Assembly (NCBI GenBank): GCA_028583605.1 | Contig: CM053329.1 | Location: 19,540,455-19,604,454, forward strand | Length of the DNA stretch: 64,000 nt | Direction of reading: 5' to 3' | DNA from: Dastarcus helophoroides | Lineage: Eukaryota; Arthropoda; Insecta; Coleoptera; Bothrideridae | Part shown: positions 1 to 64,000 of the stretch, piece after piece | How the letters are laid out: each line of letters opens with the position of its first letter | How positions within the stretch are numbered: the stretch's first letter is position 1 | Notes under the pieces: model-generated | Database searches by the model: none | The model's input: only the letters and a program-made list of their open reading frames with translations | Told to the model about the DNA's origin: nothing | Translations under genes and position numbers: made by a program

Positions 1-745
1 GCAAAGTAAACTGTTTTATCATTTATTTTTGATAATTAACTGTGATGAATATTACACATTTCCATCGCAATTGGGAAATCATTTCTAGTGCTCATCAAGG
101 TTGAGAAACAAATTAAATTATCATTGTATGTTTGAGAGTGATTTTCTTAACTGTGAGAAGTCTCAAGGATGCTTTTACAGTTTGGCTTTACGTCTTTGAT
201 AATAATTATAACTGAAAATGACAAAAAAAAACGAAATAAAATAGTTGGAGAACAAACTAGCATTAATAATGGTAACTCAGTTTATTTCCCAATCATTAAA
301 AAATGAAACAAATTATGATTATAAAATCAACATTTTTTCTGATTGATTTCATTAAAATTTCACATCCATATGTAAAACAAAACAATACAAAAGGAATTAA
401 TACTCACTCCCACTGAGAAAAAAGGGTGACGATCATCCAAGGGTTGCAGGCAAAAGACAAATTGTTTTATGAAGCCAATAGAGCCAATTGTTCCGCAATT
501 GCCCTCTAGGGGGATCGAATGTTAGCGACGGGGGTATGCCAAAGAAACAATGGAGAAATAACAACTTTTTTAAAATGTAATTAACATCTGCGACGTCCAT
601 ATTGGGTGATAGAAGAGAGAACGAAAGATCGGTCAAAATTTAATCTCAACGAGCCACGTCATAAATATCCCGTTAGGAACACAACGCTCCGAATTTACAT
701 CGTTATTGCTTTCGGAATTTAGCGCTCCGGCGGAGTTACTTCTAC
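1..745. other. AT-rich sequence, nothing recognised
   Basis: Unique-looking AT-rich DNA. The only open frame of note is 67 codons on the minus strand at 433-636, without recognisable motifs, and is taken as chance. Confidence 0.5.
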
Positions 746-1541
746 GCAAATTTTCTTCAAAAAAAAACTCATTAGGGGATATAAAATGGGTGATGGATAT
801 TGCGCCAGCGATTGGAAATAGAAAAACTAGAATAAGTAATCTTGAAAGCGAGGCAGAATTAAAACTTTTTTTATAGATTTGTTAATCATTTTCAGTCAGT
901 CACGGAACTGCAGCACCCCCAATTTCCACTTGATATTATCGATAACATTTAATGTGGCTAAGCATTACATTACACAGAGAAAGAAAATATTTAAGTTTTA
1001 AATAAATGGTGGATGCGCCAGGAAAACTCTTTAGGGGATATAAAATGGGTGATGGATATTGCGCCCGAGATTGGAAATAAAAAAACTTGGATAACTTATC
1101 TCAAAAGCCAGGCAGAATTAAAACTTTTTTATAGATTTCTTAATCATTCTCAGTCAGTGGCCATCATAGGCAACACCCACAATTTCCACTTGATATTATT
1201 GATAACATTTAATGTGGCTAAGCTTTACATTACACGGAGAAGGAAAATATTTAGGTTTTAAATAAATGGTGGATGCGCCAGGAAAACTCATTAGGGGATA
1301 TAAAATGGGTGATGGATATTGCGCCCGAGATTGGAAATAAAAAAACTTGGATAACTTATCTCAAAAGCGAGGCAGAATTAAAATTTTTTTATAGATTTCT
1401 TAATCATTCTCAGTCAGTGGCCATCATAGGCAACACCCCCAATTTCCAATTGATATTATCGTGACATTTAATGTGGCTAAGCTTTACATTACACGGAGAA
1501 GGAAAATATTTAGGTTTTAAATAAATGGTGGATGCGCCAGG
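746..1541 (+). repeat. 260-bp tandem repeat, about three copies
   Basis: Three head-to-tail copies start near 746 (partial, diverged), 1007 and 1267. The last two start with TGGTGGATGCGCCAGG, which also closes the array at 1526-1541, giving steps of 260 and 259 bp. Copies two and three are nearly identical. Each unit contains an AT-rich half and an internal stretch with CACCCCCAATTTCC. That stretch and the boundary motif recur, diverged, at 35.0-35.3 kb, and the boundary motif recurs at 45.3-45.65 kb, so the unit belongs to a dispersed family. Short open frames inside (82 and 63 codons) are the same frame in adjacent copies and do not resemble a known protein. Confidence 0.85.
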
Positions 1542-3404
1542 ATTTCTCTGCGAATTTCGTATTTCGCTGAAAATATTCTGTTGACGAATCTGATTGCATA
1601 AAAATTATAATAAACGAGACTAACCAATATTAAATAAGTAATACTAGACAGTCAAATTAAATATAAAAGCTTAGGAGATCAAGTTGAATTTTAGGGGAAT
1701 ACCAGTTTGCCTTAATCATCAAAGCTTAGCTAGAGTTTAAGTCGTCAGTTTTATAAAAAGTGTCTATATGTCTATCATGGATATAAATGAATTAATTTGA
1801 ATTAATAATATAGAATACACTAAAATTCAAAGAACCAAGTGCACCTGCTTTTATATTCTTTAAAAAAACTTGTCCCAAACTATGATTTAAGGCAGTTAGG
1901 AATCGGGCTCGACTGTAATGGTGTTCCATCGATTTTACATTAGGGTTTTCTTTGTACATTATACTTTATACAATCTAAAGTTGGATATGCACCCGGTCGG
2001 AGAATTATGTCCCTAAAAAACTCGGAAACTTCGGAGATGGAAAGCGAGAAAAAACAGATAATGGGAAATAAATTTGAAGGAGTTTGTGTTGTGATATTTT
2101 TCACATTATAATTAGTTAAAAAGGGGGGGCGCCTTCGCCTTAAACTCAATAAAAACTTGGCTTTTAAGCCGCCTCCCCCTCAGAAAGCAACAACCGCGTT
2201 ATCCATCACGAGGACTACTTTAAAATTGACCGAATTAGAAACTTTCCAAGGAAGTTAATGGTAATGCGTATCCCATTAAGTTTATCAATTCACTTGATAT
2301 ACTTCGTATGTTGACGTGGCTTTGTTTAGAAGTTGACAGCTACATTGATTGATTGAAAATCGTTTCTCGTTGCGTGTATCTAAATTAATCCCAACTGTGT
2401 GCATCGCGGCGAACGGTTTTATTAAGAAATCACGAAGAAATCATGAATTAGAGATATTAAGCGACCGGCGTAAAAACTGGCCGTATTTGTAAGACGCATC
2501 TTAACCAGTTGATTGAGAAATACAATTTTAAAATTGCTCTTTGTGCCATGAATAAATTTCAGGCACCGTTCCAACACACCAAACCGGTTCTTATCTCGCA
2601 TCTCTACAGAGAGTTTTACATTTTTTCTTGTTCAGAATTTTACCAAAACGTCTACTTATTTAATTCAATGCGTCCAACTCTTGCGTTTTATATTTGTATA
2701 TTTATGGGTTGTGAAATTCATTCGACTCTTATTTAAAATTAAAATATGCGTTGGGTGCATTTTATCCTTACATATCAAATTTCGTCTTACTTCATTTGAA
2801 TAAACGTATTCGGGGAAATTTACAGTGAAGTGGTGCCACTTTGACACGATGAGGATTGAACTACGTTTCGATTTTGTCAGATTGTTGATCACTGGTGTAT
2901 TTATATATTTAGTAAAATGATTATTCGAAGCAAAAATAGAAACAGTTATGAACTGGTTAAAGCAATAATTTTCCAGTAATCCTGTAAACAGGTGAGCTCT
3001 GAGGTTAAATTACGAGTAAAAAAAGATCTTGTCTCTTCTCATACATAATGCATAAAATGTGACATACACGCTTGCATTTATTTATGTGGTTGCAATAATT
3101 ATTATGCTAGACTATAATTACCTTGTGGTCAATACGTTTTCATTAAATTTTCAAACTTACGTCATGAGGAATCGTTAAATAATAAACGATTGATATAAAA
3201 AAATTAATATTTCAAGGTACAATTTTACTTGGTTGCTTATTACAACAAAATCAAATATTATTTTTCATTTCATTGAACCTTTCCGCGTAAACGCAACTTG
3301 TTACAAAATAATTTTTTCAAGTAATTGAATACTGGTAAACATATGGCCAAGAAGATGTAAAATAATACAGGTTCATATAATCGACATCAGAAAATAAAAC
3401 TTGA
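1542..3404. other. Unassigned non-coding sequence
   Basis: Mixed-composition sequence with no tandem structure and no frame above 75 codons. Nothing recognised. Confidence 0.5.
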
Positions 3405-4990
3405 AATTTTATCAAATTAATCCCCTGCGTTGAACTCTTGTTTCTAGGCTTCGAAGTGAGTACAAATTAAGCCCCCATCGAATATTAAAACGTCAAATTC
3501 TTAAGTTAGTCCCAAATACTAAGAATCTGAACGCATTTTTTACCTCGTCTGGAGAATTTGCTCTTTAAAATTGCCAAGCTAAAACGAGCTGCCATCGTCG
3601 TCGACGGTCCACCTATTTCATGGGAGGAGATAGCTCGTTAAATCTTCAACATTAATTGCCTGTCAGGGAGGATGTAAATTTGTAGGTTTGCTCAAGTAGA
3701 TAACACGTAAAATTTTATCAAAACTACCCTTTGAGTTGTTATTGTTGTAAGTACAGATTACGAATTTTAAAACTTCAAGCCTTTAGGTTAGCCTCGAATA
3801 GTTAGAATTCGAACGCGTTTTTTACCCCATCTTGCTAATTCGCTCTATAAATTCCCAAACTGTGTAAACGAGTTGCCGTCGCCATCGACGGTCAACAGAT
3901 CGTTCATTTGGAGGAGATAGCTTGCTAAATTTTCGAGATTACTGTCTCGCCAGAGAAGATGTAAAAAGTGCAGTTTCACTTGAGCAAATAAGACGTAGAA
4001 TTTTATCAAAACTAGCGTTTGAGTTGAACTGTTGTTTCTACCCTCCGAAGTAAGTACATATTACGCAGCTATCCGGTTTTCAAACGTCACATCTTTAGGT
4101 TGAACTCGAAGAATGAGAATTCGAACGAGTTTTTTCTCACGTCTGGATAACTCACTCTATAAAATACCCAAACTGGGTAAAACGAGCTGATGCTACCGTC
4201 GACGGTCCACCGATCGTTCCTTCGGAAGAGATAGCTCGTTAAATTTTTGACAGTAATGGCCCCTTAGATATAATGTAAAATGTGCAGATTGACTCAAGAA
4301 AATAAAACGAAATATTTTCTCAAAACTAGATTTTGAATTGAGCTATTGTTTCCGCTTTTTGTTTTTTGCTACGGACTGGCGCTCGGTTATCATCAAGTAT
4401 TGATATACAAATCTTATCCCCTGGAACCAAGAAAAATTAAAAACACAACAACACTACTCTAACGCATTTCGGTACTTCAGCTATCATCTTCAGAGAATTA
4501 TCAGAGCTATAGTATCCCTGTGAAGATGATAGCATGGCTATCGAAATTTTTCAATCTTTCTTGATTTCAGTAGACAAGATTTTATATCAATTATTGTTTT
4601 TAGATTTTGGGTTGAACTATTGCTTTTACCTTCCGAAGTTACGAAAGTAAAGAAGTAGAGACTGCTTGATTTGGTATTGTATTGAAGAATTTGTAAGAAG
4701 TCAATCTTATATTAGCGGCGAGTTTGTGTGTTACATTTTCCAGTAGAAAAAAGTTGAGGTTCGAAGTTACGCATCTATAGGATAATGAAACGTCAAACTT
4801 TAAAGTTAGCTTCGAATTGTAAGAATTTAAAAGCGTTTTTTTAGCTCATCTGGTCACTTTGCCCCATTAAATTCTTAAACAGCGTAAAGCGACATGACGT
4901 CATCGTCGACCGTCCCCAAATTGTTCGTTCTAGGAAATAGCTCCTTAAATTTTCAGTATAAATGGTTCTCTAGAGAGATTTTAAAAAAGA
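3405..4990 (+). repeat. About 300-bp satellite, five diverged copies
   Basis: Equivalent positions (GAGTTGAACT-like word) lie near 3429, 3733, 4021, 4335 and 4611, so the monomer is about 290-310 bp. Units share landmarks such as CGTCGACGGTCCACC and GATAGCTCGTTAAAT. Divergence between copies is considerable. The fourth copy is split by a foldback element (4350-4600). The fifth contains the left arm of a separate inverted repeat (4639-4762). Confidence 0.8.
4350..4600. mobile_element. FB1 foldback element, copy A (old)
   Basis: Diverged copy of the FB1 palindrome. It starts near CGGACTGG, runs through a CCCCTGGAACCAAG arm, and the other arm has CTTTCTTGATTTCAG. It interrupts a satellite monomer. 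The interrupted word is present on both sides (4328-4349 and 4601-4622, 22 bp with three mismatches), consistent with a target duplication. The ribozyme-like core is degraded (CTGTGAAGA), but its stem pair GATAGC/GCTATC is intact. Confidence 0.75.
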
Positions 4991-5221
4991 TCTCATTGAT
5001 CCTGAAATTCCGACTGACCCTTAACTTTCCCATTGACCTTCAGTGACCCTCACTTCCACTGAACCTCAACTTTTTTCTACAGGAAAATGTAACACACAAA
5101 CTCGCCGTTAATATAAGATTGACTTCTTACAAATTCTTCAATATAATACCAAGTCGAGCAGTCTTTACTTCTTCAATTAGCTCGTGCTCATCAAAGCACA
5201 ATACAAATTGCTTTCGTAACG
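4639..5221. repeat. Long inverted repeat around a satellite fragment
   Basis: The arm at 4639-4762 and the arm at 5061-5221 are reverse complements over roughly 120 bp. They include GCGAGTTTGTGTGTTACATT against its complement near 5090. The right arm has a 36-bp insertion near 5175-5210. The 300-bp loop is satellite sequence plus a short GACCCTTAACTTTCC-like stretch. This is either a foldback element or an inverted duplication. Confidence 0.75.
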
Positions 5222-5640
5222 TACCCTCATCAAATTAGCTTACAAACTCATAATTGAACAAAGTGGTACCAAATTCAGCACGCCGCTTAGTTTATCATGA
5301 ATTTTAGATCTTCCTAAAAGACAATAAAAACGGGCGAACGCTCGCCCACAAAAGTCCACTTTTAACCTAGTACTCTGCCATCTAAAGTTCATCAGATTAG
5401 CGCGACATCTGTTGTTATAATATGCGCGCACATCGCTCGATTGCCTCTAAAATTTTATCTCATATCCGCCGACCCACACGCCACTCTGATGCCACATGAC
5501 TATACCAGTTAAACGTGATAAGCAACTTGAAAGAGACCGAAGAAGAAGAGAGCTTACGACTGATTGGTACGAAAGGTGAAGACGGAAGACTACAGTGGAA
5601 TAGGCCACTTGATCATTAATAGCTAGTGAAAAATAGAAAA
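5222..5640. other. Unique spacer before the GA array
   Basis: Mixed-composition sequence between the inverted repeat and the polypurine array. No gene signal is visible. Confidence 0.4.
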
Positions 5641-6592
5641 TAAAGAAGTAGGGAAAAAAGAGAAAGTGGGAGGAGAGAAGACATGGAAGGCAACAGGCAG
5701 GAAGCAATTGGAAAAAACGGGAAGAAAGTGGAAGGAAAGCGAAGAAAAAGGACAGGAAGAAATTGAAACCGCAGATGGGGGAATAGGAAACAAGAGGAGT
5801 AAATAAAAGAGGTAAGAGAAGAAGAAATAATAGTATAAAAAGTGAGAAAGAAGCAGAGCACATCAGAAAAAGGGAGACAGGGGTAAAAGATAGGATATTA
5901 GAGAAGATATGATACTAGACTAAAAAGGAGAAGTTAAAAGAATGAAACGCAAGAAAGAGGAAGTGAAAGAAAGTAAAAAAGGGAAGAAAGGGGAAAAGAA
6001 GAAATTGAAACAGCAGAAGAGAGAAGAGGAAAGAAAAAAAATGAAGAAAAGAGGTAAGGGAAAAAGAGACAACAGTAAAGATGATACTAAATTAAAAAAG
6101 GAAATAAAAAAGAGATGGGGAAACAATGGAGAAGGTAAATGAAGAAATTGAAAGCGCCGATGAGAGAAGAGGAAACAAGAGGAGTAAAGAAAAGAGGCAA
6201 GAGAAGAAGAAATAATAGTAGAAAAGGTAAGAAAGAAGCAGAGCACATCAGAAAAAGGGGCACTGGGTAGAAGATAGGATATCAGAGAAGACATGATACT
6301 AGGCTAAAAAAGAGAAGTTAAAAGGATGAAAAGCAAGAAATAGGAAGTGGAAGAAAGTAAAAAGGGGAAGAAAGGGGAAAAGAAGAAATTGAAAGAGCAG
6401 AAGAAAGGGAGGAAAGAAAAAGATTGAAGAAAAAAGGTAAGGGAAAAGGAGACAAGAGTAAAGATGATACTAGATTAAAAAAGGAAATAAAAAAGAGATG
6501 GGGGAACAATGCAGAAAGTAAAAGAAGAAATTGAAAGCGCAGATGAGGGAAGAGGAAATAAGAGGAGTAAATAAAAGAGGTAAGAGAAGAAC

Positions 6593-6604
6593 AAATAATA
6601 ATAG
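6593..6604 (+). repeat. Target-site duplication, left copy (FB1-B)
   Basis: AAATAATAATAG, repeated exactly at 6857-6868. A neighbouring array unit near 7990-8010 carries the same word once, so it acts as the empty site. Confidence 0.85.
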
Positions 6605-6856
6605 TTGAAACACAGAACGTGTCCCCTGAAACCAAGAAAGATTAAAAAACACAACAGAGGTTGCTCTAACCCGTTTCGACAGCCAAGCTATCATCTTCAG
6701 AGAGAAGTAGTAGTAGTTTCTCTCTGAAGATGACAGCTTGGCTGTCGAAACGCGTTAGAGCAACCTCTATTGTGTTTTTTTATCTTTCTTGGTTTCAGGG
6801 GACAAGTTCTGTGTTTCAATTTTTGAAGATAACCAAGGACCAGTCCGTTCCATCAA
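6605..6856. mobile_element. FB1 foldback element, copy B (inserted in GA array)
   Basis: A 252-bp palindromic element. The left arm runs from TTGAAACACAG through CCCCTGAAACCAAGAAAG and GCTCTAACCCGTTTCGACAG to the centre near 6708-6717. The right arm mirrors it and continues about 30 bp further, ending CCAGTCCGTTCCATCAA. The left arm is therefore truncated relative to full copies. A 12-bp duplication flanks it, and other units of the host array lack it. It has no coding capacity. Confidence 0.9.
6720..6760 (+). ncRNA. Hammerhead-like core in FB1-B right arm
   Basis: CTCT, then CTGAAGA (fits C-U-G-A-N-G-A), one extra T, stem II GACAGC/GCTGTC with a TTG loop, GAAA, the self-complementary ACGCGT (its first A is the last A of GAAA), one T, then AGAG, which pairs with the leading CTCT. 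This is the order of a type I hammerhead with a minimal stem III. The unpaired T before stem II departs from the consensus. Activity is inferred only. The other arm carries the same arrangement on the minus strand. Confidence 0.45.
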
Positions 6857-9800
6857 AAATAATAATAGAAAAAGTGAGAAAGAAGCAGAGCAGATCAGAA
6901 AAGGGGAGACAGGGTAGAAGATAGAATATCAGAGAAGATATGATACTAGACTAAAAAAGAGAAGTTAAAAGAATGAAAACCAAGAAAGAGAAAGTGAAAG
7001 AAAGTAAAAAAGGGAAGAAAGGGAAAAAGAAGAAATTGAAATAGCAGAAGAGAGGAGAGGAAAGAAAAAGAGTGAAAAAAGGGACAAGGAGACAAGAGTA
7101 AAGATGATACTAGATTAAAAAAGGAAATAAAAAAGAGATGGGGGACCAATGGAGAAGGTAAAAGAAGAAATTGAAAGCGCCGATGAGAGAAGAGGAAACA
7201 AGAGGAGTAAATAAAAGAGGCAAGAGAAGAAGAAATAATAGTAGAAAAGGTAAGAAAGAAGCAGAGCACATCAGAAAAAGGGGCACTGAGTAGAAGATAG
7301 GATATCAGAGAAGACATGATACTAGGCTAAAAAAGAGAAGTTAAAAGGATGAAAAGCAAGAAATAGTAAGTGGAAGAAAGTAAAAAGGGGAAAAAAGGGG
7401 AAAAGAAGAAATTGAAGGAGCAGAAGAAAGGGAGGAAAGAAAAAGATTGAAGAAAAAAGGTAAGGGAAAAGGAGACAAGAGTAAAGATGATACTAAATTA
7501 AAAAAGGAAATAAAAAAAAGATGGGGGAACAATGGAGAAGGTAAAAGAAGAAATTGAAAGCACAGATGAGGGAAGAGGAAACAAGAGGAGTAAATAAAAG
7601 AGGTAAGAGAAGAAGTAATAGTAGAAAAGGTGACAAAGAAGCAGATCACATCAGAAAAAGGGAGGCAGTGTAGAAGATAGGATATCAGAGAAGATATGAT
7701 ACTCGATTAAAAAAAGAGAAGTTAAAAGGATGAGAAGCAAGAAAGAGGGCGTGATTGCAAGAAAGGGAAAAAGGGAAAAAGAAGAAATTTGAAAGAGCAG
7801 AAGAGAGGGAGGAAAGAAAAAGAGTTAAGAAAATAGGTAAAGAGAAAGGAGACAAGAGTGAAGATGCTACTAGATTAAAAAAGAAAATAAAGAAGAGATG
7901 GGGGAACAATGGAGAAAGTAAAAGAAGAAATTGAAAGCGCAGATGAGGGAAGGGAAAACAAGAGGAGTAAATAAAAGAGGCAAGAGAAGAAGAAATAATA
8001 ATAGAAAAGCTGAGAAAAAAGCAGAGCACATCAGAAAACGGATGCCTGGGTAGAAGATGGGAGATCAGAGAAGATATGATACTAGACTAAAATGGAGAAG
8101 TTAAAAGGATGAGAAGCAAGGAAGAGGAAGCGATTTCAAGAAAATCAACAAAGTAAGAAAGGGAAAAAATGGGGAAAAGAAGAAATTTGAAAGAGCATAC
8201 GAGAGAAGAGGAAAGAAAAAGAGTGAAGAAAATAGGTAAAGAAAAAGGAGACAAGAGTAAAGATGATACTAGATTAAAAAGAAAATAAAAAAGAGATGAG
8301 GCATCAAAACAGAAGGTAAAAGAAGAAATTGAAAGCGCAGATGAGGGAAGGGGAAACAAGAGGAGAAAGAGGCAAGAGAAGAAGAGATAACAATAGAAAA
8401 GGTGAGAAAGAAGCAGAGCACATCAGAAAAAGGGAGACTGGGTAGAAGATAGGAGATCAGAGAAGATATGATACTAGACTAAAAACGAGAAGTTAAAAGG
8501 ATGAGAAGCAAGAAAGAGGAAGTGATTGCAAGAAAAAGGAACAAAGTAAAAAAGGCAAAAAAGGGGAAAGAAGAAATTTGAAACAGCCCAATAAGAGAAG
8601 AGGAAGAAGAAGAGTAAATGAAGGAGGTAAGGGAAAAAGACATAAGAGTAGAAAAAATGAGAAATAAGTATAGGACATCAGAAAAGGGAAGAAAGGGGGA
8701 GAAGGTAGACATGAAAGAAGATATATGAGACTAAAAAGGAGAAAATAAAAAAATGGAAGCCAAGAAAGAGGAAGTGATTGCAAGAAATTGGAAGAAAGTG
8801 GAAATAATGGAAGAAATGGGAAAAGAAGGAATTGAAATAGCAGAAAAAAGGAGAGGGAAAAAAAGAGTGAAGAAAACAGGTAAGGGAAGATGAGACAAGA
8901 GTAAAGAATATACCAGATTAAAAAAGAAAATAAAAAAGAGATGAGGAAACAGTATAGAAGTTAACAGAAGAAACCGAAAGAGCCAACGAGAGAAGAGAAA
9001 AGAAAAAGAGTATAGAAAGGAGGTAAAAAAAGAAGAAATAAGAGTAGAAAAGATGAGAAATAAGTATAGGACATCAGAAAAGGAAAGAAAGGGGGAGAAG
9101 GTAGACATGAAAGAAGATATATGTGACTAAAAAGGAGAAAATAAAAAAATAGAAGCCAAGGAAGAGGAAGTGATTGCAAGAAATTAGAAGAAAGCGGAAA
9201 TAATGGAAGAAATGGAAAAAGAAGAAATTGAAATAGCAGAAGAGAGGAGAGGAAAGAAAAAAGAGTGAAGAAAAGAGGTAGGGGAAGAGTAGCCAAGAGT
9301 AAAGAATATACCAGATTAAAAAAGAAAATAAAAAAGAGATGAGGAAACAGTATAGAAGTTAACAGAAGAAACCGAAAGAGCCAACGAGAGAAGAGAAAAG
9401 AAAAAGAGTAAGGAAAGGAGGTAAAAAAAGAAGAAATAAGAGTAGAAAAGATGATAAATAAGTATAGGACATCAGAAAAGGGAAGAAAGGGGGAGAAGGT
9501 AGACATGAAAGAAGATATACGAGACTAAAAGGGAGAAAATAAAAGAATGGAAGCCAAGAAAGAGAAGTGATTGCAAGAAATTGGAAGAAAGTGGAAATAA
9601 TGGAAGAAATGGGAAAAGAAGAAATTGAAATAGCAGAAGAGAGGAGAGGAAAGAAAAAAGAGTGAATAAAGAGGTAGGGGAAGAGTAGCCAAGAGTAAAG
9701 AATATACCAGATTAAAAAAGAAAATAAAAAAGAGATAAGGAAACAGTATAGAAGTTAACAGAAGAAACCGAAAGAGCCAATGAGAGAAGAGAAAAGAATA

Positions 9801-11950
9801 AGAGGAAAGAAAGGAGGTAAAAAAAGAAGAAATAAGAGTAGAAAAGATGAGAAATAAGTATAGGACATCAGAAAAAGGAAGAAAGGGGGAGAAGATAGAC
9901 ATGAGAGAAGATATGATACGAGACTAAAAAGGAGAAAATAAAAGAATGGAAGCCAAGAAAGAGGAAGTGATTGCAAGAAATGGGAAGAAAGTGGAAATAA
10001 TGAAAGAAATGGGAAAAGAAGAAATTGAAATAGCAGAAGAGAGGAGAGGAAAGAAAAAAGAGTGTAGAAAAGAGGTAGGGGAAGAGTAGCCAAGAGTAAA
10101 GAATATACCAGATTAAAAAAGAAAATAAAAAAGAGATGAGGAAAAGTATAGAAGTTAACAGAAGAAACAGAAAGAGCCAATGAGAGAAGAGAAAAGAATA
10201 AGAGTAAAGAAAGGACTTAAAAAAAAGAAGAAATAAGAGTAAAAAAGATGAGAAATAAGTATAGGACATCAGAAAAGGGAAGAAAGGGGGAGAAGGTAGA
10301 CATGAGAGAAGATATGATACGAGACTAAAAAGGAGAAAATAAAAGAATGGAAGCCAAGAAAGAGGAAGCGATTGCAAGAAATTGGAAGAAAGTGAAAATA
10401 ATGGAAGAAATGGGAAAAGAACAAATTGAAATAGCAGAAGAGAGGAGAGGAAAGAAAAAAAGTGAAGAAAAGAGGTAGGGGAAGAGTAGCCAAGAGTAAA
10501 GTATATACCAGATTAAAAAAGAAAATGAAAAAGAAATGAGGAAACAGTATAGAAGTTAACAGAAGAAACCGAAAGTAAAGAAAAGAGATAAGGGAAAAGG
10601 AGACAAGAGTAAAGATGATACTAAATTAAAAAGAAAAGAAAACAGATGAGAGAACAAAAGAGAAGCTACGTGAACGGAAGAGAAGAAATTATATGAAATT
10701 AAACAAGATAATAAGAGATGAGACAGAATGAAATCAGATGAAAATATATAGAATAAGGTAAAAAGAGGGAGAAAAGATGAGAAAACTGGTAAGATTTTAA
10801 AATAGTTGCAAAGAGATAAGAAGAGTTGAAGAGAGCTTAGAAAGTTGAGTAGAGATACCAAGAGATTAGAAAAGCTGAGAATAGATGAGAAAAAAGAATA
10901 AGAAATTAGCAAAGATGAGAAGAGCTGAGGAGAAATAAAAATAAGTCAGAAAAGATAAAAAGAAAGAAGTAGAGGTGAGAAGAACTGAGAACAGCTAAAA
11001 ATAGATGAGTTATGATGCTAAGAAAAAATGAGGAAAGATGAAAATAGTGATCAGAAGTGAGGACAGATGAACAGAGATAAAAAGAAATGAGGAGAGATTA
11101 GCAAAATTGATAAGAGCTAATGACAGATAAAAATACATGATAAGACATGGGGATAAGCTGGAAGAGACAAAAAAAGGTGTTAAGGTGTGAGAAGAGATTA
11201 AAAAAGCTGAAAAGGGATAAAAAGGAATAAAAAAGTTTAAGAATAAATGAGGACATATGACCAAAATTGAGAAGAGATGAGGGAAGATGAGAAGAGCTAG
11301 AAAGAGAGAAAAGAAGAGATAAAAGGGACAAAAAGGAATAAAATAGTTTAAGAATAAATGAGGACAGATGACCAAAATTGAGAAGAGATAAGGGAAGATG
11401 AGAAGAGCTGGAAAGAGAGAAAAGAAGAAATAATAAGAGAAGAAATGGAAAACAGTGAGAAGAAATAAAGAGCGATGTGATAAGAGACCTTTTGAAATGA
11501 GAAGAGACGCTATAATATGAGAAAAGAAGATATGACCTGAGCTAAAAAGAGACGCGAAAAGAACAGATAATAAGGGAAGAAATGGGAAGAGATAAGAAGA
11601 AATAATAAGGGGTGAGAAAATATGATAAGAGATGATATAAGATGAGAAGAAATGCTGCGATATAGGAAGAGAAGATGTGGCCTGAGTAGACATGTAAAGA
11701 AATGAGAAAACGGTAGAAAAGATGAGTAGGGATGAGATGAGAAGAAACGAGGAGGGATGCAAACTGAAAAGAAGAAATAAGAGAAGAAAAGAAGTCGTAC
11801 AAAAAAAAGCAACAGCGAATTTTATTCTCTAATAGAAATTTTATTATTATTTTTTAATTTCTTTTATTAACTTTATCCTCAAAATCATAAATTTGTGGCG
11901 ATTTTACATTTTTTCTGAAATTTCGCCTTACAATTTGAACAATTTGAATT

Positions 11951-12171
11951 TTTTTTGGTGAAACGGACTGGTCCTTGGTTATCTTCAAAAATTGAAATAC
12001 AAAACTTGTCCCCTGAAATCAAAAAAGGTTAAAAAAACTCAACAAACGTTGCTCTAACGCAGTATCTCTCTGAAGATGACAGTTTAGCTGTCGAAACGCG
12101 TTAGAGCAATGTTTGTTTTGTTTTGTTTTTTAATCTTTCTTGGTTTCAGGGGACAAGTTCTGTATTTCAAT
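11951..12171. mobile_element. FB1 foldback element, copy C
   Basis: Starts with a T-run and GGTGAAACGGACTGGTCC and ends CTGTATTTCAATT. The left arm stops at GCTCTAACGC, so the centre is asymmetric. The right arm has an intact hammerhead-like core near 12066-12107 with stem II GACAG/CTGTC. Possible imperfect flanking repeat ACAATTTGAA / ACAATTCGAA. Confidence 0.8.
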
Positions 12172-13560
12172 TGTATACAATTCGAAACTAAGAATTTTTC
12201 TAAAATTTAGGACTTTTTCTCAAATTTCCAGTTTACGTAACATTTTGAATATTTTTTATTTCGAGTTTTGATCCAAAATGTTGGAAAAAATTGAAACCGA
12301 AATTTGTCCTTTTACACAAGCTTTGATCATTTTTTCAAATGTTGGCGTTTTTAAAAATCCTTACTTTTTGCAAGTTTTGGTTCTTCCTAAAATTTGGAAT
12401 ATTTCTCAATTTCGAATTTGAACATTTTTTTCGAATTTACATGTCAAAAAAAAATTCTACGAAACGCGAAATTTCAACAAAATTAGTCGAAATTTAAAAA
12501 GTCAAAATGTACAGGAAAATCCCAACTTTCTTCAGCAATTAAAGAGTTCTGGGCTCTCATATAAATATCCTTTGTAATTTAATTCAGAAAATATGGAACG
12601 AATATCCTTAGGCACACATTAGGCCTTATTTAATGATTTTTACTGCTGTACAAATATAAATTGTTTCGCCCCCTGAAGGCCGAAATTCCTACGTTGCACG
12701 GCGCTTAGGCAAGCCTGTAAATTATAGCTGATTAAGCCAACGAACTTACTCACAACCGCCCGCATAAGTCCTGAAAATTGAGCCAATCTACTTTTCAGAT
12801 TTCTTTAAATTTGGAAACGTCGAGAACTAGTCGTAAATCATGTCGCTATCAGACGTCGTCATCGAAAAAAATTCGCCCACGCAACGGCTTGTATTTTGGT
12901 GACTTATCCTGACTCATAAATTTCAGTCGAGATGTATTTTAAGTTGACAAGATGGATGATTGCGGGCGAATTCCCATTCAAGTATTATTAAAAATTCTTT
13001 TTCTATTAGAACACCATAAATCTCGACGCGTTTAATTATGGAGCTACAGATTTAAAACCAACGAATTTAATTAATATACTTGATGATATTTCGCTCTAAT
13101 GATTTCCCACTTTCACGCGCAGATTGGCTTCAGCCATGGTGAAAATGTAAAAATTAAGCCAGGTATAAAGTGTCGCTGATGTGGGATAAGATTACTTCTA
13201 CCTTGTAACAGTCCGATAATTACGGTGGTCGACGAATAATTATAGTTGCGGCCAAGAGGGCACCCATAATTGGCGTCAGGTACACTCAGTTTCAGGTAAA
13301 AGCCGTACCGGTGCGACAGAGGTGCCCTAGGGTGCGTACAATTATCTTACGAGAGTCGAAAAGACCCTTCGACTATTGGTCGATTTCCCCCTCTAAAGAT
13401 GGCCATAGCTTTCAGCACACTATTTCTCTAGTGTTCTCTAGAGTTATGGGGTCCGATTTCTCCCTCCAACATTTTATGCTGCGGCGGCATGGTTCAAACG
13501 ATCGAATTTAGTTGATGGTAATCATAGTTGGTATATGGGCGCGAATTCTGTACCTCACCG
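12172..13560. other. AT-rich then unique sequence
   Basis: 12172-12600 is AAATTTCGA-rich, like the arrays at 28-35 kb. 12600-13560 is unique and more balanced in composition. An open frame at 13311-13511 (+, starting GTG) has no supporting features. No gene is called. Confidence 0.4.
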
Positions 13561-14597
13561 ATGTACATATTGCTAGTTCTAAGGAGTTTGTGATCTAGTT
13601 TTGGTTAGTGATTGTGATAAATGTATTAGCACCACTTTGAGGATTTATGTAAGTACTTGAATGAGTAAAAGTAGTATAATCACCTCCAAGCGAAGTAACT
13701 TCTAAAGAAGTCTTTAATCACGCGATGTGTATAGTCAAACGTCTTCTATTTAGATAGTAGACGTGGATAATCTGATGATGACCCTTGAAGAAACTCTAAC
13801 GATGATCATGTCCATAAACATCAATTTTCTTATGACAGTCTTCTACTGCTCAATAGATTGGTGAAAATGATGAGCATCACACTTTTCCTGAAGCCTAAAT
13901 CGGCTGTTATGTGCAGCATAGTTCCTCTATTTTGATTAAAGACATCAGATATCCTCTGTCTTGACAATGGACACTGAAAAAAATCCAATGATTAGTGATA
14001 ATGAAACTAATAGCTAACCCTTGAAGAACTCTGATGGTGACCATCAGAAGAACGCAGATAATCAGAGTCTCTAATTAATAATATGGATCTCTAGTGGTAA
14101 TTATCGAAATCACGTTTAACCTGATCCAAGAGGTAGAATTTCTCAAGTCATAGTCTTGTTATTCTGGCGATTGATAGTAAAGGAAATTTCATGATAAGCC
14201 ATCAAGAAACTTTAGTAATAACCTCCAGAGGGGCTCTGATAACAAGAATCATGGTCTCCGGGATTTTTCTGCTGTTTCTTATCAGATATCCTTTGTTGGT
14301 CACCACCAGAGTAACCATGATGAGCATCAGACTTTTCGTGGTCTTCAATCGAGTTTCTCTATTCAAATCAGTTATCAAAAGAACTTTAGGTTATAACGAA
14401 ACTGGTAATGCACGCCAGAAAAACCGTAATGAATCTATAAATTGTACCAATTTCGAGTTTGAAGTCCAAATTTTAAGAAAGAAAAGTACAATAACATTAT
14501 GAAATTCATCTAGAAACGCTAAGCTCTTTGTCCAAATTTTAGCTTTGAATCTTGACTATCTAGAATTTTTTTGGAAACGTTTTCTCAAACTTTGAAG

Positions 14598-15000
14598 TTT
14601 GACTAATAACGAACTCCAAGAGAATTCTTCAGCACAATCAAGAGAATAATGACTGTCAAAAAAACGTTGGTGACCAACGTTCTTTCCAAGTTTGACTAAT
14701 AGCGAGCTCTAGAAGAATTCTGATAATGTTAATCAAGACAATAATGACTATCAGAAGAATGTTGGTTCCCAACGTTCATTCCAAGTTTGACTAATAGCTG
14801 GCTCTAGAAGAGTTCTGATAATGTTAATCAAGACAATAATGACTATCAGAAGAATGTTGGTTCCCAACGTTCATTCCAAGTTTGACTAATAGCTAGCTCT
14901 AGAAGAATTCTGATAATGTCAATCAAGAGAATGATAACTATCAGAAGTACGTTGGTTACCAAAGTTCTTTCAACGTTTCTTCCAAGTTTTATTAATAGCT
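14598..15000 (+). repeat. 95-bp tandem sub-array
   Basis: TTTGACTAAT begins at 14598, 14691, 14786 and 14881, with a diverged fifth copy near 14986. Units contain a near-palindrome around GTTGGTGACCAACGTT. The 14786 and 14881 units are nearly identical, so local expansion is recent. Confidence 0.85.
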
Positions 15001-15460
15001 AACTCGAGAAGAATTCTGATACTACCAATCGAGAAAATGATGACTGTCAAAAAACCTTGTTGACCGGAGATAATTAATGACCATTTAAAGAATTTTGATG
15101 CTGGAAATGATAGTTTTTCTAATGCTTGGAACAACAGTCCTGTTGATGTTCACCATCACAGTTACATTGAGCATTTTTCTGAGCTCCAGAAATTCTCTAA
15201 TGCTTAAATTAGATTTCCTCTATGCTGACAGTGGATATCAAAGGAAATTTATGATGAGTCATAAAGCTTTGGTCAAAAATAGTAGATCTTTCTAGAGATG
15301 TCGACGATTTCTCCAAATTCCAAGTTTGGTTTAATAACAGAGCTCCAAAAGAGTTCTGATAATGTAAATCAAGAGAATGATAACTATCAGATGAAGGTTG
15401 ATGACTGGAGATGACCATCTGCAGAATTCTAATGACGGGAGTTTCTCTGGTGATGGGAAT

Positions 15461-17220
15461 TAGAGTCTCTCTAATACTGGGAATAAAGTTCTTTTAGTTT
15501 TCATTGTTAGCATTACATTGAGCATTATCCCAAACATCAGAAATTCTCTGTTGCTTAAATTACAATTCCTCTATTCTGGCGATTGACATCAAAGGAAATT
15601 TCATGATAAACCATAAAGTTTTTGTGCAAAATTTTGACTTGAATCTTCAAAAGAAGATCTTTCCAAAAAGGTAAACGATTTCTCCAAATTCAAAGTTTGG
15701 TTTAATAACAGAGTACCAGAAGAATTCTGATAATGTAAATCAAAGAGTATGATAACTATCAGATGCTGATGGTCAGAGATAAATGATAAGCATCTGCAGA
15801 ATTTTGCTGATGGGAATTACGAGTTGCTTTAATGCTGGAAAAAAAGTTCTTTTGGTGTTTATTGTTAAAGTTATATTGAGCATCATTCTGGGCGTTAGAA
15901 ATCCTCTATAACTTAAATTACAAATCATTTATTCTGAGGATTGACATCAAAGGAAATTTCATGTTGAGTCTTAAATCTTTGGTCCGAAATTTTGACTTAA
16001 ATCTTCAAATGTAGTTCTTTCTAGAATTGTCATCAATTTCTCAAAATTCCAAGTTTGCTTTAACAACAGAGCTCCAGAAGAGTTCTGATAATGTAAATAA
16101 TGATAACTATCAGAAAAATGTTGATAACTGGAGACGACCATCTACTGTATTCTAGTGATGGGAATTAGAGTTTCTCTGATGATGAGAATTAGAGTCTATC
16201 TAAAACTGGGAATAAAGTTCTTTTAGTTTTCATTGTTAGCACTACATTGAGCATTATCCCAAACATCAGAAATTCTCTGTTGCTCAAATTACAATTCCTC
16301 TATTCTGGCGATTGACATCAAAGGAAAGTTCATGATAAACCATAAAGTTTTTGTGCGAAATTTTGACTTGAATCTTCAAAAGGAGATCTTTCCAAAAAGG
16401 TAAACGATTTCTCAAAATTCAAAATTTGGTTTAATAACAGAGTACCAGAAGAATTCTGATAATGTAAGTCAATGATAACTATCAGATGCTCATGGTCAGA
16501 GATGAATGATAAGCATCTGCAGAATTTTGCTGATGGGACTTAAGAGTTGCTTTAATGCTGGAAAAAAAGTTCTTTTGGTGTTCATTGTTAAAGTTATATT
16601 GAGCATCATTCTGGGCGTCAGAAATCCTCTATAACTTAAATTACAAATCATTTATTCTGAGGATTGACATCAAAGGAAATTTCATGTTGAGTCTTAAAGC
16701 TTTGGTCCGAAATTTTGACTCAAATCTTCGAACGTAGTTCTTTCCAAAATTGTCGACAATTTCTCAAAATTCAAGTTTGGTTTAACAACAGAGCTCCAGA
16801 ACAGTTCTGATAATGTAAATCAAGAGAATGATAACTATCAGAATGTTGACAACTGGAGACGACCATCTGCAGAATTCTAGTGATGGGAATTAGGGTTTCT
16901 CTGGTGATGGGAATTAGAGTCCCTCTAATACTGGGAATAAAGTTCTTTTAGTTTTCATTGTTAGCACTACATTGAGCATTATCCCAAACATCAGAAATTC
17001 TCTGTTGCTCAAATTACAATTCCTCTATTCTGACGATTGACATCAAAGGAAATTTCATGATAAACCATAAAGTTTTTGTGCGAAATTTTGACTTAAATCT
17101 TTAAAAGGAGATCTTTCCAGAAAGGTAGACGATTTCTCCAAATTCAAAGTTTGGTTTAATAACAAAGTACCAGAAGAATTCTGATAATGTAAATCAAAGA
17201 GAATGATAACTATCAGATCT
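15461..17220 (+). repeat. 727-bp higher-order repeat (A-B dimer)
   Basis: CTGGGAATAAAGTTCTTTTA recurs near 15477, 16206 and 16932, a step of about 727 bp. Each period holds two related monomers of about 360 bp. One contains ATTATCCCAAACATCAG, the other CATCATTCTGGGCGT at the same place. Successive dimers match each other better than the two monomers inside one dimer. Confidence 0.85.
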
Positions 17221-17569
17221 GATGGTTTAAATTAATGGCAATTTTATGATAAGCCTTCAAGCTTTCCTCTGAAATTTTAACTTAAATCTTGAAATGTAGA
17301 TAACATTTTCTTAAAATTCCATGTTTGATTTAATAACAGAGCCTTTGAAGAATTCTGCTGATAATGCAACTCAAGAGACCGATGATTATCAGAAGGAATT
17401 TTTTGACCAAAGATAAATGACGAATCTGGCTTTTCTTTTAAATTAGGACTTTTTTTCTTGAAAATACTCCGTTTTCGAAAATTGGATGTTTCCAAAGCTT
17501 CTAAATTTTTGTCGAAATTTCAATATGTTTGCCAAGATTTGACTTGATTCTTCTCCGTTCCCATTTCCT

Positions 17570-17702
17570 CTTTCTTCTTCTACTTTTCCTTCACCGTCTA
17601 CTTCTCTTTGTACTTCTCCTTCTAAGTCCCTTCTACTTCTCTTTGTCCTTCTCCTTCTAAGTCCCTTCCCCTTCTTCTCTCTTCCCTTCTCATTCTCTTT
17701 GA
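17570..17702 (+). repeat. Pyrimidine-rich CTTCT tract
   Basis: About 130 bp of CTTCT/CCTTCT words with a repeated TTCTAAGTCCCTTC. Low complexity. Confidence 0.8.
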
Positions 17703-17735
17703 ATTAATCAAGCTGGATGTTTTCTGCTTTGAGCA

Positions 17736-17942
17736 TCAATTTTTTAAAACGAATATGAAGCAATATCTGCTCGCTGAGCCATCTTGATGCCTCAAGAAGC
17801 TATAATAATAATAGTAATCACCAAATGAACTTTGATGATGAGATTCATAGTCCCGAATACTTGACTCATCTGAGGAGTCATCAGCTATTCTCTGTTGGTC
17901 AACGTTCGAGTTTCTTTCGTAATCGTCATCATCATAGTACAT
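17736..17942 (-). CDS. Short acidic open frame, doubtful
   Basis: A 68-codon frame with an ATG near the 5' end, opening MYYDDDDYERNSN and containing ESHHQSSFGDYYYYYSF. It is rich in Asp, Ser and Tyr. Minus-strand translations of the adjacent satellite give similar strings (for example LHYQNSFGALLLNQ at 15.2-15.4 kb), so this is either a satellite-derived chance frame or a surviving copy of an exon from which the satellite grew. No splice or poly(A) support is visible. Confidence 0.15.
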   Translation of the reverse strand: MYYDDDDYERNSNVDQQRIADDSSDESSIRDYESHHQSSFGDYYYYYSFLRHQDGSASRYCFIFVLKN

Positions 17943-18785
17943 AGTACAATATAACTAAGAGCTTCTCGATGAGCCTCAAATTTACTGCTGCCCTATTACC
18001 AGAGGTTCGTTTCAACTCCTCTTGCTTGGTAAGCGAATTCCACATTATTCGTGTCCACTATCAGAATACTGATGCCTTTTCTCCAACTAGATGTCTTTAG
18101 CAAGGAAATAAGAATAAGTTGCAACTAATTCTACTGGAATAGTGCGTTACATTTGTGTGTTTAAATGTTGGTTTGTGAGGCTAGTGGGATTTTTTTGAAC
18201 TTTCGCTCGAATAAATACGCCAGCTGGCGCTAAATAATGGGGTAAATGCAACAACCCTCCCGATTCTAGCACGTAAGAGTGCGTGCTGGTTAAAATTTAT
18301 TTATACCAGAAAATCTAACTTGATGGAAACAAACAACTTCGTTAATTAAATAGCTTCAGCGGTCGCCCGATAAAAACTCCCCTTTTATTTAAAAAAAAAA
18401 CATTCCCGCAATCGAATTCCATCCGACAACTGATGGAATAAAAATGAGAGAGTGTGGGGGACGATTTTAAAGTTCGCCGCCGCCGAGTTTCATTAGTTGG
18501 ACATATTCGAGAAAGCGCGTAAATCATGGTAATCTGTTTATCTTCCTTTATCTAAACTTTGCCATTTTGCAGCGCGTATATCTGGTCCCAGTAGACAGGG
18601 GCCCTTTCCTGACTTTTGGTCTCCATTTAAGCCTAAATGTCTTCCGCTTTAAGAGATGGCATTATGTGGTATTAGAGAGCTGGATAGTTTGGGCGCATCT
18701 TCCATATTTATAACGGAATGTCTACCTAATTCGGGATCTGCATTTGATATATTTTCGCTATCGATGTTGCAAAGAAATGTCGCCC
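17943..18785. other. Unique sequence
   Basis: Mixed composition and not repetitive. A 61-codon minus-strand frame at 18342-18527 is not supported. Confidence 0.4.
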
Positions 18786-21700
18786 TCATGTTTAAATTTT
18801 AACTAGTATTTTTGATGACGATTTACTAACATAACAACGATTTAACATCGACAACTTAAGGGCGATTGTTTTAACGTGGACGATTTTATGAATTGACATT
18901 GAATAACGTTGGTTCTACGGCAATTTAATAACGAATTAAAGTCGACTCAATTGTCATTTAACAACGATATAGATCATTTCTGGAAGATTTAATGTAGATC
19001 ATCTACCGGTGATTTAAAAGCGACTGTTTTAACAGCCACTGATTTAATATTGATTTGATAAAGAGGATCTAGCCATTTAAATTTACATTAAATGAAGAAC
19101 AATTTAATGACTATCTAAAGTCGATTGATTTAACAACGATTTAACGCAGGCAACTTCACAACGATATTTAACACGGAGGATTTAACATCGACGATTTAAC
19201 GTCAACTGATTTAATATCGATTTAACTCAAACAATATAATATCGACCTGATGACGAAGTAACTAACGTCAATTAAAAGACAATTATATAGCAATCTAAAG
19301 TCGACTGATTTAACATAGATTTTGTGAGGAAATAAACGTGGATTTAATTACAAATTGACTTCGATTTAACGATAATTTAACGTCGACTATTTTATTTAAA
19401 CAATAATTCGATGGTGATGTTATTTCTCTTCAAGGATATTTTAAATGTCTGCTGATTTAATGTGGTAGAATGTTTAACATTGCTATGGCTCTAACTTACC
19501 AACAAAAATTTAACAACGATTTTACTTTGGTTTATTAATGTAAATTTATAGTCTTTCTAACTAGCATTTAACGTCTGCTTATTTCACGAGTACCAAATAT
19601 TTCTTGTACTGAATTACACGTCTATTAAAAGAACATGTAACGTAAATTTAATAACGAATTAAGGATTTAATTTTGATTGTAGAAGAGGTAACGTTGTTTT
19701 AAGGTAATTTAACGTTTATTTTAAATAATTCAACGATGGAAGGCAACTGATTTGACGACGATTCGGGAAAAATAATTTTACATAGATTTAGCCGCTTTTA
19801 ATTTAACAACGATTAAATGACTATTTAACGTCAACTGATTTGATTTTACGTGCAAAATCTATTTAAAGACGATCAATATGAATTTAATGGACAAACGCCA
19901 TCTATTTAACAACGATTTAATAAGAATTTAACGTTGACTCGCTTATTTTCGATTTGATGATGTAATAATGTTGTAGCTATGACAAATGACGTAAATTTAA
20001 CAAGGAATTAGCTTAATTTAACGTCGATTCAATAAACAACGATTTAATATAGACGGTTGAACGACCATTTTTGTTTAAATTCAACGAAAGCTTGCCGACG
20101 ATTTGACGGAAAACTTAATTTCGATTAAACGCCTGATTTGACGGCAATTTAACGTGCAAAATTTAATATAGATTTAATGACAGTTAACATGCATTTAATG
20201 ACCAAGTAACATGCGTTTAATAACGATTTAACATTGATCCATTTTTATTTCGGATTTTATGACAAAATAACGTCGCTTAAGGACAAAATTATATTGATTA
20301 AATGTCGAAATTGCGCCGATTTAATGATGATTTACGTTTAATTCAACGTCGACTCATTTAACAGCAACTTAATATCGACTATTTAGCGACGGTTTCAGTG
20401 GCTTTAACAACAAAATAACATCGATTTAACAGCAGATTTAACTTCAATTAAATAACTACTTAACGCTGATTGATTTCACGACAATATAACATGCAAAATT
20501 TAATATCGATCTCATTAGCATGAATTTAATGTGACATTTAAGAAAGATTTAATAACGATTTAACGTGCAAATTTAATGTCAATTTAAGTAACGATCAACA
20601 TAAATTTAATGACAAGATAATAACATCGATTCAACAACGATTTGACAACAATTTAAGGTGCAAAATTTAATATTGATATCATAACGGCTAACATACATTT
20701 AATGACAAATTAACATCGATTTAACAAATATGTAATAACGATTTAACATTGACCCTTTTATTTTTTAGTTATTGAAAAAATGGCCTCAACTTAATAAAGA
20801 AATAATGTTGATATAGTGACGATTTAGCTTCGATTTAACTACAAATTAACCACGATCTGTTTAATGACTGATTTAACCATAATTTAAAATGCAAAATATA
20901 TCCATTGAATTGTTATTAACATGAATTAAATGTGATATTTGAGAAAGATTTAATAACAATTTAATGTCTATTTAGATGACGATCAACATAAATTTAATGA
21001 CCAGTTAGCATGGATTTAACAATGATATAGTGACGTTTTAACATTGGCTTATTTATGTTTAATTTAATAACCAAATAGCATAGATATGTTAACGAAATAA
21101 TGACTCCTTATATTTTTTTTAACTTGTAACCTAAATTTAATGACGATTTGTCTTAATTTAACGTCGACTGCTTTAACAACGATTTAATATAGAAGATTTA
21201 CTGACGATTGAAAGTTGATTTAACAACAAACTAACAGGAATTTAACAGCAAATTTAATTTCAGTTTAATAACAACTTAATGTGGATTGATTTGATAACAA
21301 TTTAACGTGCAAAATTTTCTATCGATTTCATTACGGTTAACATAGATTTAATGACAAATTAGCCACGATTTAGCAACGATGTAATAACGATTTAAAATTG
21401 ACTCTTCTATTTTTAATTTAATAAAGAAATTACGTCCACTAAATGACGAAATAACGTTGATGTAATGACAATTTAGCTCCGATTTAACTACAAATTAACG
21501 TCCATTTAACGACTCCCTTAGCTTTGATTTCATGCTGTTTAATATCCCCTGATTTGCCCCTAATTTAAAGTAGAAAATTTAATATGGATTTAATTATAAT
21601 TAATATAAATTAAACGTCACATTTAAGAAAGATTTAACGTGCAAATGTAATGTCGATATACATAACGATCAACATGAACTGAATTACAAGTTAACAGTTA

Positions 21701-24700
21701 TTTAATAATGATTTAACCTGGACTCATTTATTTTCAATTTAATGACTAAATAGCATCGACTTGATATTGAAGTAACGATGACTTGTGATGACCATTTGTC
21801 TTTTTTTACTTGTAATCTAAATTTAATGGCAATTAAATTATATTCAATTTAATGACGAAACAGCATCGATTAACAAAGTAAGGATTACTTATGATGACCA
21901 ATTTTTTTAACTTGTAATCAAAGTTTAATGACGTTTTAATATTGACTCATTTATTTTCAAATTAATAACGAAATAGCATCGATTTGATAACGAAGTAACG
22001 ATGACTTATGATGACCATTTATTTTTTCTTTAACTTGTATTCTAAATTTAATGGTGATTTAATGTTGAACCACTTGTTTTCAATTTAATGACGAAACAGC
22101 ATCGATTAAAGAAGTAACGATTACTTATGATGACCAATTTTTTTAACTTGCAATCTAAGTATAATGACGTTTTGACATTGACTCATTTATTTCCAATTTA
22201 ATAATGATATAGCATCGATTTGAGAATGAAGTAACGATGACTTATGATGACCATTTATTTTTTCTTTAACTTGTAATCTAAATTTAATGGCGATTTAACG
22301 TTTACCTATTTGTTTTCAATTTAATGACGAAACAGCATCGGTTAACGAATTAACGATGACTTATGATGACCATATTTTTAACTTGAAATCTAAGTTTAAT
22401 GACGTGTTAACATTGACTCATTTATTTTCAATTTAATGACGAAATAGCATCGATTTGATAACGAAACAGCGATGACTTATGATGACCATTTATTTTTTCC
22501 CTAACTTGTAATCTAAATTGAATTGTGATTTAATGTTGACCCATTTGTTTTCATTTTAAGGAAGAAACAGCATCGATTAACGAATTAACGATGACTTATG
22601 ATGACCATTTTTTTTAACTTGTAATCTAAGTTTAATGACGTTTTAACATTGACTTATTTATTGTCAATTTAATGACAAAATGGCATCGATTTGATAACGA
22701 AGTAGCAATGACTTATGATGACCATTTATTTTTTCTTTAACTTGCAATCTAAATTTAATGGCGATTTAATGTTGACCCATTTGTTTTCAATTCAAGGACG
22801 AAGCAGCATCGATTAACGAATTAACGATGACTTATGATGACCATTTTTTTAAGTTGTAATATCCTTTTAATGACGTTTTAACATTGACTCATTTATTTTC
22901 AATTTAGTGACAAAATAGCATCGACTTGATAACGAAGTAACGATGAGTTATAATGGACCATTTATTTTTTCTTTAACTTGTAATCTAAATTTAATGACGA
23001 TTTAATGTTAAACCATTTGTTTTCAGTTTAATGACGAAACAGCACGATTAACGAAGCAACGATTACTTATGATGACCAATTTTTTTAATTTGTAATCTAA
23101 GTTTAATGACAATTTAACATCGACTCATTTATTTTCAATTTAATAATGATATAGGATCGATTTGAGAACTAAGTAACGATGACTTGTGGTGACCATTTCT
23201 CGTTTCTTTAATTTGTATTCTAAATTTAATGGCGGTTTAATATTGACCCATTTATTTTCAATTTAATGACGTAATAGCATGACTTGTGATGACCATTTAT
23301 TTTTTCTTTAACTTGTAATCTAACTTTAATGTCGATTTAACGTTTACCCATTTGTTTTTAATTTACTGACGAAACAGCATCGACTAACGAAGTAATGATG
23401 ACCAAATTTTTTATCTTGTAACCTAAGTTTAATGAAGTTTTAACATTAACTTATTTATTTTTAATTTAATGACGAAATAGCATCGATTTGATAACGAGGT
23501 AACGATGACTTATCATGACCATTTACCTTTTTTTTACTTGTAATCTAAATTTAATGGCAATTTAACATTGGCCCATTTATTACCAATTTTATGACGAAAC
23601 ATTACCGATTAACGAAGTAACGATTACTTATGATGACCATTTTTTTTAACTTGTAATCTAAGTTAAATGACGTTTTAACATTGACTCATCTATTTTCAAT
23701 TCAATAATGATATAGCATGGATTTGAGAACGAAGTAACGATGACTTGTGATGACAATTTATTTTTGCTTTAACTTTTAATCTAAATTTAATGGCGATTTA
23801 ACATTTACCCATTTATTTTCAATTTAATGACGTAACAGCATCGATTAACTAGGTAACGATGACTTATGATGACCATTTTTTTAACTTGAAATCTAAGTTT
23901 AATGACGTGTTAACATTGACTCACTTATTTTCAATTTAATGTCGAAATAGCATCGATTTGATAACAAAGTAACGATGACTTATGATGACCATTTATCTTT
24001 TCTTTAACTTGCAATCTAAATTTAATGGCGATTTAACATTGACCCATTTATTTTCAATTTAATGACGTAATAGCATCGATTAACTAGGTAACGATGACTT
24101 ATGATGACCATTTTTTTAACTTGAAATCTAAGTTTAATGACGTGTTAACATTGACTCACTTATTTTCAATTTAATGACGAAATAGCATCGATTTTGTAAC
24201 GAAGTAACGGTGACTTATGATGACCATTTATCTTTTCTTTAACTTGCAATCTAAATTTAATGGCGATTTAACATTGACCCATTTATTTTCAATTTAATGA
24301 CGTAACAGCATCGATTAACGAAGTAACGATGTCTTATGATGACCATTTTTTAACTTGTAACCTAAATTTAATGACTATTTATCTTTATTTAACGGCGACT
24401 GATTTAACAGGGATTTGATATAGGAGATTTAATCACGATTGAAAATTGATTTGACAATAAGTTAGCGGGGATTTAACAACAGATTTAACTTCGTTTTAAT
24501 GACAATTTAACGGTGACCAATTTAACAAAAGCGTATTAAATTTAAAATCGATTTAATTATTTTTTAGGGGGAATTTGATGACAAAATAATATGAATTAAA
24601 CAGAGATTTAATCACAGTTTAACGTTAATTCATTTTAGGTTGATTTAATGACGTAGTAACGTTGATATAATGGCGATCTAGCTTCGATTTAAAGCCAAAT

Positions 24701-25080
24701 GACTTAATGACCATTTAATACATATAAAATATTTAACAGTGATGGGAACGTAGGCTGAGTGAATGTTGAATTAACATCGATATAACAATGATTTAATTTC
24801 GATCTAAGACGATGTAAGGTAAATTGTTTTAACGCCAAATTAATGTTAATTTAACTGCAGTTTAACTAAATTTACAACAATTTAGATTTAGCATCAGTTT
24901 AATGACGAATTAACATCGATTTAGTGACTATTTTTGATTTTATGTCAACTTAATGTCAAATTCACACCAATTAATATTTCATTCAATTTCATTGTAACAA
25001 CAATCTAACATTGATTGATTTAACAACGACTTAACGACGATCTAACGTAACAAAATTTTGTCAAATTGTTACTAACAAAT
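18786..25080 (+). repeat. 6.3-kb array of TTTAACGA-like words
   Basis: Dense repetition of words such as GATTTAACGTCGA and AATTTAATGACGA, spaced mostly 10-25 bp apart with much variation. Frequent TAA in all frames keeps it free of long open frames. A regular two-monomer array (21.76-24.35 kb) sits inside it. Confidence 0.85.
21760..24350 (+). repeat. 118-bp monomers in alternating (236-bp) order
   Basis: The landmark ATGACTTATGATGACCA (or a close variant) occurs near 22001, 22121, 22237, 22356, 22472 and 22591 and onward, steps of 116-120 bp. Monomers alternate. One type has AGCATCGATTTGATAACGAA followed by ATTTATTTTTTC. The other has CAGCATCGATTAACGAA followed by a shorter T-run. This gives a dimeric higher-order repeat of about 236 bp with roughly eleven dimers. 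Confidence 0.85.
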
Positions 25081-26040
25081 AATAACAATTCAAGACAGCT
25101 GTGAAACATTATTAACAGTTCCACACCATCTTGGAATTGTTAACAAATAACAACAATTCCAAAATATTGTGGAACTCTTACAAAAATTTCCAAATAGTTT
25201 GGAGCTCTTATGAAAATTTCAAAATATTTTGGAATTGTTGTTATTCGGTAAAAATAATTCCACAGTTTTGTGGAATTGTTATTTTTTGTTAAAAAAATTT
25301 TTCTATTTGGTAAAAACAATTCCACAATTTTGTGGAATTGTTATTATTTGTTAAAATCAATTCGACAATATTGTGCACTTGTTTTTAAGAACTCCAAACT
25401 CAGGATTCCATAAAATTGAAACACGTTAATAAGAGTTTCAAAATATTTTGGAATTATTAGTTTGGAGTTCTTAAAACAATTCCACAATAATATCGAATTG
25501 TTTTTACCCAATAGAAACAATTCCATAAAATTATGAAATTGTTACTAACAAATACTAACAATTCCACAAAATTGTGGAGCATTAGTAGCATTTTCTAATT
25601 GTTAGAAAATAATAATAGAAATTCTATCATATTGTGGAATTGTTTTTAAGAACTCCAAACTGAGAATTCCATAAAATTGAAACACGTTAATAAGAGTTTC
25701 AAAATATTTTGGAATTATTAGTTTGGAGTTCTTAAAACAATTCCACAATATTGTCGAATTGATTTTAACAAGTAATAACAATTCCACAGAATTGTGGAAT
25801 TGTTTTTACGCAATAGAAACAATTCCATAAAATTATGAAATTGTTACTAACAAATAATAACAATTCCACAAAATTGTGGAGCATTAGTAGCATTTTCGAA
25901 TTGTTAGAAAATAATAATAGAAATTCTATAATATTGTGGAATTGTTGTTAGCATGTAAGAACAATTCCACAATCTTGTAGAATTGTTACTAACATATGAT
26001 AACAATTCCACAAAATTGTGAAACTCTAGTAAGAGGTCCA
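25081..26040. repeat. Palindromic AT array (AACAATTCCACAA family)
   Basis: Many copies of ACAATTCCACAA paired with TTGTGGAATTGTT, each pair a short perfect or near-perfect palindrome, separated by TAACAAATAATAACAATTCC-like linkers. A longer duplication of about 260 bp is superimposed: GAACTCCAAACT...GTTTGGAGTTC at 25387-25480 and again at 25648-25740. Each copy is itself an inverted repeat. Confidence 0.85.
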
Positions 26041-26864
26041 ATTTTTTTTTAATTTCATTTAGTTGTATTTTAATGTTAATATAGTTTATGAATTGTAAAC
26101 ATTCAATAATCCCTAGATGTAATACCAAAAATATAAATTATTCGCTCAAATTAACATTAGAAGCCCACAGACACGGCCGTCACGGTCGTAGAGTCGGCTG
26201 TGCCACAGAACTCAGTTTGATCGCAGATTTGAAATTCCTCAACATATCTACTGAGACATACGTTCCGAAGATCGACCGAGAAACTCGAAACAAATTTATC
26301 GTAATTTTATGCTCGATACCAAGTGATTCCAAGTTTTCTAAAGTGTCGCAACGGGTATTTGCCCCAATTTTTTTTTTGATTTACTACAAATTTTAAGTAA
26401 GAAATTGGACGATAAATCACGCGAAAACTTTTTAAGTAAATTACATTATAAAGTTCGCGAATAACATTGGTTAGGCTCCGTCGCCCGGACGCAGATTTAT
26501 TATACATAAGAGAGGTCCGTGGATGCGCTTATGGTTCCGAGAACATAAAATATTCAAGCTGAAATGTACCACGCCGCGACGCCATTACCGGGGAATTTGT
26601 CAACAATTTAAAATGAGTTACAGGGGCCTGAAACCGGCAGTCGTCCCATCTTTGCAGCATAATTCGGATTAAAGTTGTTGCTGACCTTTGGATAATTGAT
26701 ATTTTTAAGCGCAGTATTTAGTTCAAGTGGTTTTTTTTTCGTATTTTTTTTTTAGTTTATCCCAGTTATTATGACAAAGTTGCTTGATTTTTGAAGAGTT
26801 ATCTTTAATTTGGAATCTTCAAGTGTAGGAAGTGAATGTACAGTACCTGAATAGGTAGAGCTAG
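26041..26864. other. Unique sequence
   Basis: Non-repetitive and moderately AT-rich. Frames of 62-102 codons on both strands lack support. Confidence 0.4.
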
Positions 26865-26939
26865 TGGCATGCAGTAGCTTAGTTGGGAGCGCAACCGCCG
26901 GAAATCGGAAGGTCCAAGATTCGATTCTCGGTGGCGCCA
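26865..26939 (+). tRNA. tRNA-like sequence (pseudogene or SINE head)
   Basis: 75 bp with a clear Pol III A box TAGCTTAGTTGG (26875-26886) and a B-box-like GATTCGATTCT (26918-26928). It ends GTGGCGCCA, whose GGCGCCA pairs over four bases with the 5' TGGC. Length and box spacing fit a tRNA. The acceptor, D and anticodon stems contain mismatches and position 53 is A instead of G, so a functional tRNA is unlikely. A tRNA pseudogene or the head of a tRNA-derived SINE is the better reading. No A-tail is evident downstream. Confidence 0.6.
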
Positions 26940-27131
26940 AAGCATTTTTAATTCCACTGACTACAAACGCTAACTGAAATAAATAGACGCGCCCGAATGT
27001 AAATCACAAATCCTGAAATTTAATCGACTCGTACGTTGACAGAAACTGACTCGAACTCGCCTCTGACGACTTTCAATTTTAAAAGAATTTAAAAAAAAGT
27101 ATCAGCATTTAAATAAGTGAGTATATTCAGA

Positions 27132-27196
27132 ATCTACTTGCTTGGGATTCGAACTCGCGTTAATGGTTTACTGGTAATCTACTCTAACACGAATTC
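27132..27196 (-). tRNA. Second tRNA-like sequence, degenerate
   Basis: On the minus strand GTTCGAATC (27146-27154) is a perfect B box (GTTCRANNC). Upstream lies GTTAGAGTAGATTACC, a weak A box at about the right distance. A further perfect B-box word, GTTCGAGTC, lies at 27048-27056 on the same strand without an A box. Probably decayed SINE or tRNA-pseudogene material. Confidence 0.35.
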
Positions 27197-28200
27197 AAGC
27201 TAGAAACCAAACTTATTCAAATTAACTTACAATGGGGGCACCAGATAACATCAAAATGATTCTAAAAGTATAACCAGACACCATGGATGATGATTTTGAT
27301 GTCTAGAAGCTTAGTTTGTTCGAAGCTAGTGAAAGTACTTTGACAGGCAACAAATCAAACTTAACAAGATTCTCTTTTTAATTAGTACCACTTATAGTGC
27401 CAAGTCTTCACTATCGAAAGCAGGAAAACTAAAAAAACTTAAGTGGGAACTGTTTAAAGTGTAAACGGTTCCTTAATTTGGTTCAGCGCTTACAAGGCAA
27501 TAAAGCAGATGACTATCAAGCGTAATTTATCATCTGAATCCCGCATTTCTGCCTCTATTTTCATTTTCTCTTGATTGCCACAATTACGAATTAAAACTTA
27601 GCCCCAATTTTAATCCCCAATCCATTCATCTATCCTTTTCATCTTTACACGTCAAATAATCCTTGAGGAAATGGTAAACGGTTTCTCTTTCGTTTACAGT
27701 TCGGTGGCAACCATATAAATAAATACGACAACTAATCTCCTGTAAACGCTACTTTGGTGGCTATTGAAAAGCCCGGACGTTTTTCACGTAATAAGAAAAG
27801 AAAGAAAACTAATTTCTTCGGACGTCATTTCTATTAAATATCATAAATCTTGGGGAAGCCATGATATATGTGGAGGCCATTCGGAAAAGGGCAGCGGCCT
27901 AGTCAACTCGAGAATAACCCACAGTTTTACACATACACCCGTCGGTGACGGCCTAAGGCCGATCACACACGTTCGGATTTATCGTCAGGTAACTCATCTG
28001 ATATATCATCGCGTAGAAGTCTTCAATAAGTCAAATGTCAACTGGATAAAGAGCTAGGTTCATCACAGAAGAACGAGGGCATCAGAAAGAGACTGGCTCA
28101 ACTCACTGCCTCATAATATAGCAACGTCACTACTTCTTGAAATCCACTGCTTCCTTATAAATTCGAAATTTTTTGGGAGCTCAAGTTTTTTCCATAGCTC
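27197..28200. other. Unique sequence
   Basis: Mixed composition. A 97-codon + frame at 27764-28057 starts with TTG, not ATG, and has no recognisable motif. No gene is called. Confidence 0.4.
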
Positions 28201-30320
28201 AAGTTTCTTCACCTAATTTGACCTTTTCTCTCAAGTTGAGTGCACATTTCCCAACTATTCAAAATTTAAACTTTTTTAAAATTTCGAAATATTTCGTAAA
28301 TTCGATAAAAATTCTCAAATGTTTTGCAAATTTTGATTTTTTTTAATTTCAAATATAAAATTTCGACCTTTTCATTGCGAAAATTTCTTCTTTTGCAAAA
28401 ATTTGACTTCTTTTGAAAATTTGAAAGATTTTGAAAAGTTTTGCCTTGTCAACAAATATCGACTTTATTGAAAATTTTAACCTTTTCTTAAATCTGCACT
28501 TTTTTGAAATTTTCGAATTTTTACTTAATTCCCACTTTGTTGAAAATTGGGGCCTTTTTCAAATGTTCGAATTTTTCAAAATTTTAGTCATTTTCCACAA
28601 TTTAAAATGTTTGGAAAATTTAAAAATGTTGACCATTTTTTTTTTAATTTTAACTATTTTCAAAATTTTACAATTTTTGCAAACTGTCGATCCTTTATTT
28701 GAAAATTGTGATTTTTTTTAAGTCAGACATTTCTTAAAACCTTTTATTGAAATTTTCTACTAATATTTCTCAAAATTTCAACTCCATTCTCAATTTTTTC
28801 AAACTTCTACAAATCTTCGACTTGTTTTTCAAAATTTCAACTCTTTTTGAAAACTTGACTTTTTTTTGAAAAGTTCGAACGTTTTGTAAACTTTACTTAT
28901 ACATTTTTTTAAACGTTTCCAATTAAATCTTTGACTTAAAAGAAAAGATTCTTTTTAAACTTGGACTATTGAAAATTTCGACTTTATTGAAAATTGTAAC
29001 CTTTTCTTAAATCTGCACTTTTTTGAAATTTTCGAATTTTTATTTAAGTCCCACTTTGTTGAAAATTCCGTCCTTTTTCAAATGTTCGAATTTTTCAAAA
29101 TTTTAGTCATTTTCCACAATTTAAAATGTTTGGAAAACTTAAAAATTTTGACCTTTTTTTTTATTTTAACTATTTTCAAAATTTTAAAATTTTTTGGACA
29201 CTGTCGATCCTTTATTTGAAAATTGTGATTTTTTTTAAGTCAGACATTTCTTAAAACCTTTTATTGAAATTTTCTACTAATATTTCTCAAAATTTCAACT
29301 CCATTCTCAATTTTTTCAAACTTCTACAAATCTTCGACTTGTTTTTCAAAATTTCAACTCTTTTTGAAAACTTGACTTTTTTTTTGAAAAGTTCGAACGT
29401 TTTGTAAACTTTACTTATATATTTTTTTAAACATTTCCAATTAAATCTTCGACTTAAAAGAAAAGATTCTTTTTAAACTTGGACTATTGAAAATTTCGAC
29501 TTTTTCAAAATTTTACCTTTTCAAAATTTCAACTTTTTTGATAATTGCGAATTTTTCGATAATTTTGAGTTTTCTCCAATATTCGAAAAATTCAGCTTCT
29601 TTGAAAATGTAATTGAAAACTCTGCAATTTGTTTTAAATGCCAATATTTTTCCAAAAATTCGTCTTTTATTCACATTCCCAAAATTATTAAAAATGTCGA
29701 CCATTTGAAAAATTGAAAATATTTTTCGAAATTCTAAATTTATTTGGAAAATTTGATTTTATATGAAAATTTGGTTTTCTACGAAAATTTGGTTTTCTAC
29801 GAAAATTTGATTTTCTCTGAAAATTTCAAATTTTTTTAAGATTTGACTTTTTTTTAAGAATTCGACTTTCCTGATAACTTTAGCTTTATTTTTTTAAAAG
29901 TGGTAATATTTTTCTTTTTCAACTTACATTTATTGAGAAAAATTTCCAAATAAGATTCGAGTTAAAAAAATTAGTAAGAAAACTTTCTATTTTTGAAATT
30001 GTGCAAAGTTTTGAAACAAATTCTTAAAAAAACCTTGAATTTTATGTACAAATAAATTGCCAAAATTTGAATTTTAATCACCAAAAAATGGCTTCGAGCT
30101 GGAATATTTGATTTTTGAAATTTCTCTGGAACTTCAAAATTACTAGTAAAAAATTAAATTATAACACTAATTTGTTAATGAATTTTTTTCAACATTTTGA
30201 CTAATTTTAATTTCGAAATTTTGGGACTCTCCCAGAAATGTTCACTCTTTTTCTCAAATATTTCAATAATTCCCACTTCAAAAGTCGAAATTATAAGCAT
30301 ATTTTTAATAATTAATTTAT
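28201..30320 (+). repeat. AAATTTCGA-type repeat with a 517-bp tandem duplication
   Basis: Built of GAAAATTTCGACTTTTT-like words. 28460-28975 and 28977-29495 are near-identical tandem copies. CTTAAATCTGCACTTTTTTG lies near 28490 and again near 29007, and CAAATCTTCGACTTGTTTTT near 28810 and 29328. The rest is diverged relatives of the same word. Confidence 0.8.
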
Positions 30321-30323
30321 ACC

Positions 30324-30524
30324 ATTTTTTTTTTTTTTTGGTGGAATGGACTGGTCCTTGGTTATCTTCAGAATTGTCCCCTGAAACCAAGAAAGATTAA
30401 AAAAACACAACAAAGGTTGCTCTAACGCGTTTCAACAGCTAAGCTATCATCTTCAGAGAGATACAGTATCTCTCTGAAGATGATAGCTTGGCTGTCGAAA
30501 GGCGTTAGAGCAACCTTTGTTGTT
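30324..30524. mobile_element. FB1 foldback element, copy D
   Basis: Preceded by a T-run (30324-30339), then GGTGGAATGGACTGGTCC. The left arm runs to ATCTTCAGAGAGATAC and the right arm mirrors it (GTATCTCTCTGAAGATGATAGC) but stops at CAACCTTTGTTGTTTT, where copy E begins at once. Core stem II is GATAGC/GCTGTC with one G-U pair. ACGCGT is mutated (GAAAGGCG). Confidence 0.85.
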
Positions 30525-30713
30525 TTAGTGCAACGGACTGCTCCTTGGTTATCTTCAAAAATTGAAGTACTTAACTTGTCCCCTGAAACCAAGAAAGATT
30601 AAAAAACAGAACAAATGTTACTCTAACACGTTTCGACAGCCAAACTATCATCTTCAGAGAGTATCTCTCTCTTTGTTGTGTTTTTTAATCTTTCTTGGTT
30701 TCAGGGGACAAGT
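30525..30713. mobile_element. FB1 foldback element, copy E (tandem with D)
   Basis: Starts AGTGCAACGGACTGCTCC directly after copy D and ends GGTTTCAGGGGACAAGTAG. The right arm lacks the ribozyme-like core: it jumps from AGAGTATCTCTC to TTTGTTGTGTTTTT. The D-E arrangement is a head-to-tail dimer. Confidence 0.8.
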
Positions 30714-30725
30714 AGATTATTTCAA

Positions 30726-33700
30726 ATTTTATTTGTTTAATTCCGAAAATGTTATTTTCTTTTTGTGAAAAATGTTATTTTCTTTTTGTGAAAAATGTTG
30801 TTTACTAATAAGCAATTTGAACTTTTTTTAAAAATATGATCAGCTTTCTCTTGAAATTTTAAGTTTAATTTTTAGATTTCGATCTTTTTTTTATCGAAAT
30901 TTGAATTTGAAATTCGAACTTGAGAATTTCGAGAATAAATTTAACATTTCTAGAAAAATTGGAAATTCCGATTCCGAATTTTCTTTGGTCCTACAGTAGT
31001 AGTATTTTTTTAGAGAAATATCAAATTATAAAAAAGGTTGAAATTTACAAGGTTCATGTTTTCTTGAAATTTCAATATTTTTCCCAAAGTTTCCTTATTT
31101 TTATGCAGATTTGAAGATTATTTTACTTAAACTTATACTCAATAATTTTCAATTTCTTATCAAAATTACCTGAACTTTAAAATATTAAAATTTCGATTTC
31201 AATAATTTTCAATTTCTTATCAAAATTACCTGAACTTTAAAATATTAAAATTTCGATTTTAATAATTTTCAATTTCTTATCAAAATTACTTGAACTTTAA
31301 AATGTTAAAATTTCGTTAAAAAACTTTTAAATTTCCGAAAGAAATTAAAGACAAATCAAAATTTCTACAAGAAAATATATTTTAAAGACAAAATCTCCAG
31401 GAAAAGTCGAATTTTCAAAAATAACTCTTTGCATAAAATGCTTAGAGAAAAACACAAATTGCATAGGAAAAAAAGCAAAATTTGTTAGAGAAAAAATTGA
31501 AATTTGAAAAAAAATTGAAATATATTTACAGAAAAGTCGAAATTTTTTATTTTTCCCAAAATGTTGAACTCTCTATAGAGCTTTCAGGGTTTTTTCCAAA
31601 TATTTTTTTTCACAACTACAAAATGAACTTTAAATTGTCAAAGTGTCGTGAAAAAACTTAACATTTTTAAAGCAAATTAGAGGAATACAAAGAAAAATCT
31701 GGAGAAGTTGGAATTTCTTGAAGAAATCTTAACAACACTTTCAGGCAAAATGGAAATTTCGAGAAAATTTCCTTGCATAAAATATTTACGAAAAATGGAA
31801 CCTGCAAATAGTCAAAATTTCCTAAAAAAAATCGAATTGTCTGAATTTTCAGTTTCTTATCAAAATTACAAAATAAAATGAACTTTAAAACATTAAAATT
31901 TCATTAAACCACTTTTAAGTTTCCAAAACAAGTTAGAGTTAAATCAAAATTTCTACAATTTCTACAAATAAAGACACAATCTCGAAGAAAAGTCGAATTT
32001 TCAAAAATAAATCTGTGTATAAAATGTTTAGAGAAAAACACAAATTGCATAGGAAAAAAAGCAATATTTCTTAGAGGCAGAATCGAAATTTGAAAAACCT
32101 TTAGAAAAAAGTCGAAATTTTTGGTTTTTCCTAAAATGCTGAAATTTTTAGAGAACCTTTTGGGTTTTTTCCAGACGTTTTTTGTCAAAGCTACCAAATA
32201 AAATGAACTTTGAATTGTCAAAGTGTCGTGAAAAAACTTGACGTTTTTAAACCAAGTTAGAGGAACACAAAGAAAAATCTGGAGAATTTGGAATTTCTAG
32301 AAGAAATTTTAACAATAACACCTTCAGGAAAAATGGAAATTTCGAAAAAAAAATTTTTTTATAAAATATTTAGCAAAAATGGAAGCTTTGCAGAAAAAAT
32401 CACAATTACAAAATAAAATGAATTTTAAAACATTAAAATTTCGTTAAACCACTTTTAAATTTCCAAAACAAGTTGGAGAGAAATCAAAATTTCTGCAAGA
32501 AAAAATATTTTAATGACACAATCTCCAGGAAGAGACGAATTTTCAAAAACAATTCTTTGTATAAAATGTTTAGAGAAAAACACCAATTGCATAAAAAAAG
32601 TGGTTTAACGAAAAGTTAATGTTTTAAAGTTAATTTTATTTTGTAATTTTGATAAGAAGCTGAAAATTCAGATAATTCGATTTTTTTAGGAAATTTTGAT
32701 TTTTTCAGTTTCCACTTTTCCTAAATATTTCATGCAAAGACATTTTCTCGAAATTTCCAGTTTACCTAAAAGTGTTGTTCTTAAAATTTCTTCAAAAAAT
32801 TCAAACTTCTCCAGATTTTTCTTTGCGTTCCTCTGATTTGCTTTAAAAATGTCAACTTTTTTCACGACCTTATGACAATTTCTGTAAAAAAAATTTAATG
32901 ACCCAATATCCAAGAAAAGTCGAATTTTCAAAAGAAATTCTTTGTATAAAATGTTTAGAGAAAAACACAAATTGCTTAGGAAAAAAAAGCGAAATTTCTT
33001 AGAGAAAAAAATCGAAATTTGAAAAAAAAATTGAAATATCTTTACAAAAGACTCGAAATTTTTGGTTTTTCCCAAAATGTTGAAATTTCTATAGGGCTTT
33101 CAGGTTTATTTCCAAACTACACAATAAAATGAACTTTAAATTGTCAATGTGCCGTGAAAAAACTTGACATTTTTAAAGCAAATTAGAGGAACACAAAGAA
33201 AAATTTGGGGATGTTGGAATTTCTAGAAGAAATTTCAAGAACAACACTTTCAGGTAAAATGGAAATTTCGAGACAATTTCTATGCATCAAATATTTAGTA
33301 AAAATGGAAACTTTACAAAAAACAAATATTTCCTAAAAAAAATCGAATTATCAGAATTTTCAGTTTCTTATCAAAATTACAAGATAAAATGAACTTTAAA
33401 ACATTAAAATTTCGTTAAAGCACTTTTAAATTTCGAAAACAGATTAGAGAGAAATCAAAATTTCTACAAGAAAAAATATTTTAATGACACAATCTCCAGG
33501 AAAAGTCGAATTTCCCAAAAAAAATTCTTTGTATAAAATATTTAGAAAAAAACACAAATTGCATAAGAAAAAAAAGCAAAATTTCTAAAAAAAAATCGAA
33601 ATTTGAAAAAAATTGAAATATCTTTACAAATAGAGTCGAAATTTTTAGTTTCCTCCAAAATGTTGAAATTTTCATAGAGCTTTCAGGGTTTTTTCCAGAC

Positions 33701-34990
33701 GTTTTTTGTCAAAACTACAAAATAAAATGAACTTTAAATTGCCAAAGTGTTGTGGAAAAACTTGGCATTTTTAAAGTAAATTAGACGAACACAAAAAAAA
33801 ATCTGGGAAGTTGGAATTTCTAGAAAAAATTTTAAGGACAACACTTTCAGGAAAAATGAAAATTTCGAGAAAATTTATTTTTATAATGAAAATTTCGTGA
33901 AAATTTCCTTTTATATTGAAAATTTCGCGAAAATTTCTTTTTATAAAATATTTAGGAAAAATGTAAACTTTTCAAAAAATCAGAATTTCCTAAAAAACTC
34001 GAATTATCTGAATTTTCAGTTTCTAATTAAAATTATAAAATAAAATGAACTTTAAAATATTACAATTTCGTAAAACCACTTATAAATTTCCAAAACAAAT
34101 TAGAGAGAAATCAAAATTTCTACAAGAAAAAATATTTTAATGACACAATCTCCAGAAAAATTCGAATTTTCAAAAAAAAATTCTCTATATAAAATGTTTA
34201 AAGAAAAACACAAATTGTATAAGAAAAAAAGCAAAATTTCTTAGAGAAAAAATCAAAATTTGAAAAAGAAATTGAAATATCTTTACAAATAGAGTCGAAA
34301 TTTTTGGTTTTCTCCAAAATGTTGAAATTTTTATAGAGCTTTCAGGGTTTTTTTCAGACGTTTTTTGTCAAAACTACAAAATAAAATGAACTTTAAATTG
34401 CCAAAGTGCTGTGAAAAAACTTGACATTTTTAAAACAAAGAAAAAAAGTTGAAATTTCTAGAAGAAATTTTGAGAACAACACTTTCAGAAAAATGGAAAT
34501 ATCGAGACAATTTCTTTTTATAAAATATTTAGGAAAAATGGAAACTTTCCAGAAAAAATCAAAATTTCCTAAAAAAAAATCGAAATATCTGAAAAAAACT
34601 CAACATTTTTATACAAGATGAGATTTGAGGTAAGAATTCGAAGGTATGGTATTAACCTATTTTTTAGAGAAATAGTAAAATTCGGTATGAGTTGAATTTA
34701 TATTTTTTCTTGAAATTGTAATTATATTCTCAAAATGTTGACATTTTCAAAGAAATTTCAAGTTTTTCTTAACATTTTAATTTCTGTTCAAAATATTGAT
34801 TTCTTCCACAACTTTTATACAAAAATTAGTTTTTGAAAATGTGATTTTGATCATAAATTAAAAATAAAATAGGTTTTTAAACGTCGTTAACTTCGCGAAA
34901 GAGACCTAAAATTTCTATTAAAAGAAATCAGGGAAAATTTAAAATTTCTACAAAAAATTGTGTAATGAAAAGTGTTCAAAAAATTTTGAA
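30726..34990 (+). repeat. Array of about 550-660-bp AAATTTCGA units
   Basis: Units share AAATAAAATGAACTTTAAA, GACACAATCTCCAGGAAAAG, GAGAAAAACACAAATTGC, TTAGAGGAACACAAAG and ACAACACTTTCAGG. The word CAGTTTCTTATCAAAATTA recurs near 31847 and 33358, and a variant near 34014. 31141-31315 contains three 60-bp copies of AATAATTTTCAATTTC..., the first two almost identical. 32600-32875 is inverted relative to the other units. FB1 copies lie at both edges of the array. Confidence 0.8.
32600..32875 (-). repeat. Inverted unit segment inside the array
   Basis: The sequence from GTGGTTTAACGAAAAG to TTTTTTCACGACC is the reverse complement of the standard unit (ending CGTTAAACCAC, beginning GTCGTGAAAAAACTTGAC). 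On both sides the + orientation resumes with the expected landmarks. Confidence 0.8.
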
Positions 34991-34994
34991 AAAA

Positions 34995-35060
34995 TAATTC
35001 GTACGCGAAATTGGGGGTGCTTCAGTTCCACAATGCCTATACGCCAGCCGCCACTGGTCA
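34995..35060 (-). repeat. Fragment related to the 260-bp repeat family
   Basis: The reverse complement begins CAGTGGCGGCTGGCGTATAG and continues GGAACTGAAGCACCCCCAAT. The latter matches GGAACTGCAGCACCCCCAAT near 904-923, in the first 260-bp unit. CAGTGGCGG also resembles hAT transposon ends, but no second end is seen. Confidence 0.5.
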
Positions 35061-35102
35061 TTTCATAAGATTCGTATTCCCCTAGTACCTTCTAATAAGT
35101 AA

Positions 35103-35163
35103 TTTTTTTTTTGGTGGAACGGACTGGTCCTTGATTATCTTCAAAAATTGAAATACAAAACTC
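35103..35163. mobile_element. FB1 copy F, left end fragment
   Basis: A T-run and GGTGGAACGGACTGGTCC through CAAAAATTGAAATACAAAACT, then an abrupt switch to unrelated sequence. The arm resumes with an overlap at 35357 (TAAAAATTGAACTACAAATC). Either something inserted with a short duplication, or these are two separate truncated copies. Confidence 0.7.
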
Positions 35164-35350
35164 TTCTAAAGAAAAATAAATTACATCCCATCGCTTGGTA
35201 CATAAAACAAAATCAAAGAAATTTGTTGAGGGCGCTGTAAATTGGACCACGGTGCAAAAAAAACGTTGCAAACTTAATAAAAATTGTTGCAGAAAAAATG
35301 GTGTATGCGCCAGAATTTCTAGAAAATTTTCTACTTCTTCGTATTTATTA
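35164..35350. other. Segment separating the two halves of FB1-F
   Basis: It contains TGGTGTATGCGCCAG (35300-35314), a variant of the boundary motif of the 260-bp repeat, preceded by ACGTTGCAA and ATTGTTGCAG. ACGTTGCAA also occurs, inverted, beside the motif at 45.64 kb. Confidence 0.5.
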
Positions 35351-35538
35351 CTAGTTCATCTAAAAATTGAACTACAAATCTTGTCCCCTGAAACCAAGAA
35401 AGATTGAAAAACACAAAAAAGGTTGCTCTAACGGGTTTCGACAGCCAAGCTATCATCTTCGGAGAGATACTCTCTCTGAAAATGAAGTGTTTTTTAATTT
35501 TTATTGGTTTCAGGGGACAAATATTGTATTTCAGTTTA
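35351..35538. mobile_element. FB1 copy F, main part
   Basis: CTTGTCCCCTGAAACCAAG arm, GCTCTAACGGGTTTCGACAG, centre near 35465-35475, then a short right arm (GTGTTTTTTAATTTTTATTGG, TTTCAGGGGACAAA). The right-arm ribozyme-like core is deleted. The left-arm core is present on the minus strand. Confidence 0.75.
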
Positions 35539-35546
35539 GTAAACAT

Positions 35547-36830
35547 TTACTAAAGCTGTCCAAACACCTTATAGGAACTAATTTAATTGCATCGTCTCTT
35601 AAAATGTATTTATATCGTCAATGATGTGCTTAACAATCTAATGATCATTTCGTATAACAGAACAATATAAACAGCGAATGAATTAGTGACGGTCAGATCT
35701 TTGAGTTGACAGTGCAATATTTAACCAGTTTGTGCGGAAAAAAGATAACATTCGCGCGGATTTAAACAATACTCGTCTTTAAATATGCAATAAAAAACAC
35801 CATAAAAGAGATAAAATGCATTTAAAGCCTTTTAACACAGAATAAATGCTAATTGGTCGAGATTTTTTCGCCGATACGGTCCGCTGTGTTTACAAGAGAT
35901 AAAATTAAACTTATGATTTATTAGGTTGAGCCCTTATGCGCGACTGAGAGACAAATAGCCATGGAAGGTCCATACTGTCCCTCCGCTTAATTGCCTCGTA
36001 ATTAATGGACATTTATAATTGCGGGCCGCAAAGAATTCATATATTACGCCGGGGGGGTGTTCGGTTCAGTTAATAAAATGTATCAGTTGGCTTTGACAGA
36101 AAACCCACTTGAACTCCCTATTTATAAATTCAGCAAGAGCGACGACTGAAGAAATGTAAATAACTAGTTTCCCATTCCCAGCACGAGACGTATAAATCTG
36201 AATATTTAACAATTTTTCAATTGACGACACACATGAAAATTGGGTAGATCTCGAAAGTAATTGCGCTTTGGAAAAGAGGAAGTTTGCAGCGGATTTTCAC
36301 TAACCTATATATGCACCAGAGTCCATAAAATTCTACAGCAAATAATACGCCGACTGTATGATAAATCGTTGCATTATAGTGGCACAATAGATAGCTTTTA
36401 GTGGCGTGCTGGATTTACGATCATTTTGAATTGTGCACGGCATGGAAATTGTGATAATTATTGCGAATACTTTTGTTTATTTATTCGCGAATCGTACGCC
36501 ACATGCGGTAGGTCAACAGGCAACAAGGAATTCTTATTAAATATATATCGCCTAGGTGGCCTCGTGTGGAAAATACTAAGCAGAAGTGCATGATTTGTTT
36601 ATTTTGCAATCGCGATGCCACGGGCGGGCGAGGAAACGCAGGAAGACCAACAGAATGGACTGTTAGCAAGAATTGCGTCAATCTCAGTGGAAAATTTTGA
36701 GACTCACTTTTGAACGACATAAATTAAATTATCCATAATCAGGGCCAAACTCTGACTGTTCAAATTAAGATATCCAGGGCCCGACGCACATTTGCGGAGC
36801 CCCAGGGTCAAGGGACCGTCGTGTGTGAAC
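35547..36830. other. Unique sequence
   Basis: Non-repetitive and more GC-balanced than its surroundings. A 79-codon minus-strand frame at 36481-36720 starts with ATG and is followed by AATAAA just past its stop, but the product is not recognisable. Near 36775-36815 a CAGGGCCCGACGCAC...GAGCCCC stretch resembles one end of a hAT-type element without a partner. Confidence 0.4.
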
Positions 36831-38861
36831 TTTTTTAAATATGAAAGTACAAGCTATAAAATGATATGAAATTATTACTCTTAGTTGAATAACTAGAAAT
36901 CTAAATTCAAAATTTTTTTCCATATTTTGAGATTTTTTTCAAATTTCAAGTTTACCTTTAAATTTTGGAAAAATCTAAAAATATCGATATACTTAGGAAA
37001 CTTTTTTAAAAAGATCCTTAAAAATTCGATTTATTTTACAAAACTTCGACTATAGTCTTTAAATGACAAGAAAACAGCTAAAATTAAAAAAACAATCGAG
37101 TTTTTCTTGAAATTTTGTCACCTTCCAAAAATTTCTACTTTTTTTATAACCTAGATTTAAAATTGAAAACCAAAATTGGAAACTTTAGGTTTTATTTCAG
37201 ATTTTAATTTATTACGATACTTCGACCTAAATCTTACGGTACTTTGACTTTCAAAGGAAAGCCTAAAAGCTAAAAATACGTTTTTGATCTACTTATTGTT
37301 CAAAATTTTTATCTTGAAAGAACAAACCAAATTTCGAGTTTTTCTCGAAATTTAAATATAATTATATAATTTGAACCATTCAATAATTAAACATTTTTAC
37401 ATATTGCTTTTCTATATCGGTCAAAGGTAGGCAAATGCGGTTCTTCTTTAAATTTTAATGTTTTTTTTTTCAATTCAGAATATACAATTCCTGTGAAAAG
37501 TTCAAGCTAAAAATTAAATAAAATCCCAAAGTGTATAAGAAATTTTTCGAAATTATAAAATTAAAATGTTTTCCGAAAAAGTGTAGAACGTTTTACGGAC
37601 AAAATTTCGTACTTAAACTCGCCATTTTGCTGAAATTATTTAAAATTTAGATTAAATTTAAATTACTAGATATAAAACTGACAAATATTCAAAAAAATTT
37701 GTTGATATTTAAAAAAAGTCATCAATCACGTCTCATCAATCAAGTCCCAATTTTGCAAACAGAAGAAGAAAAAAATAAAGACGTCGTTTGAGGAAAATTA
37801 AGAAAACTATATACAAAACTTGCGTGCTAACGCATACGCCAAATTTTGAGATAAAATTGATATTTATGAAAAAGAAGAAACCTAAAAGAAAGCTTGATCG
37901 TTTTTTCATACATGCCACGATTTTTCCAGATATTTTCGTTTTTTATCAACTTTCTGAGTTTACATTTTACAACTCCTATTATTTTTGAGACTAAACTAGA
38001 AATTTTGAAAAAGAATGGAAATTTGAAAAATGTGTTTAAAAATTTTGAGAGAAAAGATGGACAAATCGGGATCAGATAAACAAGCAAACAGTTTTACTTG
38101 AACAAGTCATAAATTCAAGCTTACAATCGAAATTTCAGAAGAAACCTGAAAATCAAATTTTGGCTCCATAAGGCAAAATTTGGAAAGGTTGAAAAAACAG
38201 AAAATTCAAAAACTTCAACAAACTCAAATTTTTGAAAAAAAGTAAGTCTAAGGTAGCTTTTTAAAAAATTTAAAAATGATGAAACCAAAAAAATTTTAAA
38301 AAGGTTTCAAACTTAAAATAACCGAAATGTTAAATTTTTTTTAGAAATTTAGAGCAAAAGTCGAAATTTCGAAAATAAGATATAACTTTCAAAAAAAGTC
38401 CTCATTTTGAGAAGCAGTCGAAAACGTGAAGAATGGTTGAAATATTTGAGAAAAGTGAAAAGTATGAAAAAGAATAAAAAAATTTAAATCGTCTTTTTGA
38501 AAAAATATAAAATTGCAAAAAGTTGGAATTTCTGATAAAATGAAAATTATGAAAAAGAACAAAATTTTGAAAGTCAACTTTTTTAAAAATTTGAAAAAAA
38601 ACTTGCCAAGAAAAAATTTCAAATTTTGGAGAGAAATATGACATTTTGAAGAAAAAATCGAAATTAAAAAAAAATTAAATTAAGTCAATACAACAAGACA
38701 AAATCCTTAAAAAAATAAAGATACATAATTTTAAACAATTTTAGGAAGACCAAAAGTTTGCAAAAAAGTAGAATTTTTAAAAGTTAAAATCCTTAAGTAA
38801 AGTGAAAACTGAGGGAACAAATAGAATTTTTGAAAATCGATCGAAACTAAAAAAAGGAAAT
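36831..38861. other. AT-rich degenerate sequence
   Basis: Diverged AAATTTCGA / AAATTTTGA words, probably very old copies of the 28-35 kb material. No gene signal. Confidence 0.5.
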
Positions 38862-39322
38862 TTTTACAATACAGGATATACTTCTTCCGGGATTGGACCG
38901 TGTCAAAGAACTACTAAAAGTGTTTTGAACACTTTTAGTAGTTCTTAACTGAGAGAACAAATAGAATTTTTGAAAATCGATCGAAATTAAAAAAAAAGAA
39001 ATTTTTACAATACAGGATATACTTCTTCCGGGATTGGACCGTAAAAGTGTTTTGAACACTTTTAGTAGTTCTTTGACACAGTCCAATCCCGGAAGAAAGT
39101 ATATCCTGTACTGACTCCTGGCCCGTGGAAGCCTTCGTCGAGTTCTGACGGATTAAAAATTTTTCAAAAAAAGAAATTTTTACAATACAGGATATACTTC
39201 TTCCGGGATTGGACCGTAAAAGTGTTTTGAACACTTTTAGTAGTTCTTTGACACAGTCCAATCCCGGAAGAAGTATATCCTGTACTGACTCTGGCCGTGG
39301 AAGCCTTCGTCGAGTTCTTACG
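38862..39322. repeat. Three copies of a near-perfect palindrome
   Basis: The arm runs ACAGGATATACTTCTTCCGG...GATTGGACCGTGTCAAAGAAC...ACTAAAAGTGTT and is followed by its reverse complement. Copy 1 (38870-38946) has a full left arm and a short right arm. Copies 2 (39013-39150) and 3 (39187-39322) have a left arm shortened by about 15 bp, a full right arm, and a tail with GGAAGCCTTCGTCGAGTTCT. Copies share the upstream AAATTTTTACAAT, so a larger unit of about 145-175 bp was duplicated with them. Confidence 0.85.
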
Positions 39323-39487
39323 ATAAAATCAAAAATTTCAGAACAGAAGAAATTCCTCCAAAAAATACACCATGAAAATAAAAATTTTGGAAAAAATTTG
39401 AAATATTCAAGAAAACTAAAAATCCTAAAAGAAGTCAAAATTTTCGAACTTTACGAAAAAAAAAATAGAAATTGGAACAAAAAGTAA

Positions 39488-40455
39488 AAATCTTTGTTAA
39501 TTTTATTTAAAGAGTAGATTCTTGGAAAAAGTCAAAATTATAAAAAAAGTAGAAAGGAATTGTGAGCAGAAACTTTGACAAAAGTGTACAAAAAAAAATC
39601 ATAAGCAAAAATTTTCAATAACGTCGAAATTTTGCATAGTTTTTCAATAGTTAAAATTTTTGAAAGTTGAAATCGAAGATCAAAATTTTTATAATAATCT
39701 TTGTTTATTTTATTTAAAGAGTAGATTTTTGGAAAAAGTCAAAATTATAAAAAAAGTAGAAAGGAATTGTGAGCAGAAGTTTTGACAAAAGTGTACAAAA
39801 AAAAATCATAAGCAAAAATTTTCAATAACGTCGAAATTTTGCATAGTTTTTCAAAAGTTAAAATTTTTGAAAGTTGAAATCGAAGATCAAAATTTTTATA
39901 ATAATCTTTATTTATTTTATTTAAAGAGTAGATTTTTGGAAAAAGTCAAAATTATAAAAAAAGTAGAAAGGAATTGTGAGCAGAAGTTTTGACAAAAGTG
40001 TACAAAAAAAATCATAAGCAAAAATTTTCAATAACGTCGAAATTTTGCAGTTTTTCAAAAGCTAAAATTTTTGAAAGTTGAAATCGAAAATCAAAATTTT
40101 TATAATAATCTTTATTTATTTTATTTAAAGAGTAGATTTTTGGAAAAAGTCAAAATTATAAAAAAAGTAGAAAGGAATTGTGAGCAGAAGTTTTGACAAA
40201 AGTGTACAAAAAAAAATCATAAGCAAAAATTTTCAATAACGTCGAAATTTTGCAGGTTTTCAAAAATTAAAATTTTTGAAAGTTGAAATCGAAGATCAAA
40301 ATTTTTGTAATAATCTTTATTTATTTTATTTAAAGAGTAGATTTTTGGAAAAAGTCAAAATTATAAAAAAAGTAGAAAGGAATTTTGAGCAGTTTCTCAA
40401 AAATTAAAATTTTTGAAAGTTGATATCGAAGATCAAAATTTTTATAATAATCTTA
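39488..40455 (+). repeat. 205-bp tandem array, nearly five copies
   Basis: AATCTTTGTTAATTTTATTT or its variant starts near 39488, 39700, 39903, 40106 and 40313. Units share AAAAAGTCAAAATTATAAAA and GAATTGTGAGCAGAAGTTTT almost without change, so the array is young. The last copy has an internal deletion of about 100 bp. Confidence 0.9.
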
Positions 40456-42133
40456 AATATAAGAAAAAATTCAAGATTTCGGCTTTTTTCTCGAAAAATA
40501 GGCATTTATGAAGGTTTTGACTCTTCTCTAAATATTAATCTTATAGAAGTTTTGATTTGTTGTCCCACGTTTACCTAAGAATGTCGATTGCTCTCTAATT
40601 TCGTTTTTAATCGCAAAATTTTGAAATTTCCCTAAACAATTTTTTATTTTTTTTTTCCTAAAATTTCAATTTTTTTTCTCGAAACTTTTTTCAAGAAAAT
40701 TCGACATTCATCCCAAAATACCATCCTTGCTCAAGATTTTGGTTTTTCCCTCGATAGGATCAAAGTTCTTGACTCTTTCTCCAAATATTTATCTTATTTT
40801 GTAAATGTTCTCAACATTTCTACGTTTGCCTAAAAATGTCGATTTTTTCGCCAGTTTTGATCCCCTTTAATTTCGACTTGAAACGGAAAATTTGGTTTGA
40901 AAAAAAGAAGAAAATTTTCATTTTTTCACACAATTTCGTTTTCTTCTAATTTCGACTTCCCCATATTTTGACTTAAATAACAAAATTTTGTTCATTTTCC
41001 AAACAAAAAAAAAACCAAATCTCCATTTTTTCCCCAGAATTTCGATTTCCTCTAATCTGAGCTGTTATAACAAAATTTTGACTATTTTTTGAAAAAAAAA
41101 GAAGAAATTTTTATGCTTAAACTTGACATATTGATACAAAATAGTTTTAATTGTAATTGTTATAATGTTTCAATATGAAATCTTTTTTTTAATTAGAATT
41201 TATGTTTGAATTTAGATAAAGTTAAATGAACATTTTTAAATATTTAATTCGATAAATCCCAGAAAATTTCAAGACATTATTTTTGTTGAAAATTAATGTT
41301 TCAATATCGAATCTTTTTTTTTAATTAGAATTTATGTTTGAATTTAGATCAAGTTAAATGAAAATTTTTAAATGTTTTATACGATAAATCCCAGAAAATT
41401 TCAAGACATTATTTTTGTTGAAAATTAAAGTTGTTTCGAATCAAATATTTTTAGAAAAAATATGAGACTTTTACAAAAATTTTAACTGTTAACTTAAAAT
41501 TTGTTTTTTATATATAAAATTACAAATATAAGTTTTAAGATGAATAATTTAATTTTTTTTCTTACATCACGTTGATTGTATTTTTAAACTAAATCATAAA
41601 TTAAGTTTAAATTTTAAAATATTTGAGTAATTCTAAAAAATTTGAAGACATTTCTTTTTCTTGAAAAGCAAATTTCTGTTCAAACAATTTTTTTTAGTAA
41701 AATATCATTTTTTGATAGAAATTTCAACTTTTATCTTCAAATTTCTTTTTTATATATAAAATTACTTTAAATTTAGAGCTAAAAATTTCAATTTATTTTC
41801 CCATATATGTTAATACCTTATTTTTTAAACTAGGTCCCTAAGCTAAGTGTAAATTTTAAAATATTTGAAAATAAAAATAAAATTTGCAATTTCGATTTGA
41901 AATTTCCAGAAAATCGAACTGTTTATTTTCAAAACTGTGCATCTTTTCCTCAACATTTAGGCTTTAAACTTTCTATTCAAGTTATAGATTTTTATTAACA
42001 GCAGAATTTATATGAAATTTTAGGGAAAAGACGGATATTTTCCCCCAATTTTCATAAAAAGTTTTGCTTGAAATTTTTATTTGTTTCCTAGAATTGAGTA
42101 ACCCTTAAAAATATTATTTCTATGGATTTTAAC
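40456..42133. other. AT-rich degenerate sequence
   Basis: Diverged AAATTTCGA-like words. A 133-bp tandem duplication lies at about 41165-41435 (TAATTAGAATTTATGTTTGA in both copies). No gene signal. Confidence 0.5.
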
Positions 42134-42149
42134 TACATCTTTAAATTCT
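42134..42149 (+). repeat. Target-site duplication, left copy (FB2-1)
   Basis: TACATCTTTAAATTCT, repeated exactly at 42776-42791. Confidence 0.9.
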
Positions 42150-42775
42150 TCATGGTAGACCCTTATTGACCGGAAATATTAGGTTTTTTTCAATTTATTT
42201 AACATTTCTTCGGCCCAGTTTGGAAATATTTAAATTTTTCTGGTTTGTTGACAATTTTCTAAACAGTTTTTGAAATGCGACTACGTGATATTTAAATTTA
42301 TTGAAAACGTCACTTCATGACAGTTCACAAATTAAGAGGTTAGTTTATTTTACATAGAATAGGAGTAATTATTATTATTTTTCGTTTTTATATTTAAAAA
42401 AAAAATTATTTTTAAGTATTTCTTCCTCATTGTCCCTTTCCATGTTATGCACTGCTGACGAGCTCAAATGAGAGCGAAACATCAATGTCCAGTGCTACAA
42501 CCTTTTTATGTATTTTTTTATATTTTCCTAATTTATCAAAAAAACAAAATTTTTATTTTTTTTTCATATCTAATTTTTTGGTCTCCTATTATTCCTATTC
42601 TATGTAAAATAAACTAACCTCTTAATTTGTGAACTGTCATGAAGTGACGTTTTCAATAAATTTAAATATCACGTAGTCGCATTTCAAAAACTGTTTAGAA
42701 AATTGTCAACAAACCAGAAAAATTTAAATATTTCCATACTGGACCGAAGAAATGTTAAATAAATTGAAAAAAAAA
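42150..42775. mobile_element. FB2 foldback element 1 with central ribozyme
   Basis: A 626-bp element between 16-bp direct repeats. The left end is TCATGGTAGACCCTTATTG. The inverted arms are about 180 bp: 42185-42365 against 42590-42768, for example TGACAGTTCACAAATTAAGA and its complement. The right end lacks the outermost 30-odd bp present on the left. The 220-bp loop holds the ribozyme at 42444-42501 and TATTTTCCTAATTTATCAAA. It has no open reading frame, so it is non-autonomous. Confidence 0.9.
42444..42501 (+). ncRNA. Type I hammerhead ribozyme (FB2-1)
   Basis: Stem I GCACTG (42449-42454) pairs with CAGTGC (42490-42495), and an outer GTT/AAC (42444-42446 with 42499-42501) pairs across an internal loop. 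Core CTGACGA is at 42455-42461. Stem II GCTC/GAGC has a six-base loop (42462-42475). GAAA is at 42476-42479. Stem III is CAT/ATG with a two-base loop (42480-42487). TC at 42488-42489 completes the cleavage triplet GTC. Every conserved hammerhead core position is satisfied, and predicted self-cleavage falls between 42489 and 42490. Short stem III and an internal loop in stem I are typical of hammerheads in Penelope-like elements. Confidence 0.85.
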
Positions 42776-43246
42776 TACATCTTTAAATTCTGATTTTTCT
42801 TAATAAATACACTAGAAGGTTCAATTTTTACTCGAAATTTCGTAATTTCTTGAAAATTGTTTCGAAAAAATTCTTAGTAAAAATTTCGACCCCTTTCTAT
42901 ACAGAAAGTCTGTCGTTACAGAATTTTATTTTATTTTTTTCGAAATTTCTTTTTTTCAAGATCTTTAACTTTATTTAAGTGATATAGGAGAGATATATCG
43001 ACATATTTTTTCAAAAATATTTGTTACTGAAATGTGGAATTGGATCCAAAATTTTGGTTTCTGTTAACGAAATTTTTCTTCCAATTTCCATGTTTCTTGA
43101 AATTGCCACAGAAATCGAAAATTTGAAATTTAAATTCTGTTATCTTCTCCTCAATATATAGACCAAAAATTTAAAAACAAAACTTTTAAATTCTAATTTC
43201 ATCTTGAAATGTTAAGTCAAGAAATGTTAAGCTTAGGAGGTATTTT

Positions 43247-43262
43247 AGTCTTTGAATTTTGA
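43247..43262 (+). repeat. Target-site duplication, left copy (FB1-G)
   Basis: AGTCTTTGAATTTTGA, repeated exactly at 43441-43456. Confidence 0.9.
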
Positions 43263-43440
43263 TGGAACCTTGGTCCTTGGTTATCTTCAAAATTTGAAAT
43301 ACAGATCTTGTCCCCTGAAACCAAGAAAGATTAAAAAAGTATATCTCTGAAGATAATAGCTTGGCTGTCGAAAAGCCGTAGAGTAACCTTTGTTGTGTTT
43401 TTTAATCTTTCTTGGTTTCAGGGGATAACATTTGTATTTC
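43263..43440. mobile_element. FB1 foldback element, copy G
   Basis: 178 bp between exact 16-bp repeats. It starts TGGAACCTTGGTCCTTGG (a full left end, slightly shortened) and ends GGGATAACATTTGTATTTC, so the right end is truncated. The centre is deleted, so only the right-arm core remains (CTGAAGATAATAGC...GCTGTCGAAAAG), with mutations. Confidence 0.9.
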
Positions 43441-43653
43441 AGTCTTTGAATTTTGACTCTACTCTAATTTTTATAAAAAAATATTTTAAAAATTCTTACG
43501 AAAGTTTCATATTTTTATTTGAAGAATTTATTCTGAAGTAAAAGATACTTACTGTTGAACTGCTTTAACAAAATTTTAACTGAAGCTTTATTCCTTTCCA
43601 TTTTTTAAAAAATTATCAGTTATTGCCTAAAAATTTTAATCATAAACGTTTTG

Positions 43654-44245
43654 TTTTTTTCAATTTATTTAACATTTCTTCGGCTCAGTTTGGAAATATT
43701 TAAATTTTTATGGTTTGTTGTTTCTTGTGGATCGGGCTTCAAATATTTAAATTTTTACCACAGTAAATATTTAACACAGTAAATTGATGATGTTAAAATT
43801 TCTTTATTTTCCTTTTTTATATTTTAAAAAATTTTTATTTTTAAGTATTTCTTCCTCATTGTTCCTCTTCCATGTTATGCACTGCTGACGAGCTCAAATC
43901 AGAGCGAAACATCGATGTCCAGTTCTACAACCTTTTTTATGTATTTTTTATATTTTCCTAATTTATCAAAAAAACAACATTTTTATTTTTTCCACATCTA
44001 ATTTTTGGTCTCCTATTTTTCATTATTCCTATTCTATGTACAATAAACTAACCTCTTAATTTGTAAACTGTCATGAAGTGACGTTTTCAATAAATTTAAA
44101 TATCACGTAGTCGCATTTTAAAAACTGTTTAGAAAATTGTCAACAAACCAAAAAAATTTAAATATTTCCAAACTGGGCCAAAGAAATGTTAAATAAATTA
44201 AAAAAAACATAATATTTCCGGTCAATAAGGGTCTACCATGAAGAA
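43654..44245. mobile_element. FB2 foldback element 2 with central ribozyme
   Basis: A 592-bp copy between direct repeats CATAAACGTTTT (43642-43653 and 44246-44257). The right end is complete (GGTCAATAAGGGTCTACCAT). The left end starts inside the arm at GTTTTTTTCAATTTATTTAA, so truncation is on the opposite side from element 1. The left arm also diverges internally (GGATCGGGCTTC). Loop and ribozyme are conserved. Confidence 0.9.
43879..43925 (+). ncRNA. Type I hammerhead ribozyme (FB2-2)
   Basis: GCACTG / CTGACGA / GCTC-AAATCA-GAGC / GAAA / CATCGATG / TC / CAGTTC. Core, stem II and the GTC triplet are intact. Stem III is the self-complementary CATCGATG. Stem I keeps five of six pairs (CAGTTC instead of CAGTGC). 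Predicted cleavage falls between 43919 and 43920. Confidence 0.8.
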
Positions 44246-44257
44246 CATAAACGTTTT

Positions 44258-45338
44258 TTAAAGATAATTTATTTTAATTTTAATTTTAAATCGAGATTTA
44301 AAAATTATTGAAAATTCGGGCACAACATTTCGACTTTAGTTTTACAAAATGTAAGCTAAAGATTTGTCATTATTTTATAAGTTGATGCCTAGTTTGTAAG
44401 AGATTTCCAAACCACTTAAAATATTCTGTTTTTGGACATTCCAAATTCTTCTTGAAATAGCGATAGTTGTAGTTAAAAAACTTCCAAATTTTTGGAAAAT
44501 TTTTGTCGTATTAGTTAAATATGAATTTAACACTTTAACTACGGAAATATTTCCACAAAATTCTTCATGGAAACGCAAAAATAAATGATGAAAAAGTAAC
44601 CGTAAATGTTCTTTTAATAGGAACGTGGTTAGATATGATTTTATGACAGAATCGTCAAGAAGTGACACCCGATCCTGGTTTAATTTGTTAAATTGCTTAT
44701 TGACGAACCTCGACTCTCTTACAAAAGAGTGGCTGAGCCGCGTCATCTATTGATCACAGCCGTACTTAAAGGGTTAAAGATTATAGACTTTTAAAGTCGA
44801 AATAGGAAATTTCGAAAATTTTCAAAAGAAATTCACTTTTATAACATTAGATGATATAACGAGTAGGTACTAAAGATGAAAATTCTAAATTTTATGACAT
44901 TATATGATTTAAAACATCAGATAATGAAATGAACAAATTTTAAATTTTATGAAAGGGTTCTTTCCATGGCGAAAATTCAATCGGTGGCCCCCTTAATTTT
45001 TATTTAAATCTGTCTCGAGATTTATTCGAAACGAATTTTTACGTTAAACCTCGTGAAATTTCCATCCTTCATAATGTATGTCGCGCTGAAAACTTGAACG
45101 ATTAAGGTTAAATTTTAACATTTACCCTCCCTAACGCCTTTATCATCCTCAGTTCCGGATAGTTTGCTATCTAGTCTACCGCCATTAAGGGCGTTAATAT
45201 CGAATCTTTCAGTGACTGAAAAACCACTAATTTTGAATAAACTAAGCAAGGTGGGCCTTTCAAATTTTACCACATGATTACCCAGTCCCAAAAACGAATT
45301 AATCAACGATTTGATTTCTGAAAGACGTTGACGTAAAG
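44258..45338. other. Unassigned sequence with a 123-codon minus-strand frame
   Basis: Not visibly repetitive. The frame at 44375-44746 (minus) starts MTRLSHSFVRESRFVNKQF and has mixed composition. It is the longest frame in the window outside biased repeats, but I recognise no family, and no donor, acceptor or poly(A) signal is convincing. A second minus-strand frame lies at 45115-45378 (87 codons). Either could be a fragment of an old element or chance. Confidence 0.3.
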
Positions 45339-45652
45339 TGGTGGATGCGCCTCTGTAAAAGACGCATGTTCTTTGCAACGCTGAGAGCGCTCATTTTTAA
45401 TCCGGCGCATCCACCATTTCCACTTGGATGATCCCTTTATGATAATGATGTGTTATTAATCTGCATATTTAAAATTTTTGATTAAACTATAAAGTGTTAG
45501 GTTTTTGATACCGAATATTTGGTTAAATGCTTGTTCGTGTAGGCGCTACATTTAAAAGAAAATCGAAATACCGCATGCTTTCGATGTCACGTTTCTGTGA
45601 AATTACCGTTAAATTGCAAACTGGTAGAAATGGTAACCTGGCGCATCCACCA
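45339..45652. repeat. Cluster of TGGTGGATGCGCC motifs
   Basis: TGGTGGATGCGCC at 45339-45351 is followed by its inverse GGCGCATCCACCA at 45404-45416, forming a 13-bp inverted repeat with a 52-bp loop, and by CCTGGCGCATCCACCA at 45637-45652. The same word bounds the 260-bp repeat at 1.0-1.5 kb and occurs near 35.3 kb. Confidence 0.7.
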
Positions 45653-45797
45653 TTTTGTTGCAACGTATTTTTAAGCTGCCTAATTTTTTTCTAGCCTTCA
45701 AATATCAACTGCTGCACAATACTGCGTTTAACGACGCACTTGACAAGGTCTCTTAAGGAAAGAAATTATTATTATTTTTATTATAAGAAATTTTATT

Positions 45798-45872
45798 GTC
45801 TGCATTGTTCAGAAGTTCAATTTCAATCAAATAATTTTATTGAAATTGATTGAACTTCTGATCAATGCAGAC
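45798..45872. repeat. 75-bp hairpin-forming inverted repeat
   Basis: GTCTGCATTGTTCAGAAGTT...CAATTTCAAT pairs with GATTGAACTTCTGATCAATG...CAGAC over about 30 bp, with a short AT loop. It may be a small foldback element. Confidence 0.75.
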
Positions 45873-45879
45873 GTGGTTT

Positions 45880-46740
45880 CCTTCGAGCTACGTTAGGATC
45901 AGTTTGTGAAATTCGTGCTTCAGCTGATTGCTCAAACTGCTCTAAAAGAAATGACCCGAAATCCCACTCCGTTAATTAAAAAAGAGTCAAAGAGAGATAA
46001 TGGACCTTGTTACAAACTGATTAATTTGGTGGAGGTCGGGCCTCCTTTAAGACGCGATAAATAATAGACAAATGGTTGCGTCCATGCCGAGCTTTATCTG
46101 AAAGCAGCTGGCAAGCTGTCAGCCGCCTAGATTAGGGTCATGCAGGCTTATGGAGTGTCGGATGAAAGAGAGGGCGAGAGGGGTACCCGAGAGAACGTCA
46201 GCCTTTAGCGTATAGAACAAACAGCGGATTCGTCTCGCACTTAGGACAGGAACGAGGCTCAACCCTAATCCATTATGGCAGAGCGGGCTTAGCTTTCAAA
46301 ATTTAGAGTCCGGAGCAGACTTTTAAATCGGTCCGGATAAGGCTCCTTCGAGTGCCGAGCCAAATTTAAATGGTGGCGTACGTTTCACTTAGAAATCGCC
46401 CCGGTTTTAAATAAGCGAAAGAATGACGCGTCGATTTCGTCCTCTTGCCGCCGTTCCACATATTTCTGAAAATAAACCCGAGTCCGTCGCTATTTCCTTC
46501 GACCGAAAAAGCAGTCTATTGTTTAGCGGCAATAAAACCGACAAAAAAATTCTTTGTTGTTTTTATTATTCTTCGGTCGCAGTTCTTTGCGGCTCTCTCG
46601 GTCTGACCTCGTCTAAAGCGTTTGAAGGCCAACAAAAACTATTTCCCCGGCAATAAGTCTTCCAGCCGGACGGGATTCCTGTACGCTTTGAGGTGTGCAA
46701 CGTCCCGTGGTGCGATGCACTCTAAATTGCCCTTTTTAAA
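45880..46740. other. GC-richer unique region
   Basis: Clearly less AT-rich than the surroundings, with many CpGs. The + frame at 46423-46656 (77 codons, ATG start, MTRRFRPLAAVPHISENK) has no recognisable domain or supported splice sites. It could contain an exon or a regulatory region. Confidence 0.35.
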
Positions 46741-48100
46741 GAAAAAAAAACCATCGCAAGATCTTCCTGAAAATAACGGTTTCTGACCTATTTGTCGAAT
46801 AGGTGGTTATTTACGACGTGCTTGTTTACCACCTATAATAATAAATTGTCTGCACTTGCTCAACATAATTTATACACAAGATGTAACGTTTCAGCTTCTT
46901 TAAACTTACATTTTTATTGTCTTCCCTTTTATCAAAGGGTTATTGGTTATGACTAATTTGCTAAAATTTGCAATAATTCATTCTGAAGTAAAATGTTGGT
47001 TATATCAATCTGAGGGTTTTTGCCTGAACGGATTCTTCAGAATCTAGTTTCTTAAAAGAAACGTTGCCCCAAACAAACGATACATTTTTTACCCTTAACA
47101 TTTTCGTATTATTTTTTGAAGTGAGTGTTGAGTATTTTGGATAGAGGGTAAAAATATGGTTCACGTGGCCATCACGCCTCACTATCACGCCTTACCAACA
47201 TGTCCTAATATTAAAAGTAATTCTACTGCTAACATTATATCATATTAAAGTTCCCTTTTATATGATACAAGCATCCAAACCAACCAAACAGTTTCACAGA
47301 ATTTATTTTCAAATATTTCCAATATTCTGACTTGTTTACTAATGTATTGATTTGTGGTAAGGTGATTTTGTTGCTTGAGCATTCGAATTACACTATATGT
47401 TTCCTAGTTTTAAGTTTTCACTTCTGTCGGCAGTCTCCAAGGCTAACTATTTTTCATAATCAAAATCAATAACTAGGTCTGATAGAGAATGCTTTATAGT
47501 TTTCAAAACCTTACCCCCACTTTCTGTGCGATCACTGTATCCCGAGTTATTGATCACCAAATTCAAAAATAGATTTTTGTTTTAAATAACCATAACTCAC
47601 CGAAATATTATTGTAGAGGGTTCAAAGCTCGGTCAAATTAAAGAGGAATCAATTACCTAGAAAAATCTTGTGATGGCATCACTGGAAAAAAAATTTAAGC
47701 CTTTTGAAACAAAAGCAAAATATTTTTACTAATTTCAGTCGATGATTTTCTTATGATTACTGAAAATTTGTCGCTGTTAAAAAATCCTGGACTGAAAATT
47801 TGAAAACTAGAAACATGGGGTTTTAAAATCCTTTTTTTTATTTTTTTAGGGGAGGTGAGGGGATTTTTTCCCGAGCTATAGCCTTTTAAAAATCATCCAA
47901 AATTTGTTTCTTTTTATATCCCCTAATTTCTGCGACTAGTACTACAAATTGAAATGGATTACAAATTTCTAAACAAAATCATGAAATGGTATTAAAATTG
48001 GTTTTGAAAATGAAATATGTATATTCGAAGAGTTTTTAAAAAAGTATTAAATTATAAAAGGAACTAAACAACAGAAAAAATGTTAAATTCATTTTGTTTT
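46741..48100. other. Unassigned AT-rich sequence
   Basis: No tandem structure. A stretch near 47405-47445 (AAGTTTTCACTTCTGTCGGC) recurs near 49970 (AAGTTTTCACTTCTGTCAGC), so it belongs to an unidentified dispersed repeat. Confidence 0.4.
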
Positions 48101-48249
48101 CAGTATCACTCTGAAGGTGATAGCTTGGCTATCGAAACACGTTAAAGCAACTTCTGTTGTATTTTTTAATCTTTCTTGGCTTCATGGAACAAGATTTGTA
48201 TATCAATTTTTGATAACCAAGGACAAGTCTGTTCCATAAAAAAAAAAAC
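48101..48249 (+). mobile_element. FB1 element, copy H (single arm, A-tailed)
   Basis: Only the right arm is present: CTCTGAAGGTGATAGCTTGG through GATAACCAAGGACAAGTCTG, TTCCAT and a run of about 13 A. The left arm is missing, so this is a truncated copy with an A-tail. Core stem II is GATAGC/GCTATC (fully Watson-Crick). The GAAAC and stem III positions are mutated (GAAACACGTTAAAG). Confidence 0.8.
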
Positions 48250-48299
48250 CGAATTGAAATCGAGCTTATTTCATACATCAATGAAGGAATGGGAAAGAG

Positions 48300-48690
48300 C
48301 ACATCACGTTTATGACTTGCTAACTAAACAATGACTTGCTATCTCTGTAGGATCCTTCCAATCGCAGGACTTCTCCTACTTTCCCAACTTCGAACACCTC
48401 CTTCTGAATTAATTCAAACGCTTTCACGCGAGAACATCGCAGTTTTCTACCATTTGTACACTTCAGCGGGCTTCTGAAAGCGATGCTTTGACTATTCGCC
48501 GCCAGAGCCACCGATTTCGCTACCGTTGCGCCATCCTTGGGCCCCGGAGCCAACTAAAAACTCCGGATGTTCGTAACGGACGAAAAATCGATACGAAACG
48601 CGCGCCGAAGTCTCGCTTTCGGTTGCGTCTCGAACTAAATTGGGGTGTGCAACCCGGCCACGTTGGATTTACTACCCTTAGATAGGTGGC
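48300..48690. other. CpG-rich island with open frames on both strands
   Basis: The stretch 48340-48680 is GC- and CpG-rich in an AT-rich setting. Frames are open on the minus strand (48320-48553, MAPGPKDGATVAKSVAL...) and on the + strand (48488-48685). On the minus strand TTTTTAG lies just before the first codons and could act as a splice acceptor. Function is unknown. An exon, promoter or unique conserved element are all possible. Confidence 0.3.
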
Positions 48691-48782
48691 GCCTTGGATA
48701 GGATAAACTTGAAGTTTACTTGATGGGGAATTCTCAGGTTGTTGCTTTTCATTGAGTGTGTTACGGTCCTGTGGTGATGAAT

Positions 48783-48830
48783 TTTGGAACTTTGAACTTT
48801 GGAACTTTGAACTTTCGAACTTCGAGAAAA
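48783..48830 (+). repeat. Short GGAACTTTGAACTTT repeat
   Basis: Three to four imperfect copies of GGAACTTTGAACTTT. Confidence 0.8.
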
Positions 48831-48902
48831 AGGATTGAACATATTTCTGTAAAATGTTGTTTCATCTCAATTCATAATTTGATTACTCTTTCATAAAATA
48901 AG

Positions 48903-49235
48903 CAGGGTCGGATTTACACTTAATAAGGCCCTAAGCTATTCGAGACATGGGACCCTTTAGTAGTCGAAATATTATATGTCAGTTTGATGGAACGGACTGG
49001 TCCTTGGTTATCTTCAAAAATTGAAACACAGAACTTGTCCCCTGAAACCTGAATGATGAGAGCTTGGCTGTCGAAACGCGTTAGAGCAACCTTTGTTGTG
49101 TTTTTTAATTTTTCTTGGTTTCAGGGGACAAGTTCTGTGTTTTAATTATATGTCAGTGCTAAATATAATTTTTTAGGGGCCTTCGAAGAAGTGGGGGCCC
49201 CAAGCTTCTGTATCTTATATGTAAATCCTGCCCTG
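48903..49235. mobile_element. hAT-like MITE carrying a nested FB1
   Basis: The left end is CAGGGTCGGATTTACAC. The right end is TGTAAATCCTGCCCTG, an imperfect inverted match. Flanks AAAATAAG and AATGTAAG agree at six of eight positions, as expected for an old 8-bp hAT duplication. Interior words (AAGGCCC, GGGGGCCCC) are typical of hAT MITEs. Without the nested 161-bp FB1 and its duplication it is about 160 bp. No transposase frame is present. Confidence 0.7.
48984..49144. mobile_element. FB1 foldback element, copy I (inside the MITE)
   Basis: 161 bp between exact repeats ATTATATGTCAGT (48971-48983 and 49145-49157). It starts TTGATGGAACGGACTGGTCC and ends TCAGGGGACAAGTTCTGTGT. The centre is deleted between CCCCTGAAACC and GAGAGCTTGGCTGTCG, removing the left arm core and part of the right one. 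Confidence 0.9.
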
Positions 49236-50530
49236 AATGTAAGAAACATTGGTACCATTTAGTATTTTAAATATACTAGGCACAGAAATTAAGGGGTGTG
49301 AAAAAAGCCAACAATGGTCATAGAGAAACATAAAAAAGTCGATTAAGCCCCAAGTTTCAGATTTTGGGTTCAATTTTTTAAATCTTGGCAGTTTTTGTGT
49401 AATCATAAGATACCCATAGGATTATTTTTCTTCGTTTTTTTGCTTGCGTTTAAAGGTTCATGGGCTTCAATCTTTTTTTTTTTTCAAATATCTTATCGTA
49501 AAGTTTTTTGGACAACTTAATTCTTTTTAACCTGACTGGTTTTCGAGCCTTCTACCATGGGGTATCGTCGTTCAAAACAAATAGGTCATTATTAACTTTG
49601 GCAACCAATAACTGGGGAAATAATGATCGTACAGAAAAAGTAAGTAGAGTTTTGAAAACTGTAAGGTATTTTCTACTACAAAGTATTCTCTACCAACAGT
49701 AAGTATTGGTTATTGATAAAATTTTTTTAGTAGGAGAAAATTGATCAAAGAAGAAGTAAAAAATTGATACATTTTCGAAAATAATAAATATACTTTTGAA
49801 GAATATTGACTAAAACTTCTTAACCCCCAAAGAATCCAAAAGAAATCTTAAAAATCTGAAAACCCTGTAGTATATTTTTATTGTCCTCAGAATGATTGAA
49901 TTTGTCGTTCTTGCCAAAAACCAATATAAGAATGAATTTTTGAAGTAAACAATTTTTTAGTTTAAAGTTTTCACTTCTGTCAGCAGCTTCCAAGACTGCA
50001 CAATTTTTTTTTATTTCTTATTTATTTTATTACGTTGAAAGTGTTTTTTTTTTCACAATAATCCACAATTTTTTATTCAAAAAACCTTATGGCCATGTGA
50101 GGTCATCAAATGATGAATTTTTCTTGTGTAACTCAGACAATAACTAGTTTAGCATTCCAGAAAAAAAAACAAAAAAAACGAACAAGAATTCGGATAAATT
50201 AGACAAGTTGGCAACAGGCGAACCATATTAAGTTTGTAATAAATGGAATTTAATACGGTAAAAGGGTAGAAACGTTTTATAATTCATTAAATGTCCCCCA
50301 GGACGTATTAAATGCTTCACAGTTCAATTGAACAGATCTATATTTCATTTCCAATTTTTTAATGAAAATTTACATTGCGGAGATTCCAACGATCTCTATC
50401 GGTAAATAACAGGATTTAAAACTTTATAAATCAGCGCTAAAGCGGAATTTTCATAGACCGTTAGTAGAAAGCATTCGAGTAAGACATAATTAGAAGAATA
50501 CTTAAACTTTCCTTGTGTCCACTCTTATCC
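49236..50530. other. Unassigned AT-rich sequence
   Basis: No array. Short frames at 49215-49406 (-) and 49508-49702 (+) are unsupported. Confidence 0.4.
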
Positions 50531-52990
50531 ATAACTAACCAAAAGTGAATGTGTCAAAGACAATGATGAAAGATTTTCCCTGATGGTTCTTGTTCTTCCG
50601 GAATAGAGCCAGAGAACCAGTGGCGGTGAAAAAAGAAAATATTATTGACCAGCTTTCGTTTTTCATTGAAATTTTGACCACCAAATGATTATTAAGGTGG
50701 ATCGATTGTGTCCAAATACAGATTAAGATGGCGTTGTGCTGTTTAGTTTCAAATCAAGATTCTGATTAATTTCGAGGGTCTCTAGCATAACCATTCGATA
50801 AGGTACAGTTGGCAGCTTCCTAGGCAACTGTCGCATACCATACCAAACGATATTTTTCGACAACCCCCCCTCCTAAAATGAAATCGGCTCCCGGGCCTTC
50901 TTGCCCCGTATATACCTGTCTGATTTGCCTTATGGATCCGCCACTAACCTTTGAGTACAAATTTTGACCACCAAGAATATCTACGAGTTGTAAAACGAAT
51001 TGATTCTTCTTGCACCCCTAAATACTTGCCTGGTGTGCCTTATGGATAACCTGACACTGATGAGAATTAATTTTTCGAAAATGTGACCACCAAGAACATC
51101 TACGAATTTCAAAATGAATCGATTTTAACTGGGTACACAAATAATAATAACAGGATAATATTTTTTGCCTAAAACAAAGTTTCAGACGAAGGTTTTGTTT
51201 AATTCTTCGGTTATCTGGTCAAACGACGATGCACAACTTAGAAAATTGGGTATCACATGAAGACAAAATTATAGTGGAAGAAGAAAATATTACTGATGAA
51301 CTTTCGTTTTTCATTGAAATTTTGACCACCAAAAAGTGGATTGATGGTACCCGAATACCACCAAATGATTACTCAGATGGATCGATTGTGTCCAAATATG
51401 TAAGATTATGATGCCGATGTGCTATTCAATATCAAATGAAGCTTCCGATTAGTTTCAAGAGTCTCTAGCAAAACCATTCAATAAGTTGAAGCTGAGAAAA
51501 ATGTTCCATATGAAGGCAAGTTTATAGTGGAAAAACAAAATATTAGTGATGAGCTTTCGTTTTACATTGTAAATTTCACCACCAAAAGACCAATTGATGG
51601 TACCCGAATACGTTGAATTACCAAAGCGATATCATATTCAGATTCAAACGAAGCCTCTGGTTGGTTTCAAGGGTCTCTAGCAAACCAAACAATTCGATAA
51701 GGTACATCTTGGAAAAATGTTCCACATGAAGGCAAAATTTTAGTGGAAAAAAAAGATGCTACTGATTGACTTCCGTTTCTCATTGAAATTTTGACCACCA
51801 AAAAGTGGATTAATGGTACCCGAATACCACCAAGCGATTATGCAGATGGATCGATTGTGTCCAAATAGTAAAATTATGATGGCGATCTGCTATTCAATAT
51901 CAAATGAAGCTTCCAATTAGTTTCAAGAGTCTCTAGCAAAACCATTCAATAAGTTGAAGCTGAGAAAAATGTTCCATATGAAGGCAAATTTATAGTGGAA
52001 AAAGAAAATATTACTGATGAGCTTTCGTTTTCCATTGTAATTTTCACCACCAAAAGATGAATTGATGGTGCCCGAATACGTAGAATTACGAAGACGATAT
52101 GCTTAAAGAGACAAACGAAGCCTCTGGTTGCTTTCAAGGATCTCTAGAATAACAAGCAATTCGATAAGATACATTTTGGAAAAATGTTCCACATGAAGGT
52201 AAAATTTTAGTGGAAAAAAAAGATGCTACTGATTAACTTCCCTTTTTCATTGAAATTTTGACCACCAAAAAGTGGATTAATGGTACCCGAATACCACCAA
52301 GCGATTATGCATATGGATCGATTGTGTACAAATAGTAAGATTATGATGGCGATCTGCTATTCAATATCAAATGAAGCTTCCAATTAGTTTCACGAGTCTC
52401 TAGCAAAACCATTCAATAAGTTGAAGCTGAGAGAAATGTTCCACATGAAGGCAAATTTATAGTGGAAAAAGAAAATATTACTGATGAGCTTTCGTTTTTC
52501 ATTGTAATTTTCACCACCAAAAGATATATTGATGGTGCCCGAATACGTAGAATTACGAAGACGATATGATAAAAGAGACAAACGAAGCCTCTGCTTGCTT
52601 TCAAGGATCTCTAGCATATCAAACAATTTGATAAGGTACATCTTGGAAAAATGTTCCACATGAAGGCAACATTTTAGTGGAAAAAAAAGGTGCTACTCAT
52701 CAACTTCCGTTTTTCATTGAAATTTTGACCACCAAAAAGTGGATTGATGGTACCCGAATACCACCAAGCGATTATGCAGATGGATCGATTGTGTCCAAAT
52801 AGTAAGATTATGATGGCGATGTGCTATAGAATTCCAAATGAAGCTTCCGATTAGTTTCAAGAGTCTCTAGCAAAACTCTTTGGTTTTGGTTCTTCTAGAA
52901 TGAAGGCTTTGGTTTTGGATCTTCTAGAATAAAGGCAAAAGCTTTGAGGAAACATGATTCTAAAACTTTTTCGGAATCACAGGTGAAGAA
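50531..52990 (+). repeat. Tandem array I with protein-like frames
   Basis: Two alternating unit types share GAAAATATTACTGATGAGCT and CATTGAAATTTTGACCACC. Type 1 continues AAAAAGTGGATTGATGGTAC, ACCACC and GGATCGATTGTGTCC. Type 2 continues AAAAGATGAATTGATGGTGC and ACGTAGAATTACGAAGACG. The copy at 51229-51411 is open for 60 codons with an ATG (VEEENITDELSFFIEIL, TKKWIDGTRIPPNDY) and runs into ATGTAAG, a donor-like site. Other copies carry stops in the same frame. The array may derive from a duplicated exon. No protein family is recognised. Near 50825-50945 a GC-rich piece ending ATCCGCCACTA resembles a hAT-type end. Confidence 0.7.
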
Positions 52991-55900
52991 ATCTAAAGAT
53001 TCCCCATCTATAAGTTATCAAAGATAATGATGAAATCTTTTCAACTTCCTGATGGTTCTTGTTTTTTGAGAGTAAACTCAGAGAAGTTTAAAGGGATATG
53101 TCTGCGAAATTTTTACCTTATCAAAAGTGTAGATACAGAATTGTTGAAGACGCTTTCCTTGACAAATATAGCGATGAAGAATTTTGCATCTTTTGGGGGC
53201 AAGTCTGCTTTTGAATCGTCGAAAATAAAGCCAAAAATTTTAAGGGAACCTGATTCTGAAGTGTTTACCTTTTCAGAAGCAGAGGTGAAAAACTGGAAGA
53301 ACCATTTGTTTCCAAAGATGATGATGAAAATTTTGCAACTTCGTGATGGTTCTTGTTCTTTTGGAATAAAGCAAAGAACTTTGAAGGACCATGACTGCGA
53401 AATTTTCACTTTCTCAGCAGTGAAGGTATAGGATTGTTAAAGACACCTGGTCCTTTCTTTGATAAATATATTGTTGAAGAATCTGGCACCTTCCTAAAGC
53501 ATCTCTCTAGTTCTAGATTCTAAATCTACCAAAATAATGCCAAAAATTTTTAAGGAACGTGATTTGGAAATGTTTACCTTTTCAGAAGTAGAAGTAAAGA
53601 ATTATAAAGCTGTACGAGTTATTTCGTTTCAAAAATCTAAAGCTCTACAACTTTCTGATGGTTCTTGTTGTTCCAGAATAAAACCAGAGAACTGTCAAAA
53701 AGCATGGCTGCAAAATTCTTATTTTGTTATCTCTCAGTTATGGGATTATTGAAGACACCTGAGTCTTTCATCAACAAATATCCTGATGAAGGATTTTGCG
53801 TCTTCTTGGAGCATCTCTTTGGCTTTGGATTGTTCAAAATAAAAGCAGTAGCTTTGAAGGAACGTGATTTGAAAATGTTTGCCTTTTCAGAAGCAAAAGT
53901 GAGTGAAGAATTATAAAGGTGTATGATTTATTCCTTTCCAAAAATGGTGATGAAAGATTTGGAACTTTTCGATGGTTTTTGTTGTTCCAGAAAAAAGCCA
54001 GAGAACTTTCAATAAACATGACTGCAAAATTTTTATTTTGTCCTCTCTCAGTTATGGGATTGTTGAAGACACCTGATTCATTAACAAATATCCTGATGAA
54101 GGAATTTGCACATTTTTGGAGCATCTCTTTGGCTTTGGATTTTTCAAAATAATAGCAAAAGCTTTGAATGAACGTGACTTGAAAATCTTTACCTTTTTAG
54201 AAGCAGAAGTGAAGAATTATAAATCAGTACGATTTATTTCTTTCCAAAAATGATGAAAGATTTGCTACTTTCTGATGGTTCTTCTTGTTCCAGAATAAAA
54301 CCAGAGAACTTTCAATAAACATGGCTGCAAAATGCTTATTTTCTCCTCTCTCAGTTATGGGATTGTTGAGACACCTAATCCATTCATTAACAAATATCCT
54401 GCTGAAGGACTTTGCGTCTTCCAGGAGAATCTCTTTGGCTTCGGATTTTTCAAAATAATACCAAAAGCTTTGAAGGAACGTGCTTTGAAAATCTTTATCT
54501 TTTTAGAAACAGAAGTGAAGAATTATAAAACTGTACGATTTATGTCTTTCCAAAAATGATGATGAAAGCTTTGCAACTTTCTTACGGTTCTTGTTGTTCC
54601 AGAATAAAACCATAGAACTTTCAATAAATATGACTGCAAAATTCATATTCTCTTATCTCTGTTATGGGATTGTTGAAGGCACCTGATCTTTTCCTTAACA
54701 AATATATTGATGAAGGACTTTGCATCTTCTTGGAGCATCTATTTGGTTTTGGATGTTCCAAAATAATAGCAAAAGCTTCGAAGGAGCGTGTTTACCTTTT
54801 CAGAAGCAGACGTGAAGGATTATAAAGCTGTACGATTTATTTCTTTCCAAAGATGATGATGAAAGGTTTGCAACGTCCTGATGGTTCTTGTTCTTCCAGA
54901 ATAAAATCAGAGAACTTTCCATAAACATGGCTGCAAAATTCTTATTTTCTTATCTCTCAGTTATGGGATTGGGGAAGACACCTGATCTCTTCATTAATAA
55001 ATATACTGACGAAGGATTTTGCATCATCTTGGGGCATCTCTTTGGTATTGGATTATCTAAAATAATAGTAAAAGCTTTGACGAAGATGATTTAAAAATCT
55101 TTACCTTTTCAGAAGCAGAAGTAAAGAATTATAAAGTTGTACGATTTATTCCTTTCCTAAAATGATGATGAAAGGTTGCAACGTTCTGATGGTTCTTGTT
55201 GTTCCAGAATAAAATCAGAAAACTTTCAATAAACATGGCTGCAAAATTCTTATTTTCTTATCTCTCAGTTATGAGATTGTGGAAGGCACCTGCCCTTTTC
55301 ATCAACAAATATACTGATGAAGGAATTTGCATCTTCTTGGAGCATCTCTTTGGTTTTTGATTTTCCAAAAAAATACCAAAAACTTCGAACGAACATGATT
55401 TTGAAATGTTTACCTTTTCAGAAGCAGAAGTGAAGGATTATAAAGCCGTATGATTTATTTGTTTCCAAAGATGATGATGAAACCTTTGCAACTTTCTGAT
55501 GGCTATTGTTCTTCCAGAATAAAGTCAGAGAACTTTCAATAAAGATGGCGGCAAAATTTTTATGTTCTCATCTCTGTTATGGGATTGTTGAAGACATCTG
55601 ATTCTTTCATTAACAAATTTACTGATGAAGGGGTTTTCATCTTCTTAAATCATCTCTTTGGTCATGGATTTTCAAAAATAACGCCAAAAACTTTGAAGGA
55701 ACGTGATTTTCATATGTTTACCTTTTGAGAAGCAGAAGTGAAGAGCTATAAAGATATATGATCTATTTTTTTAAAAGATGATGAAAACTTTGCAACTTCT
55801 TGATGATTCTTGTTCTTCCAGGATAAAGAACTGTCAGTAAATGTGGCTGCAAAGTTCTTATTTTCCAGGCTTTCAGTTAAGGGATTGTTGAAGACATCTT

Positions 55901-56050
55901 TCGTTAAAAAATATAAGGAATTTTTCATCTTCTTGGCGCATCTCCTTGGTTTTGGATCTTCAAAAATAAAAGCAAAAGCTTTGAAGGAACGTGATTTTGA
56001 AATGTCTACATTTTCGGAACCAGAATTGAAGAATTGTAAAGACAGATGAT
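52991..56050 (+). repeat. Tandem array II, about 320-bp units, protein-like
   Basis: Units share CTTTCTGATGGTTCTTGTT, GGCTGCAAAATTCTTATTTT, TCTCTCAGTTATGGGATTG, CTTGGAGCATCTCTTTGG and TTTACCTTTTCAGAAGCAGA. Landmarks recur about every 310-330 bp from about 53.0 to 56.0 kb. Each unit is itself two related halves. The frame through one half reads like FINKYPDEGFCVFLEHL...ALKERDLKMF and is preceded in most units by a pyrimidine tract ending TCTCTCAG. The longest open copy is 53027-53431 (134 codons). Most units carry stops or frame changes, so the array is at best a decayed exon array. A fragment of the same unit precedes array I at 50540-50620. Confidence 0.75.
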
Positions 56051-57652
56051 CGTTACATTTTCAGAGTTATTGAACGATTTTATAACTTGTCAGTTTTGGT
56101 TCTTCATGAAATAGGGTCAAAGCACTTTTTATTTTATAGAAGTAGAAGGGAAAGTCTGGAAACAAATCTTCTTCCGCAGTTAATTACCAAAAAATTTGGT
56201 AGTTTAATGATATTTTTATAGAAATAGAAGAAATATGATGCCCATGATGTAGAGATTTGATTTGATGATACCTAATCTTGTTCAAACAGAAATTAATAAG
56301 ACAAAGATAAACAATAAACTGTAGAAATTAACTAGTTCCAGTTTTTTGCTTCAAAGTCTAATACAAGACGGTTAAAGACCGTAAATCAAATAAGTAGTCC
56401 ACTGGAAATATTCCACAATGCTTGCCGTACCATTAAACATTATCTGTTCAATAAATGAAGACAGAACGGGCTCATGCTGTGAGAAACAAGAAACAGTTAC
56501 AAACTGGGCGACTCAATAAAATGAACACCAATTACTCCAATAACCGGAATTAGATCAAAAATAAAACCAGTGGACAATAATCAATTATCACAGCAATAAA
56601 AGACGAGCAAGATGAGCTTAATTCGATTCAAACTGACGATTAAGCCGCTTTACGATCTTTTAAGTGGCCATCATGCCAGAGAGTGAATCCGAGATCCCCG
56701 ATCGACGCTCGCCCGCTAGTTTGGCGTTCCCTCTAGCGGGCGGCGCGATCTTTGGGCAGGAGATTGTCCAACACATGCGCCCCACCGTCGAGTTGTTTAC
56801 GACCTCGTAAAACCGATTCATCGAGTGTTATGTGCATTAAACAGATCGTAAAAGTCAACGACGATATCATAATCATCCTTGGCGATGTCAATTTGAAAAT
56901 CTAATCAGATGTTTTAATTTCTTTCTCGAGTTATTTCGTTACTTTGTTAATTGATCTATTGAAGATTTGATGTTTGCATTTTTACATGATTTTGAAGGCG
57001 AGTAATTGTCAGGGATCATGCCCAAGCTTTGGACACCTTTAGAATTAGTTAGGATCAAAACTAATCTTAGAAATGTTAAGTTTGTTCATTTAATCACGAG
57101 CTGAATGGTTGGCAAATCCAATTGATACTCTTAAGAGTTTGCTTTCTACATCATTGATAGATTTTCATAAGAGTGCAATGTTTCAAAAAATATTTCAATC
57201 GAACACGAAGTTTTCGATGGTCAAATACATTATAACATGTATAGAGTATGGGACAGTTGACACAGTCGTTCTAGTTAACATGTTAAGCAATAATTAGACA
57301 TCCGTAAGGACAGACATTGTTGATTATAATGGACATTACTTCACGATTTGGTAGTTCAACAGGGATCTTAGGTAGGTTATTGCACAATTGATAACACTAC
57401 GTCCACATACAGTTGTTTTGATATCTTTTCTTAGTTCATAAGGGCACAATTGCTTAGCTTGTACGAAATAGTTTACTGTGTGATCATCTCCATGCACTAC
57501 ACACGTTTAGAGGGTTGCATTATTGCAATCTAGGTCGCATTCTATTTACATTTCCATAGAGTTAAACTAGGTTTGAAGATAATTTAACTTATTTTACTTT
57601 CTGTAATCAAATGATGTTAGGAAAAATAAAGGACCAATTCTAAAAAATAAAC
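56051..57652. other. Mostly unique sequence
   Basis: Non-repetitive. A 62-codon + frame at 57109-57297 is unsupported. The only structured element noted is the GC hairpin at 56700-56750. Confidence 0.4.
56700..56750. repeat. GC-rich hairpin
   Basis: GCCCGCTAG (56711-56719) pairs perfectly with CTAGCGGGC (56733-56741) around a 13-base loop. Flanking GATCG...CTC and GGCGCGATC extend the stem imperfectly to about 18 bp. Both arms carry CGCTAG next to GGGAACGCC or its inverse, loosely reminiscent of insulator-type motifs. No function is claimed. Confidence 0.6.
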
Positions 57653-57658
57653 TTTATT
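57653..57658 (-). promoter_or_regulatory. Poly(A) signal AATAAA
   Basis: AATAAA on the minus strand, about 40 bp past the stop codon at 57699-57701, followed by GTTTATTTTTTAG. Position and spacing fit a 3' end for the candidate exon. Confidence 0.4.
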
Positions 57659-57698
57659 TAACTTTTCAATCGTTCCACTATAGTGAAGCGATTTCGTC

Positions 57699-58034
57699 TC
57701 AACTCCCATCCAAGCGTTTCAAATCTGATGCACTAGAGAAGTAAAAATCGGATTCCTCTTCAAATGGGGGGACAGGCAGTCGAGCCATATGCAAATCAAA
57801 CGGCGATGGGTATCTTTTATTTGCGCCCGAGCAGGACATGTTCTCGGCTATTCTTTCTTGCTCCCATATCATCTGCGAATTCTTGATAAGGCCGACAGCA
57901 CAATGGCGAGCGCGGTGTTCCGACGACACCCCATGCTTACCTATCTGGTCCACGCCATCGCAAAACTTCAATCCTCCGGAGTTCGATCCACCGTCTTCCT
58001 TTTTGTTGCCAACCCGACTTAGACGAAGCTTCGA
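57699..58034 (-). CDS. Candidate 3'-terminal exon, unknown protein
   Basis: The minus strand is open for 111 codons from 58034 to a TGA at 57699, between an in-frame TAA (58035-58037) and AATAAA at 57653-57658. The translation is of mixed composition: SRVGNKKEDGGSNSGGLKF near the start, KRYPSPFDLHMARLPVPPF and EEESDFYFSSASDLKRL near the end. It is GC-richer than its surroundings. No ATG lies near the 5' end, so it would be an internal-to-terminal exon, but the only AG acceptors inside the frame (CTTCGTCTAAG) are weak. A strong donor-like ATAG/GTAAGC at 57939-57944 offers an alternative in which the exon ends there. A + strand frame overlaps (57789-58022), which weakens the case. No family is recognised. 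Confidence 0.35.
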   Translation of the reverse strand, partial: SKLRLSRVGNKKEDGGSNSGGLKFCDGVDQIGKHGVSSEHRARHCAVGLIKNSQMIWEQERIAENMSCSGANKRYPSPFDLHMARLPVPPFEEESDFYFSSASDLKRLDGS

Positions 58035-58037
58035 TTA

Positions 58038-59600
58038 TTAATTAAAATATGCTGACCGAAATTCTTCGACGGTAAAAACTAGGATCGATTTGTTCGGAAA
58101 TTAAAGCGATTTCGCCACAGAGGAATCTTCCATCATTGTCTTCTGGTACGAACTTTGTGGTTCAGCGAAGGATGGCTTGAGTTGATTTCGAAGTACACCT
58201 CGAGGGCAAGGCATCAAAAAGCGTTGTTATTATAATAATAATCACATGCGCGAGTGGCTGGTCGACTATAAATCATTTTGCGATACGCCCGCTCTGCCGG
58301 TCATCCAGTTGACTGATTTATCGATCGAAAATGTTCCCTTCCAAGCCGGTCGTTTTTTTGTTAGCAATTGGCCCTTTCTATTATGCTCTACCTCGAATGA
58401 TTACAGAAACAGGCCAGCAATTATATTAATTGGAATTGTCCGTCTCTTTGTCCGACATCAGGAAGACGAACGAAATAATTGCGGTGCAATTACCGAACAC
58501 TCCTTGATACCTAATTGCTCCTAATTCTTATGTATATGGCGCCCTTTGTAAAAAATGACGGTTCACTGGGTTATACTAACCCTCTTTGGTGTGTTATTGA
58601 TGTTTCGTCACATTATTTAGGAAATCCCATCATTGAGACATTTCTCATAAACGGCAAAAGCCAGAAGCATATAATTCCGGTTGTTAGATCATTGAACTTT
58701 GATTTTGAGATTGCGCTATTTTTTTATTTTTTCGTATTCCTATTTTGGTTTTCGTCAGAGTTGTTAATTAGTTACAGCTTAGTTAGTTATTACATTGTTT
58801 AACTTGATTTATTTTTAGAATTCCGCCAGATAAACCGATTAGAGAAATCTAAATTTAAGACTCAATTATAATTTTATAGACATTTTAATTGTATGGACTA
58901 TCATACAGTCAAATATAAACAACCTAAGCATACGGATTCCACTACAAATAAATAATAAGCCAGCAAATGGCATCCCAATCGTCCCAGTCTTGATCTCGCG
59001 GCGGTATTATTATGATAATAAACGAGTAAGGTGTTTCGTTTCGATATCTCGAATCTTTCGGTGTCTATTCAAGTGTCCGTTAAGTGTTGACAAAGGGGGG
59101 GACAGATGACACCACCGACTAGAATCTGCGAAGCGTAAGACATCAACAATATCTCTGGATGTGACCGATGCAGAGTTCGAATGGAATTTATTGCTACTTC
59201 TTCTCGATTTCATTGCTTTTCTTATCTGGTCAATCCTTCACATACACCACCATTAAGGGAAATTCGTCGCAAACGTATCCGCATTTTAATCTGGTGAGTT
59301 AATCGCGTGCAGATCATGGGCATTCTGTCGTTTGTTCATAAGATCTAAGAGATTAAACCAGAAGGATACGAATTGACCTTAGATGGCGAAAGACATTTAC
59401 TTTGGCGCTAGTAAACGAAACTTTCAAAATCCAAGGACACGCCACTATTTGGCATTCTGGGGAATACCCGAGGATACTTCAATAGAGAGAGTGTAGCCAA
59501 GTAATGCAAGAAACTGTGAATCCGAAAATGCAAGTTATAATCTCGAGAATTCTAAATAATAAAATAAAAAATAATAAACCAAACTAAATAATAAATAATT
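58038..59600. other. Unique sequence around candidate exons
   Basis: Non-repetitive. + frames at 58246-58524 (92 codons) and 58515-58802 (95 codons, TTG start) have no splice or domain support. This could be intron or 5' sequence of the minus-strand candidate gene. Confidence 0.35.
59010..59213 (-). CDS. Possible 5' coding exon, unknown protein
   Basis: 67-codon frame starting with ATG: MKSRRSSNKFHSNSASVTSR, then DIVDVLRFADSSRW. Composition is protein-like (Ser/Arg-rich start) and the sequence is unique. It lies upstream, in the minus direction, of the candidate terminal exon at 57.7 kb, so the two could belong to one gene. A donor-like GTGGTG follows the SSR codons but is weak. No domain is recognised. 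Confidence 0.2.
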   Translation of the reverse strand: MKSRRSSNKFHSNSASVTSRDIVDVLRFADSSRWCHLSPPLSTLNGHLNRHRKIRDIETKHLTRLLS

Positions 59601-60300
59601 TTTCGACCTCGATTGTCTATCAGTAGGGAGCTCTTCCCTTCACAACTTAGAATGTTTTTGGATTCACTCGTCTTTGGATTCCTACATCTTTTGGTTTATT
59701 TGGCTTTAAATTGCCCTGTCTCTTTTTTGCATTATTTTGGTTTTGGCAGCATTTTTTGTCTTTGGAGTTCTTCTACTTTCTACTTGCTCTCTGGAGTTGT
59801 TCCTGGATTTGTTCGCCTTTGGATCCTTGTTTGAATTCTTTCAACTTCTCTTTAGATTATTTAATTTCTCCGTGATTCCCTTGGTTTTAGGATTCCTTCT
59901 TCTTTAAATTGCTTCAGCTTTTGGTCTTCGGTTTAAATCTAATCATGGGTTGCTTTTCTTTGCATAAAATTTAAGTAATTGCCACAACAGATATTGGTGG
60001 AGATTTCCTTTGGAGTCCAGTGTCACTTAGTTTCTTTGGCTTTAGATCATTCATTGTTTTCAGCTTTTTTTTAGCATTTCGTTGTCTCTTTTTGTCTTTG
60101 GATCCCCCCATATGTCCCTTTTCGTCTTTGGATACCCCCATATGTCCCTTTTCATCTACGGATGCCTCTGTATTTGGATTAGTTCATATTTAGATTCTTT
60201 CTTCTTCAGATACTGTCGTGTTTTCTTTGAATTCATCATCTTTTCTATGAGTTTATTTGTTTTTGGATTCCTTCTTTTTTAGTTTTTTTTTATTTAATCT
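59601..60300 (+). repeat. T-rich degenerate TTTGGATTC repeat
   Basis: Repeated words TCTTTGGATTCCTTCTT and variants. A 26-bp unit containing CCCCCATATGTCCCTTTTCG is duplicated at about 60100-60150. The same word family returns near 63940-63980. Confidence 0.7.
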
Positions 60301-60499
60301 ATCGAGTAAATCTGGGACAAATCATAAGCATTCTGTCGTCGCATTTTGCAGATTTAAGTTATTTTGGGAGGACCTTTTTTAACCTAAATCCACTCGCAAA
60401 GGCAAACCTATTATGCATTTAGAGCACTATCAGTACGATACGGAAATAAAGATAGATGGCAATGAATAAATCGTTAGACCAAGGTTACACTAATAATAA

Positions 60500-63100
60500 G
60501 ACAGGGTAGATTAAAATGAGTCAAGGTCAAGGTCATGCAATATGTTTAAGGTCATGTAAGAAGAATTGTCAAAGTCGCCTTTAATCAACGTCATATAGAC
60601 ACGAATTCACGTGATTCCAAAGTCACGTGAATTCAAGGTCACGTAGACTCAAAGTAAGTGACCTTGGACTCAAAGTAAACACGTATTTTATAAAAACATC
60701 ACATTGTCCTTAAGACTTTGATAATATTCGTTGATCTAACTAAATGCCTAAAACTCAAAAGACCGATTTTTCTTTCGAAAATTAAAATTTTGACTTTTAC
60801 TTCGAAGCTTCTTCACTTTCTAAATCTCCAAACAAAGACAAGGTTACGGTAGTCTAGTCTAACATCACGTTAGATGATGCAAGGCCAAGCTCATATATAC
60901 GTTCAAGTTAACGCGAGGGCAAAGATGAAAGTCGCCTGGAGTAAAAGTTAAAAACTCACTTCAATTCAAGGTCACGTAAGTTCAAGGTCACGTGAGTTCA
61001 AGGTCACATGAGTTCAAGATGACACAGTCCTAAGATCACATGAGTTCAAAGCCACGTGATCTCACGCTTATGTGGGTTAAAGGTTTTGTAGTGAAGATCA
61101 CGTGAACTCAAGGTAACATGAGTTTCAGAGCATGTAAGTTCAAGATCACGTAAGCTCAAAGTTATGTGAATTTACGGTCACGTTCCGTCAAGCGTGAGGT
61201 CGTTGTTACGTTAGCTCAAAGTCATCTCACTTTCTGATTACGTTAGATCAACGTCTCTTGTGTTCAAGGTCACGTGAGCTCAAGGCCACCTGGTCTCACA
61301 GTCATATAGGTTACCTGGATAAGGCCACTGACTGGATATAGTGATCCGACTTTCAGGATTACGTTAGATCCACGTTTCATGTGTTCAAGGTCACGTGAGA
61401 TCAAGGCCACCTGGTCTCACATTCCTATAGGTTACCTGGGTAAGGTCACTGACTGGGTAAAGTCATCTGACTCTCAGGATTACGTTAGATTAACGTCTCG
61501 TGTGTTCAAATTCACGTGAGCTCAAGGCCACCTGGTTTCACAGTCATATAGGTTGCCTGGGTAAGGCCACTGACTGGGTAAAGTCATCTGACTTTCAGGA
61601 CTACGTTAGATTAACGTCTCGTGTGTTCAAGGTCACGTGAGCTCAAGGCCACCTGGTCTCATAGTCATATAGGTTACCTGAGTAAGGCCACTGACTGGCT
61701 ATAGTGATCTGACCTTCAGAATTACGTTACATCTACGTCTCGTGTGTTCAAGGTCACCTGGTCTCTGATCTCTGATCTCTCTCTGATCTCTAACTGTGGT
61801 CTCACAGTCATAAAGGTTCCTGGGTAAGGTCACTGACTGGGTAAAATCATCTGACACTCAGGATTACGTTAGATCAACGTCTCGTGTGTTCAAGGTCACG
61901 CGAGTTCAAGGCTACCTGGTCCCACCTTACCAGGGTAAGGTCACTGACTGGGTAAAGTTATCTGACTTTCAGGATTACGTTAAATCAACGTCTCGTGTGT
62001 TCAAGGTCACGTGAACTCAAGGCTACCTAGTCTCACAGTCATACTGGTTCCTGGGTAAGGTCATTGACTGGGTAAAGTCATCTGACTTTCAGGGTTACGT
62101 TAGATCAACGTCTCGTGTGTTCAAGGTCACGTGAGCTCACGGCCACGTGGTCTCAAAGTCATATAGGTTACCTGGGTAAAGTCACGTGAGCTCAAAATCA
62201 CGTGATCTCACAGTCATGTGGGTCTAGGTTTACGTGGTTAAGATCACGTGAGCTCAAGATCACATGAGTTTGAGGTTATGTAAGTTCTAAATCATGAAGG
62301 TTCAAGATCATGTAAGCTCAGAGGCATGTGAGCTCAAGATCACGTCCGGTCAAGCATAAGATCAGAAACACGCGAGCTCAAACTCGTCTGACTCAAGATT
62401 ACGTTAGCTTTAAGTCGTGTGTGTTTAAATTCACGTTAGTACGAAGTGACATGCGATCAAGGTCGAAAAAAGTCAAGGTCACTCAAGTTCAACGTTATGC
62501 AAGCTCAAGGTCATGTAAGTTCAACGTTATACTATCTCAAGGTCATGTGAGTTTAACCAACTTGATTTCAAGGTAATGCAAGATCAAGTGGTAAATCAAG
62601 GTCACATGATATCAAGGTCATGTCATCTCAAGGTCGTGATCTGAAGGTCGCGCGATGTCAAGGTCGCGCGATCTCAAGGTCGCGCGATGTCAAGGTCGCA
62701 TGATCTCAGGGTTATGTGATCACAAGGTCGCGTGTCTTCAAGGTCGCGCGATCTCAAGGTCCCGCAATCGTAAGGTCGCATGATCTCAGGGTCGTGTGAT
62801 CACAAGGTGGCATGATCTCAGGGTCGTGTGATCACAAGATCGCGTGCCTCCAAGGTCGAGCGATCTCAAGGTCGCGCGATTTCAAGGTCAAGCGATCTCA
62901 AGGTCTGACCTCAGGCTCGTGTGATCACAAGGTCGCATGATCTCAGGGTCGTGTGATTACAAGGTCGCGTGCATCCAAGGTCGCGTAATCTCAAATTCAT
63001 ATGAACTCAATGTCACGTGAACTCAAGGTCACATGAACCCAATATCACGTGAACTCAGAGTCGTGTAAAAGCAAGGTAGCGTGAGGCAAAAGGTTCTCTT
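60500..63100 (+). repeat. TCAAGGTCACGTGA array
   Basis: Dozens of copies of a 12-19-bp word, TCAAGGTCACGTGAGCTCAA and variants. It combines TCAAGGTCA with CACGTG. Three zones exist: irregular short units (60.5-61.2 kb), a 120-bp higher-order array (61.23-62.16 kb), and a CpG-rich zone with CAAGGTCGCGCGATCT (62.6-63.0 kb). Confidence 0.9.
61235..62160 (+). repeat. 120-bp higher-order units in the AGGTCA array
   Basis: GATTACGTTAGATCAACGTC (or a close variant) recurs near 61235, 61360, 61479, 61600, 61720, 61862, 61973 and 62093. Each unit also carries CAAGGTCACGTGAGCTCAAG, GGTTACCTGGGTAAGGTCAC and TGACTGGGTAAAGTCATCTG. A CTCTGATCTCTGATCT microsatellite interrupts one unit near 61760. Confidence 0.85.
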
Positions 63101-63820
63101 AAATTTAAGTTTTATCTCAAAATTCCGACAGAAATTTATGTTCTGTTGATATTTCTGCTTGATCTTAAATTCTCATTTTTTTTGGGTTCTTTTTTTTAAA
63201 TGAAAACCTTTGACAGCAGTCATTGGGTAGCTTTTTTTTTGGTGGGTGCGACGGACTGGTCCTTGGTTATCTTCAAAAATTGTCCCCTGAAACCAAGCAA
63301 GATTAAAAAACACAAGAAAGGTTGCTCTAACGCGTTTCGTCTTCTATCATCTTCAGAGAGATACTGATTCTGATAGTTTAGCTATCGAAACGCGTTAGAG
63401 CAGCCTTTGTTGTGTTTTTTAATCTTTCTTGGTTTCAGGGAACAAGATTTGTATTTTAATTACTGGGTTGCTCTTCAAGTTTTTTTGTTCTTATTTATAT
63501 TCTTCGTCTTTTGCAAATTTTTTTCTTTCTTGTTTAAATTCCTTTTTTTATTTCTTCGTTTTTTCTTTGCATGTTTTGTCTTGCTTTGATGTCTCAATGT
63601 CACATGAACTCAAGGCCACATGAACTAAGTGTTACGTGAATTCAAGGTCATGTAAAAACAAGGATAGCGTGAAGCAAAATGTTCTCTTAAATTTAAGTTT
63701 TATCTCAAAATTCCGAGCGAAAATAATGTTCTGTTGACATTTTTGCTTGATCTTAAATTCTCATTTTTTAGCTTCCCTTTACCTGAAAGCGTTTAACAGC
63801 AGTCATTGGGTAGCTCTTCA
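63080..63820 (+). repeat. Tandem duplication, one copy interrupted by FB1-J
   Basis: TTCTCTTAAATTTAAGTTTT through GACAGCAGTCATTGGGTAGC at 63092-63232 is repeated at 63682-63814 (TTCTCTTAAATTTAAGTTTT through AACAGCAGTCATTGGGTAGC). The first copy is split by a 228-bp FB1. The second shows the undisturbed site. Confidence 0.9.
63233..63460. mobile_element. FB1 foldback element, copy J
   Basis: T-run, GGTGGGTGCGACGGACTGG, CCCCTGAAACCAAGCAAG, GCTCTAACGCGTTTCG, centre near 63360, then the mirror arm to GGGAACAAGATTTGTATTTT. Flanks CATTGGGTAGCT (63221-63232) and TACTGGGTTGCT (63461-63472) match at 9 of 12 positions, an aged duplication. The empty site is at 63804-63815. The right-arm core is partly lost (CTGATTCTGATAG) but stem II is GATAG/CTATC. 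Confidence 0.85.
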
Positions 63821-64000
63821 GATGTTTTTGTTCTTATTTTTATTCTTCTTCTTTTGCTAATTATCTTGTTTCCTGTTTATGTTCCTTTTTTTAATTTCTT
63901 CGTTTTTTCTTTGTATGTTTCGTTTTGATTTGATGTCTTCGTCTTTGGATTTCTTTGTTTTTGAAAGACTTGGTCCTTACTTTGGATTTTTCATCTTCCT
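63821..64000 (+). other. T-rich sequence to window end
   Basis: Degenerate TTCTT and TTTGGATTTC words, like 59.6-60.3 kb. No gene. Confidence 0.5.

Follow-up and report, generated by a model that had tools for sequence, protein, structure and literature searches.

A two-copy, non-coding foldback element with a type I hammerhead motif in its loop and ends laid out like those of Penelope-like elements

Between two long inverted repeats in a stretch of Dastarcus helophoroides DNA lies a sequence that resembles a self-cleaving hammerhead ribozyme, and the locus raises the question of whether this motif is genuine and, if so, what kind of element carries it and how that element might move. The stretch analysed here, 64,000 nucleotides in length and referred to throughout as the window, is AT-rich, apparently non-coding and rich in tandem repeats. 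The motif belongs to the first of two copies of the element (copy 1):

42444..42501, + strand, type I hammerhead motif of copy 1 (RF02275, 40.4 bits, E 7.8e-7; descriptor match; pair list)

Written out by segment, the motif reads GTT-AT-GCACTG-CTGACGA-GCTC-AAATGA-GAGC-GAAA-CAT-CA-ATG-TC|CAGTGC-TAC-AAC, and it combines the CUGANGA, GAAA and UH core with three stems and is open at stem I. Stem I comprises 6 bp, distal to which lie an internal loop (AU/UAC) and then possible GUU/AAC pairs, and stem II comprises 4 bp. For stem III the initial annotation of this DNA had paired CAT with ATG, which would leave a loop of 2 nt; a more realistic form has the pairs A15.1-U16.1, C-G and A-U closed by a UCAA loop. 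Cleavage is predicted from the layout of the motif at 42489/42490, the same site that had been named before. The two sides of the stem I internal loop, UUA and UAC, match the HH9 consensus, and their letters are consistent with a tertiary loop contact, although they are no proof of one.

A search with the Rfam hammerhead models had been proposed as a check on the motif, and it yielded a full-length match that stays under the curated score. The best model for copy 1 was RF02275 (Hammerhead_HH9), aligned over positions 1-77 of 77 with 40.4 bits and an E-value of 7.8e-7 in a cmscan search of the 64 kb, or 9.2e-9 when the search space was 751 bases. At the gathering score of 52 bits there are no matches in the window, the two copies of the element reaching 40.4 and 33.8 bits. 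HH9 was described as an intronic hammerhead of amniotes, and the match does not imply orthology with copy 1. In the same Rfam search microRNA models also gave sub-threshold matches in AT-rich hairpins (mir-582, 43.4 bits, E 1.7e-5; mir-551, E 0.00029), and the E-value of mir-582 is lower than that of the copy 2 hammerhead (1e-4). Because microRNA models attain such low E-values in the same AT-rich window, the Rfam E-values alone are not decisive, and we therefore made a model-free control with a strict type I descriptor (stem I of at least 5 bp, CTGANGA, stem II of 4-7 bp, GAAA, stem III of 2-6 bp, UH). The descriptor had a single match in the window, at 42455 in copy 1, and none in 300 first-order Markov random windows searched on both strands.

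Judged by its sequence, the stretch at 42444-42501 is thus confirmed as a real, well-formed type I hammerhead motif, and the original assignment of such a motif to the loop of a foldback element is borne out by the core, the stems, the RF02275 match and the descriptor. It had also been called a textbook case, a word that is a little strong for a motif with a weak stem III (2-3 bp with a tiny loop) and an Rfam score below gathering.

The element around the motif has the following parts:

42134..42149, no strand, left target-site duplication (TSD) of copy 1, TACATCTTTAAATTCT, the last 4 letters of which (TTCT) may belong to the element (microhomology)
42146..42183, + strand, tail of copy 1, 38 nt, on the left side only, matching the inverted right end of copy 2
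42184..42369, + strand, left inverted arm of copy 1, 186 nt, 98% complementary to the right arm
42370..42587, + strand, loop of copy 1, 218 nt, bearing the ribozyme motif
42588..42773, - strand, right inverted arm of copy 1, tail-less, ending in an A run (42767-42775)
42776..42791, no strand, right TSD of copy 1, TACATCTTTAAATTCT

The arms of copy 1 (42184-42369 and 42588-42773), each of 186 nt, are 98% complementary with 218 nt between them, and the inverted arms of 180 bp described previously are thus real. The longest stop-free stretch of copy 1 is only 63 codons, and the accompanying statement that the element has no coding capacity holds as well. The hammerhead core words CTGA and GAAAC are absent from both strands of the left arm and tail of copy 1.

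The placement of a hammerhead in a foldback loop stands, but it is no lone oddity: a second copy of the element occupies 43653-44245, 1.43 kb away, and we are therefore dealing with a repeat family. The initial annotation had overlooked this copy and its hammerhead, as well as the direct repeats and the tail, and had not settled what the element is. The parts of the second copy are as follows:

43641..43652, no strand, left TSD of copy 2, CATAAACGTTTT
43653..43720, + strand, left arm of copy 2, outer part only, tail-less, identical to copy 1 at 65 of 67 positions
43874..43931, + strand, hammerhead motif of copy 2, core intact, one stem I pair broken, identical to copy 1 at 55 of 58 positions
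44022..44207, - strand, right inverted arm of copy 2, 178 of 186 aligned letters the same as in the copy 1 right arm, with 5 gap columns
44208..44245, - strand, tail of copy 2, 38 nt, on the right side only, inverted relative to copy 1
44246..44257, no strand, right TSD of copy 2, CATAAACGTTTT

Over 604 aligned columns the two copies are 83% identical, the inner left arm of copy 2 having been replaced by about 80 unrelated nucleotides (43721-43803). RF02275 matched copy 2 at 43870-43942 (33.8 bits, E 1e-4, below gathering), and the strict descriptor has no match there because stem I has a mismatch. The 3 of 58 hammerhead positions that differ between the copies are in loop II, in loop III and at the pair-breaker of stem I, and the cut in copy 2 is predicted from the motif at 43919/43920. 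All core positions are intact in both copies, and the adjoining loop has diverged by 8-13% with indels. In plain counts, however, the hammerhead (55/58) is not clearly better conserved than the other parts of the element (60/69, 75/82, 178/186 and 65/67), and we would infer no selection from its conservation. No further copies were found in the window by nhmmer with both copies at E-values up to 1. Across the border between right arm and tail of copy 2 (44186-44242), an ATG opens, by eye, a frame of 18 codons that ends within the tail; the pLTRs of Penelope-like elements (PLEs) likewise include an ORF start (PMC3846280, in excerpt).

Each copy is bounded by its own pair of direct repeats, two TACATCTTTAAATTCT (16 bp) around copy 1 and two CATAAACGTTTT (12 bp) around copy 2. 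Since the last 4 bases of the copy 1 duplication are also the first 4 of its tail, its TSD is 12-16 bp long, compared with 12 bp in copy 2. As a control, pairs of 20-nt flanks were drawn at random from 40001-46000 and matched at any offset; 5 of 4000 such pairs shared at least 12 bp, and none of 4000 shared 16.

The 38-nt tail, TTCTTCATGGTAGACCC..., flanks the left arm of copy 1 on its outer side; in copy 2 the reverse complement of this tail is found beyond the right arm. The outer 36 nt of the two tails are identical, and a single position differs among all 38 (35/35 letters in an alignment of two stretches cut one base out of step), and the 23-nt core of the tail occurs exactly twice in the window, at 0 mismatches, against a mean of 0.00 in 100 shuffles. 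At the opposite end of each copy, which has no tail, the A (or T) run of the arm lies no more than 1-2 nt from the border of the element, and the TSD adjoins directly. Both copies have end points in common to within 1-2 nt, TTCTTCATGG... and ...GAAAAAAA. Judged from these ends the copies are the same object reversed, whereas judged from the ribozyme they point in the same direction. Because each copy has a direct repeat of its own, the two look like independent insertions; tandem duplication as the origin of copy 2 was ruled out on the same ground and by the confinement of the match to the element.

Folding predictions were made for the ribozyme RNA of both copies. Stems I and II had pair probabilities of at least 0.93 whether the RNA folded was the ribozyme by itself, the loop, the element or the element with its flanks; the values were 0.00-0.02 for stem III and 0.12-0.20 for the outer GUU/AAC pairs, neither of which the energy model favours. 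A rival fold pairs GAC with GUC. The hammerhead fold of copy 1 has -11.6 kcal/mol where the best fold has -14.1; for copy 2 the two values are -8.5 and -8.6 kcal/mol. The folding energy of a 66-nt stretch was unremarkable (z -1.61), 14 of 200 shuffles folding at least as well. Given that the energy model ignores the tertiary core, the modelled folding energies neither show nor exclude activity. The stem III strand of copy 2, ACATCGATGT, is a perfect palindrome and could be compatible with hammerhead dimers, which have been described where helix III of a type I ribozyme is weak; many such animal ribozymes cleave better as dimers (PMC7761336, in excerpt). In the dimer of best energy predicted for the copy 2 ribozyme the 10-bp palindromic helix forms and hammerhead stems I and II do not, and the corresponding dimer of copy 1 is not a hammerhead dimer.

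Searches for relatives of the element by blastn gave no match to phages or to plasmids, and exact scans of viral contigs for an arm 21-mer and a tail 23-mer returned 0 each. The stem II/core pattern was found in 1 stretch of the viral contigs and in 2 of the bacterial assemblies. The viral stretch (L001:999-1057, IMG/VR) was rejected as a relative, since it reads, by eye, as a type III hammerhead that has a similar stem II but a different architecture. Within the window, 82 ORFs (the 93 that passed a length and complexity filter minus 11 removed by hand) contained 0 Pfam families at an E-value of 0.01, a scan that short or broken fragments would escape; in a set of 10 ORFs searched at E-values up to 1, the 4 weak matches (E 0.035-0.34) were all below the cut-off. 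No tRNA genes were found in the window with the bacterial code.

Several other features of the window were noted. A dispersed, partly palindromic repeat is present in 9 copies, at 4467(-), 6674(-), 6722(+), 12068(+), 30430(-), 30472(+), 30631(-), 43345(+) and 63335(-). Its hairpin, CTCTGAAGAT-GAYAGC-TTG-GCTGTC-GAAACGCGTTAGAG, is kept by eye in 7 of the 9 and resembles the hammerhead words CTGANGA and GAAA, with an extra base before the hairpin; the Rfam hammerhead models gave no match at these copies at E-values up to 1. One such hairpin is contained in a 53-nt inverted repeat (89%, with 59 nt between its arms) at 43286-43450, between the two hammerhead elements. From 6001 to 12000 the strand is purine-rich with a very strong skew (GC skew about 0.6, AT skew 0.5-0.66), and most of this stretch is made up of tandem repeats whose period is about 376-396 bp; long-period tandem arrays are located at 21701-24381, 39485-40392, 51254-52876, 53153-56041 and 61218-62185 (about 235, 207, 467, 308 and 121-242 bp, respectively). 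The mir-582 match at 45795-45872 (43.4 bits against a gathering score of 84, E 1.7e-5) is probably a chance AT-rich hairpin.

Animal type I hammerheads are found in non-LTR retrozymes with TSDs, for which PLEs are strong candidate movers (Cervera and de la Pena 2020, PMC7229834, in excerpt), and it was reasonable to compare the element with both. Like the metazoan non-LTR retrozymes described in that excerpt, it is small, non-coding (as checked by ORFs on copy 1), free of LTRs and low in GC, with a type I hammerhead and TSDs of more than 4 bp, and it shares with them a presumed mobilisation by a non-LTR or PLE reverse transcriptase. On the other hand, metazoan retrozymes carry the hammerhead in tandem repeats of 150-450 bp (PMC7229834, in excerpt), whereas here it is single, in the loop of a foldback with 186-bp arms and a one-sided tail; the window contains two separate elements with one hammerhead each and no tandem hammerhead repeats. 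The SMalpha and W elements of Schistosoma, which are SINE-like retroposons or satellite-like units, likewise have a type I hammerhead, and differ from the present element in that long inverted arms are unmentioned for them in the excerpted account (PMC8490949).

The comparison with PLEs, which likewise draws on excerpts of the papers cited, concerns mainly the ends. PLE insertions are flanked by TSDs and bear inverted repeats of some 190 bp, one of which may be extended outwards by a tail of 30-40 bp (Arkhipova et al. 2013, PMC3846280), and PLE reverse transcription has two start sites flanking the 30-40-bp tail (PMC11167929). With its 186-bp inverted arms, one-sided 38-nt tail and direct repeats the element is PLE-like at its ends, by layout only. 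Hammerheads occur in PLE terminal repeats (PMC6431247, PMC7761336, PMC11167929), the PLE hammerhead being of the minimal kind and sited in the pLTR (PMC11167929, PMC7761336). The element differs in that no hammerhead core was found in the left arm and tail of copy 1, in that its loop hammerhead has a weak helix III, unlike the minimal PLE kind, and in that it has no ORF for a reverse transcriptase with GIY-YIG (63 codons at most in copy 1, and 0 Pfam families in the 82 ORFs of the window). We do not claim PLE membership, because the arm is without a hammerhead core and no PLE domain was found in the scanned ORFs; what we propose is that the element behaves as a PLE does at its ends. Unrelated sequences captured between solo pLTRs with TSDs have been described (PMC3846280), and the element would fit a derivative of this sort, the captured sequence being here the hammerhead-bearing loop. 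The equal inverted termini of foldback/MITE elements are not present, the tail being one-sided in both copies. In the open-access literature, as excerpted and among the matches listed, we found no description of a hammerhead in the loop of a foldback element, although this is weak evidence that none exists. Retroelements with type I hammerheads are a known kind, and the element is not a new one; the single hammerhead in a foldback loop is a variant.

We regard the two copies as members of a family of non-coding elements of about 590-630 bp that are, slightly more likely than not, non-autonomous retroelements which combine PLE-like ends with a hammerhead of the retrozyme sort and are copied from either strand. 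The combination of a one-sided tail with inverted arms of about 190 bp and direct repeats favours PLE-like termini over a DNA foldback transposon. A foldback or MITE transposon moved by a transposase, whose loop captured a retrozyme or PLE hammerhead as a passenger, would account for the long, near-perfect inverted arms (98% over 186 nt) and for TSDs of a constant 12 bp if the TTCT of copy 1 belongs to the element, and a second, partly palindromic repeat family is present in the same window; we nevertheless consider such a transposon rather unlikely, given that each copy has the outermost 38 nt at a single end, which is not the same end in copy 1 as in copy 2, and that the TSD directly abuts the end without a tail; a transposase that binds the repeats at both termini would presumably require these termini to be equal. 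Improbable in our estimate is a degenerate retrozyme, a single unit left over from a tandem array with type I hammerheads and mobilised by a LINE or PLE, in which the arms would be the paired rod of a circular RNA. The weak stem III, low GC, lack of LTRs and of coding capacity and TSDs of more than 4 bp are as stated for metazoan retrozymes, and the arms would indeed pair as a rod in a circle, but each element in this window has one hammerhead without tandem copies, its length of about 600 bp compares with repeats of 150-450 bp, and a reverse-transcribed circle with one tail should not give tails of opposite orientation.

The preferred reading, of a non-autonomous retroelement with PLE-like ends, has points against it as well. 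Flipping of the loop in place explains the opposite orientation equally well, and two copies are few; repeats of 12 and 12-16 bp would also fit the fixed 12-bp stagger of a DNA transposase; and one hammerhead per element, an arm without its core words, the lack of Pfam families in the 82 ORFs, the low pair probabilities of stem III and the outer GUU/AAC pairs, the 14 of 200 shuffles that fold as well, the stem I pair lost in copy 2 and a ribozyme not clearly better conserved than the other parts all speak against it. Compatible with any of these readings of the element is an inert hammerhead, a captured or ancestral hitch-hiker without a role in movement, which we take to be a serious possibility though short of an even chance: the stem I pair of copy 2 is already broken, and a PLE hammerhead was dispensable for insertion in vitro (PMC11167929, in excerpt), yet every core position has stayed intact in both copies despite the 8-13% divergence and indels of the adjoining loop. 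It is extremely improbable that AT-rich hairpin DNA matches the hammerhead consensus here by chance; while the Rfam score of the motif is below gathering, other sub-threshold Rfam matches look spurious and its folding energy is ordinary, the 300 random windows contained no descriptor match, the model match is full-length, and the core is kept in a second, independently inserted copy.

If the element is a retroelement with PLE-like ends, the copies would have arisen through target-primed reverse transcription; the reverse transcriptase, from a PLE or of a similar type, would recognise the arm ends, start or stop at the A run or at the tail end and so leave the tail at one end. The arms being inverted repeats, transcripts of both strands would offer the same ends; the tails lie on opposite sides of the ribozyme, and the copies would therefore have come from opposite strands, or else the loop was later flipped by recombination between the arms. 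A ribozyme-sense transcript would be cut at 42489/42490 into halves that the long arm duplex would hold together and that could be re-ligated. Both ribozymes have the same orientation and are 1,430 bp apart (42489 to 43919), and from a transcript that spans the pair, an RNA of 1,430 nt could be freed, its ends fit for ligation; this RNA, lying between two cut sites, might be circularised as in retrozymes. Antisense transcripts, being without the ribozyme, would stay whole as templates. More tentatively, and with the odds in our view against it, the element may be a PLE-mobilised foldback retrozyme, one that borrowed PLE repeats and tail as symmetric arms so that either strand could serve as template, with the loop hammerhead singling out one of the strands to be cleaved and circularised.

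A repeat family with defined ends is more interesting than a lone motif. The mover of animal type I hammerhead elements is unproven, with PLEs suspected (PMC7229834, in excerpt), and an element in which a retrozyme-like hammerhead occurs together with PLE-like ends and tail would allow this suspicion to be tested within one genome. The strand logic suggested here, with sense RNA cut and antisense RNA whole, could allow a self-cleaving element to keep full-length templates. If true, a PLE-mobilised foldback retrozyme would be a structural link between the animal retrozymes and their suspected PLE movers.
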